A stretch of DNA of 32,172 bases. Source: a virus. Of this stretch, positions 1 to 32,172 are shown piece by piece (within the stretch, counting starts at the first letter, position 1; the number at the start of each line of letters is the position of its first letter). The stretch spans positions 1-32,172 of the IMG/VR virus record IMGVR_UViG_3300044646_000709. The stretch is one strand, 5' to 3'. Under the pieces are notes generated by a model. The model worked only from the letters and a program-made list of their open reading frames with translations. It was not told where the DNA came from and ran no database searches. The position numbers and the translations under genes were made by a program.

Positions 1-768
1 TACGAGTATTTCCACTTTGAAACCCGGAGGGCCGATTTGAATTACGACCCACAGCAATGCTTTCGGATTTTGATTACGAAGGACTATTGCTTTGATGCGG
101 ATGATTCAAGCCTTGCCAATGAGTCGCTTGATTTCTGCATCACCGAGCCGTACAAGTGGATAACAGACCCCTGCAACACGCTGAGGATTGGTGCCGGTCA
201 GGAAACCTCCGCAAATAAGCAGGCGTGTGCTTTTGGCTTCACCTACCCAACCGTTTCCGAGGACCTGGGCGTTACCGAGTGGTTGCACCTTACGAGGGTC
301 TATGGCGAATTGAGGAACCCACAATACGATGGCGAAACGCTAACCTATCAAGATAGCCGTGGGAGGAAAAGAGTCGTGTATGCGGAGAGCCGTGAGTTTA
401 TGGAGATGGTCGTGAACTTCTCTCCCAAGTGGGTTCACAACTTTATGCGATTGGCTTGCAGGCACGATTTCTTCTATATCAACGATGGCAATTCGGATGC
501 TTATTACTTCACGAGGTCGGAGACTTACTCCCCTACTTGGATTCGCACGAGGCTCGTGGCCCCTGCGATGTTGGAGATAGAGGTTAAGGAGCAAGACCTC
601 CGCAAGGAACTTTGTTGTGTTGGGTTTACGGGTCAAGACTTTGGCGAAGACGAAAGGGAGATTTTGCCATACAATCCTTACGGAACTTATGGTCCTCCTG
701 TTCCAGGCGAGCCTACCGAGCCAAGCGAAGGCGTGTTTGATGAGTCGTTTGATTTTACATTTGAATGA
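1..768 (+). CDS. Virion-associated protein, 5'-truncated at window edge
   Basis: The reading frame is open from base 1, so the true start lies outside the window; the TTG at 37 is only the first possible start inside it. About 255 residues are visible and the stop is TGA at 766-768. The protein is rich in aromatic residues and cysteine (pairs such as CC near the end) and finishes in a Pro/Glu/Phe-rich tail. I do not recognise the family. It sits directly before a strongly punctuated gene that looks like the major tail protein, so a neck or tail role is inferred from position only. Confidence 0.75.
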   Translation, partial: YEYFHFETRRADLNYDPQQCFRILITKDYCFDADDSSLANESLDFCITEPYKWITDPCNTLRIGAGQETSANKQACAFGFTYPTVSEDLGVTEWLHLTRVYGELRNPQYDGETLTYQDSRGRKRVVYAESREFMEMVVNFSPKWVHNFMRLACRHDFFYINDGNSDAYYFTRSETYSPTWIRTRLVAPAMLEIEVKEQDLRKELCCVGFTGQDFGEDEREILPYNPYGTYGPPVPGEPTEPSEGVFDESFDFTFE

Positions 769-777
769 TTATCTTTG
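748..777 (+). promoter_or_regulatory. Bacteroidetes-type promoter for the 848 gene
   Basis: TTTG at 748-751 and TATCTTTG at 770-777 are 18 bases apart, matching the flavobacterial pattern TTG-N17-23-TAnnTTTG. The -7 box lies in the gap after the preceding stop codon and leaves a 5' leader of about 66 bases before the ATG at 848. Confidence 0.75.
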
Positions 778-837
778 CAATTACATCGTGCGTTGTGGCC
801 TGTCTGCCAATAAATGACGAGATTGAAATCCTTTAAT

Positions 838-850
838 TTTTAACAAAATG
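838..850 (+). promoter_or_regulatory. Start leader TTTTAACAAAATG shared with the major capsid gene
   Basis: These 13 bases, which include the ATG at 848, are identical to 9839-9851 at the capsid start. There is no Shine-Dalgarno sequence. A residues occupy -1 to -4 and -6 to -7, the A-rich context known to aid initiation in Flavobacterium. Confidence 0.6.
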
Positions 851-1426
851 GCTTATTTAGAATACGGCTGTACTGCTTTGCCAGACCACGAACTCGTACT
901 TTGTGGGGACTACAAGCGTGGCGGTATCTCTGCGATTGGTATTCTTGAGGAGGACGCATTTGGCCCTGGCACTACTTTTGCAACGGACGCTGACTTCAGC
1001 ACCGCAGCAAAATACACCACCGCTCTCGCTGCTGGAGACCTCAAAATTATCAAGAATGTTCGTGGAACGGTACCCGATGCCTCCCCCGTTGACGTTGACA
1101 ACCCCGTTGGTTGCGGCCCTCAGAGCCTTTTAGCGGGCTTTGACTTTACCGCTACATGGATGGATGCCAACACAACCGATGGAACCATTGCCTTTTATAG
1201 CGCACTCAACAAGCGTGTAACGGGTTTGATTCTGTACCTGTGTGGTTCCAATGAGGTGATGTTCATCACCCAGCCCGTGAATTATGTGTGCCTGCCGGTT
1301 AATGTCCCCGCTTCCAACAAGGAGCTTCAGATGTTCAACTGTACGGCCCGTGCTTCGCTCGGCCCAGACCAATTACCCAAGAAAATCACTGCGCCTTCCA
1401 ACGCAGACGCTATCTTCGGAGCATAG
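848..1426 (+). CDS. Probable major tail protein (highly expressed virion protein)
   Basis: 192 aa with no signal peptide or membrane segment. It has several cysteines and a beta-rich, Gly/Thr/Asn-rich composition typical of tube-forming tail proteins. I do not recognise a specific family. The role is inferred from expression signals: it has its own consensus promoter (770-777), a strong intrinsic terminator right after it (1447-1478), and a start leader TTTTAACAAAATG identical to that of the major capsid gene at 9849. Single-gene transcription of this kind suits an abundant structural protein. An alternative is a decoration or minor capsid protein. Confidence 0.6.
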   Translation: MAYLEYGCTALPDHELVLCGDYKRGGISAIGILEEDAFGPGTTFATDADFSTAAKYTTALAAGDLKIIKNVRGTVPDASPVDVDNPVGCGPQSLLAGFDFTATWMDANTTDGTIAFYSALNKRVTGLILYLCGSNEVMFITQPVNYVCLPVNVPASNKELQMFNCTARASLGPDQLPKKITAPSNADAIFGA

Positions 1427-1446
1427 GTTTCGGTTTGGTTTTTTTG

Positions 1447-1478
1447 AATCCTCGGCCTTTGGTCGGGGATTTTTTTTT
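1447..1478 (+). terminator. Intrinsic terminator after the 848 gene
   Basis: An 11-bp stem pairs 1447-1457 with 1461-1471 (two G-U pairs) around a TTT loop, followed directly by a run of T to 1478. The final T of the tract is the first base of the next promoter box. Confidence 0.85.
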
Positions 1479-1485
1479 ACCTTTG
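1478..1485 (+). promoter_or_regulatory. -7 box TACCTTTG driving the glycosyltransferase cassette
   Basis: A perfect TAnnTTTG lies in the U-tract of the preceding terminator, with TTTG at 1458-1461 in its loop as a possible upstream element at slightly short spacing. Only five bases separate it from the ATG at 1491, so transcription should begin at or next to the start codon. Confidence 0.75.
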
Positions 1486-1490
1486 CACAG

Positions 1491-2438
1491 ATGAGTGAAA
1501 AAACCACAGGGATAGTGATTATGGCTTTTGGAAAGTCAGCTTATCACGAAATGGCCTACAACTTCGCAATATCGGTGAAGGCTTTTGACAGAGACCTCCC
1601 CATTCAGTTGATATGCGACAAAAGGAATATGTTGATTCCCCACAATTATTGGGTCTTTGACATTATCACCATCATTGAGCAAGATGACTTGTATTCGGGC
1701 TATGGTTTTAGCCCAGGCAGAGCCAAGACGAGGATGGACAAGTATATGGCCTTTGACAACAACCTATACTTTGACACGGATGCCGTTGCGCTCAAATCCT
1801 TGCAACCATTGATTGAAAAGCTTCTTGCGCTACCTGAAAGTGGGTATTTCTATTCCCAAGTCGTTTCTTGGGATGATCCAAGAGGAATGACCCCAAAGGC
1901 GAACCTAAAAAGGGATGGAGCTGATTTCCAGGCGATGCAATGGGCTACCCTTGACACCATTTGGGAGTTCCACGAGCTTGACGAAGACGCTGAGGTAACG
2001 GCTATAAATAGCTCCTTTATGTTCCTTCGCAAGGGCGAGAAACTCACGGAGTTCTTTGAGCAAGTAAGGGACAACATTGACAACGGCATCCCCATAGACA
2101 GGCTTAAAATGCCTTGGGGAGGCACTTATCCTGATGAGCTTGCCTTCAACATCGCTTGCGCCCAATACAAGATTGATCCCTTTTGTGGCGAGAATCCCGT
2201 TTACTTCCAATACCGAAATGCTTTATCGCCCAAGATTATTCCTTGGATGATGGAGAACTATTATGTCTTGGGATTATTTGGTGGCCCTGGGTTCTCCCAC
2301 GATTCTGCATGGGAGCATTCTTGCGCCTTGCTTGGAGAGTATCATGCGAGATTCGGATTAACGCACCAATACAAGTGGCACAGCCTTGTAAGGCAAAAGC
2401 ACGCAGGAAAACAAAATGTGATGATAAGATGGAAATAA
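1491..2438 (+). CDS. GT-A fold glycosyltransferase, GT8-like
   Basis: 315 aa. The N-terminus opens with the strand GIVIMAFG, as expected for a nucleotide-sugar binding fold, and D95-T96-D97 is a DxD metal/sugar-nucleotide motif in the context YFDTDAVAL. The longer open frame upstream runs back through the terminator and is not real, so ATG 1491 is the start. This is the first gene of a cassette of five sugar-modifying genes and a methyltransferase and overlaps the next by 10 bases. Likely role: adding a sugar to a virion or host-surface glycan. Donor and acceptor cannot be told from the sequence. Confidence 0.75.
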   Translation: MSEKTTGIVIMAFGKSAYHEMAYNFAISVKAFDRDLPIQLICDKRNMLIPHNYWVFDIITIIEQDDLYSGYGFSPGRAKTRMDKYMAFDNNLYFDTDAVALKSLQPLIEKLLALPESGYFYSQVVSWDDPRGMTPKANLKRDGADFQAMQWATLDTIWEFHELDEDAEVTAINSSFMFLRKGEKLTEFFEQVRDNIDNGIPIDRLKMPWGGTYPDELAFNIACAQYKIDPFCGENPVYFQYRNALSPKIIPWMMENYYVLGLFGGPGFSHDSAWEHSCALLGEYHARFGLTHQYKWHSLVRQKHAGKQNVMIRWK

Positions 2439-3100
2439 GCGGATTTATCTCGGTGATTACGACATGCAAGGGCAGGCTTCATCATTTAAGACAGACATTG
2501 CCTGGATGGATGGCTCAAGAAGGCGGTAATTATGAGATTATAGTAGTTGACTATAATGACCCAAACGATTGCTTTTCCTATGTTGAATCCCTTTGCGACC
2601 CAATGGTTAGAGCGGTAAGGGCCAACAATGATGACCCCTTTTTCAATTTGAGCAAAGCCCGGAACATAGGGGCCATGGCTATATCCGAAAAAACGGACGT
2701 GATTTTGTTCGTGGATGCCGATACCATTATGACCAACAATGTCTTCATAAATTATCATAAAGGCAAAGTGCTGAATCCGGGCAATTTTCTTTGCGGATGG
2801 GCTAATGGCAACATGAATCTTGGGGCAGGGGCTTCTGGCAGTTGTATGGTTTGGATGGATGACTTTTTCGCTGTGCGTGGGTATAATGAGCTGGCAAATG
2901 GGTGGGGATATGAAGATGTTGAGTTTTACGAAAGACTTGAGCGGATAGGCAGGCAACAAACAGCATTTCACAACGGCCTTGACTCTATTCAACACAGCGA
3001 TGAAGAAAGGGTAATGTTTTATCGCAAAAAAAACATCCATGTGACCAGCAACGGCAATCTTTTGACAATGAAGAACAACTTTCAAAGCTCTATCGCATGA
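2429..3100 (+). CDS. GT2 glycosyltransferase with GT7C-like C-terminus
   Basis: 223 aa. The N-terminus has the GT2 pattern (FISVITTCKGR, then YEIIVVDY), with the DxD motif D96-A97-D98 in LFVDADT. At 158-163 the stretch GWGYED, followed by VEFYERL, matches the C-terminal galactosyltransferase motif (GWG-E-D) of Glyco_transf_7C proteins such as chondroitin polymerases and polypeptide GalNAc transferases. The upstream extension to 2183 lies inside the previous gene and is rejected; ATG 2429 gives a normal N-terminus. It overlaps both neighbours, which suggests translational coupling. Confidence 0.8.
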   Translation: MEISGFISVITTCKGRLHHLRQTLPGWMAQEGGNYEIIVVDYNDPNDCFSYVESLCDPMVRAVRANNDDPFFNLSKARNIGAMAISEKTDVILFVDADTIMTNNVFINYHKGKVLNPGNFLCGWANGNMNLGAGASGSCMVWMDDFFAVRGYNELANGWGYEDVEFYERLERIGRQQTAFHNGLDSIQHSDEERVMFYRKKNIHVTSNGNLLTMKNNFQSSIA

Positions 3101-3654
3101 TTCAGGTCATTAAGGCCAATGAGCATGGCGATTCAAATGTCTTTGAGGTATGCGGGATTTATGTCTATCATTCGCCATACATAGGTATAACTCGTGGCTA
3201 TGGCGAGTTTATGGACCATTACAAGCCAGAGCCTTCTGCTGAATGGGTTGTGTATCAGCCTCACGATGTGGCCCTTAACTATTTTGATTTAAGGCGTGCC
3301 ATAGATAATTCTCCCGGAAAGTTCTTTCAATTAAGCCTTTCGGATGATTCTTACGGCTCACACGAATTTCTTTTTAAGCGCAAACGGCAGGGATGGCATC
3401 GGGTTCCTTTCGTTGAGATTATGGTTCCTGTATTCAAGAGGGACTTTTATGATGTCGTGGCCCCCTATATGAAGGAGTCCAAGTCGGGATGGGGGCTTGA
3501 TTATCTATGGGCGCATTTGTATGGCGAACAGCCTTGGCTTTGTTGCGATTACGAAATGAGGCACAAAAACCCAATAACTTCGCACAAGTGGCGAATTGAC
3601 GGAAAAACACCTATGGATGAAGCGGAATACATAACCAGAAAATACTTGCGATAA
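3097..3654 (+). CDS. DUF707-like protein, putative glycosyltransferase
   Basis: 185 aa. FVEIMVPVF at 105-113 and GWGLD at 131-135 match the hallmark segments of the DUF707 family (FVEIMAPVFSR and GWGLD), which occurs in plant and bacterial proteins thought to act on glycans. The phage copy is shorter than typical family members of about 300 aa. It overlaps the previous gene by 4 bases and the next by 1. The family match rests on motif recall; the biochemical activity is unproven even for the family. Confidence 0.6.
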   Translation: MIQVIKANEHGDSNVFEVCGIYVYHSPYIGITRGYGEFMDHYKPEPSAEWVVYQPHDVALNYFDLRRAIDNSPGKFFQLSLSDDSYGSHEFLFKRKRQGWHRVPFVEIMVPVFKRDFYDVVAPYMKESKSGWGLDYLWAHLYGEQPWLCCDYEMRHKNPITSHKWRIDGKTPMDEAEYITRKYLR

Positions 3655-4220
3655 TGAGCGTTAAGAAAGGCATAACCTTTGTGATTCCATCCATAAACAA
3701 GCCCACAATTCATCGGGCGATTGATTCTTTGATACGACAAGGCAATCCTAATTGGGAATGCGTTATTGTGTATGATGGCGTTGATGGCCCTTCTTTTAAC
3801 GATGAAAGGGTTAGGTGCCTAAAGGTTGATAAAATAGGCACAAGGGACGATGTTCACGGAATGGCTGGCCTTGTTCGCAATTTTGGCATAAAGGCCGTTG
3901 ATACGGAATGGGTTGGGTTTCTTGATGACGATGATAGCCTGGACGAGTCTTATGTTGATGTCTTGCTTAACAAGTACGAAGGGCATGATGCCGTTGTTTT
4001 TAGAATGAGATACATTGACGGATCGGTTATACCAAGGATGGAAGATTCTCGCATGTATTTCTCAAATGTCGGAATATCCTTTTGCTACAAAAGAAAGGAC
4101 TTCCCGATTTTGTTTGACAGCAATAGGAATGGCGAGGACTTTGATATGGTAAACAGACTTCAATCCTTGTGTGAGCGATTTATAGTTGCTGAAGAGATAT
4201 TATACAGGGTTAACCATTAA
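3654..4220 (+). CDS. GT2 family glycosyltransferase, short
   Basis: 188 aa. It starts with the GT2 strand ITFVIPSINKPT, continues with WECVIVYDG, and has the acidic nucleotide-sugar motif L90-DDDDS-95. It is shorter than most GT2 enzymes (about 250-320 aa), so it is close to a minimal GT-A domain. The ATG overlaps the TAA of the upstream gene by one base (TAATG), so its translation is probably coupled. Substrate unknown. Confidence 0.8.
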   Translation: MSVKKGITFVIPSINKPTIHRAIDSLIRQGNPNWECVIVYDGVDGPSFNDERVRCLKVDKIGTRDDVHGMAGLVRNFGIKAVDTEWVGFLDDDDSLDESYVDVLLNKYEGHDAVVFRMRYIDGSVIPRMEDSRMYFSNVGISFCYKRKDFPILFDSNRNGEDFDMVNRLQSLCERFIVAEEILYRVNH

Positions 4221-4232
4221 ACAAATCGTAAA

Positions 4233-5093
4233 GTGAGCATTAAGGTAAAGGCAATTTGTAATTGGACGGATTCAGCGTCCTTGTCTAAAATAATCATTCA
4301 GCAATCTCTTTATAGCGAATCTGACGGCATTGAGTTTGTTAACGATGACTCATACGAATGGCTTTTTATTTTCAACAACAAAGTTGGTGAGGAGATTCTC
4401 GTGCCGAAAGAGAGAGTCATAGGCTTCATCCAAGAACCGCCCATTTCATCGTTTTTTGACAAAGAGATTGGCAAATACTGCTCCGTTGTTTACACCTGCA
4501 CGGAGCCTCACGCCTACAACATAGACGGCAATATCGTTGGTTTCCCTTGCGGGATGCTTTATCAGATGGAGGGCAATTTGACCGATTATCTGGACGGTCT
4601 TGATAAGCAAAATAAGCGAAGAGTGATAAGTATGGTGACGAGCAATTTCTCCCACGGCTTTTACTCGTTTAGGCACAATATGGCAAAGGCACTTGCGACT
4701 TGTGGATGGGTTGATGTTTATGGAAGGGATTTGGATGTGCCTGGATGCAAGGGGGGACTTGGCAACAAGGCCGATGGCTTGATTCCTTACAAGCTCTCGG
4801 TGTGTATGGAGAACAGCATTTGGGATGATTACATATCCGACAAGATTATTGACGCTGTTCTATGTAGAACCATCCCTATTTATGTGGGTGCGAGAAATAT
4901 CCACGAACATATCCCTTTCGCCATTCGCCTTGAATCTTATCGCAACGCATCCTTCGCAAAGGCTGAGATTGAACACATCGTATCTTCGGTGAATTACGAC
5001 TCCCTTCTGCCCCAAATGAACGCTTGGGTTCGTAAATATGCGAATGAATACACGATTTACTCAAAGATTAAACAAACCATCATAAATAGTTAG
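4233..5093 (+). CDS. GT10-like fucosyltransferase
   Basis: 286 aa from a GTG start at 4233. The C-terminal half carries the alpha-1,3-fucosyltransferase signature: K-L-S-V-C-M-E-N-S at 187-195, then DYISDKIIDA and PIYVGARNI. This corresponds to the GT10 pattern YKF-ENS-DY-TEK-A-PIYWGA. The N-terminal half (QEPP, YTCTEP, GFPCG) fits the acceptor domain. The expected activity is transfer of fucose or a similar sugar from a GDP donor onto a glycan. The family is commonest in eukaryotes and Helicobacter/Bacteroides and is unusual in a phage. Confidence 0.75.
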   Translation: MSIKVKAICNWTDSASLSKIIIQQSLYSESDGIEFVNDDSYEWLFIFNNKVGEEILVPKERVIGFIQEPPISSFFDKEIGKYCSVVYTCTEPHAYNIDGNIVGFPCGMLYQMEGNLTDYLDGLDKQNKRRVISMVTSNFSHGFYSFRHNMAKALATCGWVDVYGRDLDVPGCKGGLGNKADGLIPYKLSVCMENSIWDDYISDKIIDAVLCRTIPIYVGARNIHEHIPFAIRLESYRNASFAKAEIEHIVSSVNYDSLLPQMNAWVRKYANEYTIYSKIKQTIINS

Positions 5094-5095
5094 CA

Positions 5096-5737
5096 ATGTA
5101 TCACTCACAAGTAGGGCAGGACGAGTTCGTTGACAATTTTCTTGGCGGAAAGCGCAATGGCCGCTATTTGGACATAGGAAGCCACAATGGGGTTGACCTT
5201 TCAAATAGCTATTTCTTTGAGGTTCAAAGAGGTTGGACGGGCGTTTTGATTGAGCCTATGGAGGAGGAATACGCTAAATTGGTGGCCAATCGCAGCGATA
5301 AGAATGACTTCTTCAATGTGGCGGTTTCCAATTACTTTGGCACGGCTCAATTCACCAAGATATTGGGGGGATATCACGGCTTGAATATGATTTCGGGTCT
5401 AAAGCAAAGCTTACACGAAAAGCATCTTGACAGGATTCACAGGGAGGCCAATGAGTCAAATGCCCAAGTCGTAGATGTCACCGTGTCTGTTAGGACGGTC
5501 CAGGACATATTGGACGAATGCGAACTCTATCAATTTGACTTTTGCTCCCTTGACACGGAGGGTTCAGAGTACGAGGTCCTTCAAGGCATTGATTTCAGCA
5601 AGACCGAAATAAGCATTTTCTTGATAGAAAATAACGGCTATGAGTCAAGGGGGAAGATTGAGTCTTTCCTGAGCGAGAAAGGGTATCGCTTCCACAAAAG
5701 CCTTGGGCATGACGATGTTTACACCTTGATTCATTAA
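5096..5737 (+). CDS. FkbM-family SAM-dependent methyltransferase
   Basis: 213 aa. It begins with SQVGQDEF, followed by the SAM-binding motif Y24-LDIGSHNG-32 and then GVLIEP, with DFCSLDTEGSEYEVLQG further on. All are typical of FkbM methyltransferases, many of which O-methylate sugars. It is the last gene of the sugar cassette, 2 bases after the fucosyltransferase stop, so it probably caps or alters the glycan made by the upstream enzymes. It is followed by an inverted repeat and a new promoter. Confidence 0.85.
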   Translation: MYHSQVGQDEFVDNFLGGKRNGRYLDIGSHNGVDLSNSYFFEVQRGWTGVLIEPMEEEYAKLVANRSDKNDFFNVAVSNYFGTAQFTKILGGYHGLNMISGLKQSLHEKHLDRIHREANESNAQVVDVTVSVRTVQDILDECELYQFDFCSLDTEGSEYEVLQGIDFSKTEISIFLIENNGYESRGKIESFLSEKGYRFHKSLGHDDVYTLIH

Positions 5738-5775
5738 TTCGGTGGCGTTTATTGGCATTCGCAAATCCCGAATTA
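5735..5775 (+). terminator. Inverted repeat after the glycosylation cassette, possible terminator
   Basis: Perfect 8-bp arms TAATTCGG (5735-5742) and CCGAATTA (5768-5775) flank a 25-base loop in the gap before the portal gene. No good U-tract follows, so it may be a weak terminator or an operator. Confidence 0.4.
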
Positions 5776-5780
5776 TACCT

Positions 5781-5788
5781 TAATTTTG
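5781..5788 (+). promoter_or_regulatory. -7 box TAATTTTG for the head operon
   Basis: A perfect TAnnTTTG lies in the 104-base gap before the portal gene, just after the inverted repeat. A clear upstream TTG at ideal spacing is not seen (the nearest is 5752-5754, 26 bases away). Confidence 0.6.
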
Positions 5789-5806
5789 AGGACAAAACCA
5801 TTCCCA

Positions 5807-5839
5807 ATGTGCAAGTGCAGAGGCGGTAAAAAGCGATAG
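5807..5839 (+). CDS. Possible 10-aa leader peptide MCKCRGGKKR
   Basis: An ATG lies 18 bases after the promoter box, the same spacing seen for the starts at 13020 and about that at 16547. It opens an 11-codon frame that stops two bases before the portal ATG. The peptide is basic with a CxC motif. It could be a leader peptide coupling translation into the portal gene, or a chance frame. Confidence 0.3.
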   Translation: MCKCRGGKKR

Positions 5840-5841
5840 CC

Positions 5842-7725
5842 ATGACAACAGAGGAAATTCTCCCCCTGTTAGACAAAATCATAACGGAGTACAAGAAGTA
5901 CGAGGTTAAGAAAAAGTCTGACAAGTTTTACATCCCCGATTTCTACCCGACCTATCAGTCTTGCGTGGAGATGGAGATGAGGCTTCGGATCCACTCCGAT
6001 TACGATGCCTTCCCCGAAAAGTTGTTCCGGGAGAAAGCCCCCAACGAACTCCCTCACGAGTTCAATTATCGGAAGAACATCTACAAGCCCATCACGGTAC
6101 CTTATTTCCATAAGGCCGTAAACATCGCTGGGCGAGTGTGGAACCGGCAGAATTACGAGGTTCGCTTTGAGGACGCTTCCCAGGAAAGGTATTTCAACGA
6201 GGACTATCCTCGCTTTGGTTCGTTGGAGAACTATTTCCAGCAGATTGTGAGCTTTATGACCTTGACCGACCCCAATGCGGTCTTGGCCATTATGCCTACC
6301 GACCTTCAATACTTTGAGGACGGCACCTTCAACGATACTATTGAAACCACGCCTGTGGCCCATTGCTTTCACTCCAAGCGAGTGTGGGGATGGAAGGAGG
6401 GCGAGTATGCCTTCCTAAAGGCCGATTACGGCTCCGAGGTTGAGCATGGCCGTACCAAGACGGATGATGGGTTGGTCTTCTACATCTTTGACAAGAACGA
6501 GATTCAGATAGCCAAGCAAATCGGTAAGAAGGGCGATTACGAGTTTGAGATTGGCCTTTACTATCGCCACAACTTAGGCTATTTGCCTTGCACAAGACTC
6601 GGAGGCATTTCGGTGCAGGAACACGGCGATTACTATTTCCAATCCTTCTATACCCCTGCCATCCCTGCTTTGGACCAAGCCGTGTGCGACTTCAGCACCT
6701 TGCAGATGTCCAAGTTCAGCCACGCTTTCTTGCAGAAGTGGGAATATGTGGATGAGTGCGATAAGTGCAACGGCTCTGGGCAGATTGAGGAGGCGTTAGG
6801 CTTTGAGGAGAAGGTGGCCATCGCTTGTTCTAATTGCGGAGGCTCTGGCACCAAGCGGATGTTCGGGCCGATGTCGGTGTATCAGGTGCAGACCCCGAAC
6901 CGCTTCACGACCGAGGTTGAGACCAAGGTGAACATTCCTCCTGCCGGGTTCATTGAGTTGGATCCGCAAATCCTTGACTTCCTAAACAAGCAAGTCATTA
7001 CCAATATCCAAATGGCCTTTGAATTGTTGTCCATTGATGTAATGAACAACGAGAAGATTTCGGGCCGTGAGACTGCCACCGGTAAGGCTATTGACCGTGA
7101 GGAACTGTATTCCTTCCTACTCCGCTTTGCCAACACCATCTTTGCCGACTATGAGTTCGCTATGGACACGATTGGCAGGATGCGTTATGGGGATGCCTGG
7201 AAGATGCCTGCGGTTCGCTATCCGCAGAACTTTGAGATGCGTACCGATGCGGAGTTGACCGCAGAGATTAAGTTGGCCCCGACCTTTTCCAAGGCGATGT
7301 TGGCCCAGCAATACCTTGACACTCGCTTCCCCATCCAGGAGGAGAAAAGTGCGATAATGAAGTTGAGCGTCCAGGTTGACCCCTTCTTCAATCTTGAAAC
7401 GAGGGATGTCTTGGCGTTGGTTGCTTCGGGCATTGCCCCCAAGTGGAAGGCGATAATGCACTTTGAGTTGGAGTCCTTGATTAAGGAGGCTTTGTCGGAG
7501 AACGAGGAGTTCTTGACGCTGACCTTGGCCGAGCAGAAGGCGGTGTTGATAGAGATGGCCAAGAAGTTGGTGCCAGAGGATGAGGGTTCGTCCAGGATGA
7601 CTCCCCAAAGCGTTATGAACGCACGGACGGCTGTTCCTGCCGCACCAATAGAGGAAGAAGGCGAGGAGGAAGAGGAGGAGGAGGAAGAGGAAGAGGAGGA
7701 AGAGGAGGAGGAGGAAGAATCGTAA
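5842..7725 (+). CDS. Portal protein
   Basis: 627 aa, the size and position expected for a portal, directly before a MuF-like head protein, scaffold and capsid. The C-terminal part (SGRETATGKAIDREELYSFL, then NTIFADYEF) resembles the long-helix region of phage portals. Two CxxCxGxG motifs lie at C306-G313 and C329-G336, like half of a DnaJ zinc domain, which is unusual for a portal. The last ~25 residues are almost only glutamate, coded by GAG/GAA repeats. Predicted role: dodecameric ring at the head vertex for DNA entry and exit. The family call rests mostly on context and length. Confidence 0.75.
   Translation: MTTEEILPLLDKIITEYKKYEVKKKSDKFYIPDFYPTYQSCVEMEMRLRIHSDYDAFPEKLFREKAPNELPHEFNYRKNIYKPITVPYFHKAVNIAGRVWNRQNYEVRFEDASQERYFNEDYPRFGSLENYFQQIVSFMTLTDPNAVLAIMPTDLQYFEDGTFNDTIETTPVAHCFHSKRVWGWKEGEYAFLKADYGSEVEHGRTKTDDGLVFYIFDKNEIQIAKQIGKKGDYEFEIGLYYRHNLGYLPCTRLGGISVQEHGDYYFQSFYTPAIPALDQAVCDFSTLQMSKFSHAFLQKWEYVDECDKCNGSGQIEEALGFEEKVAIACSNCGGSGTKRMFGPMSVYQVQTPNRFTTEVETKVNIPPAGFIELDPQILDFLNKQVITNIQMAFELLSIDVMNNEKISGRETATGKAIDREELYSFLLRFANTIFADYEFAMDTIGRMRYGDAWKMPAVRYPQNFEMRTDAELTAEIKLAPTFSKAMLAQQYLDTRFPIQEEKSAIMKLSVQVDPFFNLETRDVLALVASGIAPKWKAIMHFELESLIKEALSENEEFLTLTLAEQKAVLIEMAKKLVPEDEGSSRMTPQSVMNARTAVPAAPIEEEGEEEEEEEEEEEEEEEEEEES
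7659..7719 (+). repeat. Low-complexity GAG/GAA tract coding poly-Glu
   Basis: An almost purely purine run of GAG and GAA codons at the 3' end of the portal gene gives an acidic tail. Mixed GAG/GAA codon use argues for selection on the protein, though the tract could vary in length by slippage. Confidence 0.85.
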
Positions 7726-7726
7726 T

Positions 7727-8533
7727 ATGACTTTAGGGCAAATTCAGTCCAAGAAGCAGAAGAACTTGGACACGATTGGCGAGGAGTTTGGCAAGCAGGT
7801 GGAGGAATCGCAGAACGAGATTCTGCCTCTTATCATTGCCCTGCTCGCTTTATTCAGTTACGACAAGAACGGCAATATATCTTTTGACACGGCCAATTAC
7901 GCTCGTGTCAATGCCTTTATGGATGGAGTGGATGGGGCCGTTGCCGGGAGCAAGTATTTTGATGCCTTGGTCTTCTTGATGGACAAGGTGGATGCCCAGG
8001 CCGAACTTACCAGAGAGATGTACCGCAAGATGGGCCTTGACCCTGATGCGGTTTCCGGCATTGATTACGAGGCCCAAGCAACCTCTATGCTTGAGGACTT
8101 GACGAACTTTAAGTCGGGCTTTTCAACGGCCTTGAGGAACTTTATCCTTGCGTCTATTGCCTCTGGCTCTGACCGAACCGCTTTGGAGGAGGGCATTGCC
8201 CAAATCGTGAAAGGGGGTGCTGGAAAAAAGGGGTTGCTCTTTGACACGGCCACGCTTACGGCTGACACGATGTTTGCGGTCATTGACCGCTCCTTCACCT
8301 TTGCGATGGGCGAGGCTTTGGGCATTAAGAAATACTTGTACGCAGGAGGCTTAATAAACGATTCTCGGCCATTTTGTGTGGCGAGGGATGGTAAGGTATT
8401 CACGAAGGAAGAAGTGCGCTCCTGGGGCAAATTAGGGGATTGGAAGGGCAAGATTGTCGGCACCGATGAATCCACCATTTTTATCTACTTGGGAGGCTAT
8501 CGTTGCAGGCATTGGCTTGTCCCTCAAGTTTAG
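7727..8533 (+). CDS. MuF-like minor head protein
   Basis: 268 aa. The C-terminus has the classic Mu F / SPP1 gp7 pattern: GG-I-DSRPFC (D212 to C217) with R-GK-F following, and GGYRCRHWLVP at the very end (about 256-266). The N-terminal two thirds are helical. It begins one base after the portal stop, the standard place for this family. Known relatives bind the portal and are packaged in small numbers in the head. No toxin or nuclease domain is fused at the C-terminus. Confidence 0.85.
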   Translation: MTLGQIQSKKQKNLDTIGEEFGKQVEESQNEILPLIIALLALFSYDKNGNISFDTANYARVNAFMDGVDGAVAGSKYFDALVFLMDKVDAQAELTREMYRKMGLDPDAVSGIDYEAQATSMLEDLTNFKSGFSTALRNFILASIASGSDRTALEEGIAQIVKGGAGKKGLLFDTATLTADTMFAVIDRSFTFAMGEALGIKKYLYAGGLINDSRPFCVARDGKVFTKEEVRSWGKLGDWKGKIVGTDESTIFIYLGGYRCRHWLVPQV

Positions 8534-8549
8534 TTTGCCCATTATTGTT

Positions 8550-8557
8550 TATATTTG
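8550..8557 (+). promoter_or_regulatory. -7 box TATATTTG for the scaffold/capsid genes
   Basis: A perfect TAnnTTTG lies in the 57-base gap after the MuF-like gene. A 33-base G-free leader (AAACCTAAAACCTAAACC type) connects it to the ATG at 8591. Confidence 0.7.
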
Positions 8558-8590
8558 CGGTACAAACCTAAAACCTAAACCTTTAACCTT

Positions 8591-8956
8591 ATGAACGAAA
8601 GAATTACAGGACGATGCGTCCCTGTTCTCCGTGCGGATGGAGAGCAGATTCTCGTGACCATTGCGGTTGCGCAGAACACCGAGTTTCTCAAAAAGTACGG
8701 TATGCGTATTCTTGACGAAACGATGCTCCACGCCAAGCCCGAAACCTTCTCGGCTTCTATCCCGGAATTGCCTAAGCGCAGACCGATGTTGGTGGCCCAA
8801 GAGCCTGTGGCCGTTGTTTCAACGCAGGAGTTTATGGACCAAACCCCCGAAGTCCCTGCCGATGAAGAGGTGTTTGAGCAAGAGGTAGCGACCGAAGAGG
8901 AGCAGGCCGAGATTCCAACCGAAGAAACCACAACCACTAAAACCCGTAGAAAATGA
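8591..8956 (+). CDS. Small acidic head-assembly protein (hypothetical)
   Basis: 121 aa. A short ordered N-terminus (about residues 1-60) precedes a Pro/Glu-rich, probably disordered acidic tail that ends in a basic TKTRRK. I do not recognise the family. Its stop overlaps the scaffold start (ATGA at 8953-8956), and the position between minor head protein and scaffold suggests a role in procapsid assembly. A head-to-tail or decoration function cannot be excluded. Confidence 0.65.
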   Translation: MNERITGRCVPVLRADGEQILVTIAVAQNTEFLKKYGMRILDETMLHAKPETFSASIPELPKRRPMLVAQEPVAVVSTQEFMDQTPEVPADEEVFEQEVATEEEQAEIPTEETTTTKTRRK

Positions 8957-9768
8957 GCATAGACTCCAAAGAGATGGCCAAATGGCTGTTTGACCAAGAG
9001 AAGGATTTTGAAAGCCTTGACCAATTCAAGGAGGAACTCGCCAAGAAATATGTCGCTCGTGAGGTGGCCGTTGATGACGAGGACATTCGCAACAAGGTAA
9101 CGGGCAAGACGCTCGGAAGCCTTGAGACCAAGTTCAAGCGTGCCTTTAACCTCACCGAGGACGATGTGAAGGGGAAGAAGTTGTCGGATTTGTTTGAGGT
9201 TGCCCAGCAGCGCATTCAAGCTCAAGTGGATGAGCTGAAAACTCAAGCCCAAAACAGCGGTAAGGACGATGAGGCTTACAAGGCTCAACTCGCTGAATTG
9301 AAAAGGCAGAAGGGCGAGTACGAAACCTTGGCCGGGGAGTTGACGCAGAAGTTGGAGCAGAAGGAGGTGGAGTCGCAGAAGGCCATTGAGAATTACATTG
9401 TGAACCAAGAGGTTATGAAGATTAAGGCCAATGTGCCTTGGAGCGATTCGGTCAATTCCCTTGCGAAGAAGGGCTTTGACATAGAATTGAATGAAAAGTA
9501 TATCTTTGCATTGTCGGATGGGAAGTTGACGGTGACGGATAAGCAAGGCAACCAAATCAAGAATGATAAGGGGACTGCGTATCTTTCGCCCGAAGAGTTG
9601 GTAAGGAGTGAGGCCGAGAAGGCTCAAATGCTCAAGAAAGCAGGAGATGCCGGTAAGCAAGACACGCCTCCAGTTCGGACTTCTTCTTCCAGCAAGGAAG
9701 GTACTCGTGGTGAGCGTTTTCTTCACCCAAGGGCCATAAAGCATAGAGAAGAACTGAACGCACGATGA
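8953..9768 (+). CDS. Capsid scaffolding protein
   Basis: 271 aa, very rich in Lys and Glu, with a long predicted coiled coil at roughly 85-160 (repeated LAELKRQKGEYETL-type heptads) and a basic, Ser-rich C-terminal end. This composition and the position immediately before the capsid gene are typical of phage scaffolds, which guide capsid assembly inside the procapsid and then leave. No protease motif is visible. A 406-aa open frame on the opposite strand here is a shadow of the codon bias. Confidence 0.75.
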   Translation: MSIDSKEMAKWLFDQEKDFESLDQFKEELAKKYVAREVAVDDEDIRNKVTGKTLGSLETKFKRAFNLTEDDVKGKKLSDLFEVAQQRIQAQVDELKTQAQNSGKDDEAYKAQLAELKRQKGEYETLAGELTQKLEQKEVESQKAIENYIVNQEVMKIKANVPWSDSVNSLAKKGFDIELNEKYIFALSDGKLTVTDKQGNQIKNDKGTAYLSPEELVRSEAEKAQMLKKAGDAGKQDTPPVRTSSSSKEGTRGERFLHPRAIKHREELNAR

Positions 9769-9838
9769 TGTGTCAAGAGGGACAATAAGCCTCATGGTGC
9801 CTGGCTTGGCAAGAAATAGCCGACAAATCTTTATTTCA

Positions 9839-9851
9839 TTTTAACAAAATG
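9839..9851 (+). promoter_or_regulatory. Start leader TTTTAACAAAATG of the capsid gene
   Basis: Identical over 13 bases to the leader at 838-850. The 80-base gap upstream (9769-9848) has no TAnnTTTG box, so the capsid gene is probably transcribed from the 8550 promoter and boosted at translation. Confidence 0.55.
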
Positions 9852-10910
9852 TCATACGCTTTTAATTCCTTCGTATCGTGTCCGAACATTCAGGAGCGGT
9901 TGGATGCAGGCTATTTCAATGCCGACCCAACGATGTTCCCCGGACACATCAATACCCTTCGTGCGGTCACAAGCCCCATGAACGAATCGGGTATTCTCCA
10001 AAACCAAATTGACACCAAGAACGGCCACTATCGCCAAGTTGAGGTTGTCTATCAGCCAAGGATGACTGATAGCACCACTTCAAGCTCTGCGACTTTGAAC
10101 TGTGCTGCTGGTCCTGAATTTGGTGAAACCTCACGGGTTTACAACATTGACCCCAACACCGGTGCATCTCGCCGTTGGTCTATCGGCCTGGACGATTTGG
10201 CTCCTCGTTGTGAAAATGACGAGTCCTACATCGCTCGCCAGTTGGCCATGCATATGCAGGCTATCAAGCGGTACATGAACCAAGAGGCCGTTACCTTCAT
10301 TGGGACGAACAATGGTTCGTTTGCTGCCAATCCTGGTAGCACCGTTCCTTCGGGCAATCTGTTGATTACTCGGACCAAGGCTCAAAACGTATCTTACGTT
10401 TATGCCGATGACTTCATGTCCGATGTGATTTATCAGTATCAGTTGGCCGAGGCTTGGGACCGCCCCATCATCATCGGTGGTGAGCTTGTCCAGAAGTACA
10501 TGACCGCATTGAAATCTCATTGCTGTGCAACGGTGAACGTTGACCTTCAGCAAATGATGAACTCCGATGCTCAGTCGTATTTCTTCTTTGAGCCTCGCAT
10601 TGGTGCTGCCCAGGGCAACGCTAACGGCTTCGCATTCCTCGCCCCAGGCGGTGTGCAGATGATCCGTTACAACGCCTTCCGTGGTGCTGACGGCATCCGT
10701 GTAATTGATGACCAATCCATCAAGAAGGGTACGATTTCCGACCCCGAAACCGGCTTGGAATTTGATTACTATGCTCAGCTGGATTGTAACCAATGGAAGT
10801 TCTTCATGGGTCTTTCCTACAAGTTCGTGACGCTTCCTTCTGATGTGTTCTTCTTGAACGATCAGCTCCGTGGCGTGAATTACATCTTTGAAGGTACTGT
10901 GAACAACTAA
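9849..10910 (+). CDS. Major capsid protein
   Basis: 353 aa, beginning MSYAFNSFVSCPNIQERLDAG. It directly follows the scaffold and is followed by a strong terminator, the usual arrangement for the most abundant virion protein. The alternation of helical (ENDESYIARQLAMHMQAIKRYMN) and beta-rich segments suits an HK97-like fold, but I cannot confirm the fold from motifs. There is no cleavage-site signal. Codon use is biased and regular, as for a highly expressed gene. Confidence 0.8.
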   Translation: MSYAFNSFVSCPNIQERLDAGYFNADPTMFPGHINTLRAVTSPMNESGILQNQIDTKNGHYRQVEVVYQPRMTDSTTSSSATLNCAAGPEFGETSRVYNIDPNTGASRRWSIGLDDLAPRCENDESYIARQLAMHMQAIKRYMNQEAVTFIGTNNGSFAANPGSTVPSGNLLITRTKAQNVSYVYADDFMSDVIYQYQLAEAWDRPIIIGGELVQKYMTALKSHCCATVNVDLQQMMNSDAQSYFFFEPRIGAAQGNANGFAFLAPGGVQMIRYNAFRGADGIRVIDDQSIKKGTISDPETGLEFDYYAQLDCNQWKFFMGLSYKFVTLPSDVFFLNDQLRGVNYIFEGTVNN

Positions 10911-10933
10911 TCCTTCGGGTTGTATGCGACAAG

Positions 10934-10966
10934 AAGGGGGTGCGAAAGCATCCCCTTTTTTGTTTT
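10934..10966 (+). terminator. Intrinsic terminator after the capsid gene
   Basis: A 10-bp stem pairs 10934-10943 with 10948-10957 (one G-U pair) and is closed by a GAAA tetraloop (C-GAAA-G, 10943-10948). The downstream arm runs into a T-rich tract that ends inside the next promoter box. Confidence 0.9.
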
Positions 10967-10973
10967 ACCTTTG
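10966..10973 (+). promoter_or_regulatory. -7 box TACCTTTG, leaderless start
   Basis: A perfect box four bases before the ATG at 10978. With initiation about five bases after the final G, the predicted first transcribed base is the A of the start codon. It is fused to the capsid terminator in the same way as at 1447-1491. Confidence 0.75.
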
Positions 10974-10977
10974 TCTT

Positions 10978-11985
10978 ATGAGTAATTGTTGGGATAATTT
11001 AATCGGCATTCGTGGGCTTTGTCCTGCGGATGCACCGCCCATTAGTGGCCTTTATATCAACGACCTAACGGGCATAAGCCTCCGTGACCTTGACGCTGGC
11101 GTGAACGAGGAGGACAAGACCGCCTATACGCTTATTGAGCGCAAGATTGACCAAGCGGCCAATATGCTGAAAGCGGAGTCTTTGGCTTATTTGCAGAGCC
11201 GTTGGAATTACACGACCTCTGCCTTCAATGGGGACTTAGGCTTCTATGGAGAGTCCGTTGAGGCGTTGCCTGCTGCTTCGGTCTGGAGGGGCATAGGAAT
11301 GCGTTATCGCCAGGTTGATTACATCTCCGTCACCATTTCTTCTATCAGCCTGTTGCTCCCAAGTTCGGGCGTTGTGCCGGTGAGGGTTGTTGATTTGCGA
11401 ACGGGAGCGACCTTGGACACCTTTAATATCACCTCGGTAGCCAATGCGGTTACGAGGGTAGTGATCAACAAGACCTATCAATCCAACGGTCAGATGTTGA
11501 ACCTGGCCGTCCTTTACAATGCGACCTCGGTGGCTTCCTTCCAAACGGGCTTGTACCCGACCTATGGATGCGGTGGATGTGGCAGGAATTATCGTTGGAC
11601 GGAGAATATGTTGGAGAGAGCTATTGAGATACCAACGAGTGCGCCTTTGCTTGACTTGAACATAAGCGGAGGAGCCTTCACGGGAGGCTTGAGCGTTCAG
11701 TATCAGGTCGCTTGCAGCTTTGATTCGCTCTTGTGCGCTCATGTTACGCAACTCGGCTATCCTTTGCTTTACAAGGCTGGGATGTTGCTATTGAAGGAGA
11801 TGGAGTTCTCCAAGCGTTTGAATGGCGTGATTGTCTTTAACCGGGACATGAACCAAGAGTTGTCCAACTATTACCAAGCCCAATACGACCAATATATGCA
11901 ACGATACTTTGAGCAGGCGAACTTGCCAGAGGACGGTTGTTTTTCGTGCAGGCAGAGGGTTAGACAAGCTTCTCGCATACCTTAA
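10978..11985 (+). CDS. Virion protein, probable neck/head-tail region
   Basis: 335 aa from ATG 10978; the open frame back to 10924 runs through the terminator and is not used. The N-terminus (CWDNLIGIRGLC, then SGLYINDLTGISL) resembles a conserved but uncharacterised protein I associate with Bacteroidetes phages and prophages. A Cys-rich patch GCGGCGRNY lies in the middle and CFSC near the end. It follows the capsid gene, where adaptor or neck genes usually lie. Function is inferred from position only. Confidence 0.65.
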   Translation: MSNCWDNLIGIRGLCPADAPPISGLYINDLTGISLRDLDAGVNEEDKTAYTLIERKIDQAANMLKAESLAYLQSRWNYTTSAFNGDLGFYGESVEALPAASVWRGIGMRYRQVDYISVTISSISLLLPSSGVVPVRVVDLRTGATLDTFNITSVANAVTRVVINKTYQSNGQMLNLAVLYNATSVASFQTGLYPTYGCGGCGRNYRWTENMLERAIEIPTSAPLLDLNISGGAFTGGLSVQYQVACSFDSLLCAHVTQLGYPLLYKAGMLLLKEMEFSKRLNGVIVFNRDMNQELSNYYQAQYDQYMQRYFEQANLPEDGCFSCRQRVRQASRIP

Positions 11986-11989
11986 AGAG

Positions 11990-12439
11990 GTGGATATTAA
12001 GGATTACATACAAAAACTTGAAACGCAGAAGTCTTCCTTGGCAAGGCACTTGGCTTCATCGCTTAACGAGGCGGCTCCGCAAACGCAAGAGCAAGAGGTT
12101 TTGCCGAGGATTTTTGAGAAGGGTCTGAAGCCCGATTTGGCCAAGATTGGGAGCTATAAGAGCGACAAGTACAAGGCGGTCCGAAGGAAGGCGGGGCTTC
12201 AAGTAGCCTTTATTGACATGAAGTTCACGGGCGATTTGAAATCCGAGTTCAGCACTCCCAAGAAGAACTTGATTGGCTCCAAGCCCAAGGTTGAGTTTAT
12301 GGTTGTGAGCGAGTTGAACACCAAGAAAGTTGTTGACAATGAAGCCCGTAGAGGCACTATCTTTGGGTTGGCGAGCAAGGAAAAGGCTTATTTCGTTGAC
12401 CTACTGACCAAGTTATTCTTTAGCAAAGTATTCAAATGA
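11990..12439 (+). CDS. Hypothetical head-tail connection protein
   Basis: About 149 aa if it starts at GTG 11990, four bases after the previous stop; the frame is open back to a TTG at 11909 inside the upstream gene, which is less likely. No ATG is available at the 5' end, so the start is uncertain. The protein is Lys-rich and mostly helical. I do not recognise it. Its place between a neck-type gene and the 12436 gene, with a 4-base overlap to the latter, suggests head-tail joining. Confidence 0.6.
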   Translation: MDIKDYIQKLETQKSSLARHLASSLNEAAPQTQEQEVLPRIFEKGLKPDLAKIGSYKSDKYKAVRRKAGLQVAFIDMKFTGDLKSEFSTPKKNLIGSKPKVEFMVVSELNTKKVVDNEARRGTIFGLASKEKAYFVDLLTKLFFSKVFK

Positions 12440-12996
12440 TAGCGACCCAGGTTATTGACGAGATATTCACTCGCTTGAATGCTTACAAGTTGGTGAGGCA
12501 CACGGGCTTTGCTGAGTTATTACCCGATAGGGACGGCAAGGTTATCCCTGCTATCTATTGCAACAATGGCGATTACAAGCACGTTGTGGACGATTACGAT
12601 TGGAGCGAGGGCATTGCCTACATCCGTTACAATGGAAAGGAGCGTGCAGAGGTTACGGACGAGAACAACTTTATTGGGTGCCAGGACTTGCTCCGCATCG
12701 TTTATCCGTTGACCTTGGTGATTATCGGCAAGCGTAAGGGCAAGCGTCCTTACGAGGTCGCATCGCTCGTTCAGAGCAAGATTAGCGGTATGTACGAGGC
12801 TTTGGCCACGACTGTCGGTGCGGTGAGCATTGATGTCACTTCCATTACGGCCAATTACTCCATCAAGGAGAACCTTGACACCGAGTTTGAGGGGGCGAAG
12901 GTTGTATGGGACACGGCCTTGTATATGATTGCCTTGGATTTGGAGGTGGAGGTGATTGGTGATGCGTCTTGCCTAAACACCGAAGAACCTTGTTAA
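12436..12996 (+). CDS. Hypothetical tail-completion protein
   Basis: 186 aa, starting in a 4-base overlap with the gene before. The mix of an N-terminal helix (QVIDEIFTRLNAYK), several beta strands and a C-terminal strand-rich part, together with its size and position, would suit a tail terminator or head-tail joining protein. There is no motif I can name. It ends just before a new promoter, which marks the end of this small operon. Confidence 0.65.
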   Translation: MIATQVIDEIFTRLNAYKLVRHTGFAELLPDRDGKVIPAIYCNNGDYKHVVDDYDWSEGIAYIRYNGKERAEVTDENNFIGCQDLLRIVYPLTLVIIGKRKGKRPYEVASLVQSKISGMYEALATTVGAVSIDVTSITANYSIKENLDTEFEGAKVVWDTALYMIALDLEVEVIGDASCLNTEEPC

Positions 12997-13001
12997 ATTT
13001 G
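12994..13001 (+). promoter_or_regulatory. -7 box TAAATTTG for the appendage genes
   Basis: A perfect TAnnTTTG overlaps the stop codon of the 12436 gene. TTG at 12969-12971 is 22 bases upstream, within the known spacing. The G-poor leader TGTCTTAAACCTTAAACC follows to the ATG at 13020. Confidence 0.75.
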
Positions 13002-13019
13002 TGTCTTAAACCTTAAACC

Positions 13020-13574
13020 ATGCCAATAGAAACAAGGGCCAGCCTGGATGCTTCTTCCAATGTTGTTCGTACTGAATCAACTATCGGAGCGAATACCGCA
13101 AAGCGTATTGGCGATTTATTTGTTGCCTTATCGGATTCTGCCGTCTTGCTTGCCGAGCGAGGCTATGTGAGTGCTTCTTCAAAGAACCCTGTTACTTTCA
13201 CTCCTGCCGCTGCTGACACTCCCGAAAAGTTGACCTATACAATGGCCTTGGTTCTTGAGGGGGCATACAACACGGCCTTTGAGTCAAGCCCCTCCGTGAG
13301 TTGGAATGGCGATGCGGCTATTGCTTATCGTGTGAGTGCTATGGTTAACTTTGATGGCCCAAACAGCAAGGAATACTATTTCTACATCGCAAAGGATGGC
13401 GTTATTGACGAAACAACAAAAGTGTCCGTCCATTTGAGTTCACCTAACCCTCACTCCATCTCTTTGGAGTTGTTTTCCCAAGGGGCGCATACTTACGAGA
13501 TTTACATTGAGGAGAAAGGTGGCACAGACCCCATTGACATCATTAACGCCCAACTGAACTTAATGTCGCTTTAA
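13020..13574 (+). CDS. Virion appendage protein (hypothetical)
   Basis: 184 aa. The N-terminal 45 residues are helical (NTAKRIGDLFVALSDSAVLL), followed by a beta-rich domain with alternating hydrophobic strands, a layout common for trimeric fibre-linked proteins. I cannot assign a family. It is the first gene under the 12994 promoter, overlaps the next by one base, and lies three genes upstream of the holin, so a tail-tip or baseplate role is likely. Confidence 0.6.
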   Translation: MPIETRASLDASSNVVRTESTIGANTAKRIGDLFVALSDSAVLLAERGYVSASSKNPVTFTPAAADTPEKLTYTMALVLEGAYNTAFESSPSVSWNGDAAIAYRVSAMVNFDGPNSKEYYFYIAKDGVIDETTKVSVHLSSPNPHSISLELFSQGAHTYEIYIEEKGGTDPIDIINAQLNLMSL

Positions 13575-14089
13575 TGGCTCTTCAAAGGCTCACATCGTTT
13601 TCGTTCGGGCAGAGGCTCTTGACCTTGAATTATGGAGGCACGGAGGTCTATTATGTCCCCTATGCCCATTTAATATCCTTTGAGTACGACCCCACGAACT
13701 TAGACCCCAAGGTTTACATCTATTTGCACGGCACGCTTGACAATGTGTTGTCGGTATCTCAATCCGAACTCATTGCGTTGGGGAGCAGCATTAGTGCGTT
13801 CTTGGCCTCGTTGCAGGGTGCGGTGATAAATCAGTTGTTTTGGTTTGATATATGGGCCAACTTTATGGCTCGTGCCACGGCTGGGTCTGCTCTTGCTCCC
13901 GAACTCGTAAGCACTTGCGGTCGGTATTTCCGATACGAATTGAATCCTCCTCTGGTACCTACGGCCACGGAGGACTATGCCGACTTTTGGTATTTCAATC
14001 AGCGGTGCGACAACGATAGTGCTACCGTGAAAGAGGTTGTTTCCTATAATTGCATCTTAACTCGTTTTTCAATCTTAAATCCAAATTAA
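13574..14089 (+). CDS. Appendage protein with N-terminal domain shared with the 15358 gene
   Basis: 171 aa. The first ~80 residues (MAL-LT-SF-L-Y-G-YY-Y-IS-E-D-T-KV-IYL-GTLD-VS-L-ALG-AF-A-L) are clearly homologous to the whole 84-aa product at 15358. The remaining ~90 residues are aromatic-rich with three cysteines. The two copies flank the lectin-like fibre gene, so this domain may be the module that docks the fibre. No known family recognised. Confidence 0.65.
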   Translation: MALQRLTSFSFGQRLLTLNYGGTEVYYVPYAHLISFEYDPTNLDPKVYIYLHGTLDNVLSVSQSELIALGSSISAFLASLQGAVINQLFWFDIWANFMARATAGSALAPELVSTCGRYFRYELNPPLVPTATEDYADFWYFNQRCDNDSATVKEVVSYNCILTRFSILNPN

Positions 14090-14090
14090 A

Positions 14091-15323
14091 ATGTCCACCC
14101 CTTCTCTTTTGAATGTCCCTTATCGTCTTAAAGCCGGGACTCTTTATAGCCAAATCCCCGAAACGGGTGCTGGCGATTTTGCGGTTACTCGTTCTGCGAG
14201 TAATGTAGCGACAAGGATTAATTCGCTTGGCTTTATTGAAACTGTTGCCGATAATGTCCCTCGTCTTGACTATCCCCTTGGTGGAGCGGTGAATGGCTGT
14301 CCTGCGTTGCTTGTGGAGCCGAGTGCGGTGAATTATCTTCTAAGAAGCCAAGAATTTGATAACGCAAGTTGGGGGAAAAACGCAACGGGGATTAACACAT
14401 CTATCGGAACAAATGGCATTGAAGCGAATGTCGCTATATCTCCCGATGGTACTCAAAATGCTGATAGGGTAAATTTTCTTTTACAACCTGACGCTGATTT
14501 AGGCTTGACTCAGAATTATGCAGCAGCAACATCTGGTCAAACCTACAATATGAGTATTTGGTTTAAGGGAGAGGGGGCAAACATCGGGAAGCAGATTAAA
14601 GTTCAGATGAAGAGAATAAGTGGCGGAACATTTGTCGGTTCAACCTCTACAATAACGCTTACTTCGGGATGGGTTAGATTTACAAGTCCTGCCATTACGC
14701 TTGGAGCGAGTAATTCTGGTGTTCAGGTAATCGTTTCCTCCAATGATGCTACTAATACGTTAATTTGGGGGTCTCAATTAGAACAAGGCTCCATAGCAAC
14801 CTCCTACATCGGACCCACCACCACCGCAGCCATCACTCGTGGTGCGGATTTGATAAGAAAGACGGGAATCACATCTCTTATCGGTCAATCCGAAGGGACC
14901 GTTTACTTTGAGGTTGAGGTTACAGGTGAGGCAAGGGATAGGTGGATTTGTAGCATTGATTCTTCGGTAAACTCGTTTATCCAAATGGCAATTACTGCAA
15001 GCAGAACAATTCTTGTAAGTTCTTTAAATGCAGGGTCAACGGTTATTAGTCCATTAACATCCTCAGCACTAAGTGTTGGCTATCACAAGATAGCTTTTGC
15101 TTACAATACGGCAACAAATGGATGCATTATGTATATTGATGGAGTCCAAAACCCCGTTGCAACAAGAACGGTCGTTGCTCCTGGCCTTCCTGCTTTTAAC
15201 GATATGTCTGTGGGGAATTTTAGGTCATCAAACACAGACGTACTTAAAGCCCATGTCCGTGCAGATGCCCTCTACCCCAACCGCCTCTCGGATACTGAAC
15301 TCGCAACCCTCACGGCCCCATAA
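14091..15323 (+). CDS. Lectin-like (ConA/LamG) fibre protein, probable receptor-binding
   Basis: 410 aa. Residues 1-80 have the pattern VTRSASNVATRINSLG-IE-V-NVPRLDYP-GG-CP-LLVEP-NYL known from many phage and marine structural proteins. About 85-235 resembles a carbohydrate-binding beta-sandwich (FDNASWGKN, then WFKGEG and GSQLEQGSIATSYI). About 250-405 resembles a LamG/concanavalin-type domain (GTVYFEVEV, then GYHKIAFAYN and MYIDG). It probably binds host surface sugars at the tail tip. Codon use in the middle is more A/T-rich than in the flanking genes, which hints at a domain acquired by exchange. Confidence 0.75.
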   Translation: MSTPSLLNVPYRLKAGTLYSQIPETGAGDFAVTRSASNVATRINSLGFIETVADNVPRLDYPLGGAVNGCPALLVEPSAVNYLLRSQEFDNASWGKNATGINTSIGTNGIEANVAISPDGTQNADRVNFLLQPDADLGLTQNYAAATSGQTYNMSIWFKGEGANIGKQIKVQMKRISGGTFVGSTSTITLTSGWVRFTSPAITLGASNSGVQVIVSSNDATNTLIWGSQLEQGSIATSYIGPTTTAAITRGADLIRKTGITSLIGQSEGTVYFEVEVTGEARDRWICSIDSSVNSFIQMAITASRTILVSSLNAGSTVISPLTSSALSVGYHKIAFAYNTATNGCIMYIDGVQNPVATRTVVAPGLPAFNDMSVGNFRSSNTDVLKAHVRADALYPNRLSDTELATLTAP

Positions 15324-15342
15324 AAACTCGCCCATTCATCCA

Positions 15343-15350
15343 TAAATTTG
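15343..15350 (+). promoter_or_regulatory. -7 box TAAATTTG before the 15358 gene
   Basis: A perfect TAnnTTTG in a 34-base gap, seven bases before the ATG at 15358. The predicted leader is about three bases, so almost leaderless. No upstream TTG at ideal spacing. Confidence 0.6.
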
Positions 15351-15357
15351 ACGCACT

Positions 15358-15612
15358 ATGGCACTACCTACCTTAACCGCAACATCCTTCGTAGCAACGC
15401 AATTACGGCTCACATACGCTGACGGAAGGCAATACTTCCTTAATTATCGGGACATTATCTCCACGGAACTTGATGCAACCGATGGCATTACAAAGGTGCG
15501 GATTTACCTTTCGGGTACTTTGGATGAGTCCATATTCGTGTCCAATGCCGACCTTGTGGCCCTGGGTACCACCGCAGCGGCATTCATCGCAACCCTCAAC
15601 ACTTACCTGTAA
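15358..15612 (+). CDS. Small appendage protein, paralogue of the 13574 N-terminal domain
   Basis: 84 aa. It aligns along its full length with residues 1-80 of the 13574 product, with identical blocks such as GTLD and ALG and a common MAL-LT start. It therefore represents that domain on its own. It has its own promoter and overlaps the holin-like gene by one base. Likely a virion protein made in a different amount from its longer relative. Confidence 0.65.
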   Translation: MALPTLTATSFVATQLRLTYADGRQYFLNYRDIISTELDATDGITKVRIYLSGTLDESIFVSNADLVALGTTAAAFIATLNTYL

Positions 15613-15920
15613 TGGATATCAAGCAGGTATTGACGGAACTCGGCATTAATGTCGGGATGTCCGTAGGAGGCTTTCTCGGAAGCCTCGTCCTCGTAGGAAA
15701 GCAAAAGGGAGCGTCTTTACGCACCCAACTCTTCTCCATCCTCGCAGGAACCTTATCTGCCAATTACCTTACCCCTCTCGCTATCACCTTCCTTGGTATT
15801 GAACTTGAATCCGCTCAATTCGCTATGGCCTTCCTTGTTGGCTTCAGCGGTTTGAGGGTCGTGGAAACGCTCTCCAATTACTTCCATAAGAAAGTTGAAT
15901 CCAAAGGCGATGAGTCTTGA
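15612..15920 (+). CDS. Holin-like membrane protein
   Basis: 102 aa with three hydrophobic stretches, at about 12-30, 42-60 and 68-88, and a charged Lys-rich C-terminal tail. Size, topology and position directly before the endolysin (11-base overlap) fit a holin that times lysis by forming holes in the inner membrane. There is no sequence motif that names a specific holin family. Confidence 0.75.
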   Translation: MDIKQVLTELGINVGMSVGGFLGSLVLVGKQKGASLRTQLFSILAGTLSANYLTPLAITFLGIELESAQFAMAFLVGFSGLRVVETLSNYFHKKVESKGDES

Positions 15921-16518
15921 ACAACGCCTCTCCCCAAGAGTCCCCAAGCTCGTTATAGACCGCTTCCTTGAAATACAGGAGCGGTTTTCTATTAATACCG
16001 ACCTTCGGATTGCCCATTTCTTCGCTCAAACGGCCCACGAATCGGCCAACTTCACCACAACCAAGGAGAACTTCAATTACTCCGCCTCACGGCTCTTAAA
16101 GGTCTTCCCAAGGCATTTCAACAAGGACACGGCCAAGTTATACGCAAGGGATTACATCGCCATAGCCAACAAGGTCTATGCGAACCGCTTTGGCAATACC
16201 GAACTTGGGGATGGATGGAAATACCGAGGCCGTGGGTACATTATGACCACCTTCAAGGCCAATTACGCTGAACTTGACAAGCTCGTCCCCGAAGACCTTT
16301 TGGAGAACCCCGAACTTGTGGCCGGGAGGTATGCGATGCTATCGGCGGGCTACTTCTGGCATAGCCGTAAACTCAACGCCCTTGCCGACAAAGGCTCCGA
16401 TATCGCAACGATTACCCGAATCACGAACAAGATAAACGGAGGCATCATCGGCCTGGATGACCGCATTGCCAAGTTCAACGAGTTCTACGACCTGCTCACC
16501 AAAGGCCAAACCGCTTAA
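15910..16518 (+). CDS. GH19 chitinase-like endolysin
   Basis: 202 aa from ATG 15910; a TTG at 15895 is the only earlier start and is less likely. The GH19 signature is clear: AHFFAQTAHES with catalytic E44, then NYSA-LLKVFPRHF, YANRFGNTELGDGWKYRGRG and TTFKANY. Such phage enzymes cut the glycan strands of peptidoglycan. There is no signal peptide, so it depends on the holin. The ATG lies in the last codons of the holin-like gene, so the two are translated together. Confidence 0.9.
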   Translation: MSLEQRLSPRVPKLVIDRFLEIQERFSINTDLRIAHFFAQTAHESANFTTTKENFNYSASRLLKVFPRHFNKDTAKLYARDYIAIANKVYANRFGNTELGDGWKYRGRGYIMTTFKANYAELDKLVPEDLLENPELVAGRYAMLSAGYFWHSRKLNALADKGSDIATITRITNKINGGIIGLDDRIAKFNEFYDLLTKGQTA

Positions 16519-16519
16519 T

Positions 16520-16527
16520 TATATTTG
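16520..16527 (+). promoter_or_regulatory. -7 box TATATTTG after the endolysin gene
   Basis: A perfect TAnnTTTG two bases after the endolysin stop, 19 bases before the ATG of the 53-aa gene at 16547. Confidence 0.65.
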
Positions 16528-16546
16528 AACCATAAAACGATTCATT

Positions 16547-16708
16547 ATGCCACTCACTAAAGCCAAGGGTTATGGGAAAAAAGCCACCCAAAAAGCCGTC
16601 TCCAAAAACATCAAAGAGCTTACAGAAGCCAACAAGTCCAAGCCTAAAAGCAAAAAGCGAAGTAAGGGTCAGATTGCCGCTATTGCCTATTCTGCTGCAC
16701 GCAAGTAA
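16547..16708 (+). CDS. 53-aa very basic protein, DUF6496-like
   Basis: Frame from ATG 16547 to TAA 16706-16708. The peptide has about 15 Lys/Arg, no acidic cluster, and ends RSKGQIAAIAYSAARK. This resembles the conserved C-terminal segment (KQAIAIALS-AR type) of small phage proteins grouped as DUF6496. It has its own promoter. A nucleic-acid-binding or DNA-packaging-linked role is plausible from its charge; function is unknown. Confidence 0.7.
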   Translation: MPLTKAKGYGKKATQKAVSKNIKELTEANKSKPKSKKRSKGQIAAIAYSAARK

Positions 16709-16714
16709 TTTTGA

Positions 16715-16978
16715 ATGCTGAATAAGATGGAGAACAATACCGTAAAAATCCGTTTTGAGATTGACCTTGAACTCTTGAGCAAGCTTGAGGACTTGGCCGA
16801 AGAAACCGGGCAGACCATTAAGGAGACAATGGTTAAGGCTTTGACCGATTATGTTGAACTCTACGAGGACACGGGTGCGGAGTCGCTATCCGACCACCTG
16901 GAGCCTTACGAAATCACCCAGGAGTTTGACGAGGACGGACGGATAATTCGGGTATTCCCCGAAGACGATGGCTGCTAA
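16715..16978 (+). CDS. Small acidic protein with ribbon-helix-helix-like N-terminus
   Basis: 87 aa from ATG 16715 (ATG 16727 is also possible). One beta strand (NTVKIRFEID) is followed by two helices (LLSKLEDLAEETGQ, then IKETMVKALTDYVELY), the order found in CopG/Arc ribbon-helix-helix DNA-binding proteins. The C-terminal third is acidic. If it binds DNA it could control late transcription. It overlaps the next gene by 11 bases. Confidence 0.6.
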   Translation: MLNKMENNTVKIRFEIDLELLSKLEDLAEETGQTIKETMVKALTDYVELYEDTGAESLSDHLEPYEITQEFDEDGRIIRVFPEDDGC

Positions 16979-17519
16979 CGACAAGGGCTACATCCCCTAT
17001 CGGGGCATCCTCTTCGTTGTCCTGCCCATCGCCATAGGGCTTGGTTTCCTCATTTACACGATGAAGGACTCTCCCCGGCAAATCATTGACAAGCAACAAT
17101 GCATCATTGACTCCTTGGAGCATCGTATGACCCCTTTACAGACCCGTAGAGACACGATAAGGCAAGAGATTGTAAAGACCCAAATCAAATGGCGTGAGAG
17201 GCTCATAGAGGCTTATGAAGAGCCTGAGACGATATGGGTGGAGGCGTATGTCCCTTTGATGCTTGACTCCTGCCAGGAGGTCGGTAAATTGCTTGCGATG
17301 CAAGTGGGGATTGGGGACTCTCTGCTTAGAACCTATGACTCCCTGCTAATTGCATACAAGGCCAAGGACTCGGCTTGTGTCAAGGCCATTGCCACGAAGG
17401 ACAGTTTGGCTTTGGCCTATAAGGGAAAGTGGGCGCAAGAAAGAAAAAACGGGCGCATTTACAGAGTAAGTGCAATAATCGGGAGCGCATTGCTTGGCTC
17501 TTCTTTGTTTAAGAAATAA
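16968..17519 (+). CDS. Membrane-anchored coiled-coil protein, possible Rz/spanin-like
   Basis: 183 aa. One N-terminal membrane segment at about 13-31 (ILFVVLPIAIGLGFLIYTM) is followed by a long helical, coiled-coil-prone region with three cysteines and a weak second hydrophobic stretch at the C-terminus. N-terminal anchor plus periplasmic coiled coil just after holin and endolysin is the layout of an inner-membrane spanin. No partner outer-membrane lipoprotein lies beside it; a 63-aa lipoprotein exists far away at 26855-27046. Function inferred. Confidence 0.55.
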   Translation: MAANDKGYIPYRGILFVVLPIAIGLGFLIYTMKDSPRQIIDKQQCIIDSLEHRMTPLQTRRDTIRQEIVKTQIKWRERLIEAYEEPETIWVEAYVPLMLDSCQEVGKLLAMQVGIGDSLLRTYDSLLIAYKAKDSACVKAIATKDSLALAYKGKWAQERKNGRIYRVSAIIGSALLGSSLFKK

Positions 17520-17523
17520 TCCC

Positions 17524-17531
17524 TATATTTG
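17524..17531 (+). promoter_or_regulatory. Orphan -7 box TATATTTG at the convergent junction
   Basis: A perfect TAnnTTTG lies five bases after the last right-going gene and points into a 91-base gap that ends at a left-going gene. TTTG at 17504-17507 is 16 bases upstream. No coding frame follows it. Confidence 0.6.
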
Positions 17532-17535
17532 TCAC

Positions 17536-17607
17536 ACCACTTTTAGGGTTGTGGTTTTCATTGGAATGCCCGTGAGTAGGCTTTAGGGTGCCGAAAGCGG
17601 GCTTTTT
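17536..17607 (+). ncRNA. Candidate small RNA of about 72 nt
   Basis: The predicted start, five bases after the promoter box, falls on the first base of a hairpin: ACCAC 17536-17540 pairs with GTGGT 17551-17555. A second structure pairs GCCCG 17568-17572 with CGGGC 17598-17602, holds a nested GGC/GCC stem, and is followed by TTTTT (17603-17607). There is no open frame of note. It is a promoter-hairpin-terminator unit whose 3' end would touch the end of the left-going phosphoesterase gene. Confidence 0.45.
17568..17607 (+). terminator. Intrinsic terminator of the right-going strand
   Basis: A GCCCG/CGGGC stem with a nested GGC/GCC hairpin and a T5 tract. It would stop both the candidate small RNA and read-through from the late genes before the opposing genes. 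Confidence 0.6.
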
Positions 17608-17610
17608 CCA

Positions 17611-18486
17611 TTAATAGAATCGGTCGCAGGGAGTGAATGTGGCGAAGACCTGGACTTCCGGCCCACGCCGATTCTTGGACTTCTCTCGCTCCACTTTAAG
17701 CTTCATCCAATAGCCTCCCAAAGGCTTCGGGCCTCTTCCACGCTCAACGTGAAAGCCCATATACCCGTCTGCCCATTCTTCTTTGTACGTTGCCGTGCGC
17801 ACTTGATGAACAGGCTTTTGAAGCAGCATTTTGGTTGACCGGTCATAGCGGTGAATTATATTTTGGTGGTAATAAAGTTCGTGGACGTGGCCCTGCCAAG
17901 TGCAGTCGTAGCCTTCAATGCTTGCAAGGATGCGATAGTCCTGAAGCACTCCTTTGGACACCACCCCTCCCCCAGCGTGACCATGATGATAATGCGTCAC
18001 GAAGTTGCTGGTGTGCAAGGAGTCGTAATGCATCTTGAAATCAATAACGCCCCCATAGCCTCCTATCTCCACCTTGCTACCGCAGGAGTGGTTGAGGATA
18101 GCGACAAAGCGTTGCAGGATATCGGTCTCCTGGTGATGAATGATGCTCGTTTCGTGGTTGCCATAGCCCACCAAAAGGATGATGTCGGCATACGGTGTGA
18201 ACCACTCCACCGCCGTGTCCACAATAGAGTCCAAGTACCGTCCATTGTTGTGTTCGGGGCGAATGTCCTCCTTGCTCCTGCGTGGGTCTCCCTTGCCTTG
18301 CATTAAACAAAAAAAGTCACCATTGACGATGACTTTGACATTCCTTCTCTTTGCTTCTTCTAAATGGTTTTTCAACAGCTCCCGGTCGCACTTGGGGTTG
18401 TCCCAATGGAGGTCGGAGATAAGGAGAAACTCTTGCTCTCTACCGCAATCCACGGAGTGAACATTCTTGCTGTGTTTCGTTATCAT
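17611..18486 (-). CDS. Calcineurin-like metallophosphoesterase
   Basis: 291 aa. All metal-binding blocks are present in order: D25-x-H27 (SDLHWD), G56-D57 (NGDFF), G109-N110-H111-E112, a His-rich HYHHGH at about 165-170, and G199-H200-V201-H202. These define a two-metal phosphoesterase active site. The size suits a phage-encoded phosphodiesterase or DNA repair-type nuclease. It is the last gene of the left-going strand. Substrate unknown. Confidence 0.85.
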   Translation of the reverse strand: MITKHSKNVHSVDCGREQEFLLISDLHWDNPKCDRELLKNHLEEAKRRNVKVIVNGDFFCLMQGKGDPRRSKEDIRPEHNNGRYLDSIVDTAVEWFTPYADIILLVGYGNHETSIIHHQETDILQRFVAILNHSCGSKVEIGGYGGVIDFKMHYDSLHTSNFVTHYHHGHAGGGVVSKGVLQDYRILASIEGYDCTWQGHVHELYYHQNIIHRYDRSTKMLLQKPVHQVRTATYKEEWADGYMGFHVERGRGPKPLGGYWMKLKVEREKSKNRRGPEVQVFATFTPCDRFY

Positions 18487-18489
18487 AGG

Positions 18490-18705
18490 TTAGGTTAAGA
18501 GTGGGTCATCGTAAAGGTCATCCATTTCAATCTTGAAATCGGTCAGTACCGACTCAACTCGCTCCTGCATCTCTGGTTCATCGCTGAAGGTGTGGTGTTT
18601 AAGTTCGGCCAAGGCGAGGTACATCGCAGGGGCAAGCATAGCCTTCTTGTAATTGACCATATCCTGCTCGTTGTCTGTGTCAAACTCAATCGTTATTTTG
18701 GCCAT
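18490..18705 (-). CDS. Small acidic hypothetical protein
   Basis: 71 aa, acidic. It starts with a strand (KITIEFDTDNEQD) followed by helices (YKKAMLAPAMYLALAELKHH) that include the C-terminal SVLTDFKIEM. Its ATG lies 20 bases inside the end of the ParB-like gene. I do not recognise it, though such short strand-helix proteins are frequent in phage early regions. Confidence 0.65.
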   Translation of the reverse strand: MAKITIEFDTDNEQDMVNYKKAMLAPAMYLALAELKHHTFSDEPEMQERVESVLTDFKIEMDDLYDDPLLT

Positions 18706-19282
18706 TGTGTTTTTTTAGGAGGTAAACAACCGCTTCTTCAAAGGTTTCGGCCAAAGATAAAAGTTCATCCCTCACATAGAGAAATTCCTTTTTGTTAAAT
18801 CGGAGGATAATCTTCTGAGCCTTAGCGTTGTCCTTCCGCTCCTCTTCCTGTTCCAACTCTTTTTCAATCTCTTCGGGCATCTGCCAGACATCTATGCCGC
18901 AATCGGCCAAGAGTTGAGCATCCCACTCATTTGCCAAGGCATCGTAATCGTAATCCCCAAAGGCCGAGTTGTCCTTCAGGGCGATGGCCTTCAGTTTCTC
19001 CAAGGGCGTGTCTGCGGAGAGAACCTTGCAGGGTGCCGAATCGTAATTCAGCTCCTTCAAGGCTTTGAGCCTCATATTGCCCCCAATGACCACGAATGTT
19101 TCCTCCAAGGGAAACACAATAAGCTCCCGAAGCTTGAGCATCTCTGGGTCATCCTTGAGGCTTTGGACGAGCTTGTGGAAGCGGTCATCCCGGATGAGCC
19201 TTGGGTTCTTGGGAAGCCCCTCTATCTGCCCGACATTGTTGCGGAGCTTGTAGAGTTTGATTTCTTTGGTTTCGTTCAGCAT
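18686..19282 (-). CDS. ParB-like nuclease-domain protein
   Basis: 198 aa. Residues about 8-100 follow the ParB/Srx N-terminal fold pattern: NPRLIRDDRFHKLVQSL, then LREL-V and VIGGNMRLKALKEL (G67-G68-N69-x-R71). The C-terminal third is a Glu/Lys-rich helical tail. It overlaps the adjacent N6-adenine methyltransferase by 7 bases. ParB-like/methylase pairs are common in phages and some occur as one fused protein, so they probably act together on phage DNA. Confidence 0.75.
   Translation of the reverse strand: MLNETKEIKLYKLRNNVGQIEGLPKNPRLIRDDRFHKLVQSLKDDPEMLKLRELIVFPLEETFVVIGGNMRLKALKELNYDSAPCKVLSADTPLEKLKAIALKDNSAFGDYDYDALANEWDAQLLADCGIDVWQMPEEIEKELEQEEERKDNAKAQKIILRFNKKEFLYVRDELLSLAETFEEAVVYLLKKHNGQNND
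18752..18759 (-). promoter_or_regulatory. Possible internal promoter TATCTTTG
   Basis: A perfect TAnnTTTG on the minus strand inside the 3' end of the ParB-like gene, 46 bases before the ATG at 18705, with the same box as at 770-777. A match inside a gene could be chance. Confidence 0.3.
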
Positions 19283-19998
19283 TGTTCTTGACTAAAAATG
19301 CCGGTGAATTGATTGATTCTTGATTTCGCTATTTCAAAATACTTCTTGTCTAATTCTATCCCGACAAAAGGACGATCGTATTTCATACAGGCTATGGCTG
19401 TTGTCCCGCTCCCCAAGAACGGGTCAATAATGGTGTATTCGTCTGGCAATATGCCGATAATGTTTTCCATCACCTTTAACGGCATTTGACAAGGGTGAGC
19501 GGTTTTCTCCATGCTCACATTCTTGACTTGATTTATTTCCCACCAATCGTATAGCTTGGCCTTTTTGCCTTCCGCTATCATCTTGGCAACCCTTTTATCG
19601 GATGGATTTTTGTAATCTTGGCCGACCTTCTTGAAGTCTGGCTTCACGCCAAAAAAAGCGATGTCCCTGTGTTGCTTGCCGGTGTTTGAATTGTAAACCC
19701 AGCTAACCACTTTTTCAGGGAAAAGGCCAATGTTGAATGCGTGCTTATACAAAGCCTCTGGGTAATGGATAATAACCTGCCTGTTTATCCCAAAGATGTC
19801 AGAGAGCCAAGTGTAATACATATCCTCACTCATTCTGTCAAGGTACTCGTTGTAATGATAACCTATATTGAATGGTGGATCGCTTACAAATATGCACTTG
19901 GATAGGTCAAGGCCTATTGATGATAATACAGAAATGTTGTCTCCATTGTATATGGTCACATTTCCAATGGAGTGAGCGTTGTAGGGTTTGGTTGTCAT
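19276..19998 (-). CDS. DNA N6-adenine methyltransferase, beta class
   Basis: 240 aa. The catalytic motif IV DPPFN at 40-44 comes before the SAM motif I DPFLGSGTT at 192-200, and KTAHPCQMP lies just before motif I: the beta-class order. DPPF points to adenine N6 (DPPY/DPPF) rather than cytosine N4. No restriction partner is present, so it is an orphan methylase that may protect phage DNA or guide the ParB-like neighbour. The ATG at 19998 follows the leader TACCCTAAAACCCAAC. Confidence 0.85.
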   Translation of the reverse strand: MTTKPYNAHSIGNVTIYNGDNISVLSSIGLDLSKCIFVSDPPFNIGYHYNEYLDRMSEDMYYTWLSDIFGINRQVIIHYPEALYKHAFNIGLFPEKVVSWVYNSNTGKQHRDIAFFGVKPDFKKVGQDYKNPSDKRVAKMIAEGKKAKLYDWWEINQVKNVSMEKTAHPCQMPLKVMENIIGILPDEYTIIDPFLGSGTTAIACMKYDRPFVGIELDKKYFEIAKSRINQFTGIFSQEQC

Positions 19999-20006
19999 GT
20001 TGGGTT

Positions 20007-20276
20007 TTAGGGTAAATCAATTTCTCCGAAGAACGGCCTCTTGTCTGCGCTCTTGGCCCCCTTGCAAGACCACAACGCCCTTGCGAACCAATTCGGAGAA
20101 TGCGTCTCCGTTTTGATACCGGCAGAGCGAGAGCAATAGTTGTCCCCCTTCGGAGTGCCTGGAGCAATGGTATAGCCCGATGCCCCGAACTGCACGGTCT
20201 TGCCATCCTTGGTGGCCGTGTATTTCTTTCCTTTTGCGGATGACTTAGTTATCATCCATCCTCTAAACTCTGGCAT
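20007..20276 (-). CDS. Hypothetical protein with YCSRS motif
   Basis: 89 aa, basic. A strand-rich N-terminus (KKYTATKDGKTVQFGASGY) is followed by GTPKGDNYCSRSAGI and NWFARALWSCKG, with two conserved-looking cysteines. I recall similar short proteins in unrelated phages but no function. It lies between the methylase and a gene with its own promoter. Confidence 0.6.
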   Translation of the reverse strand: MPEFRGWMITKSSAKGKKYTATKDGKTVQFGASGYTIAPGTPKGDNYCSRSAGIKTETHSPNWFARALWSCKGAKSADKRPFFGEIDLP

Positions 20277-20281
20277 AGCGT

Positions 20282-20755
20282 TTATTTTAAGCGTCTGATA
20301 ATCATATCGTGCGGAGCAGGAGGAACGCCACCAAAGTACGCAGGAAGCGTGTAGGTGATGAGCGGTATGCGAACCTTGAAGGTCGTTGATACATCGTTAA
20401 TCCATACCGAAGCGTTGTTGCCTTGGTTGGATATTAAGCACCTGACCTTCTGCCCGAACTGAACCTGGCAGAGGTAGCGTATCTCCCGAACGCCATTCAC
20501 ATACGAGGTGGCGTACATCTTGATATATTGCCCTTGCTCGTGGGGCATCCAACATACCCTTACCGAATTTCGCTTGTGGTATGGAAATCCAGACACGCCC
20601 CAAAGTTTGTTGATGCCATAGCCTTCCAATCCTGTTTGCTTGTAAAGGCAAGACTCCGTGAACTCGTATTCCCTCCGCCATACCGTGCCTATTGTTGGGA
20701 GCATCGGGTCGTTCTCGGCCCAATTCTTTCCTTCCTTGATGACTATTCGTTTCAT
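20282..20755 (-). CDS. Hypothetical beta-sandwich-like protein
   Basis: 157 aa, rich in aromatic residues and alternating strands. The pattern NKLWGVSGFPYHKRNSVRVCW, then MYATSYVNG and REIRYLCQVQFGQK, suggests a beta-sandwich domain. No family is assigned. A promoter box five bases before its ATG should give an almost leaderless mRNA. Confidence 0.65.
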   Translation of the reverse strand: MKRIVIKEGKNWAENDPMLPTIGTVWRREYEFTESCLYKQTGLEGYGINKLWGVSGFPYHKRNSVRVCWMPHEQGQYIKMYATSYVNGVREIRYLCQVQFGQKVRCLISNQGNNASVWINDVSTTFKVRIPLITYTLPAYFGGVPPAPHDMIIRRLK

Positions 20756-20760
20756 AGGCT

Positions 20761-20768
20761 CAAAATTA
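20761..20768 (-). promoter_or_regulatory. -7 box TAATTTTG (minus strand), near-leaderless start
   Basis: A perfect TAnnTTTG on the minus strand in the 17-base gap between two genes, five bases from the ATG at 20755. Confidence 0.6.
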
Positions 20769-20772
20769 GTGG

Positions 20773-21177
20773 TTATTCGGTGAAATAGCTGTCTATGATG
20801 GCCTTGGCCGAATCAAAGGAGTTGGCCGTGCAAGCGAGATAGCCCTTTCGCAAAAGCCTCTGAATCATCTCCCATTGCTCGGCAAAATGCTCCGTTGCTG
20901 GTTGGCCATTCTTCTTGAAGAACCGCACCCCTGGACGCTTCAGCTCAATGAACAAGCCGTGATACCCTTTCCTTGGCTCAAAGATGAGCAGGTCTGGTAT
21001 CGCTCTTGACGAGCGGAGTTTAGCGGTCTTAACGGCAAGGCCCATTGGCAATCGTATGCCTGATAGGTCGGAAGTGAATATCGCTTGTGGGTAATTGAGT
21101 CGGATGTAGAGGCATAGGCTCTTTTGGAGGTCGTATTCGGATTGTACGGGAACCTTTGGGCTTGGGCATTTCTTCAT
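20773..21177 (-). CDS. VRR-NUC family PD-(D/E)XK nuclease
   Basis: 134 aa. The family pattern is present: E14 in the N-terminal helix, IPDLLIFE with catalytic D62, then GLFIELK with E78 and K80, Q101 in the following helix, and GYLACTANSFD-A--II-Y at the end. The Val-Arg-Arg-type central region is replaced by RSSRAIPD. Stand-alone VRR-NUC proteins in phages are thought to act as structure-specific nucleases in replication or recombination. It lies in the replication gene cluster. Confidence 0.8.
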   Translation of the reverse strand: MKKCPSPKVPVQSEYDLQKSLCLYIRLNYPQAIFTSDLSGIRLPMGLAVKTAKLRSSRAIPDLLIFEPRKGYHGLFIELKRPGVRFFKKNGQPATEHFAEQWEMIQRLLRKGYLACTANSFDSAKAIIDSYFTE

Positions 21178-21183
21178 TCTTTG

Positions 21184-21438
21184 TTAGGTCGTTGTCGTTG
21201 TGTATCGTTTGCCAAAGACATTCCTCACCCGGTGAGAGAAAGGCTTAGAGCCTTTCTTCTCGTCCGAGATGATTAGAGCGATAACAAACACGAGCGACAC
21301 GAATACGAAGATGAAGCCGAATGTTATCCAAAGCGGAGCGAAGCACCACATCCAGGTCAGCCCCGAACTTGGCAACAACAACTTCACAACGCACAACACC
21401 GCTGAGAGCAATGTCGGCCACTTTGCGAATACCCCCAT
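21184..21438 (-). CDS. Small membrane protein, two transmembrane segments
   Basis: 84 aa with hydrophobic stretches at about 8-24 and 29-58, separated by SSGLTW, and a basic C-terminal tail ending in five threonines. No family recognised. It overlaps the next gene upstream by one base, so its translation is coupled to the SSB-tip protein. It could alter the host membrane early in infection. Confidence 0.6.
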   Translation of the reverse strand: MGVFAKWPTLLSAVLCVVKLLLPSSGLTWMWCFAPLWITFGFIFVFVSLVFVIALIISDEKKGSKPFSHRVRNVFGKRYTTTTT

Positions 21439-21713
21439 TAGAACGGCATATCGTCTTTAGGGGCAGGCGCAGAGGCTTGAGCCGAATTAGGCTTCCAGGT
21501 GTTCAACTCAGCATTGTGGGTGCCATACTTGTCGGCTTCACGCTTCGGCCAACAGGCAATACGGACATAGCCCTTTTCGTCCCGATGCTCTTGGAGGAAG
21601 GCAATGAACTGATCCACATTGCAAGACATCTCAAACAACTCCTTCCCGGAGATGATTTTCTTGTTAATGTAAATCCCCTTTGCGTACACTTTTTGATTTG
21701 ATTGGTTTGACAT
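21438..21713 (-). CDS. Small protein with SSB-like acidic C-terminal tip
   Basis: 91 aa. A compact strand/helix domain (VYAKGIYI at 9-16, FIAFLQEHRDEKGYVRIACWPKR near the middle) is followed by an Ala/Pro-rich linker and ends in PKDDMPF. Bacterial single-stranded DNA-binding proteins end in DDDIPF, which recruits replication proteins. The folded part is shorter than a usual OB fold. It may be a minimal single-strand binding protein or a mimic that captures host SSB partners. Confidence 0.65.
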   Translation of the reverse strand: MSNQSNQKVYAKGIYINKKIISGKELFEMSCNVDQFIAFLQEHRDEKGYVRIACWPKREADKYGTHNAELNTWKPNSAQASAPAPKDDMPF

Positions 21714-21990
21714 TTTTTACGATTTTATGGTGTGGTTTTTGTTTGCGATACCCTCTTTCTTCAACTCGTCTATACCTATGGGAGTACCATTCAGAGGCAG
21801 AGACCGTGTAATTCTTGGGATGCGAATATGCATCATAGCCCTCCTGATAAGCACTCACGAGGTGCTTGGTTTCAGTTTCCTTCATCTTCATCACTCGCTT
21901 GACAACATCTTGCTTGGTGACCAAAGGGGGCAGGGTGGATAGCCAATCCAACAATAGCTCTATCGGGGTTGATTTTCTTCGGAATCTCAT
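21664..21990 (-). CDS. Hypothetical basic protein
   Basis: 108 aa with a very basic C-terminal half (KPHHKIVKNVKPIKSKSVRKGD). The middle part LVSAYQEGYDAY resembles the short helical motif (A-EGF--G) seen in many small phage proteins. Its 3' end overlaps the SSB-tip gene by 50 bases, and its start overlaps the DnaA-like gene by 4. Function unknown. Confidence 0.6.
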   Translation of the reverse strand: MRFRRKSTPIELLLDWLSTLPPLVTKQDVVKRVMKMKETETKHLVSAYQEGYDAYSHPKNYTVSASEWYSHRYRRVEERGYRKQKPHHKIVKNVKPIKSKSVRKGDLH

Positions 21991-22490
21991 TCTATGGAGG
22001 TTACTTTGATAACGACAGCCGACTCACACTGATCCATATCCAACATCGGCTTTATTCTGTCTTGCAACATTTGGTTCGCTATTTCAGCGGTTTCCCAAGG
22101 GCCAAAATACATCGTTGGCTCGGCCTTGAATTTCAGCAAGACAACATACTTGCTTTGGTCTTTTTTTATCTTGACAGACTGTTGGTCTTCAATCGCCTGG
22201 GTGATGGCTTGGACATCTCGTTCCGTGCCTCGGTAATCGGTCATAATATCCCTCTCAACCGCCCGAATTGAATGGATGATGGTGGAATGGTCTTGGTTGA
22301 AGTATTGCCTTCCGATCGCAAGCTTGGGGATGTTGGTGTACTTGCGAATCATATAGCAGGCCACTTGCCTTGCGTGAACGACATCCCACAAACGGGTCTT
22401 GCTGAACAACTTGTCCTTGTGGATTCCGTAGTAATCCGATACAATGCCGATAATGTCTTCAGCCATCGTATGCTCAATCTTTCCTATCAT
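21987..22490 (-). CDS. Stand-alone DnaA domain IV protein
   Basis: 167 aa. Residues 13-80 match the DnaA C-terminal DNA-binding domain: ARQVACYMIRKYT (40-52), LAIGRQYFNQDHST (57-70) and IIHSIRAVE. The DHST turn is the part that reads the DnaA box. The AAA+ ATPase is absent; instead there is a C-terminal extension of about 85 residues (YVVLLKFKAEPTMYFGPW). It could bind DnaA boxes on phage or host DNA without the ATPase. Start overlaps the upstream zinc-ribbon gene by ATGA. Confidence 0.85.
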   Translation of the reverse strand: MIGKIEHTMAEDIIGIVSDYYGIHKDKLFSKTRLWDVVHARQVACYMIRKYTNIPKLAIGRQYFNQDHSTIIHSIRAVERDIMTDYRGTERDVQAITQAIEDQQSVKIKKDQSKYVVLLKFKAEPTMYFGPWETAEIANQMLQDRIKPMLDMDQCESAVVIKVTSIE

Positions 22491-22645
22491 TTGTTCTTGG
22501 GTTTTTTGTTGTTGGTGTTTTTTGCGATGACATCAACGAGAGAACCGCAATAGGGGCAATACGGACCGCCCTTGATGTCTATTTGTGCCTGGGTTACATC
22601 GTGTTGTATCAGGCCGTGCTTATCGCATTTTCCAACGTATTTCAT
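22487..22645 (-). CDS. 52-aa zinc-ribbon protein
   Basis: Frame from ATG 22645 to TGA 22487-22489, overlapping both neighbours by 3-4 bases (ATGA). CDKH at 7-10 and CPYC at 30-33 form a plausible four-ligand zinc site; the end is basic and Asn/Lys-rich. Such short zinc-binding peptides are frequent beside phage replication genes. Overlaps on both sides argue strongly that it is real. Confidence 0.75.
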   Translation of the reverse strand: MKYVGKCDKHGLIQHDVTQAQIDIKGGPYCPYCGSLVDVIAKNTNNKKPKNK

Positions 22646-24000
22646 AGTTCCTTCATTAAGTTCTCAACATACTGAATGCGTTGACCTATCCACCGCATCA
22701 CCGGTACGGCCATTGAGTTACCGCAAGCCTTGTACCTCGGTCCATCGGGGCATTGGTCGGCTTCCTTGTTGCGGTATGGAATCTTTGTCCAATCATCCGG
22801 GAATCCCTGCAAGCGTTCGCATTCCTTGGGGGTCAGCCTTCGGATAGCCATTGAGTGCATAACCCCGCCCGTTGTTGATGCGTTGATACGGGTGCTTACG
22901 GTTTGAAAAATATCTCCGGTAATGCATTGATTGTAAAAGTCCACGGCTATCGGTTGGGCAACGGCTTGCGACCTATCCGACATTGGGTTTGCAGGAATGC
23001 AAAAAGCCATATCGCCTACACTAATTGACGGGTTGTCCCTATCGCCAGATAATTGAAACGCTATTGGTTGGGCCACTCCTTGAGTGGCTTTTGTGTCAAC
23101 GGTATAAGACGTTCCGTCATCATTCCATCCACGACCATTTTGAGCCTTTTCAATCGGCCTAATATCTTGAATAGCTATCGGTTGGGCAACTGCGTGTGGC
23201 CCTTTCGCAACCAACGATGACATCGTTTCTCCTGCCTCAATCCTCGGCTCGTATTGTGCGTTCTCGCCTTGGTTGAATTCCGCTCGGTCAATGATTACAT
23301 TAAAGCCATCCGCTCGGCTGTAATCATCACAAGTTGTTTGAAGGGTAGCCGCTATTTCGGATTGTTGGTTTCCTGCAAAGACTGTTGTTCCAACGCTTCC
23401 TTCAGCATTGGCGGTAACTTCTTCCCTCTTTTTTCTGCTCGGTTTAATATTCCCTTGCAGGCTTTCTCGCTCAAATAGAACCGCTGCGGCAACTCTCCAG
23501 TCTCCAAGGTAGCCGACAACAAACACTCTTCTGCGTCTTTGTGCCACTCCGAAGTATTGAGCGTCAAGAACTCGGTAGGCGAACCCATAGCCGAGTTCCC
23601 CCAACGCCCCAAGGAAGGTTCCAAAATCTTTTCCTCCGTTACTTGACAACACGCCGGGGACATTTTCCCAGACAATCCATTTGGGCTTTTTTGCGTCAGC
23701 CAATGCGAGAAATGTGAGCATAAGGTTTCCTCGTGGGTCAGCAAGTCCTTTGCGAAGTCCTGCGACTGAGAAGGATTGGCAGGGGGTTCCTCCGACCAGA
23801 AGGTCAATTGATCGTTCATTGAATGTTGGGTTTTGGGTTAGTTGAGTCATATCCCCAAGGTTGGGAACATCGGGAAAGCGGTGTTTCAATACCTCGGAAG
23901 GGAATTGCTCAATCTCAGAGAACCATTGCGGTTCCCATCCAAGGTTGTGCCAAGCAACTGAGGCTGCCTCAATGCCTGAACAAACGGATCCGTATTTCAT
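22642..24000 (-). CDS. DNA C5-cytosine methyltransferase
   Basis: 452 aa. Motif I SVCSGIEAAS (5-14), motif IV GGTPCQSFS with nucleophile C74, motif VI ENV (112-114), motif VIII QRRRR (154-158), and the C-terminal RRLTPKECERLQGFPDDW and YKACGNSMAVPV are all intact. Between about 205 and 385, where the target recognition domain sits, VAQPIA recurs at 271, 309 and 347, exactly 38 residues apart. No restriction enzyme is nearby, so it is an orphan methylase, probably for protection of phage DNA. The ATG overlaps the helicase stop. Confidence 0.92.
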   Translation of the reverse strand: MKYGSVCSGIEAASVAWHNLGWEPQWFSEIEQFPSEVLKHRFPDVPNLGDMTQLTQNPTFNERSIDLLVGGTPCQSFSVAGLRKGLADPRGNLMLTFLALADAKKPKWIVWENVPGVLSSNGGKDFGTFLGALGELGYGFAYRVLDAQYFGVAQRRRRVFVVGYLGDWRVAAAVLFERESLQGNIKPSRKKREEVTANAEGSVGTTVFAGNQQSEIAATLQTTCDDYSRADGFNVIIDRAEFNQGENAQYEPRIEAGETMSSLVAKGPHAVAQPIAIQDIRPIEKAQNGRGWNDDGTSYTVDTKATQGVAQPIAFQLSGDRDNPSISVGDMAFCIPANPMSDRSQAVAQPIAVDFYNQCITGDIFQTVSTRINASTTGGVMHSMAIRRLTPKECERLQGFPDDWTKIPYRNKEADQCPDGPRYKACGNSMAVPVMRWIGQRIQYVENLMKEL

Positions 24001-25370
24001 CAGAATGGTGCTTTTAGGGTTTGAATCTTCTCCTCAAAGGTAGGAATGTTTCCATTAAAATCCAACACTTTTGTGTATTGAAGTTTAATTTTCCCCATAG
24101 CGGTACCAATCTTCCCATTCCGATTCTTCCTCACAAGGATTTCAAGAAGGTCAATGAGTTCTTGCTTTTGGGGGTCGTGGTCTTCCATATACTCGGAAGG
24201 ACGATACACGAACAGAATCTTATCGGCATCAAATTCAAGTTGGCCCGTTTCACGCAGGTCGCTCGGTTTGGGACGCTTGGAGTCCCTCTGCTCCACGCCC
24301 CTGGACAACGATGACACCACGCAAATCCAAATGTTGAGCCTCTTGCAAATCGTCTTGATGTACTTGGAGATGTTGGTCACTTGCTCAATTCGGGGCTTGC
24401 CTCGGTCTTCTGGCAGGGGAGAAATAAGTTGGAGGTAATCAATGTATGCCCCTTCAATCTTGTGCTTCTTGATGAGTTTTATCAACTCCAATTCCATCCG
24501 CTGAGGGTCAATGCCGGGGACATCCACAACGTGCAACGGTGCGCCTTTGACCTTATCAATGTGCTGAGAGATAGCGAGGAAGTCCTGACCGCTCATCCGC
24601 TCCTTGATGTCCAAGAAGACCTCTCCATCCACCTCGGCGAGGTTGGAAACCAATCGGGTCATCAGTTGCTCCGTGGACATCTCCAAGGTGAAGAAGGCCA
24701 CAGGCTTTTTGTTCATTGCTTGGTTGAGAGCGTATTGCAGAGCTAAGGTGGTCTTGCCCATTGCAGGACGGCCACCCAGGATGATAAACTCCGAAGGCTT
24801 GAAACCCGTTATCAGGCTATCGGTGTTGTGGTGGAAGGTTCGGGTGATGCTGTTGTCCTTCGCTCCCGTGATGACCTCGTTGAGGCCCATCATAAAGCCC
24901 AAGAGCAATTCGTGAACCTCGGTAGCAATCGGGTCGGGGTCTAAGGACTTGATTTCTTGGATTTCCTTGTAGAGGCGATCAACATCCTGGTGCTTGAGAA
25001 AGTCAATCTTGGTCTTCTCAATTTGGTCGTGGATGTACCGGCAATGCAACTCGTAGCGATAGACCTTCCATCCATCGTGAGAATAAAGCCCAGAGTCAAG
25101 GCTTGCGAGGAACACCACATCGGTGGGGACATTCATCTCAATCATCCGTGAACGAACGGTGAGCGTGTTGATGGGCTTGTCCTCGGCCCGAAGGCTCCGA
25201 ATGGCTTTGAAGGTATTCTTGCGAATCCCTTCATCAAAATACTCCTCTCTCAGTTGGAGGACGATATCCCCCGGCTTGATGATTTCGCAAATGAGGATGC
25301 CGAGGAGTCGGTCTTGGTATTCAGCGTACAATTCCGCTGGGAGGCGTGTAAAATCGGAGTGGTTGTTCAT
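24000..25370 (-). CDS. DnaB-type replicative helicase
   Basis: 456 aa from ATG 25370; the frame is open to 25436 but that part lies in the upstream gene and its sequence is leader-like. The N-terminal helical domain spans about 10-110, the linker about 110-175, and the RecA-like core carries Walker A GGRPAMGKTT (199-208), ALEMS-type FTLEMSTEQL and Walker B YIDYLQL. This fits a hexameric 5'-3' helicase. It follows the initiator-like gene with a 50-base overlap, the classic phage replication pair. Confidence 0.92.
   Translation of the reverse strand: MNNHSDFTRLPAELYAEYQDRLLGILICEIIKPGDIVLQLREEYFDEGIRKNTFKAIRSLRAEDKPINTLTVRSRMIEMNVPTDVVFLASLDSGLYSHDGWKVYRYELHCRYIHDQIEKTKIDFLKHQDVDRLYKEIQEIKSLDPDPIATEVHELLLGFMMGLNEVITGAKDNSITRTFHHNTDSLITGFKPSEFIILGGRPAMGKTTLALQYALNQAMNKKPVAFFTLEMSTEQLMTRLVSNLAEVDGEVFLDIKERMSGQDFLAISQHIDKVKGAPLHVVDVPGIDPQRMELELIKLIKKHKIEGAYIDYLQLISPLPEDRGKPRIEQVTNISKYIKTICKRLNIWICVVSSLSRGVEQRDSKRPKPSDLRETGQLEFDADKILFVYRPSEYMEDHDPQKQELIDLLEILVRKNRNGKIGTAMGKIKLQYTKVLDFNGNIPTFEEKIQTLKAPF
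24035..24042 (-). promoter_or_regulatory. Possible internal promoter TACCTTTG for the C5 methylase
   Basis: A perfect minus-strand TAnnTTTG inside the last codons of the helicase gene, 35 bases before the methylase ATG, with the same box as at 1478 and 10966. It lies in coding sequence, so chance is possible. Confidence 0.35.
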
Positions 25371-25911
25371 CGTTTTGGGTTGAATGGTAGGGTTTGTGTT
25401 GGGAATGGCCTCCAGACTGCGTAGGAAGCTCGTCATTGAACGCTTTATGGGTTAGGTATCTTACGGGGTCTTTGCGGAACTTACGCTCTCTGTGAGCCTC
25501 TAAATAAGTGGGAAGGGTATTGCGGATTTTCTCAATCTCTTCATCGGTCAGTTTGAACCAAGCGAGGAGTGCTTTGTCCTTGCCGACCTTCTTGTCATAG
25601 AAGTTCCAGAAGCCCTCAAACATAGCCATCATTTCTTCTTGGGAGTGTTTAGAGTTCCTGCGGATGTTTTTGTTGGAGTATTTGGACGTTCCCTTCTCTT
25701 TTTCCTCCCCCACACCCCCTCCTTTATCTCTACCCTTTAGAGTGTTTAGAGTATTAGTATTGTTTATATGTATAGAATTGTCTATATAATTATATATATA
25801 TAGGAGTTTTTGTTGAAAAATCAAGTTTTCTTGCTCAATTTTATCCACATAATCCTCCAGGTCTTTGACATACTCGTCCTGGTCAAGGTAGCATTCGGGG
25901 TTGGGTCGCAT
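25321..25911 (-). CDS. Replication initiator / lambda O-like protein
   Basis: 196 aa. A helical N-terminus (about 10-45) is followed by a low-complexity linker (about 45-90, Asn/Thr then Gly/Glu/Lys) and a C-terminal domain with the pattern FWNFYDKKVGKDKALLAWFKL, then FRKDPVRYLTHKAFNDEL. That pattern is common at the end of phage replication proteins paired with DnaB helicases. The linker coincides with an AT-rich DNA tract and repeats that look like an origin, as in lambda O. The ATG follows the leader AAACCCTAACCCTA. Confidence 0.7.
   Translation of the reverse strand: MRPNPECYLDQDEYVKDLEDYVDKIEQENLIFQQKLLYIYNYIDNSIHINNTNTLNTLKGRDKGGGVGEEKEKGTSKYSNKNIRRNSKHSQEEMMAMFEGFWNFYDKKVGKDKALLAWFKLTDEEIEKIRNTLPTYLEAHRERKFRKDPVRYLTHKAFNDELPTQSGGHSQHKPYHSTQNDEQPLRFYTPPSGIVR
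25643..25752. repeat. 13-bp direct repeat, iteron-like
   Basis: GAGTGTTTAGAGT at 25643-25655 and 25740-25752, start-to-start distance 97 bases. The second copy begins with a further TTTAGAGT, so a half-repeat is fused to it. Confidence 0.7.
25643..25849. other. Candidate replication origin inside the initiator gene
   Basis: A 13-bp direct repeat GAGTGTTTAGAGT occurs at 25643-25655 and 25740-25752. Next to the second copy is an AT-rich tract (25753-25805) and then TTATCCACA at 25841-25849, a perfect DnaA box. The two repeat copies are read in different frames by the gene on the minus strand. Order of repeats, AT-rich DNA and DnaA box in an initiator gene resembles lambdoid origins. Inferred. 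Confidence 0.45.
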
Positions 25912-25957
25912 TAGGGTTAGGGTTTAGCATTTTGGTGATGTCAACGAAATGGTCGGG

Positions 25958-26176
25958 TTATTGGTTGTTATTTTCAACGACCTGCCCTTCTTCAACAACG
26001 GTCATTTTGTAATAGTCCGTTCCAAATCCGTATGCATCGTATTCGTTAGGACTGCCCTTTGGGTAAACTTTTTCAATATGCTTGTTTACGGCTTTGATGG
26101 CTTCTTCTTCGCTTTTAGCAATGGTGAAGAACGATTGCTCACCGTGTCCTTGTGGTTGGAATGCATATAGTTTCAT
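25958..26176 (-). CDS. Small hypothetical protein (MKLYAF type)
   Basis: 72 aa. MKLYAFQPQGHGEQSFFTIAKSEEEAIKAV is a strand-loop-strand-helix start that I have seen in short uncharacterised phage proteins, in which SEEEA begins a helix. The C-terminal half ends in an acidic, Asn-rich tail. Its ATG follows the leader ACCAAACCCCAACCCC. No function can be given. Confidence 0.65.
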   Translation of the reverse strand: MKLYAFQPQGHGEQSFFTIAKSEEEAIKAVNKHIEKVYPKGSPNEYDAYGFGTDYYKMTVVEEGQVVENNNQ

Positions 26177-26200
26177 GGGGTTGGGGTTTGGTTGGTCAGT

Positions 26201-26260
26201 TTACAGGCTGACGCTGGGGGAGGTTTGGTAAGAGCAGAGGCTGACGGATTTATCATTCAT
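26201..26260 (-). CDS. Possible 19-aa peptide in a repeat region
   Basis: ATG 26260 to TAA 26201-26203, peptide beginning MNDKSVSL. It starts on the overlapping TAATG of the next tiny frame (26260-26301), which also begins MNDKSV. It lies in the only sizeable early gap. May be a decayed gene start rather than a real gene. Confidence 0.2.
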   Translation of the reverse strand: MNDKSVSLCSYQTSPSVSL

Positions 26261-26301
26261 TATATGCAATAAGGGTGCTTATTGACCGATTTATCATTCA
26301 T
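26260..26301 (-). CDS. Possible 13-aa peptide in a repeat region
   Basis: ATG 26301 to TAA 26260-26262, peptide MNDKSVNKHPYCI. Its stop overlaps the start of the 26201-26260 frame (TAATG). Same caution applies. Confidence 0.2.
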   Translation of the reverse strand: MNDKSVNKHPYCI

Positions 26302-26358
26302 TGTATTCAAATGGGTATAGTTTGGTTGGGTTCACGAATGAGCGAGTTAGTGGCAACC

Positions 26359-26604
26359 CTAAAAAGACTGCCAGACAATTTTACCATCCTTCCAAAATCC
26401 ATAATCAAAATCTGTTATATCTTGGTCTTGATTAAAGATGAACATTTTAAAAGTCCTGTCTTTTTCCATTATTATCTGTTTGGCAAATGCGTAAAATTCA
26501 ATTGTCAAACTTTCTTGATGCGGAGTAGAACTAACATCGGCAAACATTCTTTTGCCGTTTGTACTTACTCTTAATCTTTCTTCACTTGGGATGTGTATTT
26601 CCAT
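26359..26604 (-). CDS. Small hypothetical protein
   Basis: 81 aa, mixed alpha/beta, ending in an aromatic segment DFDYGFWKDGKIVWQSF. The surrounding DNA (26230-26650) is clearly more A/T-rich than the rest of the strand and is bordered by copies of the ATCATTCATTGTAT repeat, which may mean recent arrival as an exchangeable cassette. No recognisable family. Confidence 0.6.
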   Translation of the reverse strand: MEIHIPSEERLRVSTNGKRMFADVSSTPHQESLTIEFYAFAKQIIMEKDRTFKMFIFNQDQDITDFDYGFWKDGKIVWQSF

Positions 26605-26654
26605 TTTTTATTGTTTAAATTGTTAATTAATCATTCATTGTATCCGATTGCGTA

Positions 26655-26858
26655 TTAAACGTGGGTTCGTGTTTCCGAATCCCAAATCTCGGTCCAATTA
26701 AAATCCTTCCAGCTGTCCTTCCATATAGATTTAAACTTTTCTTTGATTTTTGATTCAAAACTTTTGGCCTCTTCCAAGGTGTCAAAGTCCTCCTGAAAAT
26801 CATTCATCCCCCCTTCAGGATAATAGGCATCACCGGCAAACACTAAAAATCGTTTCAT
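26655..26858 (-). CDS. Small hypothetical protein (MKRFLVF type)
   Basis: 67 aa from ATG 26858; the frame extends to 26894 but that part lies in the lipoprotein gene. MKRFLVFAGDAYYPEGGMNDF is followed by an EEA-type helix and WTEIWDSETR, the layout of a short phage protein family I know only as uncharacterised. Its ATG overlaps the stop of the lipoprotein gene by 4 bases. Confidence 0.65.
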   Translation of the reverse strand: MKRFLVFAGDAYYPEGGMNDFQEDFDTLEEAKSFESKIKEKFKSIWKDSWKDFNWTEIWDSETRTHV

Positions 26859-27046
26859 AGGTTTAAGGTTTGAAATAGTTTGTACGCACCACACGAATCA
26901 GTCAGGGTCTTGACTTGTGGGCCGAATCCGTTTGAGCGGGATAGCACATACTCACAAGCATCCCCCTTGGCCCGCACCTCAATCACCCTCCAGGGGCGGT
27001 CGTTGGTGCAGGCCGTGAGCAGGAATAGGAGGAGGATGGTTCGCAT
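26855..27046 (-). CDS. Small phage lipoprotein
   Basis: 63 aa. The N-terminus MRTILLLFLLTAC is a short lipoprotein signal peptide with lipobox LTAC and cysteine at 13; the mature part is about 50 residues with two more cysteines, likely a disulfide. It should be anchored in a membrane and face the periplasm. In phages such proteins act as outer-membrane spanins or as superinfection blockers. The early-gene position favours the second, but this is inference. Confidence 0.65.
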   Translation of the reverse strand: MRTILLLFLLTACTNDRPWRVIEVRAKGDACEYVLSRSNGFGPQVKTLTDSCGAYKLFQTLNL

Positions 27047-27787
27047 TTAGGCTCTTGAATGATACTTTGAGAGCAACTCAGCAACACGCTTGTTGGCTTC
27101 CTCGGCTTTCGCCAGAAGGTCTTTGAGGGTAGCGTCCATCTCGTTGGGCTTCTGGACAACGGCTCGCTTGGCCTTGAAGGTCTTGAACACCTCCTTAATC
27201 TTCACGCTTTGCTCGTTGATGCACTTATCAATGTCCTGTTGGGTAGGGACCTTGTTGAAGTCGGAGTAATACAGCGACTTGTTTTGTCCTGGGCGAGAGC
27301 CTTTGGTGATGATGCCTTGGTCACGCATTGTCAGGTAGAAGGTGCGACCCACATTGTTGTCGGTCATAATCTTGTTGATGTCAAGGTTCCTGACTCCATT
27401 GAAGGAGGCGGTCCAAATCATCCAGAACGCTTTGACCTTGCGGTTGTAGCGGTCTTTCTCGGAGCCAAATACCTTTGGCTTGGATAGGGCGTAGCGGGTC
27501 TTGGGTGTTGTTTCAAATAGATTCGTGTTCATTGTTTTGGGGGTTGGGTTTGTGATTTGACGGAATTGTTCTAAGGTCATTTTTTGATAGGATGGGTGCC
27601 AAAAGGTAAATTTTTCCTCGGTGCCACTCCAATAATAACTTGAATCTGTTGGGTGCTTTGAAAGCAACAGCATTCCTTCTCTTAGGTCAGGCCATCCGCT
27701 TCCTTTAGTTTTCGTTCGCCACCACGGCTGAAGTTCTTCGCGGTTCTCTTCGGTTACAGGGATGTACCATTTTTTTGGATGTGTCAT
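27047..27787 (-). CDS. Two-domain protein, possible in-frame fusion
   Basis: 246 aa. Residues 1-80 (WYIPVTEENREEL, then LLSKHPTDSSYYWSG and MTLEQFRQIT) form one small domain like short phage proteins found alone. From M86 a second unit starts with MNTNLFETT and resembles a winged-helix protein (IMTDNNVGRTFYLTMRDQGIITKG) with a coiled-coil C-terminus. The DNA before M86 (27532) reads AACCCAACCCCCAAAACAATG, a typical start leader of this phage, so M86 probably is or was a gene start. Both products may be made. Confidence 0.6.
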   Translation of the reverse strand: MTHPKKWYIPVTEENREELQPWWRTKTKGSGWPDLREGMLLLSKHPTDSSYYWSGTEEKFTFWHPSYQKMTLEQFRQITNPTPKTMNTNLFETTPKTRYALSKPKVFGSEKDRYNRKVKAFWMIWTASFNGVRNLDINKIMTDNNVGRTFYLTMRDQGIITKGSRPGQNKSLYYSDFNKVPTQQDIDKCINEQSVKIKEVFKTFKAKRAVVQKPNEMDATLKDLLAKAEEANKRVAELLSKYHSRA

Positions 27788-27817
27788 TTGGTTTGTGGTT
27801 TAGGGTTTAAGGGTTGG

Positions 27818-28048
27818 TTAATTAAGGTTGGGTAAATCATCAATCGTGTTGCCTTGGTTGGCTTCGTGTTCTTCGGTGCATTCCTGCAATCCACGCTGGT
27901 AATCAGCGTCCCTCTGCTCGGCTTCACGAGCCAAGGCGGATTCCAAAATTTCGGTAAGGAAAAACTCACCATTGCTCCTTTCCATATCTTCCAATTTGCG
28001 GAGGCGTAATTCCTTGATCAGCCATTCCATTGCGGTCATATTGCTCAT
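27818..28048 (-). CDS. Small hypothetical protein (MEWLIKEL type)
   Basis: 76 aa from ATG 28048 (ATG 28039 is also possible); the longer frame to 28096 reaches into the upstream gene. MTAMEWLIKELRL with a helical, Glu-rich continuation ending AREAEQRDADYQRG is a pattern common in small phage proteins of unknown role. Its ATG overlaps the upstream stop by one base (TAATG). Confidence 0.65.
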   Translation of the reverse strand: MSNMTAMEWLIKELRLRKLEDMERSNGEFFLTEILESALAREAEQRDADYQRGLQECTEEHEANQGNTIDDLPNLN

Positions 28049-28491
28049 TATTTGAAAGTTATTGCGATGGACGATTTGGTGGCCTTGGCTTCGCACACGG
28101 GGATTTCTTCACCGGTGTTCGGGTCCACAATCATTGACTTGCCTGCCTGCCTGAACGCAAGCTTCAGCAGTTCTTCTCGGTCTTTCAGGGCCGCTTTCAT
28201 TTGGGCATATATCGGGTCTTGGTCGCAGTTCGGGCCAAGGGATCCTTCCCTTATCTGAACACTCGCTCCGTAAACATCAAAGGACTTGCCGGGATGCTTG
28301 GCAGCTTCATCAGCAACGGTTTCTTCCGTCTGCTTAATGACGGCCTCAATCGCCTTGTGGATGGCTTTGAGTTTGATGTGGGCTTCCAAGGCATTGATAT
28401 GCCCTTCGTTGATGCGATCCACCAGGTTGGTGGTGAGGAGTGCGATGTCGGCCTTGCCGACATCACTCCTGGGTATAGATACGAGTTCCAT
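28048..28491 (-). CDS. Helical protein upstream-coupled to the annealing protein
   Basis: 147 aa. Long N-terminal helices (residues about 10-65) are followed by a small strand-rich part (FDVYGASVQIREG) and another helix (KDREELLKLAF). Proteins of this shape often lie beside phage single-strand annealing proteins, though I cannot name a family. The gap to the Rad52-like gene is 2 bases, so both are probably made together and may cooperate in recombination. Confidence 0.6.
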   Translation of the reverse strand: MELVSIPRSDVGKADIALLTTNLVDRINEGHINALEAHIKLKAIHKAIEAVIKQTEETVADEAAKHPGKSFDVYGASVQIREGSLGPNCDQDPIYAQMKAALKDREELLKLAFRQAGKSMIVDPNTGEEIPVCEAKATKSSIAITFK

Positions 28492-28493
28492 AA

Positions 28494-29150
28494 TTAACGA
28501 TTTTTGAAAAATTCAATCCCCTTGCGGTACCGCTCTTCGGTCCAATCCTCAGTTGGGTTGAACCGTGGGTCGTTGCGTTCTTGGTCGGTGGCCTTCACCG
28601 CACGCTCCAAGATGTACTCTTGGTGAATCTTTTGCAGACCGGCGGGGATGATAACGGGTGCCGTGGTGCGGGTCTTGGTGGGTGGTGCCATATCGTTCCT
28701 TGGAGGGGCTTGATAAGGCTTTGCGGGGATGACAGGTGCGCCGTGTTTGCCTTTGTAAACATCAATCCCAATCCCAATCCAAGATGCGATTTTGGTAATC
28801 GCATCGGTGGTCGCTCCCTTCGCCGCATCGCCCATATCATCGTTCGTGGACGAGGCTATGCACTCGTAATAGATGCCTGCGGATGGGATTTCAAGGATGG
28901 TCTTGGAGAGAGCGGTGTACTCGGTACGCTCCCGGCCAGAGGATGTTGTCTTGACAATGACGGAGATGGGGGCCAAGAGTTCGGTCTTGACCATCCACTC
29001 CCCAACACCAAAGACCTCGTTGAGTCGCTCGGTGATGAAGATGCCCTTAATGGTGGACATCCCGGTTCTTGTTGGGTGGGCCGAAATTGCTTCGGGCGGT
29101 AGAGGCTCGGCGATTTTGACGAGCTGCTCTGCGGTGAGGTTTTGTTTCAT
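28494..29150 (-). CDS. Rad52/Sak-like single-strand annealing protein
   Basis: 218 aa from ATG 29150; the frame to 29219 runs into the preceding gene. The core pattern is ITERLNEVFGVGEWMVKTELL, a central beta sheet, then YYECIASSTNDDMGDAAKGATTDAITKIASWIGIG and VYKG, matching phage Rad52/22-type annealing proteins, where a KGA-TDA-KI helix follows the sheet. The linker is Pro-rich and the C-terminus helical. It should pair complementary strands in phage recombination. Confidence 0.75.
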   Translation of the reverse strand: MKQNLTAEQLVKIAEPLPPEAISAHPTRTGMSTIKGIFITERLNEVFGVGEWMVKTELLAPISVIVKTTSSGRERTEYTALSKTILEIPSAGIYYECIASSTNDDMGDAAKGATTDAITKIASWIGIGIDVYKGKHGAPVIPAKPYQAPPRNDMAPPTKTRTTAPVIIPAGLQKIHQEYILERAVKATDQERNDPRFNPTEDWTEERYRKGIEFFKNR

Positions 29151-29368
29151 GGTTTGGATTTGAAGGCTTGAAATACTTCGTTTAATGCCGGGGCGCAATG
29201 GATTCCCAAGGCATCGCATAGGCTGATGTACTCATCAACGGTTAGATGAATGACAACAATTTTGTCGGTCAAGGCTTTTATCAAGTTCTCGCCAAGGGTC
29301 GGGTACTTTTCTTTGTACTCAAGGAGTTTCTTAAACTCGTCAGCGTTCATTTGTTGTAGTAGGCTCAT
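29147..29368 (-). CDS. Tandem-duplicate small protein, copy B
   Basis: 73 aa. It aligns end to end with the neighbouring 29365-29586 product: both run M-LL-QMNA-E-KKLLE--EK-PT-G--L--AL--K---I-LT--E-I-L--A-G, and end F-AFKS-P. This is a recent or maintained tandem duplication. Helical, about equal charge, function unknown. It overlaps the annealing-protein gene and its own twin by 4 bases each. Confidence 0.75.
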   Translation of the reverse strand: MSLLQQMNADEFKKLLEYKEKYPTLGENLIKALTDKIVVIHLTVDEYISLCDALGIHCAPALNEVFQAFKSKP

Positions 29369-29586
29369 GGTCTGGATTTGAAAGCGTCAAAGATTCGGTT
29401 GCAATACTGCCCGTAAGGGTTGCCAATGGCATTGGACAGGTCAATGCACTCGCCCAAGGTCAATTGGATGGGCAGGGTTTTCTCTCTCAAGGCCCTTACC
29501 AAGTCAAGGCCAATGGTCGGGAATTTTTCCTGGAACTCAAGGAGCTTCTTGTACTCCGATGCGTTCATTTGTTCAAGTAGGGTCAT
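29365..29586 (-). CDS. Tandem-duplicate small protein, copy A
   Basis: 73 aa, same length as and clearly homologous to the 29147-29368 product, but diverged in the last third (NPYGQYCNRIFDAF against HCAPALNEVFQAF). The start sits after the leader TAACCCCTAAACCCTAAACC. The pair is the second gene set transcribed from the 29758 promoter. Confidence 0.75.
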   Translation of the reverse strand: MTLLEQMNASEYKKLLEFQEKFPTIGLDLVRALREKTLPIQLTLGECIDLSNAIGNPYGQYCNRIFDAFKSRP

Positions 29587-29597
29587 AGGTTTAGGGT

Positions 29598-29720
29598 TTA
29601 GGGGTTAAGGATTAAAGCGAGGATGAATCGGCCAAAGAAGGCAATGCCCAGCATCGTGGTTAGCATAATGTAGCCCGTGGTAATGGCGGCCTTTATTTTG
29701 GCCTTGGTTTCGTGTGTCAT
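29598..29720 (-). CDS. 40-aa single-pass membrane peptide
   Basis: ATG 29720 to TAA 29598-29600. A basic N-terminus (MTHETKAKIKAAITT) is followed by one membrane segment (about 17-38, YIMLTTMLGIAFFGRFILALIL). It is the first gene after the 29758 promoter and follows the leader AACCCCTAAACCCTAATCTT. Small early membrane peptides in phages often block host or rival-phage functions; none can be assigned. Confidence 0.65.
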   Translation of the reverse strand: MTHETKAKIKAAITTGYIMLTTMLGIAFFGRFILALILNP

Positions 29721-29757
29721 AAGATTAGGGTTTAGGGGTTATGAACGAAAGTGTGTA

Positions 29758-29765
29758 CAAATATA
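29758..29765 (-). promoter_or_regulatory. -7 box TATATTTG (minus strand), early promoter
   Basis: A perfect TAnnTTTG on the minus strand in the 52-base gap after the HTH regulator gene, 37 bases before the ATG at 29720. It is the only such box I see in a gap of the early strand right of 20768, so it is the best candidate for the main early promoter in view. No clear upstream TTG. Confidence 0.65.
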
Positions 29766-29772
29766 GTGGGTC

Positions 29773-30213
29773 TTACCCTGCTTGCGCCACCTTGGAAAAA
29801 TTATTTTCAATAATTTTATTGACATCCTGTTTCTTCCCAATCCCGTGGCTCCATTGATAGACATAATTGCGGTCAATGTTGAGGGTTCGGGCAATCTTGT
29901 CAATGCTTGTCTTGTTCCTGGTCATTAAGAGCCTGCGATACTCATCATCCCGAAGGGGCATCGTGAGGTCGGGCTTGGTCAGGCAGGCTTTGATCACTCT
30001 TGGCGATGCCGGTTCGTACTCATCGCATACGACTTTGAAATAGGCATCAATCGCATCAAATTGCTTGATTCTCGTGATGCCTTCTCTCCACCAGAACACG
30101 GTGGATATGGAGACCTCGCACTCTTTGGCGATTTCATCCAGGGTCAGGCCCATGCGCTTCATCAGGATTTTGATGGCTTCGGGTCGGGTAACGGTTTGTG
30201 GTTTTGGTTTCAT
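29773..30213 (-). CDS. Tandem helix-turn-helix regulator
   Basis: 146 aa from ATG 30213; the frame to 30342 covers a membrane-peptide gene and is not used. Two HTH segments are visible: LTLDEIAKECEVSISTVFWWREG (about 23-45) and TSIDKIARTLNIDRNYVYQWSHG (about 105-127), each followed by a helix. The spacer holds a Glu/Asp-rich part. Two DNA-reading heads in one chain could bind two half-sites without dimerising. Its gene ends 8 bases before the 29758 promoter box, which it may control. Confidence 0.75.
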   Translation of the reverse strand: MKPKPQTVTRPEAIKILMKRMGLTLDEIAKECEVSISTVFWWREGITRIKQFDAIDAYFKVVCDEYEPASPRVIKACLTKPDLTMPLRDDEYRRLLMTRNKTSIDKIARTLNIDRNYVYQWSHGIGKKQDVNKIIENNFSKVAQAG

Positions 30214-30389
30214 GGTTTGGGATTTATGGTTCTGTCTATAATTTGATGTGGAAGATTGTACCATCCACCATCCTCTCCCATCATAAATAAAACAAAGATT
30301 CCGACAAGAGTAATGGTTAAGGCTATGGTCACGGCAGACCATAGAATCAACAGCAAAAAGGCTGTTATTGAGAGGGTTATTTGATTCAT
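30210..30389 (-). CDS. 59-aa membrane peptide
   Basis: ATG 30389 to TGA 30210-30212, overlapping the regulator ATG by 4 bases (ATGA). A hydrophobic stretch of about 30 residues (8-37, LSITAFLLLILWSAVTIALT and on) gives one long or two short membrane spans; the tail GEDGGWYNLPH is polar. Function unknown; translational coupling to the regulator suggests a linked role, for example sensing at the membrane. Confidence 0.65.
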   Translation of the reverse strand: MNQITLSITAFLLLILWSAVTIALTITLVGIFVLFMMGEDGGWYNLPHQIIDRTINPKP

Positions 30390-30453
30390 TTTATTTGGGT
30401 TTAGGGGTTAAATGGCTTTTTTTGCGTCCAGGTATCGGCCATACAAGGCCCAA

Positions 30454-31134
30454 TCAATCCTGAATGGGGACTTCACCTCGGAGTAATCCGGCTTTATACT
30501 TCGCCTGCACGCTCTCTTTATGTGCCTTAGCCAATTGGCGAGGGGTTCCTGGGATGTAGGGTTCAATGATGTCAAATTCATGGTAAAAGGGTTTAAGGTT
30601 TTTTTCAATGTAAACTCGTAATCGTACTTTTTTTCTTCGTTGATATTTAATAGGTCTTCGGTTGTTCTCGGCCGCTTTCAGCAGTTGGTTAATCACGGCC
30701 AAGGGATAACGGAGGGGGGCATCCCGAACTTTCGTCACGCCTCTTGGAGTGACCGTCACCGAAGGCAAATCAAGGCAATGCCTCACGGTCTTGTAATTCC
30801 AATTATTCTCGTTCGCAATCCGAACGATGTCACCAGCGGCCAGGTGCCTGCGAAGGTCATAGACCAACACAGGGGGCAATGGGAACCAAGGGCCAACCTC
30901 CGCACGCTTCACGCCGTTCTTCATCTTCTTGTTGCAGAAATATTTGTTGGCCAATTTCATTTCTCCCTTAGCGGCTTTGTAAAGGTGATAGTCAACAATC
31001 TCCCGGACCTTGCGATGCACCACCTTGAACGCCAGAGAGCCTTCCAAATCGGCTTTCTTCAAGGCGATGAGCAGTTGGTTCGCTTCGTCAAAATCAAGGC
31101 GTATATCGCCCTTAATGCCCTTGGAGTTGTGCAT
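30454..31134 (-). CDS. Hypothetical protein with HTH-like segment
   Basis: 226 aa, basic (many Lys/Arg). A central segment GDIVRIANENNWNYKTVRHCLD resembles a helix-turn-helix, followed by a strand-rich basic part (KYQRRKKVRLRVYIEKN). It could bind nucleic acid. No family recognised. Gap of one base to the upstream 31136 gene. Confidence 0.65.
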   Translation of the reverse strand: MHNSKGIKGDIRLDFDEANQLLIALKKADLEGSLAFKVVHRKVREIVDYHLYKAAKGEMKLANKYFCNKKMKNGVKRAEVGPWFPLPPVLVYDLRRHLAAGDIVRIANENNWNYKTVRHCLDLPSVTVTPRGVTKVRDAPLRYPLAVINQLLKAAENNRRPIKYQRRKKVRLRVYIEKNLKPFYHEFDIIEPYIPGTPRQLAKAHKESVQAKYKAGLLRGEVPIQD

Positions 31135-31135
31135 C

Positions 31136-31426
31136 TCAGTTCTTGGTCTCGGCCTTGAAATTCGTTGTCGTAATCAGCTCCTCGGCGATGGCGTACCAAT
31201 CAATGTTCCCCACGGCCAAAATCGTCAAAGCCTTCAGTTGGGGATCCTTGATCGTTTCGGCTTGGGCCATATAGTAATCGTCCATCATCAACGACAGTTC
31301 TTCGGGGTCAGTCAACGACTTGGCCTTGTTCTTCCAGATGTAGAAGTCAAGGGAAATCGTCCTCCTCCTGGATGGCGTGGACATAGCAAGCCCATCGGTG
31401 AGGGCATCATCGTCAAAGGCGGGCAT
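31136..31426 (-). CDS. Hypothetical helical protein
   Basis: 96 aa. A short acidic start (MPAFDDDALTDG) is followed by SRRRTISLDFYIWKNKAKSL and two helices with several Met/Tyr. No motif I can name. It is packed tightly between its neighbours (2-base and 1-base gaps), which supports it as a real gene of this operon. Confidence 0.6.
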   Translation of the reverse strand: MPAFDDDALTDGLAMSTPSRRRTISLDFYIWKNKAKSLTDPEELSLMMDDYYMAQAETIKDPQLKALTILAVGNIDWYAIAEELITTTNFKAETKN

Positions 31427-31428
31427 CG

Positions 31429-31698
31429 TTAGTTCTCTGAGGCGAAGATGTTGTCAAAGGAATCTCGCTCGTCATCCCGGACATATTTCTTGTGGATGGC
31501 GTACCAATACTGGTGGCCTTCGTCCGTGGAATCCCAATGGAAACTGTGCAGGGCCTCGTCAAGGCTATCGTTGGTGCATACATCGTCAGCATCGTGGGGG
31601 ATTTGCTTGGGGCCGATGTGTTGCATTTGGATAGCAAAAATCGCTGAGTTTGCGATGGGTTCTGGAAGCCTGGACTTCAATACTTGTTTAATCGTCAT
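31429..31698 (-). CDS. Hypothetical protein (FHWDST-EG-YW type)
   Basis: 89 aa. The N-terminal helix (MTIKQVLKSRLPEPIANSAIFAI) is followed by an acidic loop and DEALHSFHWDSTDEGHQYWYAIH, a pattern shared with short uncharacterised phage proteins. It overlaps the upstream gene by 4 bases. Function unknown. Confidence 0.65.
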   Translation of the reverse strand: MTIKQVLKSRLPEPIANSAIFAIQMQHIGPKQIPHDADDVCTNDSLDEALHSFHWDSTDEGHQYWYAIHKKYVRDDERDSFDNIFASEN

Positions 31699-31964
31699 GG
31701 TTGGGGGGTTGAATTTGGTTGCGGGATTAGTTGGTATTTGCGTCCTTTGTGTTCTATGATTTCGGGGGTGCGGTTGTCAACAATATTACCGCCTGAATTT
31801 TTAAAGTAGATAACATCGCCATTTGAATCAAATTCGGATTTAAACCAATATCCTTTTGAAGTTTCATGGTATATATCGTTGCCATTCTTGTCTTTAATTT
31901 CAAGGACCCCGTTGGCCTTAAAGTCCCAATTCAGCCATTGGCCGATTGTTTGTCCGTTTTTCAT
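31695..31964 (-). CDS. Hypothetical strand-rich protein
   Basis: 89 aa. Repeated short strands with G/N turns (KDKNGNDIYHETSKGYW, then FDSNGDVIYFKNSGG) resemble an all-beta hairpin protein of the kind seen in RHS/YD-type motifs, but it is too short for such a protein. The C-terminus is Pro-rich. ATG 31964 lies 10 bases after the stop of the partial upstream gene. Confidence 0.6.
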   Translation of the reverse strand: MKNGQTIGQWLNWDFKANGVLEIKDKNGNDIYHETSKGYWFKSEFDSNGDVIYFKNSGGNIVDNRTPEIIEHKGRKYQLIPQPNSTPQP

Positions 31965-31974
31965 GTTAGGGGAT

Positions 31975-32172
31975 TTAGATTAAGATTTTGGTGGATTCGC
32001 TAATCAAACGGTAATCGCCGGGGGTGATATCGTCACCTTCGTCAAAGGTGAAAACTTGCTCCTCAACGATGGTATAGTCAACGCCAGGGCCGGGCAATTC
32101 GTCAACCTCGTCATGGCAATAAATGTAATTATCAACCTGGCCATCGTCATCGCAAGTGAAAACATTTTCGTT
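31975..32172 (-). CDS. Acidic hypothetical protein, 5'-truncated at window edge
   Basis: The minus-strand frame is open from base 32172 to TAA 31975-31977, 65 residues seen, so the start lies outside the window. The visible part is very acidic (CDDDGQVDNYIYCHDEVDEL, then DEGDDITPGDYRL). Its spacing to the next gene matches the operon. Role unknown; acidity of this kind is known from DNA-mimic proteins but is not proof. Confidence 0.6.
   Translation of the reverse strand, partial: NENVFTCDDDGQVDNYIYCHDEVDELPGPGVDYTIVEEQVFTFDEGDDITPGDYRLISESTKILI

Follow-up and report, generated by a model that had tools for sequence, protein, structure and literature searches.

Phages are known to use glycosyltransferases in prophage O-antigen conversion (gtr) cassettes, whose outcome is antigenic variation. 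Virion glycosylation is known for mycobacteriophages Che8, Corndog, and Myrna, for which Freeman et al. 2023 is said to be the source study. According to PMC11600133, PMC12363180, and PMC12619734, phage-encoded enzymes glycosylate capsid and tail-tube proteins of mycobacteriophages, and in cluster O three tandem glycosyltransferases lie downstream of an O-methyltransferase gene. For chlorovirus PBCV-1, PMC7826918 describes a virus-encoded conserved glycan core with fucosyltransferase and galactosyltransferase domains, the latter modelled on 1LL2, 5GVV, and 6U4B; among chloroviruses, the outer sugars vary between viruses and the capping sugar is methylated. For the fibril glycans of Megavirinae, PMC10117803 describes sugars specific to clades, an aminotransferase and an acetyltransferase of the virus that serve amino sugars, and a candidate methyltransferase.

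The locus described here lies in a window of 32,172 nucleotides, by which we mean the whole stretch of viral DNA analyzed, and by analogy with the mycobacteriophages and chloroviruses it reads as a similar system with a conserved core and exchangeable caps. We consider it likely that this is a virion glycosylation locus, with the tail tube as the probable target, the glycan itself being read from the genes. A first-pass annotation had placed a run of six glycan genes between a tail-type gene and the portal, and in this it was correct: all six ORFs are present on the + strand, from 1491 to 5737, as one tight gene run with a tail-tube-like ORF on its left and the portal gene on its right (Table 1).

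As in the mycobacteriophages, the glycosyltransferases are phage-encoded, here in 45/45 complete intervals between tail tube and portal; the present system is predicted from its genes. Unlike there, the cassette is fixed behind the tail-tube gene, includes a GT10 enzyme, exchanges its outer genes, and belongs to a lineage whose named portal relatives are weak matches only. What the locus has in common with the autonomous capsid glycosylation of PBCV-1 is its design and the GT8-type fold, and the three modelling templates named above are all among the structural matches of G1. No homology is claimed, and PBCV-1, unlike the phage, is an alga virus with an N-linked capsid glycan and a three-domain enzyme. 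The amino-sugar enzymes of Megavirinae can be likened to a DegT-like family, F13 (loci L008, L015, and L021), and a NeuD/PglD-like family, F23 (L015), but those are giant viruses with large gene sets, whereas complete phage cassettes have 3 to 8 genes. With gtr cassettes, the locus shares phage glycosyltransferases and, as its presumed outcome, antigenic variation; unlike them, it shows no membrane flippase or membrane-anchored lipid-carrier transferase among the scanned family representatives, and its genes lie among virion genes. Among the titles and abstract openings listed from the open-licence literature searched, none describes a glycosyltransferase cassette of variable content that follows the tail-tube gene of a phage, which does not prove that no such description exists.

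Table 1. Features of the cassette and its borders (positions in the window).
Feature	Position	Strand	Basis or remark
Tail-tube-like protein, 192 aa, proposed acceptor	848..1426	+	Fold of low-confidence model
Terminator-like hairpin and T-run, between tail-tube gene and cassette	1447..1478	+	AATCCTCG-loop-CGGGGATT, then T-run
Bacteroidota-type -7 promoter-like box TACCTTTG, ending 5 nt before G1 ATG	1478..1485	+	Fixed position in relatives
G1 (family F2), GT8-like GT-A glycosyltransferase, proposed initiating enzyme	1491..2438	+	Fold of AlphaFold model
G2 (F3), GT2/GT7C-type glycosyltransferase	2429..3100	+	Pfam
G3 (F8), cassette protein, DUF707 unsupported	3097..3654	+	Sub-threshold DUF707 score
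G4 (F9), short GT2 glycosyltransferase	3654..4220	+	Pfam, PHROG
G5 (F1), GT10 fucosyltransferase-like enzyme	4233..5093, GTG start	+	Pfam, PDB profile match
G6 (F7), FkbM-family methyltransferase, proposed capping O-methylation	5096..5737	+	Pfam, NCBIfam
Promoter-like box before portal TAATTTTG	5781..5788	+	Portal upstream sequences
Portal protein, right border of locus	5842..7725	+	PHROG 7376 portal, 57.8 bits; 78 related loci

Five of the six gene labels proposed earlier hold, those of G2, G4, G5, and G6 by Pfam cut-offs and that of G1 by the GT8 fold of its model, while DUF707 for G3 fails. The AlphaFold model of the window G1 protein (pLDDT 88.8) has a GT-A fold matching glycogenin (Z 17.9, rmsd 3.7, 220 residues aligned) and LgtC (Z 15.8), and its metal-binding DxD motif, Y93-x-D95-x-D97, is invariant in 15/15 sequences. 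By sequence, a Pfam profile search with the window protein matched no family, 15 members of the family matched only four other families (best E 0.026; the GT8 profile not among them), and PDB sequences gave no match. Therefore, we name G1 GT8-like after its predicted glycogenin/GT8 fold and, since the GT8 profile does not recognise it, do not file it as a GT8 member. G2 scores above the cut-off for PF10111 Glyco_tranf_2_2 (41.3 bits), PF02709 Glyco_transf_7C (35.2 bits), and PF00535 Glycos_transf_2 (34.7 bits), in keeping with its GT2/GT7C-like label, and its motifs D96-A-D98 and G158-W-G160 are invariant in 9/9 sequences. The GT2 call for G4 is likewise upheld (PF00535, 57.5 bits; PHROG glycosyltransferase, 41.5 bits). 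DUF707 for G3 is rejected: PF05212 reaches 13.5 bits against a cut-off of 24.1, four of seven family members match (best E 0.042), and PDB sequences yield a single weak match (E 0.15).

The GT10 assignment of G5 is supported by PF00852 Glyco_transf_10 (35.0 bits, cut-off 23.9), which is above the cut-off in 8/10 phage records, and by a family profile that matches solved alpha-1,3-fucosyltransferases, with 2nzw best (E 1.9e-9), over the shared region EN....Y...KIIDA...IPIY.G. Only from this homology do we infer fucose as the donated sugar. The GDP-mannose dehydratase family was found in 0/10 phage records, with the control detected in 14/14; thus, a GDP-fucose donor would have to be host-supplied. 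G6 is an FkbM methyltransferase by both PF05050 (72.8 against 22.7 bits) and NCBIfam TIGR01444 (55 against 37.7 bits), as first proposed.

Among 78 portal loci and the window, 64 extend 200 nt or more upstream of the portal, and 45 of these (44 relatives and the window) also include the tail-tube end; many of the loci are close relatives and non-independent, and the counts are uncollapsed. In one scan of relatives, the best 80 of 93 were retained. A glycan cassette is present in all 45 complete intervals, where 25 families combine into 13 arrangements. The set is no peculiarity of one phage but a constant, if variable, feature of the lineage. The G1 family comes first in every one, the GT10 family occurs in 42 (it is absent from three), the G2 family in 39, and a methyltransferase-type gene in 44, three of which have only the sub-threshold family F16. 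The outer genes vary between relatives. With one scanned representative giving each family its name, 13 of the 25 pass a Pfam cut-off. Every one of these belongs to a glycosyltransferase, methyltransferase, sugar-aminotransferase, or acyltransferase type, and the G1 family joins them by fold; F5, F8, F14, F16, F19, and F25 score under the cut-off, and F10, F15, F18, F22, and F24 have no Pfam match. From tail tube to portal, the shortest interval measures 2486 nt and the longest 5494 nt, whereas the length of six other intervals in the head module differs by no more than 250 nt.

Compared with L025, the window has a dS of 0.87 in the portal and 0.53 in the tail tube but only 0.05–0.27 in the cassette; compared with L018, portal dS is 0.12, but that of G5 is 0.91 and G2 is saturated. 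These sequence distances indicate that cassettes move between lineages. In the pairs with computable dS, among seven relatives compared, dN/dS of cassette genes is 0.06–0.36, which indicates purifying selection on the genes tested in those pairs. Since the arrangement recurs in relatives and dN/dS is well below 1 in the compared pairs, it is beyond chance. The swapping of outer enzymes at one fixed place suggests that the particles of these phages are coated, by the phages themselves, with strain-specific sugar chains.

Of 24 distinct sequences between tail-tube gene and cassette (window counted), 22 have a terminator-like site, and TANNTTTG begins 11–13 nt before the ATG in 17/17 distinct sequences upstream of G1, against a mean of 0.24 and a maximum of 3 in shuffles. 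The consensus for the Bacteroidota-type -7 box was taken from PMC9723704 and PMC6847099. It is the fixed position before G1 that marks the box as promoter-like, not genome-wide counts, which are near chance for TANNTTTGC (5 against 4.72 expected) and for the box in G002 (24 and 15 per strand against 16.4 expected); the full -33/-7 pattern at one fixed spacing occurs 0 times genome-wide. Boxes like that of the cassette precede other + strand virion genes, and G002 has the same box as TAATTTTG 61 nt before its portal. The earlier argument from the late strand to particle decoration is weak alone, the cassette having its own promoter-like box behind a terminator-like hairpin; because of that box, late expression of the cassette is not proven.

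The left neighbour probably resembles phage tail-tube proteins in fold, on the evidence of an AlphaFold model from 14 sequences whose confidence is low (pLDDT 65.9). The top Foldseek matches come from phage tail tubes and from the tube, cap, or baseplate of contractile systems (best E 1.9e-4; five matches at E <= 0.001). Among structures preselected by Foldseek, comparison with VIA lists tail-tube, neck, baseplate-tube, and Hcp proteins, at modest Z (9.6 for a phage tail core, 9.2 for lambda gpV). In a scan of 61 loci seeded with the tail tube, a gene of the G1 family comes next after the tail-tube gene (gap <400 nt) in 59, and the other two loci end at the tail-tube gene. Of 21 loci in a distant set, seeded with the portal, 16 show the same order; four of the remaining five have no visible tail-tube gene, and in one, L221, the tail tube is directly followed by a different gene and G1 lies further down. 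Where gene order has been rearranged, as in two distant relatives, it is the tail-tube gene and not the portal that keeps the cassette as its neighbour.

We propose that G1, with its GT8-type fold and its place beside the tail-tube gene, starts the glycan by attaching a first sugar, in the cytoplasm, to a virion protein, most likely the tail-tube protein whose gene lies immediately upstream. G2 and G5 would then lengthen the core and give it branches, using sugars drawn from host sugar nucleotides, one of them probably fucose-like, and the exchangeable genes (G3, G4, and G6 in the window) would add outer sugars and an O-methyl cap. Recombination would exchange the whole cassette or only its outer genes, and close relatives would thus show different glycans, comparable to serotypes. 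The glycan may serve in shielding, adsorption, or particle stability. That a glycan is built and methyl-capped on the phage's own particle, as first suggested, is the best-supported reading of the genes, given the tie of G1 to the tail-tube gene, the virion-type box, and the lack of a flippase or lipid-carrier enzyme among the families scanned.

The enzymes might instead glycosylate another virion protein, such as the major capsid, tail tip, or LamG-like tail protein, with tail-tube adjacency a historical accident of gene order. Mycobacteriophage enzymes do modify capsid as well as tail tube, according to the papers cited above (PMC11600133, PMC12363180, PMC12619734), and among close relatives, G1 distances correlate better with the portal (rho 0.64) than with the tail tube (rho 0.39), so specific acceptor–enzyme co-evolution beyond background is not seen. 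We nevertheless regard this as unlikely, because in L221 the portal is elsewhere and the head genes (partly named by eye) are in a different order, yet the cassette is still after the tail-tube-like gene, and because in L200 G1 stays behind the tail-tube gene though other glycan genes lie upstream of it.

Remodelling of the host surface glycan during infection, for superinfection exclusion or serotype conversion, appears less probable still. Phage glycosyltransferases are known to alter host serotype in lysogeny, and the cassette has its own promoter-like box. Variable glycosyltransferase sets also resemble O-antigen loci. This conversion is disfavoured, however, by the lack of a flippase, polymerase, or lipid-carrier enzyme among the scanned family representatives, by the position of the cassette between virion genes in every complete interval, and by two pattern scans, with G1 and portal profiles, of 84,980 species represented by a single genome each; these scans found no relative (distant prophages would escape them). 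Hydropathy reveals no clear membrane protein in the cassette, with family maxima of 0.58–1.78 (GT10 highest, a hexapeptide acyltransferase at 1.70); the test is weak, as the holin control reaches just 1.79 and a second control 2.45.

A passive cargo hotspot without fixed function would accord with the high gene turnover and strongly variable length of the interval, but is very improbable in view of the constant G1 family, the uniformly glycan- or methyl-transfer kinds among the 13 families above a Pfam cut-off, and the purifying selection in tested pairs. Modification of phage DNA bases, for which virus glycosyltransferases are known, is the least credible reading, since the thymidylate-synthase family is found in 0/10 phage records (one with end repeats, the others possibly incomplete; control detected in 9/14 genomes), the window carries N6/N4- and C5-type DNA methyltransferases instead, and a glycan on protein or polysaccharide would better explain the presence of GT10, FkbM, and sugar-aminotransferase genes. 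A Tet/JBP oxygenase search gave 0/10 phage records, with its control silent too.

Returning to virion glycosylation, we give about even chances to a more specific form of it: a particle serotype locus, in phages probably of Bacteroidota, with a GT8-like starter dedicated to the tail tube, a GT2/7C and GT10 core, and recombined outer sugars, amino sugars, and methyl caps. Swapping of outer sugars and caps around fixed flanks would then change the surface antigen and leave the virion proteins unchanged. If so, this would be a small-genome bacterial counterpart of the chlorovirus glycans, and a fixed, fast-diversifying glycan coating would exist in an uncultured phage lineage, beyond a few mycobacteriophages or giant viruses. 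The reason for coat variation in a bacterial virus (adsorption, decoys, grazers, or particle stability) would become testable, and the short, apparently soluble glycosyltransferases might serve as protein-glycosylation tools.

Against named phages, DNA of window positions 1–12000 has no match, nor do the major capsid and tail-tube proteins; the helicase gives generic matches only. G1 and its distant relative in L200 match one uncultured large phage only, GT10 matches eight records, from cyanophages and marine viruses, and the portal has weak matches only, in six records (four Polaribacter, one Pseudanabaena, one faecal). Polaribacter phage P12002L has no annotated glycosyltransferase in the stretch 1–17184. 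The host probably belongs to Bacteroidota, the promoter-like boxes and the weak Polaribacter portal matches being the sole grounds for this. Dozens of metagenome contigs represent the lineage, including what appears to be a complete genome of ~44 kb.

The six cassette ORFs, G1 to G6, follow one another with overlaps or gaps of no more than 12 nt, on a genome whose + strand carries the virion genes and whose − strand carries replication and DNA-methylation genes. Their GC content is 41-46%, against 44-53% in most other 1-kb windows; a second low-GC stretch lies elsewhere (see table). The glycosyltransferase labels that the first-pass annotation gave to G2 (GT2/GT7C), G4 (GT2) and G5 (GT10), and the FkbM label of G6, are borne out by Pfam matches above the cut-off, and the G5 family profile matches solved α-1,3-fucosyltransferases (E 1.9e-9). 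The DUF707 identity proposed for G3 fails, its Pfam profile being sub-threshold, which leaves this gene unassigned. G1 has neither a Pfam match nor a sequence match in the PDB, and 15 members of its family match other families weakly at most. Its structural model (pLDDT 88.8) resembles glycogenin, GlyE, LARGE1, UGGT and LgtC (best Foldseek E 3.0e-8; VIA Z 17.9), and a DxD motif is invariant in the family. The gene before G1 is predicted, in a low-confidence model, to have a tail-tube-like fold.

Coordinates of the features discussed (window positions unless a locus is named)
Feature	Coordinates	Strand	Remark
Tail-tube gene	848-1426	+	
Cassette, G1 to G6	1491-5737		
Micro-ORF directly before portal	5807-5839		MCKCRGGKKR
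Portal gene	5842-7725	+	
Zinc-ribbon-like stretch of portal	6751-6855		residues 304-338
Tail protein	14091-15323		PHROG 5939
N6/N4-type DNA methyltransferase	19276-19998	early strand	
C5-type DNA methyltransferase	22642-24000	early strand	
Second low-GC stretch	near 25.5-27 kb		40% GC
DegT-type aminotransferase, locus L008	4748-5374		first part alone aligns to full-length enzymes
Long G1-containing ORF, locus L222	4995-7220		no Pfam match

A portal search returned 78 viral loci; together with the window, 64 have usable upstream DNA and 45 contain the tail-tube-to-portal interval. Each of these 45 intervals contains a glycan cassette; 13 arrangements occur, drawn from 25 protein families, with the G1 family always first, the G2 family in 39 and GT10 in 42. 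The three loci lacking GT10 (L008, L015 and L021) each have a DegT-type aminotransferase of just 208 aa, accompanied by a hexapeptide acyltransferase in L008 and L021 and by a NeuD/PglD-type acetyltransferase in L015. A methyltransferase-type gene occurs in 44 cassettes, three of which have only the sub-threshold family F16. The interval spans 2,486-5,494 nt in 44 relatives, whereas six other head-module intervals vary by no more than 250 nt. Such a region might be read as a hotspot for assorted cargo; the 13 families that reach the Pfam cut-off, labelled from one scanned representative each, all fall under the transfer of glycans or methyl groups or the modification of sugars. Six of the others are sub-threshold, five have no Pfam match, and the G1 family is placed by fold.

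With which gene does the cassette stay? A scan seeded with the tail-tube protein, and not with cassette enzymes, yielded 61 loci; the G1 family lies less than 400 nt downstream in 59, and the other two stop at the tail-tube gene. A portal-seeded scan (best 80 of 93 relatives) reached a distant clade whose portals share about 25% identity with the portals of the window clade. There, G1 directly follows the tail-tube gene in 16 of 21 loci, although some of these matches hold by construction, the profiles having been built partly from L141, L197, L198 and L200; of the other five, four have little DNA before the portal and no visible tail-tube gene, and L221 has G1 further down. L200 has no gene between G1 and the portal, and immediately upstream of its tail-tube gene are a hexapeptide acyltransferase-like ORF (a second by eye), GT2, FkbM and two ORFs without Pfam match. 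In L221, where the tail tube and G1 were identified by profile and most other names by eye, a tail-tube-like gene is followed by glycan genes, G1, scaffold- and capsid-like ORFs and, later, the portal. Given these two gene orders and the scan counts, the tail-tube gene, and not the portal, is the constant neighbour. Of the 17 distant loci with a visible G1, 10 have it within an ORF of 737-744 aa, the further parts of which show weak similarity to hypothetical proteins from large phages; this long form recalls the three-domain glycosyltransferase of chloroviruses.

The dS values point to exchange. Between L025 and the window, dS is 0.87 for the portal and 0.53 for the tail tube, and since that of the cassette is far lower (0.05-0.27), the cassette moved as a block. 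In L018, the interior was replaced and the ends are conserved, because G5 (0.91) and G2 (saturated) are high while the portal (0.12), tail tube (0.05) and G6 (0.18) are low. The portal of L008 is 99% identical to that of the window, and nothing in this locus matches G4, G5 or G6. Cassette-gene dN/dS is 0.06-0.36 for pairs with computable dS among seven relatives compared.

Since no flippase or lipid-carrier enzyme was found among the cassette families scanned, the reading that fits best, ahead of modification of the host surface, is that soluble enzymes glycosylate a virion protein step by step in the cytoplasm; in hydropathy, the top cassette protein is about level with the holin control, which makes the membrane-protein test weak. 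As for modification of DNA bases, ten phage records contain no thymidylate-synthase-type hydroxymethylase. The same records have no GDP-mannose dehydratase-type gene, so sugar donors probably come from the host. The modified virion protein would most likely be the tail tube, and fucose may be used. Tail-tube distances do not correlate with G1 distances better than portal distances do (rho 0.39 vs 0.64; n 26, close relatives), which speaks against strict enzyme-acceptor pairing.

A terminator-like hairpin separates the tail-tube gene from G1 in 22 of 24 distinct sequences, and in all 17 of 17 distinct upstream sequences TANNTTTG begins 11-13 nt before the G1 ATG (in shuffles 0.24 on average and 3 at most). 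The motif is the −7 box that the housekeeping sigma factor of Bacteroidota uses; its usual spacing would start the RNA at or beside the ATG, which is uncommon in flavobacteria according to PMC9723704 and PMC6847099. Because genome-wide counts are near chance and a −33/−7 pattern with a single fixed spacing is absent, the evidence for the box is its position. In the close relative G002, 11 of 24 boxes on the + strand are 8-120 nt upstream of a called start (the tail-tube, G1 and portal genes each have one), against 2 of 15 on the − strand. Separately, an MCKC-starting micro-ORF (10-13 aa in relatives) occurs in 64 of 64 loci, which are not independent, with synonymous changes; it is possibly a tiny conserved protein or a leader peptide. 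Within the portal, a CxxCxGxG stretch scores 22 bits against DnaJ_CXXCXGXG, which is below cut-off; four cysteines are invariant in six portals, distant ones included.

That phages glycosylate proteins is already known. PMC11600133, PMC12363180 and PMC12619734 describe mycobacteriophage enzymes that glycosylate capsid and tail-tube proteins, with an O-methyltransferase gene adjoining the glycosylation genes in cluster O. In chloroviruses, a fucose-containing core glycan is conserved, the outer sugars differ between viruses and the cap is methylated (PMC7826918); in Megavirinae, amino sugars are made by enzymes that the virus encodes (PMC10117803). The present locus may work like these systems. 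What is new is the GT8-like enzyme tied to the tail-tube gene, together with the GT10 core and the extent to which genes are exchanged. No close named relative of the lineage was found in the collection searched.

G002 has 44,466 bases and looks complete, because a 99-nt direct repeat stands at both ends. By comparison, the window, the entire record of 32,172 bases, is short of roughly 12 kb; in G002 and a second relative, G001, the missing region holds ORFs resembling terminase, tape-measure and further tail genes (named by eye). The C5 methyltransferase gene of the window has no match among the G001 ORFs compared. The PHROG 5939 tail protein of the window, possibly a receptor-binding protein, diverges strongly among relatives: identity is 58% in G001, while G002 has two ORFs at 37-38%.
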